64,000 bases of DNA from contig NZ_JAKNTW010000011.1 in the NCBI RefSeq assembly GCF_022213955.1, positions 248,001 to 312,000 of the forward strand, given 5' to 3'. Below the pieces are notes generated by a model. That model was not told the DNA's origin. It made no database searches and saw nothing but the letters and a program-made list of their open reading frames with translations. Position numbers and translations under genes: made by a program. Origin of the DNA: Dolomitihabitans soli (lineage in GTDB: Bacteria > Actinomycetota > Actinomycetes > Streptosporangiales > Streptosporangiaceae). Shown one piece after another: positions 1 to 64,000 of the stretch; within the stretch, counting starts at the first letter, position 1; the number at the start of each line of letters is the position of its first letter.

Positions 1-1620
1 CGCGACGAGTTCGTGGGCCGCCATGAACAGCACTGCGGAACGCAGCGGACGGTCCAGCACCACGATGAGTCCCGGCCAGGTGGCCGCGGCGAACATCCAG
101 TCCTCACCGGTCGACGTGCGCCCGTCCGGAAGGGCCACGTACGACAGCAGGGAGACGGCGAGCACGACCGCGATGACCGGGCCGCGCCACCGGCCCCACG
201 ATCGCCGGCGGACGACCAGCACGGCCTCCGCGATCAGCACGACCCCGAGCGCCGCGAAGGCGCCGATCTGTGCGAGCGGCGTGTCATAGGAGGGGAGGTA
301 GCGTATGACGGTGGGGAGCGCGAGCCCGAACACGCACACCATGGCGACGAACAGCGTCGTGATCCGCAGGCCCCGCCCCAGTTGCGCCCGCGCCGACTCC
401 TCCACGGGGTCATTCGCCATGGCCCAGCTCACCGCCGGCACGCCGTCCGGCCCGGCGTCGCTCCTCACGGCGTCACCGGCGGGAGCTTCACCCGCAGCGT
501 CGGCGGCGTGCCATTCGAGTCGGACCCGGGTTCCCTCGCCGGCGGCGGAGGTGATCGTGGCCGTGCCGCCGACGCGTTCCATCCTGCCGTGTATGGACTC
601 GCGCATGCCGCGCCGGGTCCCCGGCACGTCGTGCGGCGTGAACCCCCGCCCCTCGTCGGCGACGTCGAGCCGCAGCGCCCGCGCGTCGCCGCTGAGCCGG
701 ACGATCGCGCGGGTGGTGCCCGAGTGGCGGCGCACGTTGGCGAGGGCCTCGCCCGCCGCGTCGGTGATCGCCCTGACGACGCCGAACGGGAGACGCAGCC
801 GGTCGGGGCCGTCGAAGTCCACGCTCAGGTGCGTGACGGCGAGGTCGGCGCGCAGCAGATCGACGAGGTCGGTCTCCTCGGGCGCCCGCCCGCCGAGAGA
901 ACGCAGCCGGCCCAGGTCACGCCGCGCCTGCGGGGCCAGCCAGCCGGCGTCCGAGCGCACCTGCCCCAGGCCCACCATCAGCAGGGTCGTCGCCGCCGTG
1001 TCGTGCAGCGAGTTGACCTGCTCGCGCTCCTCGGCGCGCACGCCCGCGGCCCGCAGCGCCTCCCCACGCGTCCGCAGCGCCTCGTCCGCCAGAGCTTCGG
1101 TCCGTTTCGCCGCACGGTTCATGAAGATCCAGGCCACTCGGCCGAGCGCGGTGCCCGGCAGCACCAGCATCGTTGCCGTGACCAGGCTGGAGTCCACCTC
1201 CCACGCCCCCGCCGCCAGGAGGATCACCACCGCCCCGCCCACGGCAGTGAGCGCGGCCACCCCGCCCACCCTCGGCGAGGTGTGCCACTGATAGGTCATG
1301 CAGGCGAAGGTGACCAGCAGCCGCAGCCACCCCGTGTTCAAGTCCTCCACGGCGCCGGTCCAGAAGACGGTGCCGAACAGCCCGATCATGACGGCCACGT
1401 CGAGGGCGACGAGCGCGCTGCCCCGCCCCGCCCGCAGCCACCACGCGAACCCGCATGTCCAGGCCGCCGCGACGGCGACCACGACCGCGGTGCTCACCAG
1501 ATGCTCGCCCGGCGCCCGGAACGGGGCGATGGCGCAGATGGGCACCAGCGTCGCGAGGCGCACCGCGGAGGCGTACTTGCGGCCGTAACGCTCCAGCAGC
1601 CCCGCGGCTTCCCCTGCCAA
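1..1620 (-). CDS. Tandem sensor histidine kinase (NarL/HPK7 type), C-terminal end outside window
   Basis: The reading frame enters from the window edge and is open to a TTG start at 1620, which has GAGGGG about six bases upstream; the next upstream in-frame stop is at 1636-1638. The N-terminal ~140 residues are hydrophobic membrane segments. A HisKA_3-like stretch follows (SLHDTAATTL, His at about residue 206), then an N box (EALANVRRHSG, ~291) and a G box (DEGRGF, ~322), then GMRESIHGRMERVGG. The frame does not stop after this ATPase domain. From about residue 401 (MANDPVEESARAQLGRGL) it runs into a second multi-pass membrane domain that continues beyond base 1. The family autophosphorylates on His and signals to a LuxR-type response regulator; the regulator is not in view. 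The 5' end abuts an integrase relic, so the start could be secondary. Confidence 0.75.
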   Translation of the reverse strand, partial: MAGEAAGLLERYGRKYASAVRLATLVPICAIAPFRAPGEHLVSTAVVVAVAAAWTCGFAWWLRAGRGSALVALDVAVMIGLFGTVFWTGAVEDLNTGWLRLLVTFACMTYQWHTSPRVGGVAALTAVGGAVVILLAAGAWEVDSSLVTATMLVLPGTALGRVAWIFMNRAAKRTEALADEALRTRGEALRAAGVRAEEREQVNSLHDTAATTLLMVGLGQVRSDAGWLAPQARRDLGRLRSLGGRAPEETDLVDLLRADLAVTHLSVDFDGPDRLRLPFGVVRAITDAAGEALANVRRHSGTTRAIVRLSGDARALRLDVADEGRGFTPHDVPGTRRGMRESIHGRMERVGGTATITSAAGEGTRVRLEWHAADAAGEAPAGDAVRSDAGPDGVPAVSWAMANDPVEESARAQLGRGLRITTLFVAMVCVFGLALPTVIRYLPSYDTPLAQIGAFAALGVVLIAEAVLVVRRRSWGRWRGPVIAVVLAVSLLSYVALPDGRTSTGEDWMFAAATWPGLIVVLDRPLRSAVLFMAAHELVA

Positions 1621-1637
1621 CCGCCGCCCCTCGCCTC

Positions 1638-1965
1638 AGCTACGTTCTCGCCGCCACGCAGCCTAACGTCTCGGCCACCCGGAATGCAGGCGAGGATGGC
1701 CTGCTGTTTCGCGGTTCGACAGGGAGCGTGCTATCCGGCTCGGCCGTCGCCAAGGTCTGGAAGCAAGCCCGAACGTTCGCGCTCACCCCTGACCAGGTCG
1801 CCTCACCGCCGGCCGCCCGGCCGTACGATCTGCGGCACGCGGCGGTCTCCCTCTGGCTGAACGCGGACGTGCACGCGCCTGAGGCGGGCTCGCCGACCCC
1901 CGCGTACGCGAGGCACCGTTGAACGCTTTCCAGATGGCCGTCGAAGGCCGGCTCACTCCCGGCAG
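1638..1965 (+). pseudogene. Tyrosine recombinase (integrase) C-terminal relic
   Basis: The forward frame ending at 1922 encodes a short piece of a phage-type integrase catalytic domain. It has GEDGLLFRGS, then AVAKVWKQAR, then the R-box motif YDLRHAAVSLWLNA. This matches the order and wording of the intact integrase at 55712-57121 (GQLFWGE, RAWKQAR, YDLRHACVSTWLNAG). The N-terminal two thirds and the catalytic Tyr region are missing, so it cannot be active. It lies directly upstream of the sensor kinase and may mark the scar of an old insertion. Confidence 0.7.
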
Positions 1966-2022
1966 CCACTGACCCCTCAACAACCAAGACCGGTCGTTAA
2001 GTTGATATACCGGGCGCTGTGG

Positions 2023-2742
2023 TCATATGGGCTGTCCGATCGGTCGGATGGTCAGGGTGTTGAGGTCGACGCCTGCTGGTTGGTCGAGGGCGAAGCAGAT
2101 GGCCTCGGCGACGGGCTCGGGAGCCAGGGCGAACAAGGGTGCGCTGTCGCCTGGCCAGAAGGGGGTGTCGGTCATGCCGGGATTGATGAGGGTGATACCG
2201 ATGCCGCGGGTGGTGGCGTGCATCCGCAGGTTCTCGGCGAGTCCGGTGACGGCCCACTTGGTGGCCGAGTAGAGGTTGGCGGGGGTGTTCTTCAGCCCGG
2301 CGACGCTTCCGATGAGCACCAGCCGCCCGCCGGTGGCTTCAAGGTGGGGCAGGGCGGCCTTGGCCAGCAGGGCGGGGCCGAGGACGTTGGTGAGGACCAT
2401 GGGCGGCCACAGCGTCGGATCGCCGTCGCTGAGGGTCGCACCTGCGGTGCGCTGGTAGTCGCCGGAGGTGAATCCGGCGTTGGCCACCGCGGCGTGCAGG
2501 GCGCCGAAGCGCTCCACGGTGCGGGTCACGGCGGAATGGGTGGCCTGCCAGTCGGCCGCGTCCGCGATGAGGCCCAGCAGCCGGTCGGGGCGGCCGGCCT
2601 CGTCGAGGAAGGCCTTGAGCTTGGTTTCGTCGCGGCCGGTGACGGCCACGCGGTGGCCGCGGTCGAGGAGCAACCGCGCGGTGTGGGCGCCGATGCCGCT
2701 GGTCCCGCCGGTGATCAGTACGGTCTTGCCGGTCATGGTCAT
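2023..2742 (-). CDS. SDR family NAD(P)-dependent oxidoreductase
   Basis: Classical short-chain dehydrogenase of 239 residues, the usual length. The Rossmann motif TGGTSGIG is at residues 10-17 of [16 protein letters not shown] follows in the VANAG turn, then the catalytic Ser in LIGSVAG and the YSATK pair (Tyr and Lys). All catalytic residues are present. The longer open frame upstream is out-of-frame overlap with the neighbouring gene, so I take the ATG at 2742. Its ATGA overlaps the stop of the truncated SDR just upstream, implying translational coupling. The substrate cannot be told; SDRs of this type often reduce or oxidise secondary alcohols on small lipophilic or sugar-like molecules. 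Confidence 0.85.
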
Positions 2743-3056
2743 GCTCCCGGGACCTCGGGCGAGTCCGGGTGGAGCACCTGCTCGGGGAGCATGATGCCGG
2801 CCATCGCGACCAGGACGTTGAGATCCGGGTGCTTCGCGGTCACCGTCTCGGACAGCCGGCGGACCGAGGCGTGGCCGGTGACGTCGAACGTCTCGGCGTC
2901 CATCCCGGGGGGCGCCGCGACGATCTCGCCGAGCAGTTCGCGGCGCCGCTCGGCGACGATCACGCGGTTGCCCGCTTGGTGGAGTCGGACGGCCGGGCCG
3001 CGCCCGATGCCGGAGGTGCCACCGGCCACCAGCACGGTGTTTGCGGTGATCTTCAT
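2739..3056 (-). pseudogene. Truncated SDR oxidoreductase (DltE-like N-terminus)
   Basis: Begins as a typical DltE-type short-chain dehydrogenase: [20 protein letters not shown] with the cofactor-binding glycine motif, then a [16 protein letters not shown] segment and [13 protein letters not shown], the position of the family's NAG-like motif. It stops at 105 residues, where the family runs to about 250, so the catalytic Tyr-x-x-x-Lys and the substrate domain are absent. Its last codons (PDSPEVPGA) run straight into the start of the next SDR through an ATGA overlap. The simplest reading is an internal deletion that joined two neighbouring SDR genes. It may still be translated, but it cannot be an SDR enzyme by itself. 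Confidence 0.7.
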
Positions 3057-3086
3057 GATGTGTCGTTCCCTTCTTCGGCGCTGTCG

Positions 3087-4250
3087 TCAGTTCTGTACGG
3101 GCAGTTCGATGCGGACGATGCGGTCGTCGCCGGGGCGGGGGTCGGTGCCGCCCCAAGTGGCCTGGTCGGTGTTGGACGTGACGATCCACAGGGCGCCATC
3201 CGGGGCCACCTCGACGGTGCGGATGCGGCCGTATTCGCCGACGAAGTGCGTGATCGGCTCGCCGGCCGCGCGCGGTCCCTGGACGGGGAGTTGCCAGAGA
3301 CGCTGCCCGCCGAGGGCGCCCATCCACAAGGAGCCGTCGGCGTAGGCGATTCCCGAGGGGGAGGCGTCGTCGGGATGGAGGGTGAAGAGGGGCGGTCGGC
3401 CGGTGTCGCCGGCGACGCCCTCGGTCTCGGGCCAGCCGTAGTCCGTGCCCGGGGTGAGCACGTTCACCTCGTCCCAGGTGCGATGGCCTAGCTCGGAGGC
3501 GTACATGGTGTCGTCGGGGCCGAACGTGATGCCCTGGACGTTACGGTGTCCGCCGGAGTAGATGGCGGTGCCGGACGGATTGTCGGCGGGGATCGTGCCG
3601 TCGGTACGGATCCGCAGGATCTTGCCGTTCAGTGATGCGTCGTCGGCGGCGTTCTCGGGGAGGAACGCGTCGCCGGTGCCGATCCACAGGTTGCCGTCCG
3701 GCCCTATGCGCAACCGGCCGCCGTGGTGCCGATCCGCCGTCTGAATGCCGTCGATCAGCACGCGGGTCTGGGTGAGTGAGCGGTAGTCGGGGGCGATCCG
3801 GAGCGCGACCACGCGGTTGGTGGACGAGCCGGACACGTACGCGAAGACGGTCGGGTCGGAGTCGAACCGCGGCGAGGTGGCGAGGCCGAGCAGCCCGCCC
3901 TCGGCGCTGGTCACGACGCCCGGCACCCTGCCGACGGGCTGGGCCGCGCCACCGTCCGGTGGGATGCGGACGATCTCTCCGGACAGCCGCAAGGAGACCA
4001 ATGCGGAACCGTCCGGGAGGAACGTCAGGCCCCAGGGCGCCTGCAGCCCGGTCACCAACTCCGTGCGTTCCTCCAGCGCCGATGACGACCTACTGATGCT
4101 CGGCGACGCCGTCGCCGGTGAGCTCGGCCGGGTCGCGGCGGCGCCGGACTCGGTGCCGGTCGTCATGCACGCTGCGAGGCTGACAGTCACGGCTCCCGCG
4201 AGCAGGAGCATCGGTACGGATCTTGTGGTCGGCGATCGGTTCATGGCCAC
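3087..4250 (-). CDS. PQQ-dependent sugar dehydrogenase lipoprotein (glucose/sorbosone dehydrogenase family)
   Basis: 387 residues with a signal peptide and lipobox (SLAAC, Cys28), so it is exported and anchored outside the membrane. A low-complexity Ser/Thr/Ala linker follows. The mature part is a six-bladed propeller of the soluble quinoprotein glucose dehydrogenase family. It shows [13 protein letters not shown], then [12 protein letters not shown], and the signature [20 protein letters not shown], which carries the catalytic His. Family members oxidise aldose sugars or related polyols using PQQ and Ca2+. It is divergent from the TetR gene at 4341, and the 90-bp gap holds nested inverted repeats, so TetR control is likely. 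Confidence 0.85.
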
Positions 4251-4261
4251 CCCCTGACTGG

Positions 4262-4336
4262 TATCGATAGCGACGCTAACGCTAATGAATGATCACTGAT
4301 ATCGCAACTATCGATATCAGTTTTCTGTTAGCATCG
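4262..4336. promoter_or_regulatory. Divergent promoter region with nested operator palindromes
   Basis: Two nested inverted repeats lie between the quinoprotein gene and the TetR gene. The inner one is CTGATATCG (4296-4304) and CGATATCAG (4312-4320), separated by 7 bases. The outer arms are ATCGATAGC-GACGCTAAC on the left and GTTAGCATCGAT on the right. TetR-family dimers bind such palindromes, commonly in the region shared with a divergent target gene. The assignment to this regulator is inferred from position. Confidence 0.6.
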
Positions 4337-4340
4337 ATTC

Positions 4341-5045
4341 GTGAGTGATCGGGAAGAGGTTCGCCAACGCGTCATCGACGCCGCGACCGGGCTGCTCCGC
4401 GACAAGGGCCGCGAAGGAGTGACGACGCGCACCGTCAGCGCGGCGGCCGGCGTGCAGGCACCCACGCTCTACCGCCTCTTCGCCGACATGAACGGGCTGC
4501 TCGAAGCGGTCGCGGCCGATGGATTCGCGCGCTACCTCGCGCAGAAGCACAACCAGACGCTCTCCGATGACCCTGTGGAGGATCTGCGCCGCGGCTGGGA
4601 CACGCACATCGGCTTCGGCCTGGAGAACTCGGCGCACTACCTGCTCATGTACGGCCAGCCCACTCCCGGGTCCCGGAGGCGCACCACCGAGCAGGCGCTG
4701 GAGCGGCTTCGCCTGCTGGTCGAACGCATCGCCGTCGCGGGCCTGCTCTCGGTCGGCGTCGAGACCGCCGTAAGCATGGTGCACGCCGCGGGCGTCGGCC
4801 TCACGCTCAACCTCATCGGGACACCTCCCGAGGAGCGCGATCCCGCCCTCCCCGACCGTCTGCGCGAGGCCATCATCGCGTCGATCACCACGGCGGCCCC
4901 GACCGGCATCCCCCCGAGCGCGGCCCAGCGCGCCGTGGCCCTGAAGGCCGTACTCGGCGAGGTGCCCGACCTGTACAGCCTGGGCGAGCGGGCCTTGCTG
5001 AACGAACTCCTCGACCGCGCCGCGAACCACACCCCAGCCCGCTGA
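4341..5045 (+). CDS. TetR/AcrR family transcriptional regulator
   Basis: 234 residues starting at GTG. The N-terminal helix-turn-helix is canonical: RQRVIDAATGLLRDKGREGVTTRTVSAAAGVQAPTLYRLFADMNGLLEAV (residues ~7-57). The C-terminal ~170 residues are the variable ligand-binding and dimerisation part. There is no convincing ribosome-binding site in front of the GTG, so the transcript may be leaderless. The gene is divergent from the quinoprotein dehydrogenase at 3087-4250 and shares its palindromic intergenic region, making that gene and tetR itself the probable targets. The ligand is unknown. Confidence 0.88.
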   Translation: MSDREEVRQRVIDAATGLLRDKGREGVTTRTVSAAAGVQAPTLYRLFADMNGLLEAVAADGFARYLAQKHNQTLSDDPVEDLRRGWDTHIGFGLENSAHYLLMYGQPTPGSRRRTTEQALERLRLLVERIAVAGLLSVGVETAVSMVHAAGVGLTLNLIGTPPEERDPALPDRLREAIIASITTAAPTGIPPSAAQRAVALKAVLGEVPDLYSLGERALLNELLDRAANHTPAR

Positions 5046-5266
5046 GGTCGCCGACGGATGGGCGTCGACAGTGTGGACGACGAGGCCGCTCCGCCCCGGT
5101 GTAAAAACTCGCAGAGATCGCCATCGCGGACGCGGTCTACGACGCCGCCGGATACTGCATCCACGCAACCCATCACCGCGAGACACCGATCCGATACGCC
5201 GCCACACCAGGCCACCGTTCACCCGATCCCCACGAGCCTTGACATAGGCGCCACCAAGGAGCATTT

Positions 5267-5662
5267 ATGTCCCCCACCTCCACGCTGGTGTTCGTTCACG
5301 GTTTTTGGCACGGCTCCTGGTGCTGGAGTGAAGTCGTCCCCCATGTGGTGGCCGCCAGGCGTCTGGCCGCTGCGGTGGACATGGCGGGGCACGGGCTGTA
5401 CGCCCGCCGTCCTCAGTGGCTCACTAAACAGCCGTACAACCCCGAGGCGATCAGCACAGAGGTTTCGCCCGTGGCGGACGTGAGTCTCGACCATGCGGCC
5501 GAGTTGCTGACTTCGCAGATCAAGCGGATCGGCGGCGGCGAGCCAGTTACGGTGGTCGCCCACAGCGCGGCCGGCCCCGTACTGACGCGAGTGGCCCAGC
5601 GGACGCCAGAGCTGGTTGCGCACGCGGCTAGTGCCTGCCCGCGCACCAAGAGTAGAAAATGA
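5267..5662 (+). pseudogene. Truncated alpha/beta hydrolase
   Basis: N-terminal half of an EstA/salicylate-esterase-like alpha/beta hydrolase. It begins MSPTSTLVFVHGFWHGSWCWSEV with the oxyanion-hole HG motif, then DMAGHGL, then the nucleophile elbow VVAHSAAGPVL (Ser within AHSAAG). The frame ends at 131 residues after APELVAHAASACPR-like sequence, where the family needs about 240-260. The cap and the catalytic Asp and His are missing. The break lies about 150 bp upstream of an att-like repeat at 5810, so an insertion or excision event probably removed the 3' half. Confidence 0.75.
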
Positions 5663-5809
5663 CGACAATTCCCCACTCACTGCCCATAGGAATAGGAAAC
5701 GCCTGTACGGGCACGTCCGCCGGACTACCGCTCCAATGCCGCCGGCTGGCGAGCGGGGCAGCGCCGGCCATGGGAATCCAATACGTGGAGTTCGCTGTGC
5801 TGAAAATCT

Positions 5810-5941
5810 ATTAGAAGCAAGATCATTTAGTGCCGCGCGATGCCGTTTGATGGGAGTTCATGCCGCTTTCCGCGCACATTGCATGTCCGGCAGTGCCGGG
5901 TGCTGACGACGCGTGACGGGGCGTACGAGCACGCACCGAGC
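5810..5941. repeat. att-like repeat, left copy
   Basis: 132 bp that matches 57302-57432 over its whole length with roughly three quarters identity. It starts with ATTAGAAGCAAGATC, identical in both copies, and ends with 29 bases identical in both (5913-5941, including TGACGGGGCGTACGAGCACG). The right copy is attached to the 3' half of a tRNA-Arg gene and lies beside an integrase, so this copy is probably an old attachment-site arm. No tRNA part is present here. Confidence 0.65.
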
Positions 5942-5984
5942 GCGGTCAGCGCAGCGACACTTCCGTAGGCTACGGCTGGAATCT

Positions 5985-6143
5985 TGGTAATCGTGAACAC
6001 AGCGGCGACCTTGATCCACGTCACAGCGGGGGATCTTGGGCAGGGACGGTCGGCGGGTGAAGCGCTGGGGGTTGGCTGCCCGGAACTGGTCGATGGTCGC
6101 GGCGCGTTTGTCCTGGATCATTTGCGCGGTGCCGATATGCATG
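5985..6143 (-). pseudogene. IS3-type transposase (OrfB) C-terminal relic
   Basis: Reverse-strand reading gives IQDKRAATIDQFRAANPQRF, then TRRPSLPKIP, followed after a frameshift by TWIKVA. This is the tail seen in actinobacterial IS3 OrfB proteins, where a spacer such as A-x-PERF-x-x-x-P-x-x-P is followed by AWINKP. The better-preserved tail at 30606-30995 reads AQAAHPERFASGGLPTPPDLPGPAWINKP. Only the last ~50 codons remain. Confidence 0.55.
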
Positions 6144-6212
6144 CGCTAAACCGCCGTTCGCGTGAATGGCGTTCTCGATGAACGATGCGGCGAGTCCACC
6201 GGAGGATGGGGG

Positions 6213-7238
6213 TCAGGGCGCCGGTGCCACCAGCAAGGGCGGGGAGAGATAAGGGAAGCCCGTGCGGAGCGTTCCCGTGGCTGAGTTGGGGTCGAGGCCC
6301 ATCGCGATCGGCGTGTTGAGCACGAGCCCGAACATGACTTCCGGTGTGCAGTCCGTCAGGCTGCGGCCGTTACGCCTGCTGGGAGAGAACTCCGCCGTGG
6401 TTCCGATCTCGTAGCGGAGAATGTCGGGAAAGATCAGGTCGCGAACGTGGCGACCATGGCCAGAGGGGTTCTGGTGGGTGCCCATGGCTCTGACCACGTC
6501 CGCGACCAGCTTTTCTGCGAGCGCCCCGTAGATGGCGCGATCCTCGCGCGGCTGGGTGGTGTTGTATTCGCTGGAGCGTTCGGTGTCGTCCGGATTGAAG
6601 ATGGTGTTGACCAGTGGCTGCGCGCATCGGTTGATCTGGCGCCAGCCGCCGGCGTCGGTGGGCAGGACGCTCGTCCCCCAGAAGCCGATGGAGGTCGTCT
6701 CGAACGCGGTGTCCGGCACCTCGAGCACAATGGCGCTGACGTTGGTGCCGCCGAAGACGTTCTCCGGGTTGTCGCGGTCCCAGCCGTCCAGGTTGAGCGG
6801 GCTGCCGGTGGTGACGGCCGTCACGACGGCCCCGACGACCGAGCCGTCGATGAAGAAGGGATCGCCGGCCAGCCCTGCCCAGACGCGTACTCCATCCTCG
6901 CCGACGATCTCCTCGTCGGTCCGTCCCGTGGCCACGATCACCCCGGTGGCGTCGCGGTTCCGCGCGTCCGGCCCTTCCAGCCTGCGAAGCTCGATCGACT
7001 GCCTGCCATCGGCTTCGCCGGGGCCGAAGGTGGCCCGGTAGGTGATGTCCTCGACCGCGTCGCCATCAGCATCAACCTTGAACTCGTAGAGCGCTTCAGG
7101 ATGGAAGCCGTCAGACCCGGAGAGCGGGTTCACATTGATGACGAAGACGGTTCCCGATGTCCCTCGGAAAAGATAGACATCGCTGATGTCAAGGCGCTTG
7201 TCCTGGCGGGCAAGTGGTGAGTCTAGGTGGTGGGACAT
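6213..7238 (-). CDS. DUF4331 domain-containing protein
   Basis: 341 residues matching the DUF4331 family, which starts with a MSHHLDSP...DISDVYLF pattern and carries VFVINVNPLSG and FHPEALYEFKVDADGDAVEDITYRATFG. GGTNVSAIVLEVPD and the C-terminal RNGRSLTDCTPEVMFGLVLNTPI are also family hallmarks. There is no signal peptide. The biochemical function of the family is unknown; some members are secreted or linked to redox stress. GGGAG lies just ahead of the ATG. It is followed on the opposite side by an anti-sigma-type ATPase gene transcribed in the same direction, with a 15-bp gap, so they are probably co-transcribed with that ATPase gene first. Confidence 0.85.
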   Translation of the reverse strand: MSHHLDSPLARQDKRLDISDVYLFRGTSGTVFVINVNPLSGSDGFHPEALYEFKVDADGDAVEDITYRATFGPGEADGRQSIELRRLEGPDARNRDATGVIVATGRTDEEIVGEDGVRVWAGLAGDPFFIDGSVVGAVVTAVTTGSPLNLDGWDRDNPENVFGGTNVSAIVLEVPDTAFETTSIGFWGTSVLPTDAGGWRQINRCAQPLVNTIFNPDDTERSSEYNTTQPREDRAIYGALAEKLVADVVRAMGTHQNPSGHGRHVRDLIFPDILRYEIGTTAEFSPSRRNGRSLTDCTPEVMFGLVLNTPIAMGLDPNSATGTLRTGFPYLSPPLLVAPAP

Positions 7239-7253
7239 GGAGCTCCCTGGAAG

Positions 7254-7691
7254 CTATTTATTGGTATCACTGGCGCGCGAGAGGATCTGCGTCCACCAGA
7301 TGACCTTGCCGATGCTCGATGGTGCCACCTCGAAGCCCCAATCCTTTGCAAGGCCGTCCACAATAATCAGTCCGCGATATTGCTCATCGTCGTGTGCGGC
7401 TCGGATCAACAGGGGTGGGCGCGGGTCGGGATCAGAGATCTCGAAACGCAGGGTGTCACCGGATAGGTAAATGCAAAAGTGGATGAAGCCCGCTCTTCGT
7501 AGCTCGGGATGCACATGTTTGGCGGCGTTGGTGGCCACCTCGGAGGTGATCAACTTGGCCTCCTCGATGGTTTCCGCATGTACACCCCAGAGCGACAGGA
7601 TGTTTTCCACGGTTCGACGTGCGACGATCGGCTTAAAGCCGTCCAGGTGCCATTCGCAGGACGTGGTCCGTTCCGTTGTTCCCTGGATCAT
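7254..7691 (-). CDS. ATP-binding anti-sigma-factor-type protein (HATPase_c_2)
   Basis: 145 residues with the GHKL ATPase fold of RsbW/SpoIIAB-type regulators, which are abundant in actinomycetes. The N box is VTSEVATNAAKHVHPELRRAG-like (ITSEVATNAAKH). LRFEISDPDPRPP is the G1 box and YRGLIIVDGLAKDWGFE the G2 region (usually GRGL). Such proteins bind a sigma factor or anti-anti-sigma partner and may phosphorylate the latter; no partner gene is adjacent. The gene lies 15 bp upstream of the DUF4331 gene on the same strand. Confidence 0.85.
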   Translation of the reverse strand: MIQGTTERTTSCEWHLDGFKPIVARRTVENILSLWGVHAETIEEAKLITSEVATNAAKHVHPELRRAGFIHFCIYLSGDTLRFEISDPDPRPPLLIRAAHDDEQYRGLIIVDGLAKDWGFEVAPSSIGKVIWWTQILSRASDTNK

Positions 7692-7794
7692 CTATCACCG
7701 CCGAGCTCGGGGCACCCAATCGATTGTTATGGCCACTTCGATGGTAGGGCGATCGATGGCAGTTCTTCCGGTTTCTATCTGCACAGTGATGCGG

Positions 7795-9711
7795 TCAGCC
7801 GGTTTCATGCTGCTCGGTCAGCCTGGCGTGAATGCCTTCCGTCCGGAGAGAAGCCGTGGCCTGGCGGTCCTGCCGTGACAGCCTGGCTGGATCCAATATG
7901 CGGAAGGCGAGCACAAGTTCGTGCCTCGCGGAAGGCGCATTCAGCAAAGACCGGGCAAGGATTTCTTCGATGCGGATCAGGCGCTTGCGCGTGGCCGGCA
8001 CGGACAGTCCCAGCACCGAGGCGGTCGTGTCCAGCCGGGCATTGCTCCTCAGCCAGGTCTGTAAGGTCTCGAGAAGACGCGCGTCGACCCCGTGTAGCGG
8101 GGTGAGATACGACTCCGCCCAGTGGAATGCCGCCGTAGTGTCGAGGAGCGCGTCCAGCGTCACTTCGCCGGGTTCGTCGCTGTCGGGTCGTGACGGCTGA
8201 GCGAGGAGGCGCAGCGCGAGCTGGATCTCCGCCTGGGTTTCGAGATCGTTCAGATCACAGCTCAGGAGTCGCTCGATGTGGCGCAGCCGGGCGGACAGCG
8301 TGTTGCGGTGGACCTTCAGCTGACGCGTCGCTCCGCTGAAGAAGGTGAGCCAGGACGTGAGAGTCCCCTTCAGCTCCTCGGCGTCGGGATCCTGGCGGCG
8401 TTCGGGCCGATAATCCAGCAGCAGGCGCAGTGATCTGGCCGCCCATTGGTGGCCTCCCGCGCCCAGCAGCGATGTTACGTCTTCGCGCGAACTGAATGTC
8501 GCGCACCGCGCGTCGATTGCCCTGGCGACCGCGAGCGCATGAAACGCCTGCTGATATCCCGCAGCCACATCACGCAGGTCCACGAGTCGCCCGGCTCCGA
8601 CGTAGCACCCCGGGTTGCTCGCTACCAGGGCACGCAACGCCTGGTCCAGCGGGTTGTCCGCCTCTTCTGAGTCGGCCGGGGCCAGGACGATGAGATGGCG
8701 GGCATAGACGGGACAGCGCACGATCCACGCGCGGCCCTCGGTGACCTCGGCGCACCTCCTGGCGTAATCACCTCTGCGGCTCGCCGGGCACTCCACGATG
8801 TAAACGCGGGTGAGATCGGGGAGCCGCGACCCCAAAGCCTTGGTGACGCGTCGTGCCGCCTGGACGTGGCCGAGCATGAGCAGATGCAGGACCGCCTCGC
8901 GGCTGTGCGACTCCGCCAGATCGACCTGGTGCGAGTGTCGGCCGAGCGCTTCCAGCCGCCACCGAAGCCACAGCAGGCCCGCAGCGTCGGACACCAGGCT
9001 CCGCATCCGAGAGGGGAACGGTCCGTCCCGGGCGACGAGGAGAACCGGGTTCGGCTCCTGGCTGCCGATGGACATGATGTGGGCGACCTGCGTGCCCAGG
9101 CTGATGGCAGCTGATCGCGCCTGCTTGGTGACGACGCGGCGGATATCCTTCTCCGCCCGGGAGAAGAGCTCCACCGAGGGCCCGGGGAAGGCGTAAAGCA
9201 GAGAACCGGCGGGGTCGACCAGGACCGCGTGCCCGGATATCTGCCGGGCGAGCCATTGCAGAAGACGGCTGAGGCCATCTGACTGCAGCACGATGCGCTG
9301 CATCTCCTTCAGTTGATCGGTGTGCTCGTGGAGCTCGCGCTGCTGTTCCTGGCGGATCACGTAGTGGATTCGGGCCCATACATGCGGCACGTCACCCGGC
9401 ACTGTGAGCAGCGGGACGTCGTGTTCTCTGGCGGCCACCAGCGATTCCGACAGGGCGTCATCTCCGTTGGCTCCCGCAAGAATCACTCCGGCGGCGTTCG
9501 CGACGGCTGGCCAATCGATGCGCGGCCCGGTCGGCCGGACGAGCAGCACATCGTTCAGCGCGTGAATCGGCGTGCCGGCTCCCGCGCTCGCCGCCCACGT
9601 CCCCTCGACGACCGCCGCCACGGGCCTCCCGCCATACCGAACCGCGTCGTCGCTGTCCACGAACCGCAGGCCCAATTCGGGCCGACTCACCAAACCGCTG
9701 AGAGTGGGCAT
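7795..9711 (-). CDS. PucR-type helix-turn-helix transcriptional regulator
   Basis: 638 residues from the ATG at 9711, chosen because GAGGAG lies six bases upstream; a longer start at 9798 has no such site. The N-terminal ~150 residues (MPTLSGLVSRPELGLRFVDSDD...) match the purine-catabolism regulator PucR domain. The middle holds a GGDEF-like CdaR region. Near residue ~490, ATRQLKVHRNTLSARLRHIERLL is the PucR C-terminal HTH. A second HTH-like stretch, DTTASVLGLSVPATRKRLIRIEEIL, lies near residue ~580, so the protein seems to carry two. PucR proteins usually control purine, amino-acid or aromatic catabolism. No matching operon lies beside it, so the target is unknown. Confidence 0.8.
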   Translation of the reverse strand: MPTLSGLVSRPELGLRFVDSDDAVRYGGRPVAAVVEGTWAASAGAGTPIHALNDVLLVRPTGPRIDWPAVANAAGVILAGANGDDALSESLVAAREHDVPLLTVPGDVPHVWARIHYVIRQEQQRELHEHTDQLKEMQRIVLQSDGLSRLLQWLARQISGHAVLVDPAGSLLYAFPGPSVELFSRAEKDIRRVVTKQARSAAISLGTQVAHIMSIGSQEPNPVLLVARDGPFPSRMRSLVSDAAGLLWLRWRLEALGRHSHQVDLAESHSREAVLHLLMLGHVQAARRVTKALGSRLPDLTRVYIVECPASRRGDYARRCAEVTEGRAWIVRCPVYARHLIVLAPADSEEADNPLDQALRALVASNPGCYVGAGRLVDLRDVAAGYQQAFHALAVARAIDARCATFSSREDVTSLLGAGGHQWAARSLRLLLDYRPERRQDPDAEELKGTLTSWLTFFSGATRQLKVHRNTLSARLRHIERLLSCDLNDLETQAEIQLALRLLAQPSRPDSDEPGEVTLDALLDTTAAFHWAESYLTPLHGVDARLLETLQTWLRSNARLDTTASVLGLSVPATRKRLIRIEEILARSLLNAPSARHELVLAFRILDPARLSRQDRQATASLRTEGIHARLTEQHETG

Positions 9712-10143
9712 GCGCGCTCCTCGCTGGCGCCGACAAAGGACCGGCTTGTGTGGTCGCGGCCCACATTGGGCGAGCCGCACCCAAGTGCTTAATCTCACAC
9801 AGGTACAGTCCGTTGTGGGACGATTTGTTGAGTCTCCCGGTGGAGGGCCTAGCTCAAATGCCGGGGAGTTAGGGCTCGCAGATCATTAATACGCCGTTTT
9901 GATCTTCGCGTGCGGGATGATACTCGCGACGCCGGAGACATCTACGACCTGGCCGCAGCGAAGGTTCTCGGACATAGCTCTCTGCCCCGATCCGTGACCG
10001 CGCCACACACTTTGCGCCTGAGCCAATCTCAGGGTCCATTGACAACGTTCGGCGGGCATCACAAGGTCGGCCAGAGGGCGTGGCCATGCATCATGGAGGT
10101 CTCCGTGTGCGGACAGGTCTGCGATGAATTATGCGAAAATGGA
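9712..10143. other. Intergenic region, no gene recognised
   Basis: About 430 bp upstream of the PucR-type gene and downstream of the conservon GTPase gene. It should hold the pucR promoter. I see no convincing coding potential, RNA gene or strong palindrome. Confidence 0.5.
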
Positions 10144-10725
10144 TCAGGCGGAAGGTGAAGGGGCGTCGGCGAGAATATGCTGGATCAGGGACCGAAGCAC
10201 CGATGTGGCGGACCGGGTATCCCGTGCGTCGCACAACACGATCGGCACGCGTGAGTCGAGTTCGAGTGCGGCTCGCACCTCTTCCGGTTCATAGGGGAAC
10301 GCATCATCGAACTCGTTGACCGCGACGAGGAATGGGATGCCACGATTCTCGAAGAAGTCGACGGCGGCGAAACATTCCTGCAGCCGACGGGTGTCAGCCA
10401 GCACAATGGCACCAAGAGCTCCGTCGGACAGCTCGTCCCACATGAACCAGAAGCGCTCCTGCCCAGGCGTTCCGAACAGGTAGAGTACGATATTATGCTG
10501 CTGAATGGTGATGCGGCCGAAGTCAAATGCAACGGTGGTTGTGGACTTTTCCTCCGTCCTGCTGATATTGTCGATACCCACGCTGGCCGTAGTGATGAGC
10601 TCCTCTGTATTCAGTGGCTCGATCTCGCTCGTCGCGGCGACGTAGGTCGTCTTTCCGACGCCGAATCCACCCGCGATCAGAATTTTGACCTGGGTGGGGG
10701 GAACCTCAGATTCGTTGTAGACCAT
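10144..10725 (-). CDS. cvnD: Conservon GTP-binding protein CvnD
   Basis: 193 residues. The P-loop GGFGVGKTT is at ~19-27. An effector-like TASVGID is followed by the switch motif LYLFGTPGQERF (DxxG replaced by FGTPGQ, as usual in CvnD), and the guanine-specificity loop is VAVNEFD (NEFD rather than NKxD). This is the small Mgl/Ras-like GTPase of conservons. In Streptomyces conservons, CvnA-D form a membrane-associated heterocomplex resembling eukaryotic GPCR signalling and influence development and secondary metabolism. The gene overlaps the end of the DUF742 gene by 20 bp and is the last gene of the four-gene operon. Confidence 0.93.
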   Translation of the reverse strand: MVYNESEVPPTQVKILIAGGFGVGKTTYVAATSEIEPLNTEELITTASVGIDNISRTEEKSTTTVAFDFGRITIQQHNIVLYLFGTPGQERFWFMWDELSDGALGAIVLADTRRLQECFAAVDFFENRGIPFLVAVNEFDDAFPYEPEEVRAALELDSRVPIVLCDARDTRSATSVLRSLIQHILADAPSPSA

Positions 10726-11080
10726 CGAGCAGCTTCTCCAAGAGAACTCGGTCGGCGACGTGGCTGGAGGAAGAAGACGATGCCCAGGTAGCTATGGCCC
10801 CGCAGTCCACTAAATCGGCGAGGAGGACCTTGGTAACCATTACAGGAAGTCGTATGTACGCCGCCACCTCGGCGACCGAGATAGGTGTCTGGCACAGCTC
10901 GAGCACCTTGACGTGTTCCGGATCAACGCCCGGGCTGGCCCGGCCCGTTGTGACCACCAATGAGAGCAGACCCAATTCAACAGTTGGGCGGGTGCGGCCC
11001 GCGTTCACTGTGTATGGGCGTATTAACGGGCCGGCTTCGTCATCAAGCCATACTTCATCGTCACCGGCTGTCATGTTCAT
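10706..11080 (-). CDS. cvnC: Conservon DUF742 protein CvnC
   Basis: 124 residues of the DUF742 family: DDEAGPLIRPYTVNAGRTRP, then LVVTTGR, then DPEHVKVLELCQTPISVAEVAAYIRLPVMVTKVLLADLVDCGAI, which folds as a winged helix-turn-helix. In conservons this protein sits between the roadblock protein and the GTPase and bridges the complex. Its ATG overlaps the stop of the roadblock gene (ATGA), showing tight translational coupling. Confidence 0.93.
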   Translation of the reverse strand: MNMTAGDDEVWLDDEAGPLIRPYTVNAGRTRPTVELGLLSLVVTTGRASPGVDPEHVKVLELCQTPISVAEVAAYIRLPVMVTKVLLADLVDCGAIATWASSSSSSHVADRVLLEKLLDGLQRI

Positions 11081-11508
11081 CGGATCCTGCCACCAGGGCC
11101 AGTTGCCGACGGGCGGGTCGCTGTGTCCAGGAAGGGCCTAACGGCCTTGATCAGCCGAGCCATCTCAAGACCGACGACAGCCGGGTCGGCGTCTCCCTTC
11201 GCCAGCACCGCGAGAACCGAGTTGTAACCGGCCCACGAGATGAACAGCTGACTGGACTTGAGTTCTGCCACGACCTGGCGGACTTCGTTGCCGCCATCGA
11301 ATTTGTTGCAGGCGCTCCGTGCCATGGAAAATAGTCCGGAGGCGAGTGCCGCGAGATATTCTGAGCTGTCACGGTCCAGGCCGTAGGTGGCTTTCATCAA
11401 TCCGTCGGAGGACAGCAGCACACTGCCACGAATGGCAGGGACCTCCCGGGACAGACCCTCCAGCAGCCAGGCGAGGTCCGGAGTCTGGTTCGAAGAGACG
11501 GCGCTCAA
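11077..11508 (-). CDS. cvnB: Conservon roadblock/LC7 protein CvnB
   Basis: 143 residues of the roadblock/LC7 family: LAWLLEGLSREVPAIRGSVLLSSDGLMKATYGLDRDSSEYLAALASGLFSMARSA, then VRQVVAELKSSQLFISWAG and LAVLAKGDADPAVVGLEMARLI. Roadblock proteins of conservons act as regulators of the CvnD GTPase, like MglB for MglA. The gene is 29 bp downstream of cvnA and overlaps cvnC by 4 bp. Confidence 0.93.
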   Translation of the reverse strand: MSAVSSNQTPDLAWLLEGLSREVPAIRGSVLLSSDGLMKATYGLDRDSSEYLAALASGLFSMARSACNKFDGGNEVRQVVAELKSSQLFISWAGYNSVLAVLAKGDADPAVVGLEMARLIKAVRPFLDTATRPSATGPGGRIR

Positions 11509-11537
11509 TGGGACGCTCCTTCTAGGTTTGTGGTGTT

Positions 11538-13226
11538 CTACGAACCGGTGTTACCAGTCTCATCGTTCAGGTCTTCGTCCTGGCCAATACGCATCCCCTT
11601 CTTGAATGCCGCCATCAGCCCGTGATCGTGGCTGATGTCCGCATCGTCATCCAAAGGTGCGGGAGCATTGAGGAGTTCGGGCGCCATGTTCGCCTGAGGA
11701 CGACGTCTCGGCAGTTCCGGGCGTCGGCCGTCACCTCTCCGAGAGCCGAGGTCGGTCCGCCCGCGCGTTTGCCGGGCGGGCGGGCCGGCGCTCTGTTTCC
11801 GCCAAGCCTCGGACGGACCGTCAGGGCGGACACCGGCATCGTGGTCGCTCAGCACCGGGGTCTGTATGGGGTCCTGTCCAGAACCGGAGAAAGGCATCGA
11901 CGAAGAACGCGCGCCTGGCGTACCGGCCCGTAGCGCCGGCGCGGGTTCGGCGAACTCGGGTGGCGTTGCCTGTCGTGCGACAGTCTCCTGCGTTTCTGAA
12001 CCGATCAACTCATTCGGGATCACGACGATGGCCTGGGTGCCGCCGTAGAGGTTGGTCTGCAGCCTGACAACGACTTTGTGCCGACGTGAGAGGGCGGATA
12101 CCACGAGCAGCCCGATACGGCCGTCCTCCACCAATGCGTCGACGTCGATTCGTTCCGGATCGGTGAAAAGATCGTTCAGCCGACGCTGGGTTGCTCGAGG
12201 AATTCCGAGGCCGCGGTCTTCGACCTCGATGGCCACGCCGGCGGTTACGGCTTCTACGCGGAGGAGCACCTGCGTGTGCGGCGGCGAGAACTTGGTCGCG
12301 TTCTCAACAAGCTCGGCGAGCAGATGGATGACGTCCGCGGCCGCGCCGCCGTCCAGGGTCCCATCGACCGGCGGCACCACTTTGACCCGGTTGTAGTGCT
12401 CGACCTCGGCGATGGCCGAGCGCAGGACCTCGTACACGGTCACCGGCCTGCTCCACTGGCGCCGCGAGGCGGCCCCACCGATCACAGCGAGGCTTTCGGC
12501 CTGTCGGCGCAGGCGAGTATTGAGGTGATCGACCCTGAACAGGCCCTTGAGCAGCTCCGGATCCTCGACCTGGTTCTCCAGCTCGTCGAGTCCCTTCATC
12601 GCCCGATGGGTCAGTGACTGCATTCGCCGGGCAAGGTTGACAAAAACCTCGACTCGCTGCGCGGGGCCGCCGCTGATTTTCGGGCTCCCCGCGTTGATCA
12701 CAGCGTTCCAGGCCTCGTCCTGAGCTTTCTGGACTTCATGCACAAGGTGCGCGATGGGGTCGCCGGTCGTTGCAGGCCGGAATTCGACGCCGCGTGGTGC
12801 GAGAACCCCGCCGGCCGCGATCCGCTCTGCCAGGCCCTGCAGTTCTTGCCTGCCGCGGGACACCAAGGACTCCAGCTCGCCGAGTCGTCGCTGCAAGTCC
12901 GGGGGGCGGAAGGCCGAACGGCCGAATATCTGACGCTCCCGCCGAGTCGCCTTGTCCGCCGCGACGATAGTGGCGCACATGACGGCCACCGCTCCCGCGG
13001 CAATGACGGCCAGTGTCGGCCAAGCCTCCGGCGACGAGGATCCCGCCACGATCAGTTCCGTCACCGCGATCAGCCCGAGGCACGCCATAAGGGCTGTGGG
13101 AAGGATGGAGATGCACAGATGGAAGGCATGAACGCTGACCGGACGACGTTTACCGCGGCGTGGCCTGCCATGGCTTCCGACGTCGTGGCGTTCGGGGGCG
13201 GCGGGAGGCAGAGGAGGCTCAGACAT
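11538..13226 (-). CDS. cvnA: Conservon sensor histidine kinase CvnA
   Basis: 562 residues. Two transmembrane segments lie near residues 35-60 and 70-95 (ILPTALMACLGLIAVTELIV and TLAVIAAGAVAVMCATIVAA). A coiled dimerisation region follows, then a GHKL ATPase domain with the N box LAELVENATKFSPPHTQV, the G box VEDRGLGIP and RIGLLVVSALSRRHKVVVRLQ. The C-terminal ~150 residues are Pro-rich and probably disordered, as in other CvnA proteins. It is the first gene of the conservon and the likely signal input. No phosphoacceptor His domain of standard type is obvious. Confidence 0.92.
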   Translation of the reverse strand: MSEPPLPPAAPERHDVGSHGRPRRGKRRPVSVHAFHLCISILPTALMACLGLIAVTELIVAGSSSPEAWPTLAVIAAGAVAVMCATIVAADKATRRERQIFGRSAFRPPDLQRRLGELESLVSRGRQELQGLAERIAAGGVLAPRGVEFRPATTGDPIAHLVHEVQKAQDEAWNAVINAGSPKISGGPAQRVEVFVNLARRMQSLTHRAMKGLDELENQVEDPELLKGLFRVDHLNTRLRRQAESLAVIGGAASRRQWSRPVTVYEVLRSAIAEVEHYNRVKVVPPVDGTLDGGAAADVIHLLAELVENATKFSPPHTQVLLRVEAVTAGVAIEVEDRGLGIPRATQRRLNDLFTDPERIDVDALVEDGRIGLLVVSALSRRHKVVVRLQTNLYGGTQAIVVIPNELIGSETQETVARQATPPEFAEPAPALRAGTPGARSSSMPFSGSGQDPIQTPVLSDHDAGVRPDGPSEAWRKQSAGPPARQTRGRTDLGSRRGDGRRPELPRRRPQANMAPELLNAPAPLDDDADISHDHGLMAAFKKGMRIGQDEDLNDETGNTGS

Positions 13227-13437
13227 AGGCGTCCTTGGTACAGGGGTGATCGGTCAACAGGGGTCACCATACTGAGACAACTGCACGTATACCGGTCAAT
13301 CCGGCCTTTGAGGTGATGCGGGTTCGGTCGGCAGGGGCGACGGCCCTTTCGTTGATGCGGGAGTCCGCGGCTGGACTGCAACCCGCGGCGAGCCTCAGGC
13401 ACCGGACTGCGTCGGCCACCAGTACTACATCCCTAGA

Positions 13438-13545
13438 TCGAGTGTGTCCAGTTAACGGTGTATCTCAATCTTGCTTCGTTTTTGGTGGTCAGACGGCCTT
13501 CAGGGTGATGGCGACAGCGTTCAAGGCGGGTGCCGTCGCGTTGTA
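13438..13545 (-). pseudogene. IS256-type transposase C-terminal and terminal-repeat relic
   Basis: The reverse strand reads ALNAVAITLKAV and then stops, like the ALNAFAITFEGR tail of actinobacterial IS256 transposases. It is followed by a terminal-repeat-like stretch, GTGTCCAGTTAACGGTGTA on the plus strand (about 13444-13462). Nothing else of the transposase remains. The rest of the 13227-13862 interval shows the cvnA promoter side and no other recognisable gene. Confidence 0.45.
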
Positions 13546-13862
13546 TCTGTCCGCCCCGACACGAGCGTGCGTCGGTGGCCGGGAACCCGGGCATTAACCG
13601 CGAGACCCTGCGCCCCAGCCTGGCGGGGACACTGAGTGATAGTGACTTCAAGCGCGTGGTGAGGTCGCGGGTCTCCTGGCCGAGCCAGTTACAGCCTTGG
13701 GTGAATCCTGGTCGGACCATCTGGAAGGACCGGTCTCAGAGGTATTGGTACGGCTTCGCGAGGTGGCTGCCCAGGCAAGCTCAGGTCCGCGATCACCTTG
13801 ATACTCTCCGGATGGCCGCAGTCCACGACGGGAACGGCCGGGTAACCAGATAGGAGCCTGAG

Positions 13863-14444
13863 ATGAGCCTTCCCCCCGCCTTTCGCCTGGTGACCCCCAT
13901 CGACACGGAAGCGCCTCGCCGCGCTGCCCGGCTCCAGGAGTTGGGCATCCGAGAGGAGCCTGACTCTGAGTTTGACGAGTTCGCCCGTGCCCTGGCCCAC
14001 GAGCTAGAGGCGCCTTTCGCCATGGTCAACCTCATCGGCCCAGAACGACAGTATTTCGCCGGACTGTATCCCTCCTCGCGCGACCGGGGCGTCGACTGGG
14101 AGACGGATCCGTTCCGGACAATGGGCTGCGACCACGGTTACTGCATGTACGTGGTGACGAGGAAGCATGCGATGGCGTTGGACGAAGTGATGGACTACCA
14201 CCTCTTCGCCGGTAACCCGGTGGTGGACGAGATCGGGGTTCGCGCCTACCTGGGCGCCCCGTTGATCGACCAGACGGGGACCCTGGGCACCATCTGCGTC
14301 GTGGACACCAAGCCCCACGATTGGGGCACGGAGGGGGTCGCGTTCATCAAGGCCCGGGCAGCAGAGCTTGTGGAGAGGATCCATCAGCGGGCGAGTCTGC
14401 TGAAGGGGCCTGGATACGCTCGGGATGCCGCTTCTCGGACGTGA
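13863..14444 (+). CDS. GAF domain-containing protein
   Basis: 193 residues, essentially a single GAF sensory domain. It shows RAARLQELGIREEPDSEFDEFARALAHELEAPFAMVNLIGPERQYFAGL, then CDHGYCMYVVTRKHAMALDEVMDYHLFAGNPVV, then IGVRAYLGAPLIDQTGTLGTICVVDTKPHDW. GAF domains bind small ligands or cofactors. The Cys-rich CDHGYC resembles GAF proteins from conservon surroundings in actinomycetes, which are often cofactor-binding, but nothing here proves a cofactor. GGAG lies about 8 bp upstream. It is divergent from the conservon with IS debris in between. Confidence 0.85.
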   Translation: MSLPPAFRLVTPIDTEAPRRAARLQELGIREEPDSEFDEFARALAHELEAPFAMVNLIGPERQYFAGLYPSSRDRGVDWETDPFRTMGCDHGYCMYVVTRKHAMALDEVMDYHLFAGNPVVDEIGVRAYLGAPLIDQTGTLGTICVVDTKPHDWGTEGVAFIKARAAELVERIHQRASLLKGPGYARDAASRT

Positions 14445-14540
14445 GACTGCGCGGAGGGCGGAACGACCTACGTCAACGATTCTGACGTGCAAGGTACGTA
14501 TAGGTCAGAAGTCGGCAGGTGCAGAGCCGTCATAGGTCGA

Positions 14541-14564
14541 GTTGAGGAGGAGCTCGTCCTCAAC
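14541..14564. terminator. Hairpin between convergent genes
   Basis: Perfect 8-bp stem GTTGAGGA / TCCTCAAC with an 8-base loop, between the convergent GAF and permease genes. There is no T tract, so the role as terminator is only positional. Confidence 0.3.
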
Positions 14565-14664
14565 GAGCTGATCGCCGGCTTGGCCTCGAAGTGATGTGAC
14601 CAGACCGGCCGGCGCTACGCACCCCGGCGGATCTGGTTGTCACGTTGCCGCCATTCGTCTACTA

Positions 14665-15483
14665 CTACTCCAGCCCGGTCCCGACGACGCCTTTGATGTA
14701 CCACTTCTGAAACACGAGGAAGATGATCAGCACCGGCATCATGCTGATCACTGCCGCGGCCAGGCCGACGCTGGGCGACATCAGGGTGTATTGCCCCTGG
14801 GCAAGGGGCGCGAGCGCGACCGTCATCACCTGGTGCTCGCGGTCCGGCGCGACGACCTGCGGCCAGATGTAGGTGTTCCACGCGGTCAGGAAGCTGATCG
14901 AGCAATAGGCGGCCAGCGCCGGCCTGGCCAGCGGCAGCGCGATCAGGGTCAGGACGCGTGGCCAGCCCGCGCCGTCCAGCCGGGCCGCCTCGATGAGGCC
15001 CGCCGGCAGCCCCGCGAAGAACTGCCGGAACAGCAGCATCGCGAACGCCGTCTGGCCCGCTACTGGCAGGATCATGCCGGCGTAGGTTCCGACCAGGCCG
15101 AGCTGGTAGGTGATGATGTAGAGGGGGATCAGCGTCATGTTGGCGGGCACGAACATCGGCACAAGGATCACGCCGAGGAGCAGGCCCGTCCACCGAAACG
15201 GGATCGTCGCCAGAGCGAAGCCCGCCGGGATGGAGATCACCAGTTGCACGGCGACGATGCCGATGCTGAAGACGAACGAGTTGACGATGGCCCGTGCGGA
15301 GAGGAACTCGTAGGCCTCTACATAGTTGTGCCATACGACGTTCGGCGGCAGCAGGTGGGGTGGGAAGGCACGCGCGTCCTGCGCCGACATCAAAGACGCC
15401 GAGAGCAGGTAGAACAGCGGCGCCGCCATGAGCAGCCCGCACAACAGCAGCGTCGCGTATCGGACGAGGGTCCGGAGGGTCAT
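14665..15483 (-). CDS. Carbohydrate ABC transporter permease (MalG-like)
   Basis: 272 residues from the ATG at 15483 (MTLRTLVRYATLLLCGLLMAAPLFYLLSASLM); the longer open frame upstream is overlap with the other permease. Six transmembrane segments fit the MalG family. The EAA loop is LIEAARLDGAGWPRVLTLIALPLARPAL, and the C-terminus ends in the usual ...FLVFQKWYIKGVVGTGLE. ATGA overlaps the stop of the preceding permease. It is the last gene of the operon GH78, binding protein, permease, permease. No ATPase gene is nearby, so a shared MsiK-like ATPase is expected. Confidence 0.93.
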   Translation of the reverse strand: MTLRTLVRYATLLLCGLLMAAPLFYLLSASLMSAQDARAFPPHLLPPNVVWHNYVEAYEFLSARAIVNSFVFSIGIVAVQLVISIPAGFALATIPFRWTGLLLGVILVPMFVPANMTLIPLYIITYQLGLVGTYAGMILPVAGQTAFAMLLFRQFFAGLPAGLIEAARLDGAGWPRVLTLIALPLARPALAAYCSISFLTAWNTYIWPQVVAPDREHQVMTVALAPLAQGQYTLMSPSVGLAAAVISMMPVLIIFLVFQKWYIKGVVGTGLE

Positions 15484-16433
15484 GTGGCACTCCTGAGCTT
15501 GGCGGCGAGCCGTACCAGACCCACGGCGACGCCGATGAGCACGAGTTGGAAGAGCGCGAGCGCGCTGGCGTAGCCCATCTCGCCCTTCTCGAACGCCGTG
15601 CGGTAGGCGTACAAGGCCAGGGTCTGGGTGCTGTCGAGAGGGCCGCCGCCGGTCATGATGAGCGCCGTCTCGAACGAGCCGCTGACGAAGTTGATCACTT
15701 GCAGGACGGTCACCAGCACCGTCGTCTGCATCACGTTGGGCCAGGTGATGCTCCACAACCGCCGCCACAAGCCGGCGCCGTCCAGCGCCGCAGCGGCGTA
15801 GATGTCGTCGGGAATGCGTTGCAGCCCGGCCAGGTACAGCAGCATCACCAGCGGCAGGGCCAGCCAGATCATCATGAGGGACAGCGCGGGCAGCGCCCAG
15901 GTGGTGTCGGACAGCCAGGCAGGGCCGTCGATGCCCACCCAGCGCAGCATCGAGTTGGCGAGACCGGTCCGTCCGTCGTACAGGTACGCCCACAGCACCG
16001 CCGCGACCGCCGAGGACGCCACCATCGGGGCCAGATACAGCACCCGGAGCGTCTCGACGCCCGGCAGCCTGGTGTTGAGCAGCACGGCGAGCACGAAGCC
16101 GACCACGATCGTCGGAACCACTCCCAGGAGCACGAACAGCAGCGTCACCCACAGCGAGCCCCACATCCGGCCGTCGCCGAACAGGCGGGCGAGATTGTCC
16201 AGGCCCACCCATTCAGGTGGGGTGAACAGGTCCCAGCTGAAGAAGCTCAGGCCCAGTCCGGCGAGCGCGGGCACGATGACGAACACGCCGAAGGCGAGCA
16301 TGCTCGGCGCCACGAACGCCGTCGCGGCCCACGCGTCTCGCCGTCGCCGGCGTCTGTTGCCATCCTGGCCAGGTGCGGGAGGGCTCGTGCCGACCGCTCT
16401 GCCGTCGGCTGTACTCGTCACTGTCGCCATCAT
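15480..16433 (-). CDS. Carbohydrate ABC transporter permease (MalF-like)
   Basis: 317 residues with six transmembrane segments (first one AATAFVAPSMLAFGVFVIVPALAGLGLSFF). The EAA loop is DIYAAAALDGAGLWRRLWSITWPNV and the C-terminal segment SALALFQLVLIGVAVGLVRL. It forms the inner-membrane channel with the following permease (4-bp overlap) and receives sugar from the lipoprotein encoded 33 bp upstream. Genomic position with the rhamnosidase suggests a rhamnose-containing oligosaccharide. Confidence 0.93.
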   Translation of the reverse strand: MMATVTSTADGRAVGTSPPAPGQDGNRRRRRRDAWAATAFVAPSMLAFGVFVIVPALAGLGLSFFSWDLFTPPEWVGLDNLARLFGDGRMWGSLWVTLLFVLLGVVPTIVVGFVLAVLLNTRLPGVETLRVLYLAPMVASSAVAAVLWAYLYDGRTGLANSMLRWVGIDGPAWLSDTTWALPALSLMMIWLALPLVMLLYLAGLQRIPDDIYAAAALDGAGLWRRLWSITWPNVMQTTVLVTVLQVINFVSGSFETALIMTGGGPLDSTQTLALYAYRTAFEKGEMGYASALALFQLVLIGVAVGLVRLAAKLRSAT

Positions 16434-16466
16434 CGATCTTCCTCCTTGGCCGTGCCCGCGCCGACG

Positions 16467-17801
16467 TCACCCGCCGGTCGTCGCGAGCGCCTCGTTGACG
16501 GCCTTCTCCGCGTCGGCGAAGGCCTCGGCCACCGGCCGCTTCTTCAGTACGACCTCCTGCACCGCCTTGAGCACCTGCTCGTCGAGCACGCCCTGGGCCT
16601 TGCCGGGCAGTTGCGTCGCCAGTAGGGCGTTCTTGGCGGCGTCGGCGAAGACGGCGTTGTTGGACGGCGGCGCCTTCAGGTCCTTCCAGATGCCTTTCTC
16701 CAGGCCGTCCAGGGTCGGCGGGACGACCTGGCCGGTCTCCTGCGCGATCTTCATCCCGCCGTCGTTGCGGTAGAACCACGCGAGGAACGCCCACGCGGCG
16801 TCCTTGTTCTCGCTGGTCTGCGCGATGGACAGGCCGTAGGAGCCGCCACCGACGGTGGTCTTGCCGTTGATGGTCGGCATGACCTCGGCGTCCCAGTCGT
16901 CCTTCAGCTGGCTCTTGAGCGTGGGCACCCCGGCGCGGACACTGAAGGACATCGCCACCTGCCCGCGATCGAACTTGGGCAGCGAGGCCTCGTTGGCAGA
17001 GTACGCCGGCGACGCGGTGCCGTAGGCCTTGATGAGTTGCGTCCAGGCCTTGACCGCCTCCGGCTGGCCGATTCCAGACTTCTTGGTCTGCGCGTCGTAG
17101 ACGTAGCCTCCGTAAGCGTGAATCACCGGCGTGTAGATGGCGGGCTGGCCACCGGTGCGAAGCGGCGGCACCAGGCCGACGACGTCTCCTCCTGACTTGC
17201 TCTGGATCTCCGCCGCGACCCGGTACATGTCATCCCACGTCCAGGTGGGCTTCGGCAGCTCGGTCACGCCTGCCCGCTTGAAGGCGGTCCGGTTGTAGAA
17301 CAGCGTGACCGAGTCGGCGCTCACCGGCAGACCGGCGATCTGATCCGGCTTGGCGATCGGCCGATACTGTCCGACGAACTGCGGGAGGAACTCGCTGCCT
17401 TTCAGGCCGTCCTTGCCTTCCCCGAGCCACGGGGCCAGGTCCATGGTGACGTTGCCCGCTGCCAGCCGGTTGACCGCGTAGTCGACGTTCATCAGGACGT
17501 CGGGGAGCTTGTCGCCGAGCCGGGCGGTGACGAGCTGCTGGATGTACTGGGTGCCGTCGTCCGGCAACGACTCGACCGTCACCTTCCGCTTCGGGAAGGC
17601 CTGCTCGTAGGCCGCGGCGTACTTCTCGAACTGCGGGACCAGACCGGCCTGCATCGAGAGGGTGATGCTGGTGCTGCCGTCGACGGCGCCCGTTTCGCCC
17701 CCTTCGCCACCGCTGCATGCGGCGGCCAGGGTGAGCATCGGGACGAGGGCGGCGGCCAGGCCGCGGGTCCTCCATGGTGCGATGCGACTGATCATCTTCA
17801 A
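16467..17801 (-). CDS. ABC transporter sugar-binding lipoprotein
   Basis: 444 residues, solute-binding protein family 1. The lipobox is LTLAAAC (Cys29), so it is tethered to the outer face of the membrane. The body has the family pattern ITLSMQAGLVPQFEKYAAAYEQAFPKRKVTVESLPDDGTQYIQQLVTARLGDKLPDVLMNVDYAVNRLA and GGGSYGLSIAQTSENKDAAWAFLAWFY. It captures the oligosaccharide for the two permeases downstream. The gene lies 66 bp downstream of the GH78 gene with no operator in between, so it is read from the same promoter. Confidence 0.93.
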   Translation of the reverse strand: MKMISRIAPWRTRGLAAALVPMLTLAAACSGGEGGETGAVDGSTSITLSMQAGLVPQFEKYAAAYEQAFPKRKVTVESLPDDGTQYIQQLVTARLGDKLPDVLMNVDYAVNRLAAGNVTMDLAPWLGEGKDGLKGSEFLPQFVGQYRPIAKPDQIAGLPVSADSVTLFYNRTAFKRAGVTELPKPTWTWDDMYRVAAEIQSKSGGDVVGLVPPLRTGGQPAIYTPVIHAYGGYVYDAQTKKSGIGQPEAVKAWTQLIKAYGTASPAYSANEASLPKFDRGQVAMSFSVRAGVPTLKSQLKDDWDAEVMPTINGKTTVGGGSYGLSIAQTSENKDAAWAFLAWFYRNDGGMKIAQETGQVVPPTLDGLEKGIWKDLKAPPSNNAVFADAAKNALLATQLPGKAQGVLDEQVLKAVQEVVLKKRPVAEAFADAEKAVNEALATTGG

Positions 17802-17867
17802 TCTCCTTCTGACAGGAACTCGGCGAACGGCAAGGCAGTCGGGGCCCGCAGCGGGTTGCGAGCCCGC

Positions 17868-20800
17868 TCAACAGGTACGTGGCGCACTGGTCCACCCCAC
17901 ATCGCCCATCCGGAACGGCAGGCTGGAGCGGCCCTCCTGCAGGTCGAGCGGAAGCGCCGGCCCTCTGGCCGAATCGGGCCGGTCCAGCCAGGCGACCCCG
18001 ACGGCCACTTCGACCACCCTCTCCCTGCCAGGCCATCGCGACAGGTCGACGCCGATCCTGTTCCAGCAGACGGGAAGCGGGCGGACGGTGTCCTGAACGC
18101 TGCTGCCGTCGGCTCCGGTCAACCGGAGTATCGGCACGATCGTGCGGCCGGGCAGCACCGGGAAGCACAGATCCACCTCCGCGAAGGCGAAGGCCGCGTC
18201 ACCGAGGTCGTCCCCGCCGGGGAGCGGCAGCCGTACCCATCGGGTCTGCCCTGGTGGAAGGGGCGGCCCGCTGACTTCGAAGGTCGGCCCAGGGAACGTT
18301 CCGTGGAAGACCGGCGTGCAGACGAACGTGCCGTGGAGGACGTCGAGCCGGACGCCAGGGCCGGCCGTCCAGCCGGGCGCCCTGACGCCGCGAGACAGCC
18401 AGCGAGCGGATCGTCCAGCGCGGACCACCCGGCGGGCGAGCGGCTCGCCGGCGGCGCCGCGGAGGACGACTTCGGCGCAGGACCCGATCGGCGCGCCGGG
18501 TGGCGCCTCGATCCGCAGTTCGTGCCCATCGAGGCGGGCCTTCCAGCCCGCGTCGGCGTCCGCGCTCACCGCGCCGCCTCTGAGCACCGCCGCGGTGACC
18601 ATTTGGCCCGGCGGCACGGGCGGTGTCCGGCCAATGGCCGGCCGCTCCTGAGCGAGGGGTATGCCGGTCGCCACGATGCGGTGCCGGCCGGATTCGTACT
18701 CCTGCGCCGGGCGGCCCGGCAGGTCGACCAGGGCCGTGCTGCCCACCGGGACGGTCAGCTCCAGCGTCAGCGTGTCGCCGTCGAGCCTCCAGCCGAGTGC
18801 GATCGTGCCGCGGACCGTCTCGACCGTGACATCGATCCTGGTCACCGGCCCGAGCAGGCGCGGCGCGACGACGAAGCGGCGATACCCCTCTGCCAGCGGC
18901 CGGATGCCCGCCACGTGCGTCCATGCCCAGGCGGCGAACGGCGCGGCGAGACCGATGTGGTCAAGCGAGGCGACACCGGCGTTCTCGTCGTCGATCCACC
19001 AGGTTTCCCAGAACGTACCTGGCCCCGTGGTGAGCATCGCGCCGATGCCGGGCTGCTCCGGCTGGCGCACCGCCGCGATCAGCGCCGTGCCGCCGTCGGC
19101 CTCCGCCATGGCTCGCACGAGTAACTGGGTGGCCGCGAACCCGGTCGACACCCTGTCGCCGCGGACACGCATGTCCACGCGGATCTGGTCGGCCAGAGCG
19201 CGCCGCTCCGCCTCGTCCGAGGCCAGCCCGGACGCCAGCGCGACGGCAGCGGAACCCTGGCCCGAGTCGGCCCACTCATGGGTGAGCGGATCGTGCAGCA
19301 CGGCCCTGGCCGTGCTCGCCAGCGCATCGGCCTCGCGCTCGCGCCGCGCGGCCTCGCAGCCGTCGCCTGCGACGGCCTCCAGTTCGGCCAGCGCGCGCAG
19401 GGAGCGGATGACGGCCGCGGTCTGCAGCATCACCGGCGAGGTGCGCTCGGGGGCGAGCCAGTCCGCGCCGTAGCTGATGTCAGCGCCCCTGACGACGCCG
19501 CCCGACAGCGTGCCGAGTTGCCAGTCGCACCAGCGGCGCATGGCCGGCAACAGCCGGATGATGAGCGTGTCGTCGCCGGTGTGCCGCCAGTGCTGGAGCG
19601 GGATCTCGGTCATCGCCGAGCCCCACACCGGGTCGGCGGGCTGGACGTGACGCGCTCCCAGCAGGTGCGGGGTCAATCCGAGGACGCCGCCGTCGGGGCG
19701 CTGGTCGGCCACCACGTCGTCGAGCCAGTGCCGATAGAGGCCGGCCATGTCGAGGTGGGAGAAGGCGGCCTCCGCCGACACCGACGCGTCACCGGTCCAG
19801 CCGCCCTGCTCGCGGGTGGGGCAGTCCTCCGGATGGGAGTGAGAGTTGTTGCGCTGAGTCCGTACCGCCATCGCCACGAGACGGTCCAGCAGCGGCTCGT
19901 CGCTCGCGAAAATGCCGGTGAGCGCGACGTCGGAGTGCAGCACCCTGGCAGTCACCTCGACGGCGGCGCCGGCCGGGACGCCGCGCACCTCGACATAGCG
20001 AAAGCCGTAGAACGCGAACCACGCCTCCGCGACGTCGACACCGCCGGCGCAGGTCCAGACCAGCACCTGCCGCTCCCGGTCCCGGTCGTCGGGCAGCCGG
20101 ATGTTGAGCGTCCCAACGCGGCCGGCGTCGTCGAGCTTCTCTCCGTGAACGATCTCGATCCTTGTACCGGGGGCGGCGCCGCGTACGACGACCCGGCTGC
20201 GCCCGGCCACGTTACGGCCGGCGTCGAAGACGAGGACTCCACCCGCGTCGTCGCATGGGATCGCCGCGATCTCCTCCACCACGGCGAGCGGCGGTCCGGC
20301 GTCGGGTGCGAGGGTGGCGACCGGCCGCTCAACCGCGCGCGCCGGCTCCCCTGCGACGCCTGTCCCGGCAGTGCCGCTGAATGTCCTGCGGGCGTCGTGC
20401 TCTTCAAGGTAGAAGGGGTCCTCGCGGATGACCGAGGAGGGGCCATGCCGCCAGTGCGGGCCGGTGCCCACCCGTACGACGCTGCCGTTGTCGAGCTCCA
20501 CCCGCAGCTCGACCAGGGCGCGTGGCTGGGCGAGCACCTGCCCGTAGTGGCCGATGCCGGCCACGACCGCCAGAGTGTGTCGGTTGCCGTCCCGCAGCAG
20601 TCCCGTGACGTCATAACTGCGGCTCGCCGCCCGGGATAACGCCGTGCGCGAGGGGTCGCTCGCATCGGGGTTGACCGCCTGCCCGTCGACCAGAACTCGT
20701 AACAGGCCCAGGCCGGCCAGGTGCAGGCGCGCTCGCCAGGCCCGGCACGCCGGATCCCAGGAGAACTCCTCGCCTGCCGCGTGTGTCGCCGGAATCTCGA

Positions 20801-21206
20801 TCCAGCGTGCCGTCCAGTCGTCCGCGGTCAGCGGCCCGGCGATCAGGTCCGTCTCATGCGCCCATGGCGAGAGCCTCGCGTGCTCGTCCCAGACCCTCAC
20901 GGTCCAGCGCAGGGCCGAGTGCGGCGCGACGGGCGGGCCGCCCCACCGCACGTGCGCGTTCCTGCCGGACTCGATCCGGCCGGAATCCCATACCGTGCCA
21001 TCCGCTGACGACGCCACGACCTGGTAAGCGGTCTGCCGCTGCCCCTGCCGCACCAGCGGAACCACCCACGACAGGCGGGGGTGGGCCGTCAGCACCACCG
21101 GCAACGCCCTGCCCGTGCGAGGGGGCCCCGCAGGGTGATCCTCCACACGGAGTCGGATCGGGGCGGGGCATGCCGCTTCATGTGGTTCGGTGGACGGGGG
21201 TGGCAC
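17868..21206 (-). CDS. GH78 alpha-L-rhamnosidase with extra C-terminal domain
   Basis: 1112 residues from a GTG at 21206, chosen for its GGAGG site five bases upstream; the open frame to 21635 runs through the operators and is not coding. The N-terminal half has the rhamnosidase beta domains (TAYQVVASSADGTVWDSGRI, TARWIEIP, YDVTGLLRDGNRHTLAVVAGIGHYG). DCPTREQGGWTGD at ~461 carries the general acid Glu, and GPGTFWETWWIDDENAG is the opposite catalytic region of the six-hairpin barrel. After the usual family end (residue ~860) there are about 250 further residues of beta-rich character that I do not recognise. There is no signal peptide, so it acts in the cytoplasm on imported rhamnosides. First gene of an operon with the ABC transporter. 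Confidence 0.9.
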   Translation of the reverse strand: MPPPSTEPHEAACPAPIRLRVEDHPAGPPRTGRALPVVLTAHPRLSWVVPLVRQGQRQTAYQVVASSADGTVWDSGRIESGRNAHVRWGGPPVAPHSALRWTVRVWDEHARLSPWAHETDLIAGPLTADDWTARWIEIPATHAAGEEFSWDPACRAWRARLHLAGLGLLRVLVDGQAVNPDASDPSRTALSRAASRSYDVTGLLRDGNRHTLAVVAGIGHYGQVLAQPRALVELRVELDNGSVVRVGTGPHWRHGPSSVIREDPFYLEEHDARRTFSGTAGTGVAGEPARAVERPVATLAPDAGPPLAVVEEIAAIPCDDAGGVLVFDAGRNVAGRSRVVVRGAAPGTRIEIVHGEKLDDAGRVGTLNIRLPDDRDRERQVLVWTCAGGVDVAEAWFAFYGFRYVEVRGVPAGAAVEVTARVLHSDVALTGIFASDEPLLDRLVAMAVRTQRNNSHSHPEDCPTREQGGWTGDASVSAEAAFSHLDMAGLYRHWLDDVVADQRPDGGVLGLTPHLLGARHVQPADPVWGSAMTEIPLQHWRHTGDDTLIIRLLPAMRRWCDWQLGTLSGGVVRGADISYGADWLAPERTSPVMLQTAAVIRSLRALAELEAVAGDGCEAARREREADALASTARAVLHDPLTHEWADSGQGSAAVALASGLASDEAERRALADQIRVDMRVRGDRVSTGFAATQLLVRAMAEADGGTALIAAVRQPEQPGIGAMLTTGPGTFWETWWIDDENAGVASLDHIGLAAPFAAWAWTHVAGIRPLAEGYRRFVVAPRLLGPVTRIDVTVETVRGTIALGWRLDGDTLTLELTVPVGSTALVDLPGRPAQEYESGRHRIVATGIPLAQERPAIGRTPPVPPGQMVTAAVLRGGAVSADADAGWKARLDGHELRIEAPPGAPIGSCAEVVLRGAAGEPLARRVVRAGRSARWLSRGVRAPGWTAGPGVRLDVLHGTFVCTPVFHGTFPGPTFEVSGPPLPPGQTRWVRLPLPGGDDLGDAAFAFAEVDLCFPVLPGRTIVPILRLTGADGSSVQDTVRPLPVCWNRIGVDLSRWPGRERVVEVAVGVAWLDRPDSARGPALPLDLQEGRSSLPFRMGDVGWTSAPRTC

Positions 21207-21233
21207 GGAACCTCCACATCGACGCCGAGAGGG

Positions 21234-21249
21234 ATTGAAACATTTCAAT
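21234..21249. promoter_or_regulatory. LacI operator 1 (TTGAAA-N2-TTTCAA)
   Basis: Perfect 16-bp palindrome ATTGAAACATTTCAAT, 28 bp upstream of the GH78 start. One of five related sites around the GH78/esterase locus. It probably controls the GH78-ABC operon. Confidence 0.8.
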
Positions 21250-21325
21250 GCCCGCACAGTAGACGGTGACCTTGGTGAGGTCAACAGGTTCGCGCACCGG
21301 ATCGACGTCTGTACAGGTAAATGAG

Positions 21326-21337
21326 TGAAACCTTTCA
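21326..21337. promoter_or_regulatory. LacI operator 2
   Basis: TGAAACCTTTCA: both five-base half-sites match the others, but the central two bases differ. It lies 50 bp ahead of the lacI-type gene, suggesting autoregulation, and is about 90 bp from operator 1. Confidence 0.65.
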
Positions 21338-21387
21338 ATTTGATATACTGGTCCAGCCAAGCTGTGAGCTGAAAGGGTATCCACGGG

Positions 21388-22473
21388 GTGTCCGATATCG
21401 ACAGACCGAGCAAGACCTCGACGAGCGGCTCCGACGGAGAGCGCGCCCGGACGCGCCTCAGCATGGTCGACGTGGCCGCGCACGCCGGAGTGTCGCTCGG
21501 CACCGTCTCCAATGTGCTCAACCGCCCCGAGCTGGTGGCGGAGCGGACCCAGCGACGGGTCCGCTCCTCCATCGCCGCCCTGGGTTTCGTGCCCAACGCG
21601 CCGGCGCGGCAGCTGCGCGGAGGCCGAAGCCGCACGGTGGGGGTGGTGGTGCGCGAAATAGGCAGTCCCTACTTCAGCGAGATACTGCCGGGCATAGAGA
21701 GCAAGCTGGCCAAGGAGCAGTTCCTGCTGATGGTTTGCAGTTCCGACGACTCTCCCGACAAGGAGGCCTACTACCTGAAGACCCTTGAGGAGCATCGGGT
21801 CGCCGGCATCCTCATCTCGCCGGCAGGCGACGACATCGAGCACCTCATCGAACTCCGGCAGCGCGGAGTGGGGGTCGTGCTCCTGGACCGGCTCGGTGTC
21901 GGCTCTCAGCTGTGCGCGGTGGCCGTGAACAACGTCCAGGGAGGTGACCTGGCCGGTGACCACCTCTTCTCACTCGGCCACCGCCGCATCGGCTTCCTCA
22001 ACGGGCCCTCCACGGTCAGGCAGTGCGCCGACCGCAGGGAAGGGCTGCACCGCGCGGCGCGCCGGGCGGGGCTCGACCCCGACGAGGCGATCAGCGAGAT
22101 CACTCTGTCCGTGCTCAACGCCCAAGGCGGCGAGACAGGGCTGGCCCAGCTGCTCGACGACGGACGCAGGCCGTCAGCGATCTTCTGCATCAACGACATG
22201 GTCGCCGTCGGCGTCCTGCGCGACCTGGCGAAGCGCGGGATCGCCGCACCCGGCGAGATGAGCGTGGTGGGGTACGACGACGTCGAGTTCGCCGCCCTGC
22301 TGTCACCGGCGCTGACCTCGATCCGCATGCCGAAGCAGCAACTCGGTCAGGCCGCCGCCGAGCTCCTGGTCACCGACTTTCGCGCGGACGACAACCACTG
22401 GCACCAGGAGATCGTCTTCCAGCCCGAGCTCATCATCCGCGCATCCACCGCGCCCCCGCCTACCTCAGGGTAG
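21388..22473 (+). CDS. LacI family regulator of the rhamnoside locus
   Basis: 361 residues from a GTG start. The HTH is LSMVDVAAHAGVSLGTVSNVLNRPELVAERTQRRVRSSIAALGFVPNAPARQLRGGRSRTVGVV, and the hinge leads into a periplasmic-binding-like domain (SPYFSEILPGIESKLAKEQF, LAGDHLFSLGHRRIGFLNGP, FCINDMVAVGVLRDLAKRGIAAPGEMSVVGYDDVEFAALLSPALTSI). It is divergent from the GH78-ABC operon, and two palindromes of TTGAAA type lie in the shared gap. Three more precede the second GH78/esterase pair and the six-hairpin glycosidase. The likely effector is rhamnose or a rhamnosyl oligosaccharide, by inference from targets. Confidence 0.92.
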   Translation: MSDIDRPSKTSTSGSDGERARTRLSMVDVAAHAGVSLGTVSNVLNRPELVAERTQRRVRSSIAALGFVPNAPARQLRGGRSRTVGVVVREIGSPYFSEILPGIESKLAKEQFLLMVCSSDDSPDKEAYYLKTLEEHRVAGILISPAGDDIEHLIELRQRGVGVVLLDRLGVGSQLCAVAVNNVQGGDLAGDHLFSLGHRRIGFLNGPSTVRQCADRREGLHRAARRAGLDPDEAISEITLSVLNAQGGETGLAQLLDDGRRPSAIFCINDMVAVGVLRDLAKRGIAAPGEMSVVGYDDVEFAALLSPALTSIRMPKQQLGQAAAELLVTDFRADDNHWHQEIVFQPELIIRASTAPPPTSG

Positions 22474-22482
22474 GTGCACCTC

Positions 22483-22516
22483 AGCATCGGATACAGCGGC
22501 GCCTGTTGCCGATGCT
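22483..22516. terminator. Bidirectional hairpin terminator between convergent genes
   Basis: Outer stem AGCATCGG / CCGATGCT with a nested ACAG / CTGT stem inside, between the ends of the lacI gene and the second GH78 gene. There is no T tract, which is common in high-GC actinomycetes. Confidence 0.5.
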
Positions 22517-22533
22517 CGCGGTGCTGCTCGCTC

Positions 22534-25500
22534 CTACTCGGCCCGGTCCTCCTCGCCCCCGGCGTTCCTCTTGATCCCGGTGCGGAACGCGTACGAGCCC
22601 GAACCGATCCGGTAGACCGCGGCTCCGCCGTCGAGCCGGTCGAAGGCCACGCACTCGGCCTCGATGGCCGGCACGCCGCCCTCGGTCACCCGCTCCGGCG
22701 GCGCGGGCACGTGTACCTCGGCGCGGGTATTGGGCGGCACGACGACGTCCAGGGCGAAGCCGTCGCCCTCCAGCCGCCAGGAGATCTCCACCCTGCCGTG
22801 CCTGGTGCGGTGCGCGGTTCTCGCCCAGCCGATCCCTCCGCCGGGGCGGGGGTGCACGACGATGTCGGCGTACCCCGGCGACCCTGGGGCCAGCCCGCCG
22901 ACCGTCCGGTACATCCAGTCGCCGACGGCCCCATAGGCGTAGTGGTTGAAGGAGTTCATGGCCGGGTCCTGCAGCCCACGGTGGTGGCTCCAGGAGTCCC
23001 AGCGCTCCCACATGGTCGTCGCGTCGCCGTGCACGACCGGGTAGAGCCACGAAGGGAAGGTGTCCTGCGTCAGCAGCCGGTAGGCCACGTCCAGCCGCCC
23101 GGTCGAGGTGAGCGCGTCCAGCAGGTACGGCGTGCCGAGGAAACCGGTCGACAGGTGATCGCCGCGTGCCTCGATGTCGCCGGTCAGCCGGGCCACGGCC
23201 CTGGGCAGCTCGTCCTCCTCCAGCAGCCCGGCCATGATGGCCAGCACGTACGCGGTCTGCGTCTTGCTCACCAGCACGCCGGGCCCCTCGATGAAGGCCG
23301 CGCGGAACGCCCGCCGTACGTGCCCGTACAGCTCCAGACAGGCCCGCTCGTCCGCGTCGCGGCCGAGCACGGCGGCGAGTTCGGCGAGTTGCCGGGCGGA
23401 CAGAGCGAAGATCGCCGTGCCGACGAGCCGTTTGGGGGTCTCGGCGCCGATCGACAGCCAGTCGCCGAACCCCTCCTCGGGGAAGATCCCACCGTCGGAG
23501 CGTTTGTCCAGGTACGCCAGCCAGCGCAGCATCGGCTCGAAGCAGGCCGCCACCACCCCGGTGTCGCCGCGCAGCCGGTGCAGAGCCCACGGCAGCATCA
23601 CCAGCGCGTCGCCCCAGCCGGGCGAGCCCGCCTCCTTGGCGTTGGGCGACGAGCCGCGGCCCGACAATACGTCGGGCACCACGTGCGTGACCGCGCCGTC
23701 GTCGCCCTGCGCGTCGACCACGTCGGCCAGCCAGCTCCGCAGGAAGGCGGCGGCGTCGTAGTTGAACAGCGCGGTGGGCGCGAACGCCCAGATGTCACCC
23801 GTCCAGCCCAGCCGCTCGTCACGCTGCGGACAGTCGGTGGGGACGGCCAGGAAGTTGCCCCGCTGCCCCCACACGATGTTGCGCTGCAACCGGTCGAGCC
23901 GCTCGTCGGAGCAGGTGAACTCCCCCACCGGCTCCATCGCGGCGTGTGCCACCCTGGCCGTGATCGCCTCCGGCGCCGCGCGCAGCCCCGACACCTCCAC
24001 GTAGCGGAACCCGTGGAAGGTGAACCTCGGCTCGAACGTCTCCAGCTCCTCGCCACGCGGCAGGAACTCGTCCGTCGCGCGGGCCGAGCGCAGGTTGGCC
24101 AGGTGCAGCCCGCCCTCATGGTCGAGGACCTCGGCGTGCCGCAGCACCACCGGGCGGTCGCGGCCGGCGCGGCCGGTGAGCCGGACCCAGCCGACCAGGT
24201 TCTGCCCGAAGTCGGCGATCCACACGCCGGGCCGCCGCTCCCACACCGCCACCGGCTCCAGCTCCTCGTGCACCCGGATCGGCGGCGCGACGGCGGCGGT
24301 CAACCGGCCGGCGGGCGGGCTGACGGGCACCGCGGGCACCCAGCCGGAGTCGTCGAACCCGGCCGCCGTCCAGCCGAGCGGCTCGGCCGCCAGATCCTGC
24401 CGCTCGCCGTTCTGCAGGTCGGCGTAGCGGATCGAGCCCGAGGCGGCCCGCCATTCCGAGTCGGTGCGCAGCCGGGTGACGCCGCCGTCGTCGTGCAGGA
24501 TCTCCAGCTCGGCGCGGAAGGCCAGGCGCCGGCCGTAGTGGAAGGGGCCGAACCAGCTGATGTTGCCCGCGTACCACCCGTCGGCGAGAATCGCGCCGAG
24601 CGCGTTGTGCCCCTCCGACACCAGTTCCGTGACGTCATAGGTCTGGTACGTGACACGGTGGCGATAGTCGGTCCAGCCGGGGGCCAGGTGGTCGTCGCTC
24701 ACTTTGGTGCCGTTCAGGTGGATCTCGTAGACGCCGAGCGCGGTGGCGTACAGCCTGGCCCGGCGCACCGGTGACGGCACGCCGAACTCGCGCCGCAGGT
24801 AGGGGCTGGGCCGGTCGCCGATCGGCTCGCGACCCAGCGGTGGGTCGCCGTGCAGCCCCACCTCCTCGGCCAGCGGCCACGCCGCGTCGTCGAACCCGGA
24901 CTGCTCGAACCCGTCGCCGGGCCGGTCACTGGCCCGCCACCGGCCACCGGACGTGACGGTCACGGCGCTCTCCCCGGCCACCGGCACGTGTTGCGGCAGC
25001 ACCTGCCGTCCCTCGGCCACGACCTCCAGCCGCACGCACAGCCCCGAGCCTGCGGCCCTGATCGCGAGCACGTTCTCGCCCGAGGCCACCAGGTCACCCG
25101 CGTCGGCCACGAACGCCCCTTCCCGCCTCTCCCCCGCGAGCGGCACGCCGTTGACGTACGCCTCGACCTCGGCGGCGCCGCCGATCATCAGCCATGCCGA
25201 CAGCGGCCTGGCCCCGCCCGGCACCACGAACCGCGTCCTGAACGCCCCCGTCTCCGAGCCGGACGGCCCGAGCCGGTCGGCGACCCAGATACGCGGCACG
25301 TTCTCCAGCGACGGCAACCGCTGCGACCCGGGCACCACGGGCGTACCGATCCAGCCCGCCGTCCACCCGGTGGCATCGCCGAGACCGGTCTCGAACCAGG
25401 ACGCCGGGCCCCAGCCCGTCCACGTGCCACTCTCGTCGGCCACCTTGACCCGCCACTGGTAGCGCGTACGGGGCCGGAGCTCAGCACCGCCGTACGGGAG

Positions 25501-25719
25501 GTCGTAAGTCGCGGCCGAGGTCACGATGCCGCTGTCCCAGACCACCTCGGCTCCCTCGGCGGCCGGATCGCACTCTCGTCCCACGATCAGCCGGTACGCG
25601 CTCTGTGCCCGCCCGCGGCCGGCCCCGGTGATCCGCCAGGAGAACTCCGGCGCACTCGCGTCAAGACCCAGGGGTTCGGCCAGTCCTTCCACGCGCATAC
25701 CAGTCACGGCTAGATGCAT
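22534..25719 (-). CDS. GH78 alpha-L-rhamnosidase
   Basis: 1061 residues with the full GH78 layout. Bac_rhamnosid_N/Ig-like part: MRVEGLAEPLGLDASAPEFSWRITGAGRGRAQSAYRLIVG. Lectin-like jelly roll: RLYATALGVYEIHLNGTKVSDDHLAPGWTDYRHRVTYQTYDVT, the family signature. DFGQNLVGWVRL follows. The six-hairpin catalytic barrel has DCPQRDERLGWTGDIWAF (general acid Glu) and GDATTMWERWDSW (base Glu). C-terminal beta sandwich: YADIVVHPRPGGGIGWARTAHRTRHGRVEISWRL. No signal peptide, so it is cytoplasmic. It is divergent from the esterase gene, and the shared gap has two LacI-type operators. Confidence 0.95.
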   Translation of the reverse strand: MHLAVTGMRVEGLAEPLGLDASAPEFSWRITGAGRGRAQSAYRLIVGRECDPAAEGAEVVWDSGIVTSAATYDLPYGGAELRPRTRYQWRVKVADESGTWTGWGPASWFETGLGDATGWTAGWIGTPVVPGSQRLPSLENVPRIWVADRLGPSGSETGAFRTRFVVPGGARPLSAWLMIGGAAEVEAYVNGVPLAGERREGAFVADAGDLVASGENVLAIRAAGSGLCVRLEVVAEGRQVLPQHVPVAGESAVTVTSGGRWRASDRPGDGFEQSGFDDAAWPLAEEVGLHGDPPLGREPIGDRPSPYLRREFGVPSPVRRARLYATALGVYEIHLNGTKVSDDHLAPGWTDYRHRVTYQTYDVTELVSEGHNALGAILADGWYAGNISWFGPFHYGRRLAFRAELEILHDDGGVTRLRTDSEWRAASGSIRYADLQNGERQDLAAEPLGWTAAGFDDSGWVPAVPVSPPAGRLTAAVAPPIRVHEELEPVAVWERRPGVWIADFGQNLVGWVRLTGRAGRDRPVVLRHAEVLDHEGGLHLANLRSARATDEFLPRGEELETFEPRFTFHGFRYVEVSGLRAAPEAITARVAHAAMEPVGEFTCSDERLDRLQRNIVWGQRGNFLAVPTDCPQRDERLGWTGDIWAFAPTALFNYDAAAFLRSWLADVVDAQGDDGAVTHVVPDVLSGRGSSPNAKEAGSPGWGDALVMLPWALHRLRGDTGVVAACFEPMLRWLAYLDKRSDGGIFPEEGFGDWLSIGAETPKRLVGTAIFALSARQLAELAAVLGRDADERACLELYGHVRRAFRAAFIEGPGVLVSKTQTAYVLAIMAGLLEEDELPRAVARLTGDIEARGDHLSTGFLGTPYLLDALTSTGRLDVAYRLLTQDTFPSWLYPVVHGDATTMWERWDSWSHHRGLQDPAMNSFNHYAYGAVGDWMYRTVGGLAPGSPGYADIVVHPRPGGGIGWARTAHRTRHGRVEISWRLEGDGFALDVVVPPNTRAEVHVPAPPERVTEGGVPAIEAECVAFDRLDGGAAVYRIGSGSYAFRTGIKRNAGGEEDRAE

Positions 25720-25742
25720 GAAGCGGGCTCCCTCAAGAAAAA

Positions 25743-25756
25743 TTGAAACATTTCAA
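25743..25756. promoter_or_regulatory. LacI operator 3
   Basis: Perfect palindrome TTGAAACATTTCAA, 24 bp upstream of the second GH78 gene. Confidence 0.8.
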
Positions 25757-25831
25757 GTACTATGCACCGTAAGCAGCCCGAGGTCTTCACGTCAACGCTG
25801 GGTGCTGAGGGGACACATTGGGGTTGTTTAG

Positions 25832-25845
25832 CTGAAACATTTCAA
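25832..25845. promoter_or_regulatory. LacI operator 4
   Basis: CTGAAACATTTCAA, one base off the perfect palindrome, centred 89 bp from operator 3 in the gap between the second GH78 gene and the esterase. Spacing near 89-90 bp, as also seen between operators 1 and 2, would allow looping. Confidence 0.7.
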
Positions 25846-26065
25846 CATGGAGATTAGGCATCTCTGCCAGGTGACCAGAAGGGGCTGTCCGCCGGTGACC
25901 GACATCCTCAAGCCGGCCGAGCGTACCCTCGACACCTGCCTTCTTCTCCTGGCCGGAGCTGCGTAAGCCGCTGCCGCCCCGGTCGTTCGTCCAACGAGCT
26001 TGACGGGTCGCGGTCAATCGGTTCAGCAAATCTCCCTAACCTTTCGCGGGGTAAGGTGCCGAAGC

Positions 26066-26842
26066 ATGATCGACATTCCGCTCTGGCCGGCAACTCCCCC
26101 GGGCCCGGCTACCGGTGAACCGCCGAGCCTGACGCTGTACGCGGCGAACGGCCCGGCCACGGGTGCGGTTGTGGTGTGCCCAGGCGGCGGTTACGCCGGG
26201 CTGGCCGGGTACGAGGGCGCGGACGTGGCCCGCTGGCTGGTCACGCTGGGCATCGACGCCTACGTGCTCCAATACCGGGTGGCCGGAGCCGGGCCGGGGA
26301 GCGAGCCGCTGCATCCGGCTCCGCTGTACGACCTGCGCCAGGCGGTGCGCGTCGTCCGGGAACGCGGGACCTCGCGGGTCGCCGTCATGGGGTTCTCCGC
26401 GGGCGGCCACCTCGCCGCCACCCTCGCCACCTCGAAAGACGGGGAGCGCCCGGATGCCCTGGTGCTCGGGTACCCGGTCATCGACCTCACCGGGTCGCGC
26501 GCGCGCTCCGGGTCGCGCCGCAGGCTGCTCGGCGCCGACAGCACCGAGGAGCAGGCGAGGGCCCTGTCCGCCCACCTCAACGTGACCGCCGAGACGCCGC
26601 CCACGTTCCTCTGGCACACCGCGGCCGACGAAGGGGTCCCGGCCGAGAACAGCCTGTTGTTCGCCGCCGCACTCGCCCGCGCCGGAACACCGTACGAGCT
26701 ACATGTCTTTCCCGAGGGCGAGCACGGGCTCGGGCTCGCCCAGAGCGGACTGGCCGCATCCGCCTGGCCTGGCCTCTGTGCCACCTGGCTCGCTGCCCAT
26801 GGCTTCGGCCCCCCGCCCATGAGCTTGCCACGTAAGGTCTGA
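26066..26842 (+). CDS. Alpha/beta hydrolase (acetyl-xylan-esterase-like)
   Basis: 258 residues from the ATG at 26066 (MIDIPLWPATPPGPATGEPPS); the open frame reaches further up, but family members begin near here and GGTAAGG lies upstream. VVVCPGGGYAGLAGYEGADVARWLVTLGIDAYVLQYRV is the oxyanion part, VAVMGFSAGGHLAATLA the nucleophile elbow (Ser in GFSAGG), and LVLGYPVIDL follows. FLWHTAADEGVPAENSLLFAAAL and VFPEGEHGLGLA supply the Asp and the His. This subgroup often removes acetyl groups from plant polysaccharide fragments, which fits a rhamnogalacturonan-type substrate. Cytoplasmic. Probably under the LacI operators shared with the GH78 gene. Confidence 0.88.
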   Translation: MIDIPLWPATPPGPATGEPPSLTLYAANGPATGAVVVCPGGGYAGLAGYEGADVARWLVTLGIDAYVLQYRVAGAGPGSEPLHPAPLYDLRQAVRVVRERGTSRVAVMGFSAGGHLAATLATSKDGERPDALVLGYPVIDLTGSRARSGSRRRLLGADSTEEQARALSAHLNVTAETPPTFLWHTAADEGVPAENSLLFAAALARAGTPYELHVFPEGEHGLGLAQSGLAASAWPGLCATWLAAHGFGPPPMSLPRKV

Positions 26843-27321
26843 TCTGCGCATTTGCCGCTCCCTGGACCGGGCCGACCTCGTCACGGAGCTCGCCGCAGCG
26901 TGCCCGGCGTCACGAACAACCGCCGGCGACCGGCTGGAGACGGCAGACGCGCCGGCGCGCTGAGCACCGCCCGATCCGCCCACGACGGCCGAGGCCTTGC
27001 CACCTGCCGACGGGGTCTGTCCAGTAAACCGTACGGTCCCGCTCCTGGCTGGTGCCGTGATGGTGACAGGTAGTTGCCTGGAGCAATTTCAGCGGCGGCG
27101 GCGGAGATCTCGACTGCGATCCGCGTTGCCGCCGGCTCGCCGGTCGGCTACGAGAAATGGCCACATTCGTCACATGGTTGACAGTGCTCGGCTCGTCTGT
27201 GACCCTAATTGAAAGCTTTCAAGTCGACTGCTAGTTGCCGTTCCGGCGCTCGCTCAGACGACGTCATTGCGTGCTTCGAGCCGCGAACACCACTACCACG
27301 ATCGAGCGACTGGAGACCTCC
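26843..27321. other. Intergenic region with operator, no gene recognised
   Basis: About 480 bp between the esterase and the six-hairpin glycosidase. Apart from the LacI operator at 27209-27222, I see no coding sequence, RNA gene or repeat. Confidence 0.5.
27209..27222. promoter_or_regulatory. LacI operator 5
   Basis: Perfect palindrome TTGAAAGCTTTCAA, 100 bp upstream of the GTG of the secreted six-hairpin glycosidase. It shares both half-sites with operators 1, 3 and 4 and differs only in the central dinucleotide. Confidence 0.75.
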
Positions 27322-30300
27322 GTGGCCACGGACAGCACGCGATTCCGCACGAGTCGGCGCATCTTCCTCCAGGGAGCGGGCAGTGGCCTGCTCCTTGCCG
27401 CGAGCGGCCTGTGGCGCACCCCCCAGGCCGCTGCCGCGGCAGAGGCCGCGACGTACCAGCTCGAAAACAAGTTCATCAGTCTCTCCGGCGCGTACGGAAA
27501 ACTCACCCGATTCGCGTGCGATCCGACGGGCTCCGGCCAGTACGAACCCACGGTGTTCGGCTCGGTGTTTCTCGGCGCGACCGACTTCTTCGACGCCGGT
27601 TTCAACAATGGCGTCACCTGCACGGCGAGCGACACAGCGCTGAGCCTGGCGGGTATCCAAATGCCGTCGACGATGAACCTTGAACAGCGGCAGCTCAACT
27701 CCCCCGTCCCGCTCAGCGCCGGGCAGACGCTCGGCCAGTCGTTCACCGCGACGATGTACCGCTTCTCCCGAGTCGGTGGCCAGTTCCCCACCTGGAGCAG
27801 CCAGAACTCGGCGTTGACGATGACGCTCTACGCGGGAACTCCCGAGACCGGTCTCACCGAGATCGTCAGTCGCGAGGTGAACCCGGTGCAGGACAACGGA
27901 TGGGCCTACCTCGATGTGCCGGATCAGCCGGCTGGGGCCTACTACCTGGAGATATCGCACCATTCGGGAACGCCCGGCTGGTGGAGCCGGCTCGGCGACA
28001 CCACGGTCGACGTGGGCGGATCGGCATACAACAATCGTCAGGTGCAGGCGGATCGCACGATGACGATCGAGGTCGCGGGTTTCAACGTCGACGGCATCGC
28101 GTCGTGGGATCTAAAGCTCTCCGGCCGGAACCTGACGATGACGTACGACATTCAGTGGCAGAACGAACCACGGTCCGACCCCGGCCTGACGCTCAACACG
28201 TCGTGGCTCCGCGACGGATACTCCGTCGCCGCAGCGGACGGCGTCCTGTTCAACCGCTTCTACGGAGACCGCGGCGACTACATGCCCGCCCAACAACTGA
28301 AGCGTCGAGACGCCTGGACGAACCCGGTGTCGGGATCGAAGGCGGTCACAGCGAGCGGCAGCGGCCCGTACGACCTCCAGATCACGGGCACCGAACCGGT
28401 CCTCGACGGCACGATGACCGCCGAGTCGATGGCGATGACGCTCAACTCCGGCAGCGCGGACACGGAGCAGGCCATCTCGCGATCGCTCGCGGTGGAAGTC
28501 CAGCCGCATTCCGACGCACTGCCGGAGGTCTTTCCGGTTTTCGTGGCATCCGATCAGCACAGGGCGACGCAGCTGTCCACCTTCTACTGGGAGCGTGCGC
28601 TCAGCTACCGGTTCAGCGGGCACGCCATGGACTGGGCCGACTGGGAGGGGCGCATCCTGGACTGGACCGCCACGGCGGGCTCCAAGGCACAGGCCGATTC
28701 CCTGTTGAGCACGCGACTGGAAGAGGACGGGTACGTCTGGTCATGGCCGGATTCGCCGGCGTGGCCCTTCCCCGACCCGACTCTCTTCGACGCTAGACAC
28801 TTCACGTCCAATGCCATGTACATCCTCGGCGCCTGGCGTTACTACTCGTGGACGGGAGACTCCGAATTCCTCGCCACGATGCTGCCGCGAGTACGGCGTG
28901 CGATGAGCTTCTATCTCGACTCACTCGACGGAAAGAGTGGGATTGTCACGATCACGTCGCCCGACCACAGCGGACGGGACGGATCGCTGGCCTCCAACTA
29001 CTGGGACATCACGTCGTTCGGCTATCAAGACGCCTATCTCAACGCCTACTTCTACGGGGCCCTCGAGGCGATGGCTCAGCTCGAGGATCACGTCGGAAAC
29101 GCGACGATCGCGGACGAGCTGAGGTCGGTGCGCCGGCAAGCCCGGCAGCGCTACAACCAGGTGTTCTGGAACGACGCGGCGGGCAGGTACGTCCAGACCA
29201 TCGACGCCGACGGCGTCGCTCACGACTACGGCTCGACCTACGTCAATCTCGAAGCGGCGTCGTTCGGTCTCCCCACCGAGAAGCAGGCCGCGCGCATCTT
29301 CGACTGGCTCGACAACGGCCACACCGAGCTGCAGGATGCGGTCGTACTGATCGAGAGCGGCGGCCTGGCACCGACGATCGGAGCGGGCCACTCGCTGGGG
29401 CAGAGCTTCACGGCGAACGCCGAATTCACGAGCGTCGCCGCGCGATTCCCCACCTACGGCAAGCGCGGTGCCGCGTTCACGATGGCGTTCTACCAGGGGC
29501 TGCCGGGCGAGACGTCGGTCAAGATCGCGGAACAGCGGTTCACCGACTGGAGCGACGGCCAGGTAGCGCACATCGATCTGCCGAAGCAGCCACCCGGCGT
29601 GTACTACCTGGAGGTCTCACAGGTCACGGGCACGCTCGCGTGGTGGTCGTCGGCGACAACCGTGCCGGGGGCGACGGCGTATTCCGACGGGCGTCCCGCA
29701 TCGGATGCCTCGACCAGGTTCGTCGTAGCACTCGGCGACTACGTCGAGGGACCCGCCGACATCTACTCGAAGTGGGTGTTCGCCCCGAGGTCGACGACGC
29801 GCCGCAACAGCTACTGGTTCTTCCTGACCCACCTCACGACTCCCTGGGGAGACGAAGTGCAAGATGGCGGAGCCATCCTCTACACCTCGGGATTCGACGT
29901 GATGGCGCGCGCCCGCTATCGATCCGCCGATGATGCCTGGGCGCGGATGACGACGATCCTCGATCGGTGGAGCGAACCCGACCACATCTGCGGCGGCGCT
30001 CCCCTGTTCCGCGGCGAGAGCACGGTCGGCAGCCCGGGCGGGAGCTCGGTCGGAACCGATATCCCGTTCCCGGAGAGCGGACTGGCACCAGCCAGTTTCC
30101 TGTACGCCTTCATCGGGGTCGAAGCCGAGCCGGATGCTCTGGTCATCACCCCGAACCTCCCTTCGAAGCTGGACAATGCCGGCGTACGTCACCTCCGCTG
30201 GCGCGGACGCCAGCTCGACCTGCTCGTGACACGCACCACGGTCACCCTCACAGGCAACGGACTGGCGATCAAGCGGCGGTACAAGCCGGGCCATTCGGTG

Positions 30301-30327
30301 CGCGTGCCGTCAAGTGAGCTGGAGTGA
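27322..30327 (+). CDS. Secreted six-hairpin glycosidase-like protein with duplicated beta module
   Basis: 1001 residues from a GTG at 27322 with TGGAG seven bases upstream. The Tat-type signal is TSRRIFLQGAGSGLLLAASG, then an Ala-rich cleavage region. Residues ~131-253 and ~686-806 are two copies of one module: G-Q/H-S/T-LGQSFTA, then QFPTW/RFPTY, MTLYAGTP/MAFYQGLP, then AGAYYLEISHHSGTPGWW/PGVYYLEVSQVTGTLAWW. Between them is an (alpha/alpha)6 hairpin domain (YYSWTGDSEFLATMLPRVRRAMSFYLD, NYWDITSFGYQDAYLNAYFYGALEAM). The tail EPDALVITPNLP and LDNAGVRHLRWRGRQLDLLV is typical of such glycosidases. I cannot assign a CAZy family. It probably attacks an extracellular rhamnose-containing glycan and feeds the transporter. 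Confidence 0.8.
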   Translation: MATDSTRFRTSRRIFLQGAGSGLLLAASGLWRTPQAAAAAEAATYQLENKFISLSGAYGKLTRFACDPTGSGQYEPTVFGSVFLGATDFFDAGFNNGVTCTASDTALSLAGIQMPSTMNLEQRQLNSPVPLSAGQTLGQSFTATMYRFSRVGGQFPTWSSQNSALTMTLYAGTPETGLTEIVSREVNPVQDNGWAYLDVPDQPAGAYYLEISHHSGTPGWWSRLGDTTVDVGGSAYNNRQVQADRTMTIEVAGFNVDGIASWDLKLSGRNLTMTYDIQWQNEPRSDPGLTLNTSWLRDGYSVAAADGVLFNRFYGDRGDYMPAQQLKRRDAWTNPVSGSKAVTASGSGPYDLQITGTEPVLDGTMTAESMAMTLNSGSADTEQAISRSLAVEVQPHSDALPEVFPVFVASDQHRATQLSTFYWERALSYRFSGHAMDWADWEGRILDWTATAGSKAQADSLLSTRLEEDGYVWSWPDSPAWPFPDPTLFDARHFTSNAMYILGAWRYYSWTGDSEFLATMLPRVRRAMSFYLDSLDGKSGIVTITSPDHSGRDGSLASNYWDITSFGYQDAYLNAYFYGALEAMAQLEDHVGNATIADELRSVRRQARQRYNQVFWNDAAGRYVQTIDADGVAHDYGSTYVNLEAASFGLPTEKQAARIFDWLDNGHTELQDAVVLIESGGLAPTIGAGHSLGQSFTANAEFTSVAARFPTYGKRGAAFTMAFYQGLPGETSVKIAEQRFTDWSDGQVAHIDLPKQPPGVYYLEVSQVTGTLAWWSSATTVPGATAYSDGRPASDASTRFVVALGDYVEGPADIYSKWVFAPRSTTRRNSYWFFLTHLTTPWGDEVQDGGAILYTSGFDVMARARYRSADDAWARMTTILDRWSEPDHICGGAPLFRGESTVGSPGGSSVGTDIPFPESGLAPASFLYAFIGVEAEPDALVITPNLPSKLDNAGVRHLRWRGRQLDLLVTRTTVTLTGNGLAIKRRYKPGHSVRVPSSELE

Positions 30328-30355
30328 GACGCGGAACGCTGCGCCTGGCCGAGTA

Positions 30356-30379
30356 GCCGGGGGCATCGCAGCCCCCGGC
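30356..30379 (+). terminator. Strong GC hairpin terminator
   Basis: Perfect 9-bp stem GCCGGGGGC / GCCCCCGGC with a six-base loop, 29 bp after the stop of the six-hairpin glycosidase. It has no T tract. Confidence 0.65.
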
Positions 30380-30544
30380 CCTCACAGATCCGGACGTGAC
30401 AGTCTCCTGTCATCCGGCTCGTGCCGTCCCTGCTGTCGGGTCAGTAGCGCAGCGCCCAGTGCGCGAACAGCCTCGGAGCAGTGTCCTGAACCCGTCGCAG
30501 CCAATTCTTTGCGCGCCTGTTGCTGCGTTTCAGTCGCTTGTACT

Positions 30545-30602
30545 TACCACCACGCCGCTTAACCGCAGCTCAGACCACGTAACGCAATATTCGAGCGGCA
30601 CA
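30545..30602 (+). repeat. IS right-end fragment, identical to 38275-38332
   Basis: 58 bases identical to the end of the IS copy at 37801-38332, in the same orientation. In that copy the first bases encode the last residues of the transposase (TyrHisHisAlaAla-stop) and the rest is the non-coding IS end. Only this end is left here. Confidence 0.8.
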
Positions 30603-30605
30603 GGG

Positions 30606-30995
30606 CTAATTCTGTGTCGACTTCTCTGTGGCGTCCTTCTCGGTCTTGGGCTTGTTGATCCAGGCAGGGCCGGGCAGGTCGGGCGGGGTGGGGAGGCCGC
30701 CGCTGGCGAACCGTTCGGGGTGGGCGGCTTGGGCACCGGCCAACACGGCGGCGCGCCGGTCGCGGACGGAGGCGGCGCGCCCGTAGTGCACGTCAACCGG
30801 GTGGTGGTAGCCGATCCCGGAGTGAAAGTGATCACGGTTGTACCAGGTGTAGAAGTCCTGGCTGAAGGCGCGGGCGTCTTCGATGGAGCCGAACCGGCCG
30901 GGGAAGTCGGGACAGTACTTGAGGGTCTTGAAGCTGGCCTCGACGTGCGGGTTGTCGTTGGCGGTCTTGGGCCGGGAGTGGGACTTGGCCACACC
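30606..30995 (-). pseudogene. IS3-type transposase OrfB, C-terminal fragment
   Basis: The reverse strand reads HSRPKTANDNPHVEASFKTLKYCPDFPGRFGSIEDARAFSQDFYTWYNRDHFHSGIGYHHPVDVHYG, the end of an rve/DDE integrase core, with NDNPHVEASFKTLKY holding the third acidic residue. It ends AHPERFASGGLPTPPDLPGPAWINKP. The N-terminal part with the first two Asp residues is lost at about 31000, where the promoter region of the next LacI gene begins. Confidence 0.75.
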
Positions 30996-31093
30996 TTGAA
31001 GCGGTACACCCCACTCGGGCCCGTGAGCGCCCGAGCCGTCGCGGCCGGCGGATGCGGGGTGGCCACGGGCGGAAACGAGCGTGAAACAAGCCC

Positions 31094-31126
31094 TTGACAA
31101 GAGGTGTCTCCGGAATCGAGAGTAAT
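31094..31126 (+). promoter_or_regulatory. Probable promoter of the second LacI-ABC-GH42 operon
   Basis: TTGACA at 31094-31099, and GAGAGT at 31118-31123 after 18 bases, is the best -35/-10 pair. The two operators lie immediately downstream, a layout that would block RNA polymerase. Confidence 0.45.
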
Positions 31127-31137
31127 GGGCATCCCAG

Positions 31138-31188
31138 CCTGACTACGTAGTCAGGCAACAGATCTTCCCTGTCTGACTACGTAGTCAG
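31138..31188. promoter_or_regulatory. Two LacI operators (CTGACTACGTAGTCAG)
   Basis: Site A is CCTGACTACGTAGTCAGG (31138-31155), a perfect 18-bp palindrome. Site B is CTGACTACGTAGTCAG (31173-31188), a perfect 16-bp palindrome. Their centres are 34 bp apart, about three helical turns, on the same DNA face. They lie just upstream of the lacI-type gene at 31204 and differ fully from the TTGAAA sites, so the two LacI proteins should not cross-regulate. Confidence 0.82.
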
Positions 31189-31203
31189 GATCGAGGAGTC
31201 CTC

Positions 31204-32229
31204 ATGGCGGAGGCCAGGCGCCGCACCCCCAGCAGCACCGACGTCGCGCGGCGCGCCGGCGTCTCGCAGAAGACCGTCTCGCGTGTCATGAATGGCGAGC
31301 CGTACGTCAGCGCCGACGTTCGGGAGCGGGTTCTCGCGGTGGCTCGCGAGCTCGGGTATCGCCCCAACACCGCGGCCCGCGCGCTCAATCTGGGCCGCTT
31401 CCAGCGCATCGGAATGGTCTCGCTCGACAGCTCGCTGTACGGGCCCTCGTCGCTGCTGGTCGCGCTGGAGCGGCGGGCGCGGCAGACGAGCTACGCGTTC
31501 AGCGTGGTCCACACGTTCGAAGGCAGACCGGACAGCATCAAGAGCGCGGTGGAGTCCCTGCTGGACCAGGGTGTGGACGGCATCGTGCTGTCCGAGCCGA
31601 TAGACGATGGGCAGGAGCTGCGCATCGACCCGGACATCCCCGTGCTCAGCTTTGGCAGGTTCCCTGGTCTCGACGGGCCCCGGGTGGTGGTCACCGGAGC
31701 TTCCGGCTTCGATGCGGGCCGGGTCGCCACCGAGCACCTGCTCGGCCTGGGGCACGCGACGGTCTGGCATGTCGCGGGGCCTAGTGAGTGGCGGTCGACG
31801 CGCGACCGGGCCCGTGGCTGGCGGCACGCGCTCGACGTCGCGGAGATCGCCGCGCCACCACCGATCGAAGGGGACTGGTCGCCCGCCTCGGGTTACGAGG
31901 CCGGTCGGCGGCTAGCCGCCGACCCGGAGGTCACCGCGGTGTTCGTGGCCAATGACGAGATGGCGATCGGCCTGCTGTGGGCCATGACTGAGGCGGGCCG
32001 CGCCGTCCCTGAGGAGGTGAGCGTCGTCGGGATGGACGACATCCCGGCCGCGGCGTACCTGTCGCCACCGCTGACCACCATCCGCCAGGACTTCGAAGCG
32101 GTCGCCGCGCACGGGTTCGACCTGCTCCTCCAGCAGATTGAAAACGCCCCAGGCTCGGCGACCGTCGACGACTTGCCGGCGCAGCTCGTGCTACGCCGGT
32201 CGACCACCCCCCCAAGGAGTAAGAGATGA
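31204..32229 (+). CDS. LacI family regulator of the GH42 cassette
   Basis: 341 residues from ATG with GAGGAG upstream. HTH: SSTDVARRAGVSQKTVSRVMNGEPYVSADVRERVLAVARELGYRPNTAARALNLGRFQRIGMVSLD. The sensor domain has the usual AGRVATEHLLGLGHATVWHVAGP, FVANDEMAIGLLWAMTEAGRAVPEEVSVVGMDDIPAAAYLSPPLTTIRQDF. It is the first gene of its own operon and overlaps the binding-protein gene by 4 bp, so it is autoregulated through the two palindromes in front. The likely inducer is galactose or a galacto-oligosaccharide. Confidence 0.93.
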   Translation: MAEARRRTPSSTDVARRAGVSQKTVSRVMNGEPYVSADVRERVLAVARELGYRPNTAARALNLGRFQRIGMVSLDSSLYGPSSLLVALERRARQTSYAFSVVHTFEGRPDSIKSAVESLLDQGVDGIVLSEPIDDGQELRIDPDIPVLSFGRFPGLDGPRVVVTGASGFDAGRVATEHLLGLGHATVWHVAGPSEWRSTRDRARGWRHALDVAEIAAPPPIEGDWSPASGYEAGRRLAADPEVTAVFVANDEMAIGLLWAMTEAGRAVPEEVSVVGMDDIPAAAYLSPPLTTIRQDFEAVAAHGFDLLLQQIENAPGSATVDDLPAQLVLRRSTTPPRSKR

Positions 32230-33590
32230 CCTTGCCGCGAATGAGGCGGCTCGCCGTGGGAGCCGCCGCCACCCTGTTCCTCGCCGGATGCGCCGGCGGC
32301 ACCACCGGCAGCACCAACGACGGCGGGGACAAGCCCGTCGCCGCCATCAGCCAGGCCGACATCGACAAGGCGATGAAGACGCCGACCGAGCTCACGTTCT
32401 GGACCTGGCTGCCCGACATCGAGAAGGAAGTGGCGCTGTTCCAGAAGAAATATCCCGCCATCAGCGTCAAGGTGATCAACGCAGGTAACAGCCAGGCGGA
32501 GTACACGAAACTGCGGACGGCGCTCAAGGCCGGCAGCGGCGCCCCTGACGTGGTGCAGATCGAGTACCAGCACATTCCCGGCTTCACCATCACCGGCGGT
32601 CTGCTGGACCTGCGGCCGTACGGCGCGGAGGCGCTCAAGGATCGGTTCGTCGACTGGGCGTGGGGGCAGGTGAGCGGCAGGAACGGCGAAGTCTGGGCGA
32701 TCCCCCAGGACACCGGGCCGATGGGGATGCTCTACCGCAAGGACATCTTCGACAAGCACGGCATCGAGCCGCCGAAGACCTGGGACGAGTTCGCCGCCGC
32801 GGCCCGCAAGCTGCACGCCGCCGACCCCAGCGTGTACCTGACCAACTTCCCCACCAACCATAACTCGATCTGGACGGGCCTGATGTGGCAGGCCGGCGTC
32901 AAGCCGTTCCAGATGAAGAGCGCCGACCAAGTCTCCGTCGACGTCGCCGGTGAGACGTCGAAGAAGCTCGCCTCCTACTGGAGCGGCCTGGTCAAGGAGG
33001 GCGTCCTGTCCGCCGACGCCGACTTCAGCGACCAGTGGTTCCAAGGTCTCAACAAGGGAAGGTACGCGACCTGGCTGACCGCCGCCTGGGGCCCGCTCTT
33101 CCTGTCCACCAGTGCCAAGGAGACCCGCGGAAAGTGGCGTGTCGCGCCGTTGCCGCAGTGGACGGCCGGTGAACAGAAGTCCGGCAACTGGGGCGGCTCG
33201 ACCAGTGCCGTCGTCAAGACGACCAAGAACCCGATCGCCGCGGCCATGTTCGCCCAATTCCTCAACACCGACCCCGAGTCGGCCAAGATGCTGACGACCC
33301 TGCAGTTCCTGTATCCGCCGACCAAGGCGCTGCTGAGCGACCAGGGCTTCGTCGACCAGAAATCGGACTTCTACGGCGGGCAGCAGGTGAACAAGGTGTT
33401 CGCCGACATCAGCGACACGGTCCCCGCCGACTTCACCTGGCTGCCGTTCATGGACCAGATCAACAATGACTGGAACGAGACGGTAGGCAAGTCGCTCGCC
33501 GACAAGACCGACACGGACGCCGCGTTGGACAAGTGGCAGCAGACAATCACCACCTTCGCCGAGAAGCAGGGCTTCAAGGTCGCCCGATGA
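32226..33590 (+). CDS. ABC transporter sugar-binding lipoprotein
   Basis: 454 residues with lipobox FLAGC (Cys22). Solute-binding family 1: LTFWTWLPDIEKEVALFQKKYPAISVKVINAGNSQAEYTKLRTALKAGSGAPDVVQIEYQHIPGF, then WAIPQDTGPMGMLYRKDIFDKHGIEPPKTWDEFAAAARKLHA, and SGNWGGSTSAVVKTTKNPIAAAMFAQFL. It overlaps lacI (ATGA) and the first permease (ATGA). It presumably binds the beta-galactoside that the GH42 enzyme at the operon end cleaves. Confidence 0.95.
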   Translation: MTLPRMRRLAVGAAATLFLAGCAGGTTGSTNDGGDKPVAAISQADIDKAMKTPTELTFWTWLPDIEKEVALFQKKYPAISVKVINAGNSQAEYTKLRTALKAGSGAPDVVQIEYQHIPGFTITGGLLDLRPYGAEALKDRFVDWAWGQVSGRNGEVWAIPQDTGPMGMLYRKDIFDKHGIEPPKTWDEFAAAARKLHAADPSVYLTNFPTNHNSIWTGLMWQAGVKPFQMKSADQVSVDVAGETSKKLASYWSGLVKEGVLSADADFSDQWFQGLNKGRYATWLTAAWGPLFLSTSAKETRGKWRVAPLPQWTAGEQKSGNWGGSTSAVVKTTKNPIAAAMFAQFLNTDPESAKMLTTLQFLYPPTKALLSDQGFVDQKSDFYGGQQVNKVFADISDTVPADFTWLPFMDQINNDWNETVGKSLADKTDTDAALDKWQQTITTFAEKQGFKVAR

Positions 33591-34489
33591 GCGTCATGAC
33601 GGTGCCGCCGTCCCGGCGGGCGAGCGCCCGCCGGAACGGGGTGGGTTACCTCTTCGTCGCGCCGTTCCTCCTCGTGTTCGTCGCCATGCTCGTGGCACCG
33701 CTGGCGTACGCCGGATATCTGAGCCTGTTCCGGGAGCAGCTGATCGGCGGTGTCAGTTTCTCCGGTCTCGACAACTACATCCAGGCGCTGAGCGACGAGC
33801 GACTGCTCGACGGCGTGCTGCGGGTGAGCCGGTTCTTCCTCGTCCAAGTGCCGATCATGCTGGGGCTGGCGTTGTCGTTCGCCCTCGCCCTGGACAGCGG
33901 CATGATGTGGCTGTCGCGGGTGATCCGGCTGGGGATCTTCCTCCCGTACGCGGTGCCCGGCGTGATCGCCGCGCTGATGTGGAGTTACCTGTACGGCCCG
34001 CAGTTCGGGCCGATCACCCAGCTCGCCGAAGCGCTGGGCCTGCCCGCGCCGAACCTGCTCAGCAGCGACCTGATGCTGGGCTCGGTGGCCAACATCGTGA
34101 CCTGGGAGTTCACCGGGTACAACATGATCATCCTGTATGCCGCGCTGCGCGCCATCCCCACCGAGCTGTACGAGGCCGCGGCCGTGGACGGTGCCGGCGC
34201 CTGGCGGATCGCCTGGAACGTGAAGATCCCCGCCCTGCGTCCCGCCCTTCTGATGGCACTGATCTTCTCGGTGATCGGCAGCTTCCAACTGTTCAACGAG
34301 CCGGAGTTGCTGCAACGCCTGGCCCCCAACGTCATCGACAGCGCCTACACCCCCAACATGTACACCTACTCCATGGCCTTCATCAGCCAGGACGTCAACT
34401 ACGCGGCGGCCGTCTCCTTCCTGCTCGGGCTCGTCATCGTCGTGGTGTCGTACACCGTCCAGTTCGCCGTCGCCCGGAGGAGAACATGA
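33587..34489 (+). CDS. Carbohydrate ABC transporter permease (MalF-like)
   Basis: 300 residues from the ATG at 33587, which overlaps the preceding stop. Six transmembrane segments, starting GYLFVAPFLLVFVAMLVAPLAYAGYLSLF. The EAA loop is ELYEAAAVDGAGAWRIAWNVKIPALRPAL, and the C-terminus is AAVSFLLGLVIVVVSYTVQFAV. Channel subunit partnered by the next gene. Confidence 0.94.
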   Translation: MSVMTVPPSRRASARRNGVGYLFVAPFLLVFVAMLVAPLAYAGYLSLFREQLIGGVSFSGLDNYIQALSDERLLDGVLRVSRFFLVQVPIMLGLALSFALALDSGMMWLSRVIRLGIFLPYAVPGVIAALMWSYLYGPQFGPITQLAEALGLPAPNLLSSDLMLGSVANIVTWEFTGYNMIILYAALRAIPTELYEAAAVDGAGAWRIAWNVKIPALRPALLMALIFSVIGSFQLFNEPELLQRLAPNVIDSAYTPNMYTYSMAFISQDVNYAAAVSFLLGLVIVVVSYTVQFAVARRRT

Positions 34490-35397
34490 CCGTCACCGCA
34501 ACGGCGCCGCCCCGGGCCGCGACCGGCGCCGCCCACTCCGCCGCAGCGGGCCGGCGTCGTAGCCCGCTGCTCACGCTGGGGATGCTCGCCGCCTTCGTCT
34601 ACTTCCTGCTGCCGCTGTTCTGGCTGGTGGTGGCGGCCACGAAGAGCACCGGCGCGCTGTTCTCCAGCTTCGGGCTCTGGTTCGGCGACGACTTCGCGCT
34701 GCCGGCCAACGTCCGGAACGTCTTCACCGCCGACGGCGGAGTGTACGTCGATTGGCTGCTCAACACGGCAATGTACGCGCTGGTGAGCGCGGGCGGCGCG
34801 GCGCTGCTGGCCGCCCTGGGCGGCTACGGGTTCGCCAAGTTCGCCTTCCGCGGCAACAGGCTGCTGTTCGGAGCCGTCCTCGGCGCGATCATGGTGCCCA
34901 GCACCGCCCTGGTCATTCCCACGTACCTGATCTTCTCGAATGTCGGGCTGGTGAACACGCCCTGGGCGGTCATCCTGCCCTCGCTGGCGAACCCGTTCGG
35001 GCTCTACCTCATGCGGGTGTACGTCGAGGGGGCGGTGCCCGACAGCATCCTGGAAGCGGCCCGCATCGACGGGGCCGGCGAGTTCCGGATCTTCCGTCAG
35101 GTGGTGCTGCGCCTGCTCGCGCCGGGCTTCGTCACCGTGCTGCTCTTCACGCTCGTCGCCACCTGGAACAACTACTTCCTGCCGCTGATCATGCTCAACA
35201 ACCCCTCCCTCTATCCCGTCACCGTCGGACTGGCCAACTGGGCCGCGCGGGCGTCGGTGGGCGGCGGCGGCACCGGCGACGTCATCCCCCTCGTGGTCAC
35301 CGGCTCACTGTTGTCCATCATCCCGCTGATCGCGGCATTCCTGATGCTCCAGCGCTACTGGCAGAACGGCCTCACCGCCGGCGGGGTCAAGCAATGA
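34486..35397 (+). CDS. Carbohydrate ABC transporter permease (MalG-like)
   Basis: 303 residues, ATG at 34486 overlapping the previous stop. An Ala-rich cytoplasmic N-terminus precedes LLTLGMLAAFVYFLLPLFWLVVAATK. The EAA loop is SILEAARIDGAGEFRIFRQVVLRLLAPG, and it ends FLMLQRYWQNGLTAGGVKQ, as in MalG-type permeases. Overlaps the GH42 gene by 4 bp. Confidence 0.94.
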   Translation: MTVTATAPPRAATGAAHSAAAGRRRSPLLTLGMLAAFVYFLLPLFWLVVAATKSTGALFSSFGLWFGDDFALPANVRNVFTADGGVYVDWLLNTAMYALVSAGGAALLAALGGYGFAKFAFRGNRLLFGAVLGAIMVPSTALVIPTYLIFSNVGLVNTPWAVILPSLANPFGLYLMRVYVEGAVPDSILEAARIDGAGEFRIFRQVVLRLLAPGFVTVLLFTLVATWNNYFLPLIMLNNPSLYPVTVGLANWAARASVGGGGTGDVIPLVVTGSLLSIIPLIAAFLMLQRYWQNGLTAGGVKQ

Positions 35398-37496
35398 ACG
35401 AAATGAAGGGAACACACGTGCCCCGAGTGCTCTTCGGCGCCGCCTACTACCCCGAATACCACCCCGGTGAGCTGCTGAAGACTGACCTCGACCTGATGGC
35501 AGAGGCGCGCTTCTCCGTCATCCGGGTCGGCGAGTCCGTCTGGTCGACCTGGGAGCCCGAGAACGGGCGCTTCAACCTGGACTGGCTCCAGCCCACGCTT
35601 GACGGCGCACACGAGCGCGGCATCGGCGTCATCCTCGGCACCCCGACCTATGCCGTACCGCCCTGGCTCGCCCGCCAGTACCCCGAGATCGCCGGCGAGC
35701 GGGGCGCGGGACGGCGCATCCCGTGGGGCGGCCGCCAGGAGATGGACTTCACCCACCCGGCCTACCGTTTCCACGCCGAGCGGATCATCCGGCGCGTCGT
35801 GGAGCGGTACGCCGGCCACCCGGCGGTGATCGGCATCCAGGTGGACAACGAGCCCGGCCTGGTGCTGCTGCACAACCACGGCGTCTTCCAGCGCTTCGTT
35901 GATCACCTACGCGACCGCTACGGCGACGTGGAGACGCTCAACGAGGAGTGGGGCCTGGTCTACTGGTCGCATCGCCTGTCGACCTGGGCAGACCTGTGGA
36001 CGCCGGACGGCAACGCGCAACCGCAGTACGAGCAGGCCTGGCGTCGCTTTCAGGCCGAGCAGGTCACCGAGTTCATCGCCTGGCAGGCGGACATCGTCCG
36101 CGAATACGCCAGGCCGGACCAGTTCGTCACCACCTGCGTCTCCTACGATCGGCCCGGAGTGGCCGACGACGAGCTGACCCGGCGTCTCGACGTCACGGCC
36201 GGTAACCCGTACTACGCCATGCAGGACGGTCTCGCTCTGCCCGCCGGGCAGAGCGGCCCGCAGCTGTGGGACACCCACGACACCTGGGCGTTCTACCTCA
36301 GCGCCGACCGGATGTTCTCCTCACGTCAGGAGCCCTTCCTGGTCACCGAGACCAACGCGCAGGCCATCGGTCCGTCGTGGATGAACCATCCCGCGTACGA
36401 CGGTCAGTGGCGGCAGGCCGCCTGGGCGCTCGTCTCGCGGGGCGCGAACATGATCGAGTACTGGCAGTGGCGCACCCTGGTCTTCGGCACCGAGACCTAC
36501 TGGGGCGGTGTCCTGCCGCACAGCGGCCGCCCGGGCCGCGTCTATCGGGAGATCGCCCAGATCGGCGCGGAGCTGGAGACGGCCGGCGAGGTGGTCGCGG
36601 GCCTGATCCCGGACGACGACGTTGCGATGCTCTACTCCACGCCGAGCAAGTGGGCGCTGACCGCCCAGCCAGCTCTGGCGCTGCCGGACGGCGGCCCGGA
36701 CCGGCGTTCCTACCAGGGCATCTTCGACCCGTTCTACCGTGGCGCGTTCGAGGCGGGCCTCCAGGTGCGGGTGCTGCACGCGGCTCAGGCGGTGGCGGCC
36801 GAGCCGGGCGAGCTGGCCGCACGGCACCCCGTCCTCGTCGCCGCCGGACTGTACGCGGCCGACGACGCCACGCTGGACTGGCTGGCGGCCTACGCCTCGG
36901 CCGGCGGCCACCTGGTGCTCGGGCCGCGCACCGCCTACGCGGATCACGAGGCACGCGCGCGCCGCGAGATCCAGCCGGCCCGGCTCGCCGAGACCGCGGG
37001 CGTGTCGTACGACGAGTTCAGCAACCTGTCGGCCGACCTGCCCGTGCAGGCCATGCCTGGCTCACCGCTGACGCTGCCGTCCGACGCCGCGGGCACCCGA
37101 TGGGTGGACGGCGTGCACGCGCAGGACGCCGAGGTACTCGCCGACTACCGGCACCCGCACTTCGGCCGGTGGGCGGCCGTGACCACCCGCCCGTACGGCT
37201 CAGGCCGCATCACCTGCGTCGGCACCATCCCCAACCCCGGCATGGCCACGGCGCTGTTTCGCTGGCTCGTCCCCGATGCCGGGTCGTGGGGCGGCATGCC
37301 GGCGGGCGTCACCTCAACCGGCGCCGTCACGGCGGACGGGCGGCGGCTGCGCTTCCTGCACAACTGGACCTGGCAGGAGATCGCCGTCACGGCACCAATC
37401 GCGGTGCGCGACGTGCTCGCCAGCGCTGACCATGCGACCGGTGCGGAGCTACGTCTCGGTCCATGGGATGTACGCGTCCTGCTGGAGATGCCATAG
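35394..37496 (+). CDS. GH42 beta-galactosidase
   Basis: 700 residues, the family length. FGAAYYPEYHPGELLKTDLDLMAEARFSVIRVGESVWSTWEPENGRFNLDWL is the GH42 N-terminal signature. The general acid/base is Glu153 in IQVDNEPGLV and the nucleophile Glu319 in LVTETNAQ. A trimerisation domain follows (GELAARHPVLVAAGLYAADDATLDWLAAYASAGGHLVLGPRTAYAD) and a C-terminal beta domain. No signal peptide: a cytoplasmic enzyme acting on imported galacto-oligosaccharides, for example from arabinogalactan or rhamnogalacturonan side chains. ATGA-coupled to the permease. An internal GTG at 35418 with AAGGGA upstream is an alternative start. Confidence 0.95.
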   Translation: MNEMKGTHVPRVLFGAAYYPEYHPGELLKTDLDLMAEARFSVIRVGESVWSTWEPENGRFNLDWLQPTLDGAHERGIGVILGTPTYAVPPWLARQYPEIAGERGAGRRIPWGGRQEMDFTHPAYRFHAERIIRRVVERYAGHPAVIGIQVDNEPGLVLLHNHGVFQRFVDHLRDRYGDVETLNEEWGLVYWSHRLSTWADLWTPDGNAQPQYEQAWRRFQAEQVTEFIAWQADIVREYARPDQFVTTCVSYDRPGVADDELTRRLDVTAGNPYYAMQDGLALPAGQSGPQLWDTHDTWAFYLSADRMFSSRQEPFLVTETNAQAIGPSWMNHPAYDGQWRQAAWALVSRGANMIEYWQWRTLVFGTETYWGGVLPHSGRPGRVYREIAQIGAELETAGEVVAGLIPDDDVAMLYSTPSKWALTAQPALALPDGGPDRRSYQGIFDPFYRGAFEAGLQVRVLHAAQAVAAEPGELAARHPVLVAAGLYAADDATLDWLAAYASAGGHLVLGPRTAYADHEARARREIQPARLAETAGVSYDEFSNLSADLPVQAMPGSPLTLPSDAAGTRWVDGVHAQDAEVLADYRHPHFGRWAAVTTRPYGSGRITCVGTIPNPGMATALFRWLVPDAGSWGGMPAGVTSTGAVTADGRRLRFLHNWTWQEIAVTAPIAVRDVLASADHATGAELRLGPWDVRVLLEMP

Positions 37497-37800
37497 CCGT
37501 CGCTGCGCCATGGCCCGTCGGGCCGGGGCCGCCTCCTCGGCCGCGGGGGTGCACGCGGTGCCGCACGCCATGCGCGGGCAGGGCGTGCGGCGATGTGGAG
37601 GCTGCGGCGCTGAGGGCACACGTCACTGGATGAGGGCGCGGATGGGATCGCATTCGGCGTCGCCGCGCCGGACCGGCCCCATCCTGGCATGTGCGGTGCC
37701 AGAACGACGAGTACTAACGCCGGCGCGCCCAGATCGCCCGGCTTACGAGAGAACTGACCGCGGTCGAGTAGGCGTCCAGTATTACGCGGCAGTACACCTT
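37497..37800. other. Intergenic region, no gene recognised
   Basis: About 300 bp between the GH42 stop and the IS fragment. It is GC-rich and repetitive in places, with no coding sequence I can support. Confidence 0.4.
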
Positions 37801-38332
37801 GCCCACGACACCCGGAGACCGCACCTGGCCGGAGTGACCGCGCACCCGACCGGGGCGTGGACGGTGCAGCAGGCCCGAAATCTCGTGATGGACCTGGGGA
37901 AGCGTATCGCCGGGCTGCGGTTCTTGATCCACGATCGCGACCCGCTCTTCACCTCCGCCTTCCGGGAGGTCTTCACGGCTGAAGGGCTCCGGATCATCAC
38001 CACGCTGCCGCGGACGCCGAGGATGAACGCCATCTGCGAGCGCGTCATCGACACCCTGCGCCACGAACTCCTGGACCGGATCCTGATCCTCAATGAACAC
38101 CACCTGGCACTCGTGCTCCGCGAATACCTGACCCACTACAACGGGCACCGGCCGCACCAGTCGCGGCACCAACGTCCCCCGGACATCGCAACGCAGCCCG
38201 CCCGGCACGTGACCGACCTCAACGACCTACGATCCATCCGCCGAAAACCCGTCGTCACCGGCGTGATCAACGAATACCACCACGCCGCTTAACCGCAGCT
38301 CAGACCACGTAACGCAATATTCGAGCGGCACA
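37801..38332 (+). pseudogene. DDE integrase-core transposase, C-terminal fragment with IS right end
   Basis: The frame ending at 38292 reads TRRPHLAGVTAHPTGAWTVQQARNLVMDLGKRIAGLRFLIHDRDPLFTSAFREVFTAEGLRI, then TLPRTPRMNAICERVIDTLRHELLDRILILNEHHLALVLREYLTHYNGHRPHQ: an rve core of IS3/IS481 type with its second Asp (HDRD) and Glu (ICERV). The N-terminal part is absent. The non-coding IS end (to 38332) is identical to 30545-30602. The region 55335-55620 holds the missing middle part of a close relative. Confidence 0.8.
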
Positions 38333-38466
38333 TGCACACCCACGTGGATTTCAAGCGCAGGGGCGGTAGACCCGAACTAGACCACTACGTGCGTATAGGC
38401 GTGGGCTTTTGAATACAGTTGCCCTGGACTGGCATTGGCCCTGGAGGTCACGCTGCTCAGAGCAGA

Positions 38467-38481
38467 TCTGCCCCAGGCGGA
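38467..38481. promoter_or_regulatory. PopR-box-like palindrome
   Basis: TCTGCC-CCA-GGCGGA, 42 bp upstream of the first clpP gene. As I recall, the PopR box of Streptomyces clpP3 is TCTGCC-N3-GGCAGA, so this would be one mismatch from it. A PopR-like gene lies at 39763-40131. Confidence 0.55.
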
Positions 38482-38522
38482 TCGTGTCGACGCCGATCCG
38501 GATCACCCCACATGATGGACGT

Positions 38523-39149
38523 ATGAGAGAAGAATCGAAACTTCCGCTGTTCAACGAGCGGGTAAGACGCGAGCTCTACGAGCAGCGTGTTCTCGTTCTC
38601 GACGGCCCTCTCGATGATGACAATGGGACGCTGCTGGCCACGCAACTGATGGCACTCGCCACGCAGGACGCGTCGACCGACATCGCATTGTGGATTCACT
38701 CCCCGGGCGGCTCGGTCCCCTCGATGCTGGCGATCCGCGACATCATTCGACTCGTTCCCTGTGACGTATCGACCCTCGTGCTGGGCATCGCTTACAGCGC
38801 CGGGCAATTCCTGCTGTCATCGGGGGCCAGAGGGAAGCGCCGCGCCCTGCCGCACGCACGCGTCCTGATGCACCAAGGCTCGGCGGGAATCGGCGGCACC
38901 GCAGTCGACATCGAACTGCAGGCCGGCGACCTTCGGCATACTCGCGACACGGTGCTCGGTCTTATCGCCGAGGACACGGGTCAGCCCGTCGAGCGCATAT
39001 TCGAGGATTCTCTGCACGACCGTTGGTATACAGCGCAAGAGGCCCTGGAGTACGGCTTCATAGATGCAATCGTGCAGAACTTCGGCGAAGTCGCGCCACA
39101 CAATCGCCCGCGGCCCGGATTCGGCGTCACCGAAGGAGTCGGTCAGTGA
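38523..39149 (+). CDS. clpP: ATP-dependent Clp protease proteolytic subunit (ClpP3-like, active)
   Basis: 208 residues from the ATG at 38523; the frame is open further up, but the upstream part contains the likely promoter and PopR box. ClpP fold: LDGPLDDDNGTLLATQLMALATQDASTDIALWIHSPGGSVPSMLAIRDII. The catalytic triad is complete: Ser92 in LGIAYSAGQFLL, His117 in RVLMHQG and Asp162 in IFEDSLHDRWYTAQEALEYGFID. ClpP tetradecamers degrade proteins with an AAA+ partner (ClpX/ClpC). It overlaps the second clpP gene by 4 bp (GTGA). Together they match the clpP3-clpP4 pair of Streptomyces, a conditional backup for clpP1P2. Confidence 0.92.
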   Translation: MREESKLPLFNERVRRELYEQRVLVLDGPLDDDNGTLLATQLMALATQDASTDIALWIHSPGGSVPSMLAIRDIIRLVPCDVSTLVLGIAYSAGQFLLSSGARGKRRALPHARVLMHQGSAGIGGTAVDIELQAGDLRHTRDTVLGLIAEDTGQPVERIFEDSLHDRWYTAQEALEYGFIDAIVQNFGEVAPHNRPRPGFGVTEGVGQ

Positions 39150-39736
39150 CCACATATACAATCCCGAACGTCATCGCTCAGAATCCTCGTGGCGAGCGGA
39201 TCATGGATGTCTACTCGCACCTGCTCACCGAGCGAATCGTCTATCTGGGCACCGCGATCGACGCGGGCGTCGCGAACGCGCTCATCGCGCAGCTGATTTT
39301 TCTCGAGTCAGACAACCCCGATGCCGAAATACAGTTCTATATCAACTGCGAAGGCGGAGACCCGAGCGCAATGCTCGCGATATACGATACTATGCGCCAT
39401 ATCCGGCCGCGGATTTCGACAACCTGCGTTGGGCAAGCCGTCGCGGTGGGTGCCGTCCTTCTCGCGGCGGGTGCCGAGGGAAAGCGTGCCGCTCTCCCAC
39501 ACGCACGAGTAATCCTGCACCAACCGGCCGCTCAAGGGCGCGGAACGATCCCCGATCTCATCCTGCAAGCCGACGAGGTCGTACGTGTCCGGGCAGACAT
39601 CGAACGCATACTGTCACGGCACACCGGCCAGACGATCGAGACCCTACGCGCCGACACTGATCACGATCGCGTGTTCACCGCGACCGCGGCCTTGGAGTAC
39701 GGGCTCCTCGATCAGATCATCGAGGAGCATTCATAG
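39146..39736 (+). CDS. clpP: ClpP-family subunit lacking the catalytic serine (ClpP4/ClpR-like)
   Basis: 196 residues from a GTG at 39146. It aligns over its full length with ClpP: DVYSHLLTERIVYLGTAIDAGVANALIAQLIFLESDNPDAEIQFYINCEGGDPSAMLAIYDTMRHI. The active-site segment that reads GQAASMGA in ClpP reads GQAVAVGAVLLAAGAEGKR here, so Ala100 replaces the nucleophilic Ser. His125 (VILHQP) and Asp170 (RADTDHDR) are kept. It therefore should not cleave peptide bonds itself; it probably forms mixed rings with the active subunit encoded just upstream, as ClpR does in cyanobacteria. The substitution is read directly from codon GCG at 39443-39445. Confidence 0.9.
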   Translation: MTTYTIPNVIAQNPRGERIMDVYSHLLTERIVYLGTAIDAGVANALIAQLIFLESDNPDAEIQFYINCEGGDPSAMLAIYDTMRHIRPRISTTCVGQAVAVGAVLLAAGAEGKRAALPHARVILHQPAAQGRGTIPDLILQADEVVRVRADIERILSRHTGQTIETLRADTDHDRVFTATAALEYGLLDQIIEEHS

Positions 39737-39762
39737 CCCCGTGAACGACCCGGCAAGCCGCG

Positions 39763-40131
39763 CTATGCGGCCAGAGCATACGCCGCCGAGCAGGTAGCAC
39801 CCCTCGACGCGCTGTGCTGAGCAGACCGCAGGTTCTCGGTAACAGCAAGCGTCAGCTCGACGAGGGTCACATCCAGCGCGCCGGCGACCGCAGCGATCAT
39901 TTCGCTCGACGGCTCTTTGACGCCTCGTTCCATCTCGGAGAGATATTGCGGCGACACTCCGGCGCGACTTGCCGTCTCGCTCAACTTCTCGCCCCGCTCT
40001 TGACGAAGGCCTCTCAGACACTCACCGAGCACCTGCCGCCACAACGGCTCGCGAGCCGGAGAGGGCTTGAGGGCGGTCCGGTCGATCGCTGGACGTAGCG
40101 GCGGGATGGAGGAGGCCATGCCTCCCACCAT
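39763..40131 (-). CDS. popR: PopR/ClgR-like XRE-family activator with ssrA-like C-terminus
   Basis: 122 residues. HTH_3 domain: LWRQVLGECLRGLRQERGEKLSETASRAGVSPQYLSEMERGVKEPSSEMIAAVAGALDVTLVELTLAV, very like ClgR/PopR (SLGYLSEVERGQKEASSELL). The protein ends SAAYALAA, whose last five residues equal the bacterial ssrA degron end (YALAA). In S. lividans, PopR activates clpP3-clpP4 and is itself degraded through its C-terminal Ala residues when ClpP1 is active; this is established for that species and inferred here. The gene is convergent with the clpP pair. The start is uncertain: ATG at 40131 or 40119, and neither has a well-spaced ribosome site, so a leaderless mRNA is possible. Confidence 0.85.
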   Translation of the reverse strand: MVGGMASSIPPLRPAIDRTALKPSPAREPLWRQVLGECLRGLRQERGEKLSETASRAGVSPQYLSEMERGVKEPSSEMIAAVAGALDVTLVELTLAVTENLRSAQHSASRGATCSAAYALAA

Positions 40132-40139
40132 AAATAGGC

Positions 40140-40355
40140 AGGGTGTTCGAGTTCTGCCGGCTTCGCGCAGAGCAGAACCAGTCCCTGCCTCCTCCGCTCA
40201 GCCTCAGGGCACATTTGCGCGCGCACCGAGTGATCGCTGTGGCGGCGATCGATCCGGCGCCCCGCCGGGCCGACCGGGCGGACGTTCCTGCACAGCCCTG
40301 GGCCGGGTCGGAGGCGACCTCCCGGCGCGTCCGGCCCGCCCGCACAGGGTCGCGC
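40140..40355 (+). pseudogene. Relic of the same DDE integrase-core IS
   Basis: A forward frame reads VIAVAAIDPAPRRADRADVP, which matches IRHAAGIDPAPRQAGPTWRQ in the IS fragment at 55335-55620. The nucleotide match is strongest at GATCCGGCGCCCCGCC. Only a short stretch of the region before the rve core is recognisable. Confidence 0.4.
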
Positions 40356-40356
40356 G

Positions 40357-40475
40357 TCACACCGCCTGGCTCAGCATCTGCTCCGAGGTGAACGCCAGCA
40401 GGCCGGACAGGCGGCCTTCGTGTCCAAGACCACTCTGCCCGAACCCACCGAACGGAGTGTCCAGGCTGCGGATCG
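40357..40475 (-). pseudogene. Aldehyde dehydrogenase C-terminal fragment
   Basis: The reverse strand reads IRSLDTPFGGFGQSGLGHEGRLSGLLAFTSEQMLSQAV and a stop: the conserved end of aldehyde dehydrogenases (PFGGFKQSG-x-GxEGG...). The other ~450 residues, with the catalytic Cys and Glu, are missing. Confidence 0.7.
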
Positions 40476-40800
40476 GCATCGTGGTGGTGAACAACGGGGC
40501 CCCCAACAATCCCAGGGTGTTGTTCGTCGGTGGCATGGTGCCGTCGCTGCAGTTCCGCGTGGTGAGTCTGGCCGGCCCCGGCGGCGCGCTGGTGGCCTCG
40601 CTACCCGGTTCAACGATCAACGTGGGCATCGCGTTCGGCTCGGTCGCCGACGGCGTGGCGATCAGCGACTTCAGCGCCTCGGCTCCGGTGATCGCCGGAC
40701 TGATCATCGCGCTGATCGCCATCCCAGCAGCCTGGGCCACCAGTTTCCTCAAGTCGCCGATGGTCCAGGGAGCGGCGGAGCTTGCCCCTGATGCCGCGTT
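40466..40800 (+). pseudogene. MFS transporter C-terminal fragment
   Basis: The forward frame reads VLFVGGMVPSLQFRVVSLAGPGGALVASLPGSTINVGIAFGSVADGVAISDF, then SAPVIAGLIIALIAIPAAWATSFLK. This matches the last three transmembrane segments of DHA1-type drug-efflux MFS proteins. There is no start and the upstream two thirds are absent. Confidence 0.6.
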
Positions 40801-40935
40801 GTACACGCGCCGGCCATGCACACCACCATTGCGCACCTGTGAGAGACCTCCGTAGTGTGAGCTTCCCCCACCGATGATCGGAGTCTCGTTGCACGAGATG
40901 GAGCGACGCTTGCCGACCAGCGGTCCAGGTGGGAA

Positions 40936-42039
40936 ATGAGTCCGGAGATCCCCGGACCCTGGCCGGGGCCCGATTACACGGCGGGGGCAAACGGATCCGG
41001 AAATGATGGGGTCGAGATCGACCGCAGGGGTGTGCGGGCCGTTTCCGGCAAGCTCATCCAGCTAGCCCACGACGGCAGCGACAACAGCGCGATCACGCAT
41101 ACTCAACTCGTCATGGGCTTCCCCTGGGAGTTTCCCAACGACCTCGCCAGGTGTCTCCACGGCGCCGGCCAGTCGGTGCGCATTTTCTGGAACGACCTGC
41201 ACGCCGAGATCGGTACGGCCGGAGTCCTGACCGAACGAGCCTGTACCAGATATGATCTTGTAGATAATCCCCGGCTCGGTGACATGCCCTTCCTGGAGGC
41301 GGGCTCCGAGGGAGTGCGGCCTCCCGACCGGCTTGGAGAGCGGCCTTCCATTCAGTTCGGTGGTCCGAGCCGCCTCTACCCCAACGGTAGTGAGCCGCTG
41401 CCGTTGGTGGTCGATGACGGCGTCGAGCGGGTGACCGCGGAAATGGCGGTGACGAGTTTCTACCGGCCCTCGGCCGGTGATGGTATCCCGGCGTTCCTCG
41501 AGCAGCTGATCGGCTCCCTGGTCGACGTGGCGAACACCCTGCCGCTCCGGGCGCGGGACCTGCACGACGCTCCATGGAGCGGTGAGACCGCCGACCTGAC
41601 GCAGCGCGCACTGCGGCAGATCTACGAAAATGTGATCTACCTGGCCACCTGGGCTGACACCCTGAATGCGGCGTGCAGGAGGTTCCTGGAAGTCGTCGAC
41701 TGGTACGTCACGAACTTCCACGAGATGGCGGACCCGAATCGTCGCTACTGGGATGAGCTCCTTGATTTCGGCAGCACGGCGGACAGCCGGACCCGGAGTT
41801 TCCTCAGGGCGGCGAACCTCCAGTTCCTCGAGGTTTTTGACATGATTCCCCAGCCCTTCACGGAGAACCTTCCGGGCCTGATGGTGGTCGACGAGGATCT
41901 CGAGTGGAGCCGCTACCAGGTCTGGTGGCACCAGAAGTACGGCTCAGCAGCGCCCAACCTGCGCAGCGGCCAGCAGTGGGTGGAGGAGCACCAACGGCTC
42001 CTCGAAGCCCGGGAGGCGGCGGAGCGGACGTACGGCTAG
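40936..42039 (+). CDS. Uncharacterised protein with a WxG motif
   Basis: 367 residues, not recognised. The N-terminal third (~residues 1-110) is polar and mixed. Residues ~180-275 are strongly helical and contain PWSGETADLTQRALRQIYENVIYLATWADTLNAACRRFLEVVDWYV, a helix-turn-helix hairpin with W214-S-G216 at the turn, as in WXG100/ESX-type secretion substrates. The end is charged and helical (GQQWVEEHQRLLEAREAAERTYG). No signal peptide and no ESX genes are in view. A relic of the small GRFI(D/N)-type family follows at 42.4 kb. Sequence length exceeds WXG100 (~100 aa), so at best it is a longer relative. GGTGGG lies three bases before the ATG, a tight spacing. Confidence 0.65.
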   Translation: MSPEIPGPWPGPDYTAGANGSGNDGVEIDRRGVRAVSGKLIQLAHDGSDNSAITHTQLVMGFPWEFPNDLARCLHGAGQSVRIFWNDLHAEIGTAGVLTERACTRYDLVDNPRLGDMPFLEAGSEGVRPPDRLGERPSIQFGGPSRLYPNGSEPLPLVVDDGVERVTAEMAVTSFYRPSAGDGIPAFLEQLIGSLVDVANTLPLRARDLHDAPWSGETADLTQRALRQIYENVIYLATWADTLNAACRRFLEVVDWYVTNFHEMADPNRRYWDELLDFGSTADSRTRSFLRAANLQFLEVFDMIPQPFTENLPGLMVVDEDLEWSRYQVWWHQKYGSAAPNLRSGQQWVEEHQRLLEAREAAERTYG

Positions 42040-42323
42040 GGTCATCAACCGCCTGGCCTGACCCTGCGGGTCGCGCTTCCGTGGACGGACCGGCGCTCAG
42101 GGGCCGTCGATGGCTGATGGAACAGCTCGAGTACGCCCTCCACCTGCCGGTCACGATCTGGTACGGCGTACAGGGGCGTCAGGTGAGTCGTCGAATTCGC
42201 CGTACAGGAGTGCCGGCCCATGTCCGGCTGCGGCGGAGTACGGTGCACTGGTCGTGGAAGTAGACGAAGCCGCGGGCATCCGGTGAGCCTGCCGCCCGGA
42301 CCTCGGTATCACAAATTAGACCA

Positions 42324-42600
42324 GTGGTCGGCGATGGCGTTACGACCGCCTGGGCGACTCAACGCTGGTACGGCGAGGTCATCGCCGAACCCGGCTCCAT
42401 GGTCGAACCGTACCTCCGGGAAGCCGGGCCGCCCACGAGCATCCCGGAGGCCGTGCACTCCGGATCCTGGGTCACCGAACCCGAGGACCACGGACGGACC
42501 TGCCTGGAGACCTATCTCTTCCTCACCGGGCGCATGAGCGGCCGGTTCATCAACCGTGCATGGCTGGGCGAGAAGAGAAGCCTCTACACGCGGTGTCTCA
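42324..42600 (+). pseudogene. C-terminal relic of the small GRFI(D/N)-type family
   Basis: The forward frame reads EAVHSGSWVTEPEDHGRTCLETYLFLTGRMSGRFINRAWL, which resembles the end of the 188-residue protein at 59350 (LFLAVMGYTTGRFIDDTWF). It has no clear start and runs into the convergent beta-propeller gene. Between 42040 and 42320 I see nothing else. Confidence 0.4.
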
Positions 42601-42613
42601 GTCTCCTCGGGGG

Positions 42614-44638
42614 TCAGCCGGCCGTGACGCGGTACAGGACGTGGTCGTCGGAGATGAAGATGCGGCCGTCGGGGTGGACGGCCAGGTGCTGGGCCTTCTG
42701 GTCGACGACCAGCTGGCTGGTGCGCGTGGCCGGGTCGCACGAGAACACCAGGTGGTTCTGGACCAGGGCGTAGATCCGGCCGCTGCGGTCGCGGGCGAGC
42801 TCGCCTGCGGTGCTGCCGGTGTCGGGGGCGAGCTGCACTCGGTGCACGACCTGCCGAGTGGCGACGTCGAAGGCGAAGAGCTGCCCGTCGGCGAGCCCCC
42901 AGACGAGGCCGGCGGAGTCCACCACGAGGCCCGGGATCGTCTCGGCTCCCGGGACCGGTGTCACCTCGAAGGCCTTGCCGCTGGAGACCGCCCACCCGAA
43001 CAGGCGGGCCTCGGTCTGCGTCGGGCTCGGCACCGTGTAGCCGCCGTGAATCGAGGTGCCGCCGATGATCAGGCCGCCCGCGTAGGTCAGGCTCACGACG
43101 GACTGGTCGGTGACGACCGGCAGGTGCACGGTCGCCTGCAGGGTGGCCTTGTCGACGGTGACGAGGGCGCCGCCCAGGGTCGTCACATCCGGCATGGTGC
43201 CGTAGGCCATGTGGGTGCCCGCGTCGGTCATCGCCCGGGCGCGTGCCTGATGCTGCGCCTTCAGGTCGATGAGTTTCACCGGGTTGTCGGCCGTGCCCGG
43301 AGGCCCGGGCGCGTATTCGGGGCTCGACCACGGTAGGGAGGGGTCGTAGCGGTACAGCCGGGAGTCCGGGTAGCCGCCGATCCAGATGGCGCCGTCGATG
43401 TCGCGGATGCTCTCAATCTGCGCGAACCGCTGGTAGGTCGCCTCCCCCGTGCCGGGATCGACCTCGGCGTAGCCGCTGAGGTAGCCGCCCGCGTACACGG
43501 TGCCGTTCGCGCCCGCGTGGAGGCTCGCGACCTGGATCGGCTCGCCGGGGACGTCGGTCTGGATGGTGGCGCTCTGGCCGGTGATGGGGTTGTACTGGAA
43601 CAGGGCGCCCCGCCACAGGAGCCCCACGACGGACAGGCCGGGCCAGCCCTGCCGGTCCAGGTCGGCCCAGCCGATGCCGCGATTGTTGGCCACCCGGCCA
43701 GGGATGTAGGGCTCGACCGGGGTGAGGCGGCGCGTGCGCGGGTGGTAGGCGGTGAGGCGGTTCTTCTGCGTGAAGTACACCTCGCCCCGACGGCCGGGCG
43801 GTGAAACGTCGAGCCCGGCGACGCCGTCGATGAGGTCGGTCCACTTCCCCGCCTCGATGTCGTAGACCCCGAGCCTGCCCTCGATCGCGACGCCGAACCG
43901 GGCGTAGAGCCGGCCGTCGTAGACGTTGAGGTCATGGGCGGTGATCCCGATGCCGTCGCCGATCCCTTCGGGGAGCGGGAGCTCGCGCATCTTGCCCGTG
44001 CGCTTGTCGATCTCGAAGATGTGCGCGTCCGGCTGGGTGCCCGCGTAGATGTGGGAACCCCAGAGAGTGGTGCTACGCACGTACTCGAGCCCGGGCAGGA
44101 GCTGGCCGTAGTCCCGCGTCTGGCCGGTGCGCGGGTCGTAGCGGAAGACGCGGCCGCCGGGGTACGTGCCGCCGTAGAGGCGGTCGTCCTCGTCGACGGC
44201 CAGGCGGTAGATGTAGCTCTCGGAGGGAAGGGGCCGGCCCAGGTCCTCGATCGGGCTGTCCGGGCCCGGCCGGCGGCGGTAGAGGCGGCCGCTGGTGTAG
44301 GCACCGACGTAGATCGTGCCGTTCCGGGTGGAGACCACGGCGTAGGCGCCCGGCGTGCCCTCCAGGGGCTGGCTGGTCAGCGTCTTGCCGGTGGCGGGAT
44401 CGACCGAGTTGAGCCGGGCGGGCTCGCCGGACGAGGCGGACCACAGGACCGGCTTCCCGTACGGTCCTCGGGCAACCGTGCCGCCGATGAGCAGGACGTC
44501 CTTGAGGGGTGAGCCCAGAGCGTCGACGACGGGGGCAGCGGCGCTGGCAGCGGCAGTGCCTGGCCGCAGTATCGGGCCGGCCAGCGCCGCGACCGAGGCC
44601 GTGGCGGAGACCGCGAGTAACCGGCGACGTGTGAGCAT
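42614..44638 (-). CDS. Secreted beta-propeller protein
   Basis: 674 residues. The N-terminus MLTRRRLLAVSATASVAALAGPILRPGTAAASAAA is a signal peptide with twin arginines. The rest is a chain of propeller blades with repeated patterns such as GTIYVGAYTSGRLYRRRPG, DDRLYGGTYPGGRVFRYDPRTGQ, GSHIYAGTQPDAHIFEIDKRTG, GTVYAGGYLSGYAEVDPGTG and DGAIWIGGYPDSRLYRYDP. Similar proteins include PQQ-like and lyase propellers, but no catalytic set is obvious. It may bind or process a polysaccharide. It is a single gene, convergent with the debris at 42.4 kb. Confidence 0.82.
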   Translation of the reverse strand: MLTRRRLLAVSATASVAALAGPILRPGTAAASAAAPVVDALGSPLKDVLLIGGTVARGPYGKPVLWSASSGEPARLNSVDPATGKTLTSQPLEGTPGAYAVVSTRNGTIYVGAYTSGRLYRRRPGPDSPIEDLGRPLPSESYIYRLAVDEDDRLYGGTYPGGRVFRYDPRTGQTRDYGQLLPGLEYVRSTTLWGSHIYAGTQPDAHIFEIDKRTGKMRELPLPEGIGDGIGITAHDLNVYDGRLYARFGVAIEGRLGVYDIEAGKWTDLIDGVAGLDVSPPGRRGEVYFTQKNRLTAYHPRTRRLTPVEPYIPGRVANNRGIGWADLDRQGWPGLSVVGLLWRGALFQYNPITGQSATIQTDVPGEPIQVASLHAGANGTVYAGGYLSGYAEVDPGTGEATYQRFAQIESIRDIDGAIWIGGYPDSRLYRYDPSLPWSSPEYAPGPPGTADNPVKLIDLKAQHQARARAMTDAGTHMAYGTMPDVTTLGGALVTVDKATLQATVHLPVVTDQSVVSLTYAGGLIIGGTSIHGGYTVPSPTQTEARLFGWAVSSGKAFEVTPVPGAETIPGLVVDSAGLVWGLADGQLFAFDVATRQVVHRVQLAPDTGSTAGELARDRSGRIYALVQNHLVFSCDPATRTSQLVVDQKAQHLAVHPDGRIFISDDHVLYRVTAG

Positions 44639-44743
44639 AACGGGATCCTCCAGCGGTTACGGTCCTATCCGTTATTTGAAGGACCACGTTAGGCGTTCGC
44701 GAAGGCGCTAACAAGAACATTACGGTCTTCACCGATATTCATT

Positions 44744-44845
44744 CGTATAGGCGCTCCAGGACCGCTGCCACCCCATCCTCGTGGTTGGCCAGGGTGCGCC
44801 GGACGATCGCGGACAGCACCGTGCCCGCGACGACTGAGAAGGCGC
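44744..44845 (-). pseudogene. Cof-type HAD hydrolase C-terminal fragment
   Basis: The reverse strand ends in RRTLANHEDGVAAVLERLYE and a stop, the NDEDGVA-x-x-LE pattern that closes Cof-type HAD phosphatases. Upstream the frame breaks up. The rest of 44639-45173 holds the propeller gene's promoter side and no gene I can support. Confidence 0.5.
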
Positions 44846-45173
44846 TGACCCACTGCCCCCCTCAGCGCGCACGAGCACACCACGCGGACGACTTCGGTCT
44901 GCTCGTGCGCCTTCATCCTGGCCGCGGCGGGACTGCTGGTCGGTAAGCGGGGCCACCTCACGCTGGGGCTGCGCGCTCCATCCGCGCTCTCATCCTGCGC
45001 TTGGTCCGGGAGAATCCGGGCTGGGGCCGACTCGCAGCGTCCTCCACGAATACTCACATGCCGCTTGAACTGCACGGATGGAGTTTTCGGCAGGCGCACT
45101 GGCCCCCCTCAGCGAACTCACCGCCCCGCTCGTCGAGGCATCAGGCGACACGGTTCAGATCGGGACCTGGACA

Positions 45174-45995
45174 TCAGGCAGGTGACGGCAGCTGGACGTC
45201 GACCACGACGGGGAAGTGATCCGAGGCGTCGGTGTTCAGCACGGTGGCCGAGGTCGCCCTGACGTCGGTCGAGGACATGATGTAGTCGATGCGCGTGCGC
45301 GGGTTGTCCGTGCTGTAGGTGAGACCGTCGCCCTGGCCGGCCGTGTCCCAGGCGTCGGCCAGGGACTCCTTGAGCGTGACCATCTCGGCGGAGTCCGGCA
45401 AGGCGTTGGTGTCGCCGGTGAAGATGATGGGGTCGCGCGACTCGGCGAGCAAGTCCCGGATAGCGGCCACCTGGGCGATGCGCTCGACCTGGGAATTGTG
45501 CTGGAGGTGCGTGGTGAGGACGCGGACGTCGACGCCGTGCACCTTGATCCGCGCCTCCAGCAAACCCCGCTGCTCCCCGCCTTCCGGCCGGGGGAGCAGC
45601 GTGTTCCGCGACTCGCGGATCTTGTAGCTGGACAGGATGGCGGTGCCGTACTGCTGCCTTTCCGCGCCGGGCTCGGGGGGATCGCGGTCGATGTTCGCGC
45701 CGAAGACGGCGTGCATGCCGAGCCGGGTGCCCAGCCACTTCGCCTGGTCCACGAAGTCGGAGCGCACGCTGTGGTGGCGGTCCACCTCCTGGAGGCCGAT
45801 CACCTGGGCGCCGGAGTCCTGGATGACCTGCGCGATCCGTTCGAGGTCCAGCTTGCCGTCGTTGCCCACGCCATGGTGGATGTTGTACGTGGCGACGCGT
45901 AACTGCCGGACGCTGTCGGCGTGGGACGGGGTGGCGGCGAGGGACAGGACGGCGATGAGCACGACGATCAGGGCGCGGACGCGGGAGTGTGTCAC
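45174..45995 (-). CDS. Secreted endonuclease/exonuclease/phosphatase (EEP) family protein
   Basis: 273 residues from a GTG at 45995 that overlaps the stop of the GH13 gene. Signal peptide: VRALIVVLIAVLSLAATPSHA. EEP core: LRVATYNIHHGVG (Asn), VIGLQEVDRHH (metal-binding Glu), LTTHLQHNS, IIFTGDTNA (Asp and Asn), TRIDYIMSS and DASDHFPVVVDV (Asp-His). All catalytic residues are present. Such secreted enzymes hydrolyse phosphodiesters in nucleic acids, phosphoinositides or sphingolipids. Being the last gene of a sugar operon, it may act on a phosphodiester-linked glycan, but this is a guess. Confidence 0.88.
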   Translation of the reverse strand: MTHSRVRALIVVLIAVLSLAATPSHADSVRQLRVATYNIHHGVGNDGKLDLERIAQVIQDSGAQVIGLQEVDRHHSVRSDFVDQAKWLGTRLGMHAVFGANIDRDPPEPGAERQQYGTAILSSYKIRESRNTLLPRPEGGEQRGLLEARIKVHGVDVRVLTTHLQHNSQVERIAQVAAIRDLLAESRDPIIFTGDTNALPDSAEMVTLKESLADAWDTAGQGDGLTYSTDNPRTRIDYIMSSTDVRATSATVLNTDASDHFPVVVDVQLPSPA

Positions 45996-47569
45996 GGTTC
46001 TCCTTGATGTAGCCAGGCCGCCGTGTCGGGCGGGAGCAGGCCGTGGGCCAGGTCGCCGCTCAGCAGCAGCACCCGGGTGTGCGTGGGTAGTTCGATCGGC
46101 GCCCGCGACAGGTTGACCAAGCAGGTGAAGCCGGGGTCGCGGGTGAAGGCGAGCACGTCGGGCCCCGCGGGCAGCCACGTCATCGTGCCGTCGCCGAGAG
46201 CGGGCTCGTCTCCGCGGATCCGCAGTGCGGCCCGGTACAGCGACAACATCGAGTCCGGGTCGCGCTCCTGCGCCGCGACCGTGAGCGCGCGCCACTCCGG
46301 CGGCTGCGGCAGCCACGTACGTGCCGGGCCGAACCCGAACGGCCGGTCCGCCCCCTCCCAGGGAATCGGCACTCTGCACCCGTCGCGGCCGAGCTCCGCC
46401 CCGTTCGTACGGCGGGTCACGGGATCCTGTCGCAGCTCCGCCGGGATGTCGAGGACCTCCCACAGGCCGAGCTCGTCCCCCTGATAGAGGTAGACGCCGC
46501 CGGGCAGCGCCATGGTGAGCAGCGCGGCGGCCCTGCCCCGCCGGGTGCCCAGCGCGAGATCGGCGGGCTCGTCGCGGGTCCGCTGGGTGTATCCGGTGTC
46601 GCTCCGGCCGTAGCGGGTCACGTGCCGCGTGACGTCGTGGTTGGACAGCACCCAGGTCGGAGGCGCCCCTGTGGGCGCGTGCGAGGCGAGCGTGGAGTCG
46701 ATGACGGCGCGCAGCCGGCCGGCCTCCCACGGGCTGCGCAGGAAGGGGAAGTTGAACGCCGTGTGGAGTTCGTCGGGGCGCAGGTACCGGGCGAAGTGGG
46801 CGGGGTCGCTCACCCAGATCTCGCCGACGAACATCCGTTCGCCCGGGTAGGAGTCGAGCAGCTTGCGCCACGAGCGGTAGATCTCATGGACCTCCGGGCG
46901 GTCGGCGTGCGGCTGGTCCATCGGATCGGGGTCGGGACCGAGGTCGGGCAGGCCGTCCGCCTTCACCAGCCGGTCGGCCACGTCGATGCGGAAGCCGTCC
47001 ACGCCGCGGTCGAGCCAGAACCGGAGGATCGACTCGAACTCCGCCCGCACGTCGGGGTGCTCCCAGTTGAGGTCGGGCTGGGACGAGTCGAACAGGTGGA
47101 GGTACCACTCGCCGTCGGGCACCTCAGTCCAGGCGGGTCCGCCGAAGCGCGACGGCCAGTCGTTGGGAGCGTCCCGGAAGTGGTAGCGCTCGCGTTCCGG
47201 CGACCCGGGTCCGCCGGCCAACGCTGCTCGAAACCACGGATGCCGGTCGGAGGTGTGGTTCGGGACGATGTCGACGATCACCCGCAGCCTGTGGTCGTGG
47301 GCCTCGGATATGAGGGCGTCAGCCTCCGCCAGCGTCCCGAAGAGCGGGTCGATATCGCGGTAGTCCGCGACGTCGTAGCCGGCGTCGGCCATCGGCGACA
47401 CATACCAGGGGGTGAGCCAGAGCGCGTCCACCCCGAGCTCGCGCAGGTAGGGCAGGCGAGCGCGCAGCCCCGCGAGGTCGCCCACGCCGTCGCCGCTCCC
47501 GTCCGCGAAACTGCGCAGGTACACCTGGTAGATCGCGGCGCCCCGCCACCAGCTCAAGCCTCCCCCCAC
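45992..47569 (-). CDS. GH13 alpha-glucosidase (oligo-1,6-glucosidase type)
   Basis: 525 residues. GH13 motifs in order: DALWLTPWYVSPMADAGYDVADYRDIDPLFGTLAEADALISEAHDHRLRVIVDIVPNHTSDRHPWF, then the nucleophile Asp196 in GFRIDVAD, the acid Glu250 in MFVGEIWV and the transition-state Asp312 in LSNHDVTRH. No signal peptide, so it is intracellular. The GTG at 47569 is taken as start. A TTG at 47557 overlaps the upstream stop by four bases but is too close to its GGAGG. It would split an imported alpha-glucoside. Its place between the dehydrogenase and EEP genes shows it belongs to the amino-sugar type operon. Confidence 0.9.
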   Translation of the reverse strand: MGGGLSWWRGAAIYQVYLRSFADGSGDGVGDLAGLRARLPYLRELGVDALWLTPWYVSPMADAGYDVADYRDIDPLFGTLAEADALISEAHDHRLRVIVDIVPNHTSDRHPWFRAALAGGPGSPERERYHFRDAPNDWPSRFGGPAWTEVPDGEWYLHLFDSSQPDLNWEHPDVRAEFESILRFWLDRGVDGFRIDVADRLVKADGLPDLGPDPDPMDQPHADRPEVHEIYRSWRKLLDSYPGERMFVGEIWVSDPAHFARYLRPDELHTAFNFPFLRSPWEAGRLRAVIDSTLASHAPTGAPPTWVLSNHDVTRHVTRYGRSDTGYTQRTRDEPADLALGTRRGRAAALLTMALPGGVYLYQGDELGLWEVLDIPAELRQDPVTRRTNGAELGRDGCRVPIPWEGADRPFGFGPARTWLPQPPEWRALTVAAQERDPDSMLSLYRAALRIRGDEPALGDGTMTWLPAGPDVLAFTRDPGFTCLVNLSRAPIELPTHTRVLLLSGDLAHGLLPPDTAAWLHQGEP

Positions 47570-48894
47570 AGCACCGTGCGGCCTTCCAACCGCGATCTCT
47601 CGGCCGCGAAAGCCATCCGGTGGCTGTCGAGGGACGCCTCAAGAGAGGTCGCCGGAGCGCCGCCGCCGGTCAGCGAGGAGACGAAGGCGTCCATGAGCCC
47701 GTCGTCGCCGCCCGAATGGCCGCGATGATCCTTCGTCTCGCCCTCGGCCGGACCGGCGAGCAGCTCGATCGCCTGGTGCCGCAGGGGGCCTCGCCTGCCT
47801 CGTACGACGTCTCTGGCGTGGGGCAGTTCGGGCAGGACCGCGGTGAGGGAGAAGAGGTCGATCTTCACCGACCCCGACCGAACATGCCCCGCGATCTCCC
47901 CGCCGGTCCCCGTCAGCCGCACCGTCCGGGTGTTCTGCCCGGTGAAGGCCGAGGTCGACAGCGTCGCGGTGAGACCGCCGGGAAAGGACATCACGGTCTG
48001 CTGGTGGTCGACGACGTTGTTGCCGCCCGCGAACACGCATCGGCCGTACGGCCCGTGTTCGAGGGCTCGCAGCCGTCCCTCCGGCGAGGTGTCGGCGCCC
48101 AGCAGCGCCACCGGGGAGCCGTGCACGTCGCGCAGCGCGTCCACGTAGTAGCGGGGGGCGTAGAACGGGCAGTCGTCCGCGTGCGGGCAGCCGTCCAGGC
48201 ATCGCTCAGGAGCGCCGGGCGGCGCGTTCTCCGGACGGAAGTAGGTCAGCTCGCCCACGCTGGACACGCTCACCGGAGGAGAACCGGCGAACCAGCGGAT
48301 CACATCGAGGTCGTGACAGGTCTTGGCGAGCACCATCGGGCTTGACGTCGAGGAGTTTCGCCAGTTGCCGCGCACGTAGGAGTGCGCGAAGTGCCAGAAA
48401 CCGATGTTCTCCTCGATGCGCATGGTGACCAGGCGTCCGATCGCGCCGCCCGCCACCAGCTGGTGCAGGGTCTGCCAGAACGGCTGGTAGCGCATGACGT
48501 GGCCGACGGAGATGCGCGCGTTCAGGCGGCTGCCGCCGTCGGCGAGTTGCTCCAGCTCCGCCGGCGTCGACGAGACGGGCTTCTCCACGAGCACGGCCAG
48601 GCCGCGGCGGGCCGCCTCCAGCGTCGGCGCGACATGGTCACGGTCGGGCAGAGCGACGATCACCCCGTCCAGGTCCAGGTGCTCAGCGTCGGCCAGCAAC
48701 GGCTTCCAGTCGTGGTAGCGGCGCTCGTCCGGAACCCCCGCCGTGGCCGCGAGGCCGTCCCGGCGATCCGGGATCGGGTCGGCCACGGCCGCGATCTGCG
48801 CCCGCTCGGGATGCTGGACGATCCATTGCCCGTAGGAATCCCTCCCGCGGCTCCCGGCGCCGAGGACGCCCAGCCGAACCGGCATGTCTTTCAT
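47554..48894 (-). CDS. Gfo/Idh/MocA family oxidoreductase
   Basis: 446 residues from the ATG at 48894, which overlaps the permease stop. N-terminal Rossmann fold: VRLGVLGAGSRGRDSYGQW, then VAVADPIPDRR, DGVIVALPDRDHVAPTLEAARRGLAVLVEKPVSSTPAELEQL with the family EKP lysine. The C-terminal domain is SVGHVMRYQPFW, with MVLAKTCHDLDVIRWFAGSPPVSVSSVGEL supplying the His. A Cys-rich insert, CLDGCPHADDCPFYAPRYY, looks like a metal-binding loop. The family oxidises or epimerises sugars with NAD(P). In this operon it likely works on the imported sugar after hydrolysis. Confidence 0.93.
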   Translation of the reverse strand: MKDMPVRLGVLGAGSRGRDSYGQWIVQHPERAQIAAVADPIPDRRDGLAATAGVPDERRYHDWKPLLADAEHLDLDGVIVALPDRDHVAPTLEAARRGLAVLVEKPVSSTPAELEQLADGGSRLNARISVGHVMRYQPFWQTLHQLVAGGAIGRLVTMRIEENIGFWHFAHSYVRGNWRNSSTSSPMVLAKTCHDLDVIRWFAGSPPVSVSSVGELTYFRPENAPPGAPERCLDGCPHADDCPFYAPRYYVDALRDVHGSPVALLGADTSPEGRLRALEHGPYGRCVFAGGNNVVDHQQTVMSFPGGLTATLSTSAFTGQNTRTVRLTGTGGEIAGHVRSGSVKIDLFSLTAVLPELPHARDVVRGRRGPLRHQAIELLAGPAEGETKDHRGHSGGDDGLMDAFVSSLTGGGAPATSLEASLDSHRMAFAAERSRLEGRTVLWGEA

Positions 48895-49730
48895 CCTTTC
48901 TCCGCTCCGGCAGTGAGCCCGGAGATCAACAACCGCTGCGCCAGGAAGAACCCCGCGACCACCGGGATGGTGACCGCGATGGACCCGGCCATCAGCACGG
49001 TGGCCGGCACCGAGAACTCGGTGAGCTGCGAGATGCCCAGCGCCACCGTCCAGCGCGGCCGGTCGTGCACGAGGAACAGCAGCGCGAACAGGTACTCGTT
49101 CCAGGCGATCATGAAGACGTACAGGGACGTGGCGGCGATGCCCGGCAACGCCATCGGCAGCACGACCCTGCGGATGAGAGCCAGCCGCCCGCAACCGTCG
49201 ATCATCGCCGCCTCCTCCACGCTCGCGGGCACGGCGATGAAGTAGTTGCGGAGCATGTAGAGCGCGACCGGCACTGTCTGGGCGATGTAGACCAGCACCA
49301 GCCCGATCAGGGTGCCGGTCAGCCCCACCCGGCTGAGCAGCACGAACAACGGAACGGCCAGGACGATGCCGGGGAGCATGTAGACGCCCAGGAAGAGGAC
49401 GTTGACGGAGCGGCGCCCGAAGAAGTCCAGCCGGACGGCCGCGTACCCGCCGAGCACGCTGAACAGGACGGCCAGGACCACGGTCGCCAGAGCGACCTGC
49501 AGCGAGTTGAGCATGAAGCCGCCCAGTCCGTACTCGCCCATCGCGATGGGGTAGGCCTCCAGCGTCACCTCCTCGGCCGAGGGGATCAGCGACAGCGGCG
49601 CCGCGGCGACCGACGCGAACGGCCGCAGCGACAGCAGGAAGCCGTAGACCGGCGGGCCCGCGCACACGATGACCGTCAAGGTGATGACCAGCCATTTGAG
49701 CACCCCGAGGATGCGATCTCCGCCGTTCAT
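48891..49730 (-). CDS. Carbohydrate ABC transporter permease (MalG-like)
   Basis: 279 residues with six transmembrane segments (VLKWLVITLTVIVCAGPPVYGFLLSL first). The EAA loop is SVEEAAMIDGCGRLALIRRVVLPMALPG, and the end is FLAQRLLISGLTAGAEKG. Its ATG overlaps the stop of a 24-codon ORF by two bases, and its own stop overlaps the dehydrogenase start. Confidence 0.93.
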   Translation of the reverse strand: MNGGDRILGVLKWLVITLTVIVCAGPPVYGFLLSLRPFASVAAAPLSLIPSAEEVTLEAYPIAMGEYGLGGFMLNSLQVALATVVLAVLFSVLGGYAAVRLDFFGRRSVNVLFLGVYMLPGIVLAVPLFVLLSRVGLTGTLIGLVLVYIAQTVPVALYMLRNYFIAVPASVEEAAMIDGCGRLALIRRVVLPMALPGIAATSLYVFMIAWNEYLFALLFLVHDRPRWTVALGISQLTEFSVPATVLMAGSIAVTIPVVAGFFLAQRLLISGLTAGAEKG

Positions 49731-49801
49731 GCCGCCTCCTTCGTCGGCAGCATGAACGGCAGCCGGCTGTGTTTGCCCGGTCGCTCGCTGCGCTCGCTCA
49801 T
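49727..49801 (-). CDS. Possible 24-residue coupling peptide between permeases
   Basis: A short frame, MSERSERPGKHSRLPFMLPT followed by KEAA, begins in an ATGA overlap with the stop of the upstream permease and ends in a second overlap with the start of the downstream permease. GAAGGAGG near its end would serve the next gene. It is too short to judge by codon use. It could be a translational relay or chance. The AGCGAGCGCAGCGAGCG start resembles common actinomycete intergenic sequence. Confidence 0.35.
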   Translation of the reverse strand: MSERSERPGKHSRLPFMLPTKEAA

Positions 49802-50754
49802 GTCCGCTCCCTCCTGATCATCCAGGCGTACACGAACAGCAACACCAGAAGCATGGCGGTCATCAGGAGCCCGGTGGCCGAGGCCGTGCCGATGTTGGCC
49901 CGGGTGACCAGCTCCTCGTACACCCGTACGGCCAGCACTTCGGTGCCGCCCGCTCCTCCGGTGAGCAGGTAGATGTCGTTGAAGTTCTGGAAGGACCAAA
50001 TGAACCGCAGCACGATCAGCAGGGCGATCACGCCGCGCAGTTGCGGCAGGACGATGTGGAAGAACGCCTTGACCTTGCCCGCGCCGTCGATCGCCGCCGC
50101 CTCCTCCAGCTCCATCGGCGTGACCTGCAGTCGCGCGGTGATGAAGAGGAAGGCCAGCGGGAACGTCTTCCACACCTCGAAGGCGATCACGGTCACCAGC
50201 GCGACCGGGATCGGGATCCCGCCGAGCTCCTGGCTGCGGGTGGTGAGGAAGGCGATCGGGTCCTCCCAGCCGATCAGCTGCCTGCCGACGGCGTTGACCA
50301 GGCCGTACTCGGTGTTGAGCAGGGTCTTCCAGATGGTGGTGGCCGCCACCACCGGCAGCACGTACGGGATCAGGACCAGGGCCCTGACCAGCCCACGACC
50401 ACGGAACGGCCGACGCAGCGCCATCGCCACCACCAGACCGGCCGTGATCGCCCCCGCGGTGGTGCAGGCCGCGTACGCGAGCGTGGTGCCCAGCGCGGAC
50501 CAGAACCTGTTGCTCCCCAAGGCCGACTGGAAGTTGGCCAGGGTCAGCGTGAGCCGGTCGAGCGACAGCCGGGGGATGTCCACGAGCCGGACATCGGCGA
50601 ACGCCAGCACCAGGACGGCCAGGAAGGGCAGCACGACGAAGACCAGCACGACGAGCATGGTCGGGCTGACCAGCAACCTGCCGTGCAGGTCATCCCGCTG
50701 AGACCGGCTGAGCCTGCGGCCCCAGCGGGTGAACACAAGCCGTTTCGAGGTCAT
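49798..50754 (-). CDS. Carbohydrate ABC transporter permease (MalF-like)
   Basis: 318 residues with six transmembrane segments (VSPTMLVVLVFVVLPFLAVLVLAFADV first). The EAA loop is MELEEAAAIDGAGKVKAFFHIVLPQLRG. Its ATG overlaps the binding-protein stop (ATGA). Partner of the permease at 48891-49730. Confidence 0.93.
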   Translation of the reverse strand: MTSKRLVFTRWGRRLSRSQRDDLHGRLLVSPTMLVVLVFVVLPFLAVLVLAFADVRLVDIPRLSLDRLTLTLANFQSALGSNRFWSALGTTLAYAACTTAGAITAGLVVAMALRRPFRGRGLVRALVLIPYVLPVVAATTIWKTLLNTEYGLVNAVGRQLIGWEDPIAFLTTRSQELGGIPIPVALVTVIAFEVWKTFPLAFLFITARLQVTPMELEEAAAIDGAGKVKAFFHIVLPQLRGVIALLIVLRFIWSFQNFNDIYLLTGGAGGTEVLAVRVYEELVTRANIGTASATGLLMTAMLLVLLFVYAWMIRRERT

Positions 50755-52115
50755 TCACCCAGGTCCTGCTTGACGGAGGCCACCTCTGCCGCCATCTTCT
50801 TCGCGACGTCGGCCGGCGACGTCCCGCTGAACAGGGGCCCGAGCTCCTTCGACAGGGTGCCCTGGGAGAACACCACGCCGGCCAGGGTGGCGTCGTCGGT
50901 GCCCCATCCCCAGCGGCCGAACGACGCGGCGCCCTTCGCGAGTTGGTCCACGACGTCCCCGCCGTAGACCGCCTTGATCGATTTCTTCGTGGCCGGGTCG
51001 TTGCCGACCGGGAGGTCGGCCCACGCGTCGAGGTACTCGGTGGACCCCTTCGCCGACCCCGGCCGCATCGGGATCCGGCCTTCGGCGGCCGTCGACAACA
51101 TCTCCACGTATCCCTCGGACATGACGAATGAGACGAACTTCTTGGCGTTCTCCACCGACGCGCCTCGGGGGATGGCGTAGTTGGACGTCTGGCCGTACTG
51201 CGGAGCCGTGCCGAGAGCCGTCACGAAACCGGTATTCTCCGCCAGGTATGTCGGGTCCTTCTTGCATTCCTCGCACGTGACCGGGTTGTCCTTGTCCAGG
51301 CCGGCGACCTCGTCCACGATGTGCGAGGAGAACAGGAGCATCGCCGCGTCTCCGGCGAGGTAGGTGGCTCGTGCGGCGGCGACGTCGAGCTCCCCGGCGC
51401 CCGCTGCGGCGCCGAGCTTCTGGACGGCGTCCAGGCCGGTGACGCATTCCGGCGAGTCGATGGCGAGGGTGCCGTTCGTCACGAGCTGGCAGCCGGTGGC
51501 CTGCAGCAGCGACTCCAGGCCCTCGCCGGTGTAGCCGTCGCCTGGCTGGGTGCCCATCGCGATGCCCCGCACACCGTCCTTCGCCAGTTTCTGCGCCGCG
51601 GTGACGATGTCCTCGACCGACTCGGGGGCTTCCAGGCCAGCGCTCTTGAACAGGTCCTTGCGGTAGGAGATCAAATGCCCCCAGCCGTCGCTGGGCACAG
51701 CGCCGAGCTTTCCGCCGACCGTGGCCATCCGGATGGCGCTCTCGGTGAAGGTGTCGGCTCCCAACTCATCGACGATCTGCTGCGGCGCCTCGGTGTCCAT
51801 GAGGCCCTGAGCGTTCCAGGTCGCGATCAGGTTGGGGCTGTAAAGGATCACGTCGGGCAATTTGCCGGAGGCGGCGCCGGTCACCAGGCTCTGGCTGGCC
51901 TGTTTGGACTCGAGCGGCACGACCTCGACTTTGATGCCGGTCTTACTGGTGAACTTCGCCGCGACGGACTGCTGGACGGCCAGCCGGTCCGGTGTGGTGT
52001 GCGGCGTCCAGAAGGTGAGGGTCGCCGGGGCGGACGAATCCTGAGGTTCCGTGCCGCCACAGGCTCCCGTTAGCAGTAGAGCCGTCGTCGCCACGCCTAA
52101 GGTGACTTTCCTCAT
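50751..52115 (-). CDS. ABC transporter sugar-binding lipoprotein
   Basis: 454 residues with lipobox LLTGAC (Cys19). Solute-binding family 1: LTFWTPHTTPDRLAVQQSVAAKFTSKTGIKVEVVPLESKQASQSLVTGAASGKLPDVILYSPNLIATWNAQGL. A CEECKK cluster (two Cys) sits in a loop near residue 290 and is unusual for this family. It overlaps the gntR gene by 4 bp, so regulator and importer are coupled. The ligand is probably an amino-sugar-containing saccharide, judging from nagA and the kinase upstream. Confidence 0.92.
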   Translation of the reverse strand: MRKVTLGVATTALLLTGACGGTEPQDSSAPATLTFWTPHTTPDRLAVQQSVAAKFTSKTGIKVEVVPLESKQASQSLVTGAASGKLPDVILYSPNLIATWNAQGLMDTEAPQQIVDELGADTFTESAIRMATVGGKLGAVPSDGWGHLISYRKDLFKSAGLEAPESVEDIVTAAQKLAKDGVRGIAMGTQPGDGYTGEGLESLLQATGCQLVTNGTLAIDSPECVTGLDAVQKLGAAAGAGELDVAAARATYLAGDAAMLLFSSHIVDEVAGLDKDNPVTCEECKKDPTYLAENTGFVTALGTAPQYGQTSNYAIPRGASVENAKKFVSFVMSEGYVEMLSTAAEGRIPMRPGSAKGSTEYLDAWADLPVGNDPATKKSIKAVYGGDVVDQLAKGAASFGRWGWGTDDATLAGVVFSQGTLSKELGPLFSGTSPADVAKKMAAEVASVKQDLGE

Positions 52116-52834
52116 AGGTTCGTCTCCCGCAGATAGGTCACGCTGGAAAACTCGTACCGGTCACCGCGGTACAGCGCGTACACCTGCTCGACCCGGCGAC
52201 CGGTCTGGTCGTAGCCGATGTGGGGTACGTAGAGGGCCGCGGTGCCCTCCTTGACGCCGAGGAGCTCGGCCTGTTCCGTATCCACGTTGACAGCGGTGAT
52301 CGTGCGCTCGTGCCGGGTTATCCGGATGTCGTAGCGATCGGCGAGCAACTGGTGGAGCGAGCCGGTGAGGTCCTCGTCGATCAGTCCGGGGACGAAGGCG
52401 GCGGGCAGACACACCCGCTCGTAGCTGAGCGGGGTGTCGTCCGCGGTCCGCACCCTGCCGATCTGGTAAACGGCGTCGCCGGGCTTGATCCCGAGGGTGG
52501 CGGCGAGCCGCGCGTCGGCGTCGAAGGCGGTCCGCTCGATCACCCGGGATCCCGGCTGCCATCCGCGCTTCTGCGCGTCTTGGGTGAATGACGACAGGGT
52601 CGGGCCCTTGGACACCTGCGGAGGAATCACCATGTAGCTGGCCCCGGGCGCCGAGCGGGTCAGCCCGTCGGCCTCCAGCAGCTTCAACGCGGCGCGAACG
52701 GTCATGCGGGCGACGCCGAACTCTTCGGCGAGCCGGCGCTCCGAGGGAAGCACGGTGGCGGGCCCGGGAACGGCGATGAACCTCGCCTCGATCAGGGTTC
52801 TGACCATCTGAGCCTTGTTCGCCGTACGCGCCAC
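52112..52834 (-). CDS. GntR/HutC family regulator (UTRA domain)
   Basis: 240 residues. Winged helix: VRTLIEARFIAVPGPATVLPSERRLAEEFGVARMTVRAALKLLEADGLTRSAPGASYMV. UTRA ligand domain: DADARLAATLGIKPGDAVYQIGRVRTADDTPLSYERVCLPAAFVPGL and RHERTITAVNVDTEQAELLGVKEGTAALYVPHIGYDQTGRRVEQVYALYRGDRYEF. This is the DasR/NagR type, which senses GlcN-6-P or GlcNAc-6-P in relatives. The effector here would fit, since nagA and a ROK kinase lie directly upstream. A 22-bp imperfect palindrome precedes the gene. Confidence 0.93.
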   Translation of the reverse strand: MARTANKAQMVRTLIEARFIAVPGPATVLPSERRLAEEFGVARMTVRAALKLLEADGLTRSAPGASYMVIPPQVSKGPTLSSFTQDAQKRGWQPGSRVIERTAFDADARLAATLGIKPGDAVYQIGRVRTADDTPLSYERVCLPAAFVPGLIDEDLTGSLHQLLADRYDIRITRHERTITAVNVDTEQAELLGVKEGTAALYVPHIGYDQTGRRVEQVYALYRGDRYEFSSVTYLRETNL

Positions 52835-52860
52835 AGAATCCCTTTCCCTCAGCTTAAGTA

Positions 52861-52882
52861 GACCATTGGTATACTAAAGGTC
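52861..52882. promoter_or_regulatory. GntR operator palindrome
   Basis: 22-bp imperfect palindrome: outer arms GACC and GGTC, core TTGGTATACTAA. 14 of 22 positions are symmetric. It lies between the end of nagA and the gntR start, where the gntR-ABC promoter must be. The core resembles the dre sites of DasR (TGGTCTAGACCA type) only loosely. Confidence 0.6.
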
Positions 52883-52891
52883 ATGGCCGAG

Positions 52892-54010
52892 TCAATGGGC
52901 CAGCACCTCGCGTACCTCGAAGTCGTCGGTCATGACCACGAACTCCGCGGCGCGGCCCGCTTCGATGCGGCCGCAGTCCAGGCCGAGCAGCCGGGCGGGC
53001 ACGGCTGAGGCCGCGGCCGAGACGACGGTCACCGGCAGCCCGACCTCGCGTACGGCCCGCCGTACCGCCTGCGCCATGGTGAGCGTGCTGCCGGCCAGCG
53101 ATCCGCTGCCGACCAGCTCCGCGCGCCCCGCGCTCACCTGCACCTGCCGGGCGCCGCGCGCGTACCGGCCGTCGCCCATGCCGGCCCCGGCCGACGCGTC
53201 GGTGATGAGGGCGACGCGATCGGGCGCCTGGCGCACGATGAGCCTGACGATGGGATCGGCCAGATGGATGCCGTCGTTGATGACCTCGAGGACGACATCC
53301 GGCGACTCGCAGGCCGCGAGGAACGGCCCGGGCTCGCGGTGATGCAGCCCGCGCATGCCGTTGAAGGTGTGGGTGAGCACCCGCGCGCCGGCCTCGAAGG
53401 CCGCGCGGCACGTGGCGTAGTCGCCGTCGGTGTGGCCCACGGCGGCGACGACGTCGCACGCCACCAGCTCTCTGACCAGATCCAGGCCACCGGGAAGCTC
53501 GGGGGCGACCGTGACCATGCGGATGCCGCCCCGTCCGGCCTCCAGGAGTTTGCGCAGCTCCGCCGTCGCCGGCGCGCGCAGATGATCAGGATCATGGGCC
53601 CCGCAACGCAGGTGGGACAGGAACGGCCCTTCGAGATGGGCCCCGGCCACACCGGGCTCGCGCGCCATCAGGTCGGCCACCCAACCGGCGGCCCGGGCCA
53701 TCTGTTCCACGGGAGAGGACACCAGGCTGATCAGGGTCCGGGTGGTTCCGTGTAAGCGGTGGAAGGCCACGGTGGCCGCCAGGTCGGCCGGTGAGTCGAT
53801 CGCCGACACACCGCCTCCTCCGTGAGCGTGGATGTCCACGAACCCGGGCAGGAGCCAGCCACCGCCGAGATCACGGATCGGGGTGCCATCGCGCGGCGGC
53901 GCCCCGGCCCCGACGCCGGCGATGCGCCCGCCCCTGATCTGGACCCAGCCTGGTTCGAGTACGTCCGAGGGGGTCACCACGCGGGCGCCGGCGAGAATCT
54001 GATCGGTCAT
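52892..54010 (-). CDS. nagA: N-acetylglucosamine-6-phosphate deacetylase
   Basis: 372 residues from the ATG at 54010, which overlaps the kinase stop (ATGA). Amidohydrolase fold of the NagA family: GGWLLPGFVDIHAHGGGG (metal-site HxH region), AHLEGPFLSHLRCGAHDP (the Glu of the HLEGPF motif), VAAVGHTDGDYATCRAAFEAGARVLTHTFNGMRGLHHREPG (His residues) and ITDASAGAGM (catalytic Asp). It removes acetate from GlcNAc-6-P to give GlcN-6-P. It follows the ROK kinase that would make GlcNAc-6-P, so the pair forms a two-step path. No nagB deaminase is in the window. Confidence 0.93.
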   Translation of the reverse strand: MTDQILAGARVVTPSDVLEPGWVQIRGGRIAGVGAGAPPRDGTPIRDLGGGWLLPGFVDIHAHGGGGVSAIDSPADLAATVAFHRLHGTTRTLISLVSSPVEQMARAAGWVADLMAREPGVAGAHLEGPFLSHLRCGAHDPDHLRAPATAELRKLLEAGRGGIRMVTVAPELPGGLDLVRELVACDVVAAVGHTDGDYATCRAAFEAGARVLTHTFNGMRGLHHREPGPFLAACESPDVVLEVINDGIHLADPIVRLIVRQAPDRVALITDASAGAGMGDGRYARGARQVQVSAGRAELVGSGSLAGSTLTMAQAVRRAVREVGLPVTVVSAAASAVPARLLGLDCGRIEAGRAAEFVVMTDDFEVREVLAH

Positions 54011-54900
54011 CGCACCACACTCCAGGCCAGGATTCCGGCACCGCGCATAGACGCGCGGATTCCCAGCGCCCCCCGCGAGATGGGCGGCGGCTCCCGGAGC
54101 GACAGCCGGGCCGCCAGCCCCTTCGCCAGCGGATCCAGGAGCCGTTCCCCCGCGCCGGCCAGGCCGCCGCCGATCACGATGAGCTCGGGGTCGAGCAGGA
54201 GCGTGCACGTGGCCAGACCTGTCGCCAGCGCCTCGATCGCCTCGTTCACCACCCGCTTCGCATGGTCGTCGCCCTGATCGGCGCGGGCGAGGACGTCTTC
54301 CGTCCGCAGGCGGCCCTTGCCGTAGCGGCGGACGATCGAGGCGGCCGAGGCGTAGGTCTCCAGGCATCCGTGTTGCCCGCACGAGCAGGGCTCCCCATTT
54401 GGACGGACCGGGATGTGGCCCGCCTCTCCCGCATGGCCGCCGGCGCCGGCGTACGGCCGGCCCTCCAGAATCATCGCGCCCGCGATGCCCGTACCGATCG
54501 CCAGGAACAGGAAGTTCCGCGCGTGCGCCCCGGCGCCGTAGACGTTCTCGGCGAGGCCGCCCGCCCGCACGTCGTGCCCGAGGGCCACCGGAATGCCCAG
54601 CCTCTCGCCGAGCATCGCGGAGATGGGCGCGTCCCGCCAGCCGAGGTTCGCCGCCCGGGAGGCGACGCCCGCCTTCTCGTCCACCAGGCCGGGAACGGCC
54701 ACACCGGCCGCCGACGGCGGCACGGGCGCCTGCGCCGCCAGATCCGCCGCGAAGTCGCCGAGCCTGTTCAGCACGTGCTCCGGCCCTCGCTCGCGTCCGG
54801 TCGGGCGTTGCTCGAAGGCCTCCACATCGCCGTCACGGGTGACGAGTGCCCCCTTCATCGCCGTCCCGCCCACGTCCACAGCGATCACATGGCTTGTCAT
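54007..54900 (-). CDS. ROK family sugar kinase (probable N-acetylhexosamine kinase)
   Basis: 297 residues. Phosphate-1 ATP motif: VIAVDVGGTAMKGALV. ROK signature: GGHAGEAGHIPVRPNGEPCSCGQHGCLETYASA, with the three Zn-binding Cys of CxCGxxGCxE. The catalytic Asp lies in ALGHDVRAGGLAE, followed by AIGTGIAGAMILEG. ROK kinases phosphorylate glucose, GlcNAc or ManNAc. Next to nagA, the GlcNAc assignment is most likely. It is the first gene of the block, and the 5' flank holds its promoter. Confidence 0.9.
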   Translation of the reverse strand: MTSHVIAVDVGGTAMKGALVTRDGDVEAFEQRPTGRERGPEHVLNRLGDFAADLAAQAPVPPSAAGVAVPGLVDEKAGVASRAANLGWRDAPISAMLGERLGIPVALGHDVRAGGLAENVYGAGAHARNFLFLAIGTGIAGAMILEGRPYAGAGGHAGEAGHIPVRPNGEPCSCGQHGCLETYASAASIVRRYGKGRLRTEDVLARADQGDDHAKRVVNEAIEALATGLATCTLLLDPELIVIGGGLAGAGERLLDPLAKGLAARLSLREPPPISRGALGIRASMRGAGILAWSVVR

Positions 54901-55334
54901 GCGCCGATCGTAGGTCCTGCCGATGATCTCGTCCGTCCGGGGTAATGACCTTGCGGGGCCACGCGGCTATCCCATCGAACCTCCAAATTCGGTCTGCGCA
55001 CAGATGCGACCCCCAGCTATAGATGGCGGTTCCCATCTCTATCTGGCGGATGACCAAGGTAAATGTCGTTGTCGTGGGTGAGCCGAGGTTCGGGACGACC
55101 CGACCGGCCGCACTCGCCAATCAGCTGTCACCGCGTACGTTCTTTCATGCTGCTGCGCGTCGGCCGAGTCATCGCGGGAGGGTTCGCGCTACTGCTGCCG
55201 GCTCCCGCCGCCTTTCCGCTGAACAGCCTTTTCAGGAAAGCCATTGAGCTGAAGCGCGGCCGACAGCTCCGCTTCCCACAACGCCAGGTTGGCGAGCTGG
55301 TCAAGACAACCCAACCTGGGGCCACAGGAGAATC
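54901..55334. other. Intergenic region with the ROK promoter and unassigned debris
   Basis: Contains the upstream side of the ROK gene. A reverse-strand piece near 55128-55337 (MAFLKRLFSGKAAGAGSSS and, in the next frame, LGCLDQLANLALWEAELSAA) looks like gene debris, but I cannot name it. Confidence 0.35.
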
Positions 55335-55620
55335 CAAGGCGAGTTGGCGCGCCTGGGCTACCCGATCGCGGCCCTACGGTATGGGAAATCCGCCACGCGG
55401 CCGGTATCGATCCGGCGCCCCGCCAGGCCGGCCCGACCTGGCGGCAGCTCCTGACCGCACAAGCCCACGCGATCATCGCCTGCGACTTCCTCGTGGTCCA
55501 GACGCCGCTACTCAAACGGCTGTATGTGCTGGTCCTCATCGAGCACGGCACCCGGCGACCGCACCTGGCCGGCGTGACCGCGCACCCGACCGGGGCATGG
55601 ACGGTGCAGCAAGGGGCGCG
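55335..55620 (+). pseudogene. DDE integrase-core transposase, middle fragment
   Basis: The forward strand reads RRIQGELARLGYPIA, then after a frameshift VWEIRHAAGIDPAPRQAGPTWRQLLTAQAHAIIACDFLVVQTPLLKRLYVLVLIEHGTRRPHLAGVTAHPTGAWTVQQ. The first Asp of the DDE triad is in ACDFL. It ends abruptly at 55620 inside the sequence that begins the fragment at 37801. It truncates the excisionase gene, so this IS entered the integrative element and was later deleted in part. Confidence 0.75.
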
Positions 55621-55624
55621 CGCC

Positions 55625-55712
55625 TCGCTGCCTCAAGTTGCCCAACGGCGACCTTCGTATCCGCCGCGCTGACTACAACCGTTGGCTTACAGCCCTGGAG
55701 GAAGCCGCCTGA
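55625..55712 (+). pseudogene. Excisionase (xis) C-terminal fragment
   Basis: The frame ending at the TGA of 55710-55712 reads CLKLPNGDLRIRRADYNRW then LTALEEAA, the tail of MerR-like excisionases of actinomycete integrative elements (LPNG-x-LR-x-x-R-x-D). The stop overlaps the integrase ATG by one base (TGATG), the classic xis-int order of pSAM2-type elements. The N-terminal HTH is lost to the IS fragment. Confidence 0.65.
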
Positions 55713-57121
55713 TGAGGGATCTCACATACGACGTACGTGTCTACAAGACGGAGATCTACCGAGGGCAGAAGGCGACGACGTACTACGTCCGGTGGAAGGT
55801 CGGTGGGAAGTTGTGGCGTAAGCCGTTCCGGAACGCCGCTCAGGCCGACACCTACAGGGGAGAAATTCAGTCCGCCGCCCGCAGAGGGGATGCCTTCAGC
55901 CTTGTCACGGGCGAGCCCGTCTCGTGGGGCCGCGCCGAGCAACTTTCCATGAGTTGGTACGAATTCGCCTGCAAGTTCGCTGACATGAAATGGAAAGGCG
56001 TGTCCGCGAAATACCGTCAGGACATTGCACGAGCGCTGACCGCTGCCACGCCGGCCATGCTGGGCAACGAGCGAGGCAAGCCGGATGACCTCACGCTTCG
56101 TACGGCTATGCGTCGATGGGCCTTCAACACGAAGCAACGGGCCGAAGCGCCCGACGACATGGCCGTAGCGCTCCGCTGGCTGGCAGCGAACACCAAACCT
56201 GTTTCCGCGCTCGAAGAGGCCGCGACCGTACGGGAATTCCTGGACGTAGCTACTTCTCTGCTTAACGGCAAGCGGGCAGCCACGAGCACAGTCCTGCGTA
56301 ACAAAACGATCCTGCAAAGCGCCCTGGACTACGCCATTGAGCTGAAGCTTTTGACGGTGAATCCCGTCAAGAATCTCAAGTGGAAGGCACCCAAAACCGC
56401 ATACGAGGTGGACCGACGTAGCGTCGTGAACCACACCCAAGCGCGAGCATTGCTGAAAGCTGTGGGAGAGCAGCCACGTAGCGGCCCCAGGCTCGTGGCG
56501 TTCTTCGCGGTCATGTACTACGCCGGACTACGCCCGGAGGAGGTGGTCAACCTGCGAGGCCACAACGTCACTCTCCCGGACCTCGTGCAGAACGAGGAGA
56601 CCAGCGAGTGGGAGGAGCCCGAGGACGCCTGGGGGGAACTGCACTTCACCACCGCCGCCCCGTTCGCCGGCCGTGAGTGGACCGACGACGGCGCACTTCG
56701 CGAGGTACGCGCGCTCAAGCATCGCCCGGATGGGCACCCCCGCACCGTGCCCTGTCCGCCCGCGCTGACAAGGATTCTCCGCGCCCATCTGGCCGCTACG
56801 TACGGCAAGGGTCCAGACGGGCAACTGTTCTGGGGCGAGCAGGGCGGAGAACTACCGAGCATCACCTACCGGCGAGCCTGGAAGCAGGCACGCAGGAACG
56901 TCTTCACCGATCAGGAGTATGCCTCGCTGCTGGTCAAGCGGGTCTACGACCTTCGCCACGCGTGCGTCTCCACGTGGCTCAACGCGGGAGTGCCCGCCAC
57001 CCAGGTCGCCGAGTGGGCCGGCCACAGCGTGGAAGTCCTCTTGCGGATCTATGCCAAATGCATCGTCGGCCAAGACGAAGCGGCCAAGCGACGCATCTCG
57101 GACGCGCTCGCCGAGGAGTGA
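55712..57121 (+). CDS. int: Site-specific tyrosine integrase
   Basis: 469 residues from the ATG at 55712 with GGAGGAA nine bases upstream. The N-terminal arm-binding part is YDVRVYKTEIYRGQKATTYYVRWKVGGKLWRKPFRNAAQADTYRGEI. The SAM-like core-binding part is at ~60-230. Catalytic domain: FFAVMYYAGLRPEEVVNLR (Arg I), YDLRHACVSTWLNAGVPATQVAEWAGHSVEVLLRIYAKC (HxxR as RH of LRHA, His of AGHS, nucleophile Tyr of RIYAK). It looks complete and functional. The tRNA-Arg 3' half and an att-like repeat follow within 200 bp, as expected for an int-attP arrangement. Confidence 0.93.
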   Translation: MRDLTYDVRVYKTEIYRGQKATTYYVRWKVGGKLWRKPFRNAAQADTYRGEIQSAARRGDAFSLVTGEPVSWGRAEQLSMSWYEFACKFADMKWKGVSAKYRQDIARALTAATPAMLGNERGKPDDLTLRTAMRRWAFNTKQRAEAPDDMAVALRWLAANTKPVSALEEAATVREFLDVATSLLNGKRAATSTVLRNKTILQSALDYAIELKLLTVNPVKNLKWKAPKTAYEVDRRSVVNHTQARALLKAVGEQPRSGPRLVAFFAVMYYAGLRPEEVVNLRGHNVTLPDLVQNEETSEWEEPEDAWGELHFTTAAPFAGREWTDDGALREVRALKHRPDGHPRTVPCPPALTRILRAHLAATYGKGPDGQLFWGEQGGELPSITYRRAWKQARRNVFTDQEYASLLVKRVYDLRHACVSTWLNAGVPATQVAEWAGHSVEVLLRIYAKCIVGQDEAAKRRISDALAEE

Positions 57122-57265
57122 TCCGGAACATGCCCGGAATCTTGCGCACGTATTTGGCACGATCACCCGGAGTCCGCCAGCGCTAGCCGTACACAACCGG
57201 ACATACGACAAGAGCCCCGGACCGCATCGCTGCTGGTCAGGGACTCATTCTTGCTGGTCAGACGT

Positions 57266-57316
57266 AGCGCGCCCTGCAGGATTCGAACCTGCGACCGTCG
57301 GATTAGAAGCAAGATC
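57266..57316 (-). other. 3' half of a tRNA-Arg(TCT) gene, att identity segment
   Basis: On the reverse strand, the anticodon loop CTTCTAA is followed by TCCG, the T arm GCAGGTTCGAATCCTGC and the acceptor strand GGGCGCG. The 5' half of the tRNA is absent, since the sequence beyond the anticodon is that of the att-like repeat. Integrative elements carry such 3' halves to restore the tRNA on insertion. Confidence 0.8.
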
Positions 57317-57432
57317 CTTAAGTGCCGCGCTGTGCCGCTGGGTGATGGTTCGTGATACCTCAGCGCGTTTTGTGTGTCAGGCGGTTCCGGGTCCTGACGG
57401 CGTGTGACGGGGCGTACGAGCACGCACCGAGC
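57302..57432. repeat. att-like repeat, right copy
   Basis: 131 bp homologous to 5810-5941, in the same orientation, sharing ATTAGAAGCAAGATC at the start and 29 identical bases at the end (57404-57432). It overlaps the anticodon part of the tRNA-Arg 3' half. The following 57433-57938 has no gene I can name. Confidence 0.7.
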
Positions 57433-57938
57433 ACGGCTACAGTGCATCTAACCGGGCCAGCTTGTAGGACTCGAATGCTCGACTTGTGCGTGACAACCCG
57501 CAACCCGTGGCCGATATGCGCACCATTAGCGCCACCGCCTGAGCGATAACTTGAACCAACTTGCCGCCAGGATACCTGCCTGTCGAACGAACCGTAAGGT
57601 CAGACACGGTAGCTGCATCCATAGGAGCGCTGTACGCACCGCCCTCGGCGGGCCACCCCGGCCCGGCGACCGGGTCCGCGTCAACGGCGTCAACGGAGGG
57701 GTCGAGGGTGTGGTGTTCTAACGCAACTCCCAGAACGTCTGACTGCGCCCCGGCGACGCCGGCTACCGCTTCCAGCGAGGCTTCGGCGGAACCGTGATCA
57801 CCTCGCATCTGCTGTTCGGCGACGCCAGGAAGGACGAGGGACCGCTGGTGGCGGGCGTGACTGGAGGAGCTGAACACCCAGTGATCGGCGCGGGACGGCA
57901 GCCCCGCGCCCGCTTGGAAGGGGCGGGCGCGGCGCCGT

Positions 57939-58946
57939 CTACACGATGGGGCCGCTCCAGCGGTGGGCGGCGTACCGGTAGACCTCGGCCGCCTCCCCGT
58001 CGAAGTACGCCGAGACGCTCGCGTCGTACAGGCCGTCGCCGTCGGTGTCGGACACGCCCATCGTGACACCGTTGAGATACCCGGTACGGCTGTTGCCCGC
58101 GTACTGCGTCAGCCACGAGGACCCGAGCCAGCCCGCTCTGGCGAACGAGGAGTCCACGCCGACGGGCCGGTCCTCGCGAGGGCCCGTCAGCAGCATCGCG
58201 AACGGGGATCCCGCCACCCGTTCGAGGCTCTCGCCGCCGGGGTAGCCGAACAGGTCGATCGCGGGCGCGAGCGGCTGGTTGAAGGTCATCCCCTGGCAGC
58301 CGACGTTGTCGCCCAGCCTCCCGACGCTGGTCAGCACACCCGCCGCGGGCAGGACGGCGCCGTCGTACACGGCGACGAAGCCGTAGTCGCGGTCCCGGTC
58401 GCGGAGGTCGTCGAAGTCGTAGTGGCCGATGGCCTCCTTGCCGACGTACAGGCCGTGCGGGGCCGCGCCTTCGGAGTAGCCGGGGACGAAGACCCACTTG
58501 CCGAGCGCGCCCATCGGGGCCTCGACGTCCAGCATGCAGCGGCCTGCCGTCGCGACGAGGTTGCGGTACGCGGTCTGCACGGACGTGCCGGTGCACCAGT
58601 GGGGCGCGCCGTCGCTGCCGATGAAGAACACCTTGCCCAGGGTCGTGGGCGCGTCCCCCACGGGCTGGGCCGTCCCCTCCACCGGCGGGACGGAGTACGT
58701 GGGCCCGCTGGGGACGACGTCCGTGGCCAGGCGCTCCCCCGCGAGCCCGGTCCACACGTCGTACGGCGTGGCGTTCCTCAGGTTGGCGGCCCCGTCGGCC
58801 AACCAGAACCTGGCGACCTCCTGGGCGTCGGCCATCGTGTACGCCAGCCGCACCTTCACCACGTTCGCGGCCTGGGCCGGCGCGGTGACGGCGGTGGATG
58901 CCAGCACGCTCAGGCCGATACCTAACGCGATCAGCGCACGTCTCAA
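57939..58946 (-). CDS. Secreted trypsin-like fold protein without catalytic triad
   Basis: 335 residues from a TTG at 58946, preferred because GGAG lies seven bases upstream; an ATG at 58967 is possible. Signal peptide: RRALIALGIGLSVLASTAVTAPAQA. The sequence follows actinomycete V8/trypsin-like proteases: GKVFFIGSDGAPHWCTGTSVQTAYRNLVATAGRCM, YGFVAVYDG, VGCQGMTFNQP, FGYPGGESL, and GYLNGVTMGVSDTDGDGLYD. The usual TAAHC reads TAGRC here, so the His is Arg, and the GxSGGP serine loop is gone (AGWLGSSWLTQYAGN). Hence it should not be a protease. DTDGDG is a possible Ca-binding loop. Confidence 0.75.
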   Translation of the reverse strand: MRRALIALGIGLSVLASTAVTAPAQAANVVKVRLAYTMADAQEVARFWLADGAANLRNATPYDVWTGLAGERLATDVVPSGPTYSVPPVEGTAQPVGDAPTTLGKVFFIGSDGAPHWCTGTSVQTAYRNLVATAGRCMLDVEAPMGALGKWVFVPGYSEGAAPHGLYVGKEAIGHYDFDDLRDRDRDYGFVAVYDGAVLPAAGVLTSVGRLGDNVGCQGMTFNQPLAPAIDLFGYPGGESLERVAGSPFAMLLTGPREDRPVGVDSSFARAGWLGSSWLTQYAGNSRTGYLNGVTMGVSDTDGDGLYDASVSAYFDGEAAEVYRYAAHRWSGPIV

Positions 58947-59349
58947 GTCGATCTCCTGTCCAGTCATGGGACGCCGTCCGCGCCCCCTGTCGGGCGAACA
59001 GCAAGATCATAACTCAAAGACCTGCCAGTTTTAGATCACATGTTCGATACAAAGAGCATGTGAGTGTCAAGAACCCGGCCGCCCTTCGCGGCCTGTGCGC
59101 AATCGTTGGACCAGCCCTGCGGGTGAGGCCAGGCCCGGCGGCTCACGATGCCCGGCTGGACGACGCCCTGCTGCGCGCGTGACCGACGCGCTGGCGACCA
59201 CACACAAGCAGATCGGAAGAATGACCGGTACGTTCTCTTCGAAGATCTAGGACTGGTACGAGATCGTTCCGTAGATTTGGCATGATTGGTGGCCGCCAGC
59301 TTCGACTGGCTCCCATTTCGGCCATCCGGTACATCGAAATGGGAGCCTC
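58947..59349. other. Intergenic region
   Basis: About 400 bp between divergent genes. It holds a small hairpin (GGCCGC / GCGGCC, 59077-59093). No gene is recognised. Confidence 0.4.
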
Positions 59350-59916
59350 ATGACAGACCATGACAAATTCGACCAGTGGTCGTATTTGGAGGAGCGAGGC
59401 CTGGCGGGCACGTTCACGTGCTCGTGGGTCGAGGCGCCCGACTACCGCGCGGTGGTGACCAGGCTGCAGGCGGAGGAGGAGATGCTCTCCTGCGACCTGA
59501 ACCAGGCACGACGATGGCGCCACCCCCTTTCCCAGGAGGACGTCATCTGGGTCGCCGGTCAGAGCCCTGGCTGGGTGAAGATCTTCACCTTGTCCGGATC
59601 GTCCATGTGGTGGGCTCTCAACTCGCTCCCGCAACCGGGCGGCCGGGCCTTCTACCTCTCATACGACAAGGAAATCGGACGCGTGAGCGATCCGGTCTAT
59701 GTCAGCGAGGGCAGTTGGCAGGACATCCCCGAGGATTACTGGAATCCCTCCATGGAGGAGGGCGCCCACCTCGTCGGTTCCTCGAGGATCGCCAAGCGGA
59801 TGAACCTGTTCCTCGCCGTGATGGGGTACACGACCGGCAGGTTCATCGACGACACCTGGTTCAGCACACCAGGGCTGCTCTGCCGCATCCCGGACGGGAC
59901 GTGGCCCCATGAGTGA
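59350..59916 (+). CDS. Small protein of a GRFID-motif family (possibly DUF6461)
   Basis: 188 residues with GGGAG ahead of the ATG. Motifs: KFDQWSYLEERGLAGTFTCSWVEAPDYRAVV near the N-terminus, VIWVAGQSPGWVKIFTLSGSSMWWALNSLPQPGGRAFYLSYDKEIGRVSDPVYVSEGSW in the middle, and FLAVMGYTTGRFIDDTWFSTPGLLCRI at the end. I take it for a DUF6461-like family of unknown role, rich in Trp. A paralogous start follows immediately downstream, broken by a stop codon, and a tail relic of another paralogue is at 42.4 kb, so the family is amplified here. Confidence 0.7.
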   Translation: MTDHDKFDQWSYLEERGLAGTFTCSWVEAPDYRAVVTRLQAEEEMLSCDLNQARRWRHPLSQEDVIWVAGQSPGWVKIFTLSGSSMWWALNSLPQPGGRAFYLSYDKEIGRVSDPVYVSEGSWQDIPEDYWNPSMEEGAHLVGSSRIAKRMNLFLAVMGYTTGRFIDDTWFSTPGLLCRIPDGTWPHE

Positions 59917-59995
59917 CCAGTGAGAGTTCCTGCTCGGCGCCGGCCTGGGACGCGGATTCACCGGCACCTGGGTCGAATCGGGCGACGCCGAAGCC
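59909..59995 (+). pseudogene. Start of a paralogue of the preceding gene, interrupted by TGA
   Basis: ATG at 59909 overlaps the previous stop and gives Met-Ser-Asp-Gln, then TGA (59921-59923), then EFLLGAGLGRGFTGTWVESGDAEAVAALL in the same frame. This parallels YLEERGLAGTFTCSWVEAPDYRAVV of the upstream gene, where DQW occupies the place of the stop. A single TGG to TGA change explains it. Confidence 0.55.
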
Positions 59996-61015
59996 GTGGC
60001 CGCCCTGCTCGGCGCCGATCACAGCCCGATACAAGTCGGCCATCACGAACCGTCATCACTTGCCGACGAACACATGCAGAGCGGACATCTGCCTGGAAAC
60101 GTGCAGGGCGTGACGATCGAAGACCCGCTCCATTTGTTAGGACGCCTGCGGCTGGGCCGGGAGGAATACTGCCAGCGCCTCCTGACCATGCTGATCCTGG
60201 GCGGGCCCTATCCCCGTTGGAATAGCCGTACCCGGCCATCGCCCCAGGGTGCTCGATTCCTGCGGTCGCTGGATGAGCTGTCGTTCGGCCGGAGCGAGTG
60301 GAGCGGGCAGCCGCTGTTCGTGGACGAGTTCGAGTTGCCCCCGCGGCACGACGACGAGCAGGGTGGGGCACCCGACTACGCCGTGCTGTGGAACGAACGG
60401 CTATGGATGATCGAGCTGAAGACAGAGAGTTCGAGCCACCGGCGAGACCAACTCGCCGGATACTACACGCTTGCCGGCCATCATTATTCGGGCCTCACTG
60501 TGGATCTCACGTACCTCACACCACCACTCACCTTCACGCCGCCGACCAGCCGGAACGGCACCCGGTTCGCACACGTCAACTGGACGCAGATCTTCCCGCT
60601 GCTGGAAGAGGCCTGGGGCGCGGGCACAGATGCGGAACTGCGCGCCCTCACGATGTTGCTGACGGCATTGGAGAGCATCGGATCCAACTGGTTCGACTGG
60701 CGGACGCAGCGGGTCGGCGTATCAAGAGATCAACATCTGGCGGTCGAAGACGCGGCGATGACCATGGTTGAGGCCACCGCTCGTGACGGACGACAGCGAG
60801 CGGTGGACCATCCGGCGGCGGACCTGAACCAACTGCAGCGTCTCCGCCTGGCCCTACGTCAGACCATCTGCACCGGTCCGGAACAGTCCCCTCTACGCCA
60901 CGTACTGCCCTGGCTCTGGAGCGCCACGACCAGCGGTGGCAATGCACTATCGGCCTCCGGCCGAGACACGGGGTTCGAACTTCGCCTTTCCCGATATCAA
61001 AAGCCAGTGTGCTGA
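59996..61015 (+). CDS. PD-(D/E)XK nuclease-like protein
   Basis: 339 residues from a GTG at 59996. The first ~35 residues belong to the broken paralogue, so the true start may be ATG 60074 or GTG 60110 (VTIEDPLHLLGRLRLGREEYCQRLL). The core APDYAVLWNERLWMIELKTESSSHRRDQLAGYYTLA fits PD-(D/E)XK enzymes: Asp in PDYAV, then ELKT as the ExK pair, then a helix with Q-L-x-x-Y. Before it is a helical part ending LFVDEFELPPRHDDEQGG. The C-terminal third is helical, with no known domain. Related folds include restriction and repair nucleases; no methylase is adjacent. Confidence 0.6.
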   Translation: MAALLGADHSPIQVGHHEPSSLADEHMQSGHLPGNVQGVTIEDPLHLLGRLRLGREEYCQRLLTMLILGGPYPRWNSRTRPSPQGARFLRSLDELSFGRSEWSGQPLFVDEFELPPRHDDEQGGAPDYAVLWNERLWMIELKTESSSHRRDQLAGYYTLAGHHYSGLTVDLTYLTPPLTFTPPTSRNGTRFAHVNWTQIFPLLEEAWGAGTDAELRALTMLLTALESIGSNWFDWRTQRVGVSRDQHLAVEDAAMTMVEATARDGRQRAVDHPAADLNQLQRLRLALRQTICTGPEQSPLRHVLPWLWSATTSGGNALSASGRDTGFELRLSRYQKPVC

Positions 61016-61231
61016 CTGGAGCCGAACTCGCGAGCCACCGACGCGACCGCCCGCTCGCCCTCCCGCACCATGCGGACGACTGCCGTCTCTATGCCACCTC
61101 AACCGAGAAGATCGCGAAGTGTCACTGGAGTACTAGACCGCTGCTCACTCAGTACCACTGGTAGAAAATCCCCGGCGCGGCCGGAGCTGCGCTCGTCACC
61201 GGAACGTAACCAGAATGGCAGGTGACACCGG

Positions 61232-61441
61232 TTGAACTGCGTAGCTGGAAATCCCTTGGGCGAAGTCCAGGCCGCGCTCAACAACAGCCCGCTGGCCGAT
61301 GTGGGATGGACGGTTTGGGTCGAGGTTGTCGCGGCCGTGGCCAGCCTCGCGGCGGTCCTCCTGGCCGTGATCACGATCCGGGTCACTGCCAGGCAAGCAG
61401 CAGAGACCCAGGAAGCGATGCGCCTAGGAACTGTTTCTTAG
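61232..61441 (+). pseudogene. Single-pass membrane protein truncated by IS5
   Basis: The frame reads LADVGWTVWVEVVAAVASLAAVLLAVITIRVTARQAAETQEAMRLGTVS. It has one transmembrane helix and then a basic, helical segment of the type found in small membrane-anchored proteins with a cytoplasmic coiled part. The last residues are encoded by the IS end (GGAACTGTTTCTTA), so the original C-terminus is lost. Confidence 0.45.
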
Positions 61442-62340
61442 ATCTCCTGACAGTAGGTGTCTGACTTGTCACGCTTGGCGTATGGGTCGTGGTGACTTAA
61501 CGAACGCCGAATGGGAACGGCTGGCGCCCCTGCTACCTACGGGTGGGATGCGAGGTGGCCGGTGGAACGATCACCGGATGGTGATCAACGGAGTGCTGTA
61601 TCGGGCGCGTACCGGTTGGCCTTGGCGTGATCTGCCTGAGCGGTTCGGTTCCTGGGTGACCGTCTACAAGCGGCATCGCCGCTGGTCAGCCGATGGCACG
61701 TGGCACCGCCTACTGACTGCCGTCCAGGCCGCCACCGATGCCGAGGGCCGCGTGGACTGGGACATCTCGGTGGACTCCACCACCACCCGGGCACATCAGC
61801 ACGCGGCGGGTGCACCTCGCAACGCCCCACCGCCGGCCCAGCCGGAAAAGGGGGAACCAGCGGGGACAAAGCAGGACGATCCGGCGCCGAGGAGTCTGGC
61901 GGGCCGGTTGGCGGAGGTGGTCAGGCCGGGGAATGCCTAGGCCGCTCCCGCGGCGGCTTCACCACCAAGATCCACCTGTCCGCCGATGGCCGGTGCCGTC
62001 CGCTGTCGCTGGTGCTGACGCCTGGACAGCGCGGCGACAGCCCGCAACTGCGCACGGTGCTGGAAGGCATCCGGGTGCCGCGTCCCGGGCCTGGCCGCCC
62101 CCGGACCAGGCCCGACAGCCTGGCCGCCGATAAGGCATACAGCTCTCATGCCAACCGGCGCTACCTGCGCCGCCGTGGCATCCGGCACACCATCCCGGAG
62201 AAACGGGACCAGCGGGCCAACCGCCGCCGGCGCGGCTCGGCCGGAGGCCGTCCACCCGGCTTCGATCCCGAACGCTACAAGAAACGCAACGTCGTCGAAC
62301 GGGCGATCAATCGCCTGAAGAACTTCCGGGCCGTGGGTGA
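61431..62340 (+). mobile_element. IS5-family insertion sequence, right end lost
   Basis: The left end starts near GGAACTGTTTCTTA (61430-61443), in the middle of another gene, 40 bp upstream of the transposase. The right end is not found: the transposase is replaced by unrelated sequence at about 62334. So it is an immobile copy. Confidence 0.7.
61482..62334 (+). pseudogene. IS5/IS427-type transposase, two frames, C-terminus deleted
   Basis: The first frame (61482-61940) reads MGRGDLTNAEWERLAPLLPTGGMRGGRWNDHRMVINGVLYRARTGWPWRDLPERFGSWVTVYKRHRRWSADGTWHRLL, with the first Asp in WDISVDSTT. The second part is in the -1 frame: LGRSRGGFTTKIHLSADGRCRPLSLVLTPGQ, ADKAYSSHANRRYLRRRGIRHTIPEKRDQ, YKKRNVVERAINRLKNFRAV. 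In this IS group, -1 frameshifting near the middle is normal, so the two frames need not be damage. The loss after NFRAV at 62334 is, since the helix and tail are missing. Confidence 0.85.
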
Positions 62341-62530
62341 GGTCGACTCGGGGCGACGTCCGGGGACACCACGACCATGCCATATCTGTAGTCAATTGAG
62401 GACTGTTAGTAGTCACCGATATTGGCTCTACTCGGCTGTGCCCCGGTCCGGTCGCTGGCGGAAGGGCTTTCGCGCCGACCTGGCCGGACGCATCCCCAGT
62501 CCCGGCGGGTGACCGGGCTTGAGCGGCAGT

Positions 62531-62590
62531 CGAACGGCCAGTCACGATAAGGAGCCCGGTGGGCGCCTCCTAGCGTGACTGGCCGTTCCG
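62531..62590. repeat. Long inverted repeat
   Basis: AACGGCCAGTCACG (62533-62546) pairs perfectly with CGTGACTGGCCGTT (62574-62587). The 27-base loop contains a second stem (AGGAG...CTCCT). It lies between the IS5 relic and a Tn3 transposase start, and could be a transposon end structure or a strong terminator. Confidence 0.6.
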
Positions 62591-62669
62591 ATGCGGGCGG
62601 AACATGTTTCTGTAATGTTTTCGGTGGCTCTGGTTTGGTTACCGGCAGGTCGGTCCTACTTTGCGGCGT

Positions 62670-62735
62670 ATGCCTGTGGAGTTCTTGACCGATGATGAGG
62701 CGGCTGCGCACGGGCGGTTCGTGGGGCCGGCAGTA
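62670..62735 (+). pseudogene. Tn3-family transposase N-terminal fragment
   Basis: MPVEFLTDDEAAAHGRFVGP matches the start of actinobacterial Tn3-family transposases (DUF4158: MPVEFLTDEQAARYGRY). After ~22 codons the sequence becomes the 3' end of the oppositely oriented EEP gene. Confidence 0.6.
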
Positions 62736-62738
62736 TGG

Positions 62739-63596
62739 CTACCACGGGACCGATACTGTCACTGCGAGCGCATTATGATCGGTGTGGGCCATATAGTATT
62801 CCTGAGTGCTGATATGCGCAAATTCTGTTGGCGCAATAATATGCTGAACGTTTCCGTCCCCCTTGCGATAGTAACCGTTGGGGACGCAGAGCTGAACGTT
62901 CTCCGCATCCGCAGGGTCGTACTCCATGTTGAGGTCACCCCCAACAATGGTCGGAAGGTCATTCCCTGGAAAGGATGCTTTGAAGTCGGGAATTCTTTCG
63001 CGCAAGAGATGATTGCATTGCTTGATTGCCCAGGATTCATCTGTTGCCAGATGTGTGGTACACACGTTGAATTTACCTGAACCGGATTGTGGAAATTGAT
63101 CAAGTCGCGCACATGCGAACGCTCTGCGCTCCTCGCCGGGTTGCTGAAGGGGCTGCCACCCCTTGTTGTAGTCGTATACACCTGTCGAATTTGATGGATT
63201 GGAGAACCCCTGCGTCACCATGATGCCGACGCCGTATCTCTCCCCATTGGTGCATGTCTCCGGTGCGCTGTTGTCCGCGACGTATACCGCCGCGAAGGCC
63301 ACGGCAGAGAACTGATGGTTGGTCAGGTTAAAGAGGCGATTCAGGTCACCCTCACATATTTCGTTGAGAGTGACGACGTTAATGTTGTTGACCACCATCT
63401 TTCCTGCGGCTTCCCGGAGAACGTGTCCGTCACCTACATAGCAGTGCTGTGCGCGTCCACTGTTGCAGAGATTTAGCTGAAGGATCTTGAAATTCGAGGC
63501 AGCGTGTGCTGGCGCCACTGGCGTGAGGGAACTCAATGCAAGAACCAGGACGAGAGAGCCAGCTAGTTGGCCTAGTAGAATGCGAATCCGTGACAT
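62739..63596 (-). CDS. Secreted EEP family nuclease/phosphatase of lower GC
   Basis: 285 residues from the ATG at 63596, with GGGGAAGG upstream. Signal peptide: RIRILLGQLAGSLVLVLALSSLTPVAPAHA. EEP core: FKILQLNLCNSG (Asn), NVVTLNEICEGDLNRLF (Glu), FNVCTTHLATDESW (THL), IVGGDLNMEY (GDLN) and YMAHTDHNALAVTV (Asp-His). Five Cys residues are present (e.g. LNLCNS, QHCYVG, NEICEG, PETCTN), suggesting disulfides outside the cell. The DNA is visibly poorer in GC than its surroundings and uses codons such as AAT, ATA and TTG often, so it looks transferred. It is boxed in by Tn3 and ISL3 relics. Possibly a secreted DNase. Confidence 0.82.
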   Translation of the reverse strand: MSRIRILLGQLAGSLVLVLALSSLTPVAPAHAASNFKILQLNLCNSGRAQHCYVGDGHVLREAAGKMVVNNINVVTLNEICEGDLNRLFNLTNHQFSAVAFAAVYVADNSAPETCTNGERYGVGIMVTQGFSNPSNSTGVYDYNKGWQPLQQPGEERRAFACARLDQFPQSGSGKFNVCTTHLATDESWAIKQCNHLLRERIPDFKASFPGNDLPTIVGGDLNMEYDPADAENVQLCVPNGYYRKGDGNVQHIIAPTEFAHISTQEYYMAHTDHNALAVTVSVPW

Positions 63597-63599
63597 AAG

Positions 63600-63850
63600 C
63601 CTTCCCCTGTTGAAGCATCTATCGGGGAATATATGCGCTGGCGCTTTCGATTCGCTTTTGATCGCCTCTCGATGCCGTCCACCGCAACGTCTTTTGATGG
63701 GCTGGTTCGTGCACATGGTGCGGGCGTTGGTGACCTGGTGGTGATGAAGGCCAGGGTCTCGGGCCACCAGGCGTCGATCGTCTCGGTGAGCGTGACTTGG
63801 CGAGGTTTACGCTGAGCTTTGCGCAGAGGTTGATGCATTGACCCCCTGAG
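63600..63850 (-). pseudogene. ISL3-type transposase C-terminal relic
   Basis: The reverse strand reads VTLTETIDAWWPETLAFITT, then after a frameshift VTNARTMCTNQPIKRRCGG. This parallels the ISL3 pattern ETWWPQIEAFIDTGITNARSEGINRVIK, with the WWP-x-x-x-x-F and TNARTE-N-x-x-IK elements. From 63850 to the window end, a frame without recognisable similarity follows. Confidence 0.5.
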
Positions 63851-64000
63851 ACCATCATCGTTATCTACAGGCGCTTCGGGATTGTCTTGGACGTCCAGCA
63901 GGAGGGTGATCGCGTCCGGGACCTGCGTGGTGGATGTGGTTATCTACCTGCCGTCCATCACGAAGAACCCTGGAGTGCGGATGCTTGTTCAGCGGGTGAT

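Follow-up and report, generated by a model that had tools for sequence, protein, structure and literature searches.

Plants, algae, and bacteria commonly make glycans that contain rhamnose, and the enzymes acting on these are most often recognized through family GH78. A gene at positions 27322–30327 (plus strand) of a 64,000-nucleotide stretch of Dolomitihabitans soli DNA (the window) encodes a predicted secreted six-hairpin enzyme of 1001 residues with two copies of one module. We consider it somewhat probable that this protein is a glycoside hydrolase exported by the Tat route, with a split barrel and modules resembling carbohydrate-binding modules (CBMs), and that it performs the extracellular first step of a LacI-regulated cluster for utilization of L-rhamnose-containing glycans. 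The sequence features behind this reading are the architecture of the protein, its family, its conserved gene company, a common palindrome, and the presence of the module at one constant position in ten GH78 enzymes.

Export signal and domain architecture

The frame at 27322–30327 is free of stops and is already open from 27235; the GTG start was placed at 27322 because a Tat motif follows. This Tat-type signal region (27322–27441; end set by eye) carries an arginine pair at residues 12 and 13. R12, R13, F15, and L16 (RR.FL) are invariant among 14 aligned family members, which are 68–96% identical, and PF10518 matches 6 of the 14. All domains that follow lie on the plus strand. The N-terminal β-domain comes in two parts (residues 45–116, 27454–27669, and residues 254–405, 28081–28536) separated by module copy 1 (residues 117–253, 27670–28080). 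A six-hairpin barrel likewise has a first part containing the invariant D553 and D562 (residues 406–668, 28537–29325) and a last part containing the invariant D848 (residues 806–935, 29737–30126), with module copy 2 (residues 671–805, 29332–29736) in between. A GH65-type C-terminal β-domain (residues 938–977, 30133–30252) is recognized by PF03633 (27.1 bits, cut-off 22). Both modules were delimited by self-alignment and a module HMM, assisted for copy 2 by a structure model of the module. The first part of the barrel was defined by Pfam and comparison with a GH78 profile, with limits by eye, and the last part by identity to six relatives. The N-terminal β-domain was drawn from strands in a low-confidence whole-protein model built from six sequences (mean pLDDT 39.5), with the module HMM boundary closing its first part and limits by eye for its second.

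Alignment of the first 450 residues against the remainder gave one strong match, in which residues 131–260 and 685–811 share 37% identity (E = 5.4e-22). When copy 2 was shuffled 1000 times, no score exceeded 61, versus 213 observed. The duplication is visible in the DNA as well, as 77 nucleotides at 71% with a spacing of 1662. An HMM located both copies in 14 of 14 members, which bears out the preliminary description of one module present twice. That description had also placed the copies on both sides of the barrel, which proved incorrect, as copy 2 interrupts the barrel and copy 1 the N-terminal β-domain. Copy 2 was placed inside the barrel because the PF22422 match is partial (residues 468–661, stopping at model position 262 of 356, ahead of the copy), more helices follow the module in the low-confidence model, and region 806–935 beyond it shows the highest conservation among six regions compared (81–99% identity to six relatives). 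The splitting of the N-terminal β-domain by copy 1 is a low-confidence prediction of the same model. In a tree of module copies (26 rows, excluding the L016 copies, a spurious match in L077, and fragments shorter than 105 residues), each copy forms its own clade; the test did not reject a common clade (p = 0.41), and a long-branch warning applies to the tree. The two copies may have arisen by duplication within the enzyme or by two separate entries.

Relation of the module to known domains

Thirty module sequences yielded no convincing match in Pfam, NCBIfam, or the PDB, in agreement with the earlier description of the module as unnamed. Candidates judged unconvincing in these 30 sequences include MG2 (best 0.0015, two members), PPC (0.0075, four members; 0.00025 in 1 of the 14 whole proteins), SpaA_2 (0.019), DUF4082 (0.055), the adhesin model NF045619 (0.00067, seven members), and TIGR02270 (0.001). 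To judge from sequence, the module may be distantly tied to PPC. The 30-module profile did not retrieve 3w5m, the structure of the CBM67-containing rhamnosidase SaRha78A, up to E = 10; the module and CBM67 may be distantly related.

Copy 2 is modeled as a β-sandwich (pLDDT 73.7), and its top Foldseek match is a CBM, 7zvo, at a non-significant E of 7.6e-3. This CBM6/35-like domain, BT0996-C, superimposes on the module model with Z 7.5 and an rmsd of 2.5 over 97 residues in VIA; ten VIA rows outrank it, up to Z 10.2, none of them named as a CBM and with a viral capsid, PHR domains, and phage fibers included. SaRha78A is absent among the best 50 VIA matches, which shows nothing by itself. The ligand of BT0996-C is polygalacturonic acid, and the domain is described in PMC9843283 as part of an enzyme that degrades RG-II.

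In a viral structure library, one row fell below 0.001 for the module, a nameless protein at E = 6.2e-4. Two partial module matches (E = 1e-4, 49 residues) were seen in viral contigs, with no reading frame tied to them, and the whole enzyme had no match in these contigs. PADLOC returned nothing. In the literature on new enzyme or module families, surveyed at the level of listings, none was found that names this enzyme.

Module hosts outside the enzyme family

The module also occurs in 16 hosts outside the enzyme family, ten of which are GH78 α-L-rhamnosidases. In all ten, one of them archaeal, it lies between Ig_Rha78A_N and Bac_rhamnosid_N. This position corresponds to the CBM67 slot, since SaRha78A of Streptomyces avermitilis carries its rhamnose-binding CBM67, which acts in a calcium-dependent manner, between the same two domains, after the N-terminal one. 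In the archaeal enzyme, module residues 185–336 occupy the place of SaRha78A residues 127–313. The other six hosts show no sequence link to rhamnose. They comprise two GDPD-type and two unassigned proteins from two genomes, and a GH99-like and an unassigned protein at a Kribbella locus that shares the palindrome and importer.

The distribution of hosts bears on whether the module would bind sugar. A structural spacer or protein-docking domain would be in keeping with the lack of a significant CBM match, the GDPD proteins among the hosts, and the faint likeness of a few members to PPC, MG2, and adhesin models. Such a role is nevertheless rather unlikely, as the module fills the CBM67 slot in ten rhamnosidases, enzymes of glycan clusters make up most of the hosts seen, and one tryptophan of the WW pair is invariant across the 30 module sequences. 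A sugar-binding function is the reading retained here.

Barrel family and candidate catalytic residues

Three barrel models and the GH65 C-terminal model pass their Pfam cut-offs on the window protein. The best barrel match is the MGH1-like PF22422 (49.7 bits, cut-off 27), followed by DUF608/GH116 (40.3 bits, cut-off 26.3; residues 497–626 only), both of which match all 14 members. PF17389, the model of the GH78 barrel, just exceeds its threshold (25.3 bits, cut-off 24.5; residues 498–625 only) and matches 13 of 14. Because these four models pass their cut-offs, the barrel is assigned by sequence to the six-hairpin hydrolases, but to no one family. The preliminary description had found no nameable family for the barrel; the six-hairpin fold and the lack of a single named family stand, but the barrel does have relatives.

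The MGH1-like (GH63-type) match covers model positions 37–262 of 356, the remainder being split off by module 2, and profile comparison with two full-length members from the same genome is weak (14.5%, E = 0.0019). For GH116, the best structure match is at E = 0.0059. Proteins of other phyla with a similar QDGGA stretch may form a larger family. A third comparison is with the GH121 β-L-arabinobiosidase HypBA2, by its description likewise an extracellular six-hairpin enzyme, whose gene cluster includes a transporter (PMC7263609). HypBA2 is a retaining enzyme and has other neighbors. HypBA2, together with top barrel models that are not rhamnosidases, would fit a new six-hairpin hydrolase that clears a non-rhamnose sugar, such as a decoration of L-arabinose, galactose, or uronic acid, off the glycan that the GH78 enzymes would then attack. 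We regard this as unlikely, given that the module is mainly common to rhamnosidases (10 of the 16 outside hosts).

Profile comparison of the enzyme family with GH78 gives 90–91% (E about 1e-6), and the closest solved structures are GH78 enzymes (3cih, E = 2.8e-7; 2okx, E = 0.011). However, Ig_Rha78A_N, Bac_rhamnosid_N, Bac_rhamnosid, and the GH78 C-terminal domain were all missing from the window enzyme in Pfam searches up to E = 10. A two-domain GH78 enzyme exists (PMC4690510), so missing companion domains are a non-strict criterion. In a single profile alignment, the GH78 general acid position aligns with R444, an arginine invariant in 14 of 14 members. The neighboring GH78b has the RxERxGWTGD-type motif that we take to carry this acid. 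The α-L-rhamnosidase mechanism cannot be transferred to the window enzyme because the acid position is an invariant arginine. By sequence, the barrel thus departs from GH78, SaRha78A included, in both companion domains and general acid; the profile alignment stops short of the region of the TTMWERW-type general base glutamate. A divergent GH78-fold enzyme that still removes terminal L-rhamnose, with modules merely replacing CBM67, would agree with the marginal PF17389 score, the nearest structures, and the module shared with GH78 enzymes, but is quite improbable in view of the higher-scoring MGH1-like and GH116 models, the four missing domains, and R444.

For an active hydrolase barrel of its own kind, D553, D562, and D848 are candidate catalytic residues; all three are invariant among the 14 members. 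In the weak MGH1-like alignment, SGRD (D553) aligns with SGMD, and the GH63-type general acid lies in an insertion before helix 6. Our best guess is that D553 or D562 is the acid and D848 the base.

Gene cluster and putative regulation

The enzyme gene lies in a cluster with a LacI-family regulator (21388–22473, plus strand), an α/β-hydrolase esterase of the BD-FAE/S9 type (26000–26842, plus strand), and two GH78 α-L-rhamnosidases on the minus strand, all recognized by Pfam. GH78b (22534–25719) aligns end to end with SaRha78A (3w5m, E = 9e-255). GH78a is placed at 17868–21235; its frame, searched over 17868–21635, is open to 21635, and its real start probably lies below the palindrome at 21236. 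Neither has an export signal by eye, suggesting that both would act inside the cell. An ABC solute-binding protein (16467–17801, minus strand) is 38–61% identical to proteins of related loci (its counterpart at the L114 locus is PF01547), and an ABC sugar permease (15480–16433, minus strand), named by reading, is 53–67% identical to the closest proteins at those loci. In the fetched surroundings of family members, GH78 genes are near 13 of 14, the exception being L111.

Operator-like palindromes accompany these genes. One (TGAAAGCTTTCA, 27210–27221) is upstream of the enzyme, two are between GH78b and the esterase gene (25744–25755 and 25833–25844), one is between GH78a and lacI (21236–21247), and one is upstream of lacI (21326–21337). 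The LacI-type palindrome TGAAANNTTTCA occurs 5 times in the window versus 0.01 expected, and the 10.8-Mb genome has six copies, five of them in the cluster, compared with none for a reversed control. The sixth has no recognized glycan gene nearby, as judged from reading frames. The palindrome is present at 13 of 14 family loci (L112 is without an exact copy) and lies within 200 nucleotides upstream of the enzyme at 11 of 14. These counts strengthen the earlier suggestion of co-regulation with the rhamnosidase genes. The importer genes of the window follow GH78a and have no palindrome of their own.

In Actinomycetales, the LacI-type RhaR co-regulates uptake and rhamnosidase genes, according to PMC3870299, and RhaR regulons likewise bring together a LacI regulator, an ABC importer, and rhamnosidases. 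As in such regulons, a common palindrome attends the regulator, rhamnosidase, and importer genes, with LacI binding putative here. The RhaR passages of PMC3870299 mention no comparable six-hairpin enzyme. The palindrome was not found as letters in the literature searched.

Proposed function and significance

In the proposed pathway, the enzyme would be a glycoside hydrolase, so far assigned to no family, that leaves the cell by the Tat route and has a split (α/α)6 barrel, and its two inserted β-sandwich modules would form an undescribed CBM family that keeps it on the glycan. The barrel would cleave a rhamnose-containing glycan outside the cell, the ABC importer would take up the fragments, and GH78a and GH78b would remove L-rhamnose inside. 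Rhamnogalacturonan and rhamnan, suggested earlier, are candidate substrates. The cluster LacI would repress the genes via the TGAAANNTTTCA palindrome until released by a pathway sugar.

A broader reading, put forward tentatively and at somewhat less than even chances, is that the enzyme represents a new glycoside hydrolase family and the module a new, mobile carbohydrate-binding family, which directs its hosts to a glycan that contains rhamnose and for whose breakdown outside the cell no enzyme of this type is known. On the same reading, the module would have found its way into four or more dissimilar kinds of protein (twice into the six-hairpin enzyme, into GH78 at the site of CBM67, and into GH99-like and GDPD proteins) in actinobacteria and a haloarchaeon.

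A conserved secreted enzyme without an assigned family, tied to rhamnosidases by its neighborhood and by a near-private palindrome poses a directly testable substrate question, and the module offers a searchable marker. Where the module sits in GH78 points to a second way of doing what CBM67 does, unrelated to CBM67 by the sequence tests made. Both enzyme and module are worth testing as new families, since unrelated microbes, an archaeon among them, also carry the module in enzymes that remove rhamnose.

Architecture of the six-hairpin enzyme

The open reading frame at 27322-30327 (+) translates to a six-hairpin enzyme of 1001 residues that carries one module twice. Alignment of its halves pairs residues 131-260 with 685-811 at 37% identity (E 5.4e-22), and the score of 213 against a maximum of 61 in 1000 shuffles bears out the duplication noted in the preliminary description. 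The module HMM sets the limits of copy 1 at 117-253 and of copy 2 at 671-805. Two copies are present as described, but they do not flank the barrel as had been supposed; they split the beta domain and the barrel, because the PF22422 match ahead of copy 2 extends only to model position 262 of 356, and residues 806-935, after copy 2, are the most conserved of six regions compared (81-99% identity to six relatives). The domain order is a Tat-type signal, a beta domain with copy 1 inside, the six-hairpin barrel with copy 2 inside, and a GH65-type C-terminal domain. Signal residues R12, R13, F15 and L16 are invariant in the alignment of all 14 members, and a Pfam scan matches PF10518 in six. The whole-protein model has a mean pLDDT of 39.5, too low to display domain splitting in space.

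At 30348-30422 (-), 21 nt past the stop codon, the Rfam scan matches a group II intron (55.4 bits against a cut-off of 40), and beyond it, at 30530-31132 (-), comes a frame judged transposase-like by reading. These are mobile-element remains separating the rhamnosidase cluster from the next, where the palindrome TGACTACGTAGTCA occurs twice at 31140-31187, just upstream of a second LacI gene (31204). Genes for a solute-binding protein, permeases and a GH42 beta-galactosidase come after it, and the whole is probably a separate regulon.

The barrel and its candidate catalytic residues

The barrel had been placed outside any nameable CAZy family. No single family fits it by the tests made, but it does have relatives, as evidenced by four Pfam models above cut-off in the window enzyme: MGH1-like PF22422 (49.7 bits, cut-off 27) and DUF608 (40.3, cut-off 26.3), each reaching E <= 0.001 in 14/14 members, GH65 C-terminal (27.1, cut-off 22; 11/14) and the GH78 barrel (25.3, cut-off 24.5; 13/14). 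The nearest solved structures are GH78 enzymes (3cih, E 2.8e-7; 2okx, E 0.011), and a profile comparison with eight GH78 proteins, of which five are Pfam-confirmed and three were included for their likeness, reaches 91% and 90% at E values of about 1e-6. The profile alignment puts R444, invariant in all 14 enzymes, at the GH78 general acid position. Taken together, these results indicate kinship with several families.

D553, D562 and D848 are invariant in 14/14 members, as are other acidic residues; naming them as catalytic is a guess. D553 aligns weakly with the SGMD loop of GH63-type enzymes, and the GH63 general acid is located in the barrel part holding that loop, according to PMC7263609.

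Distribution and genomic surroundings

A scan of 84,980 genomes yielded five loci with close relatives, and module profile searches brought eight more enzymes: a single one from the 394 genomes searched in the class to which genome G538 belongs, six from 299 in the family of G538, and one from 38 in the Kribbella family. With the window enzyme these make 14, the others being 68-96% identical to it. Among 149 related genomes, own included, no full-length match occurred beyond the window's own, and a profile search over 396 genomes from the phylum recovered the window's own protein, its remaining hits being partial ones in the barrel or C-terminal domain plus a single hit in the module. The reading frame of the Pseudolysinimonas copy (L020) is broken close to the C-terminus, at about 10800-10978. 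In both Kribbella loci with the enzyme, a protein of 805-817 residues adjoins it (L017, 5297-7747 (-); L019, 5348-7762 (-)); the two are 89% identical, and a scan of the L017 protein gave no Pfam match above cut-off.

Within surroundings ending at about 8-10 kb, GH78 matches accompany 13 of the 14 enzymes (the exception is L111), LacI gene matches nine and solute-binding protein matches ten. For the palindrome TGAAANNTTTCA, 0.01 occurrences would be expected in the window, which contains five. The 10.8-Mb genome holds six sites, five of them in this cluster, and no match to the reversed control; the probability of five of six falling within one given 6-kb stretch is 3e-16, for a stretch picked after the fact. 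The palindrome is present at 13/14 loci (all but L112), and at 11/14 it precedes the enzyme by no more than 200 nt. A LacI-type RhaR together with an importer and rhamnosidases is known in Actinomycetales (PMC3870299).

Another Kribbella locus (L114, 2535-10093) shares TGAAANNTTTCA and encodes a solute-binding protein of 61% identity. Here the six-hairpin enzyme is replaced by module-bearing proteins, GH99-like and of no assigned family, and 17 kb of sequence contain no match to GH78. L114 may reach the same substrate by a different route.

The module and its hosts

The module was rightly left unnamed: searches with 30 sequences from 22 proteins brought up nothing convincing in Pfam or NCBIfam, where PPC, MG2 and an adhesin model gave the best rows, and no solved structure was matched by the module profile (best E 0.62). 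The copy 2 model, built from 12 sequences, is a beta-sandwich (pLDDT 73.7, pTM 0.75). Its top Foldseek row is the CBM BT0996-C (E 7.6e-3), no PDB row falling under 0.001. VIA gives Z 7.5 and rmsd 2.5 over 97 residues against BT0996-C, and Z up to 10.2 against non-CBM chains. The modeled fold is CBM-like and is proof of nothing further.

The 30 module-bearing proteins looked at, which exclude the weak matches in genomes G301 (E 2.7e-4) and G1143 (E 6.8e-4) and two viral contigs, comprise 14 six-hairpin enzymes, ten GH78 proteins, two GDPD-type proteins (one by Pfam, a near copy by likeness), two proteins of no assigned family (L081, L082), and one GH99-like protein and one of no assigned family at L114. 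This sample leans to actinobacteria, other phyla being sampled through a plasmid collection only. In two genomes (L086, L087, L081, L082) the module lies near the N-terminus both of the GDPD-type protein and of a nearby protein of no assigned family.

All ten GH78 copies sit between Ig_Rha78A_N and Bac_rhamnosid_N. In an archaeal GH78 protein (Natrinema, L021), residues 185-336 lie opposite residues 127-313 of the Streptomyces avermitilis enzyme SaRha78A, a stretch where 6i60 has some 25 residues and which in SaRha78A is presumably occupied by CBM67. CBM67 is a SaRha78A domain that binds rhamnose with calcium, according to PMC4690510. At L114, the module region is what distinguishes two similar GH99-like genes, both of which score below the PF16317 cut-off. 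The module thus travels, mostly but not solely with rhamnosidases.

Proposed role

Searches of Pfam, NCBIfam, solved structures and the literature, with CAZy itself outside the comparison, found no description of the module or the family. What is new is a predicted six-hairpin hydrolase that, judged from its sequence, lies outside assigned families and carries an undescribed module. The alignment of GH78b with SaRha78A spans their full length. No export signal was seen by eye in GH78a, GH78b or the esterase, so the six-hairpin enzyme would be the cluster's one exported hydrolase. Its modules would bind a glycan that the enzyme may cut outside the cell, and the importer and GH78 enzymes would complete the use of that glycan. 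A known case from bifidobacteria is GH121, a six-hairpin enzyme that works outside the cell and is encoded in a cluster that also includes a transporter (PMC7263609).
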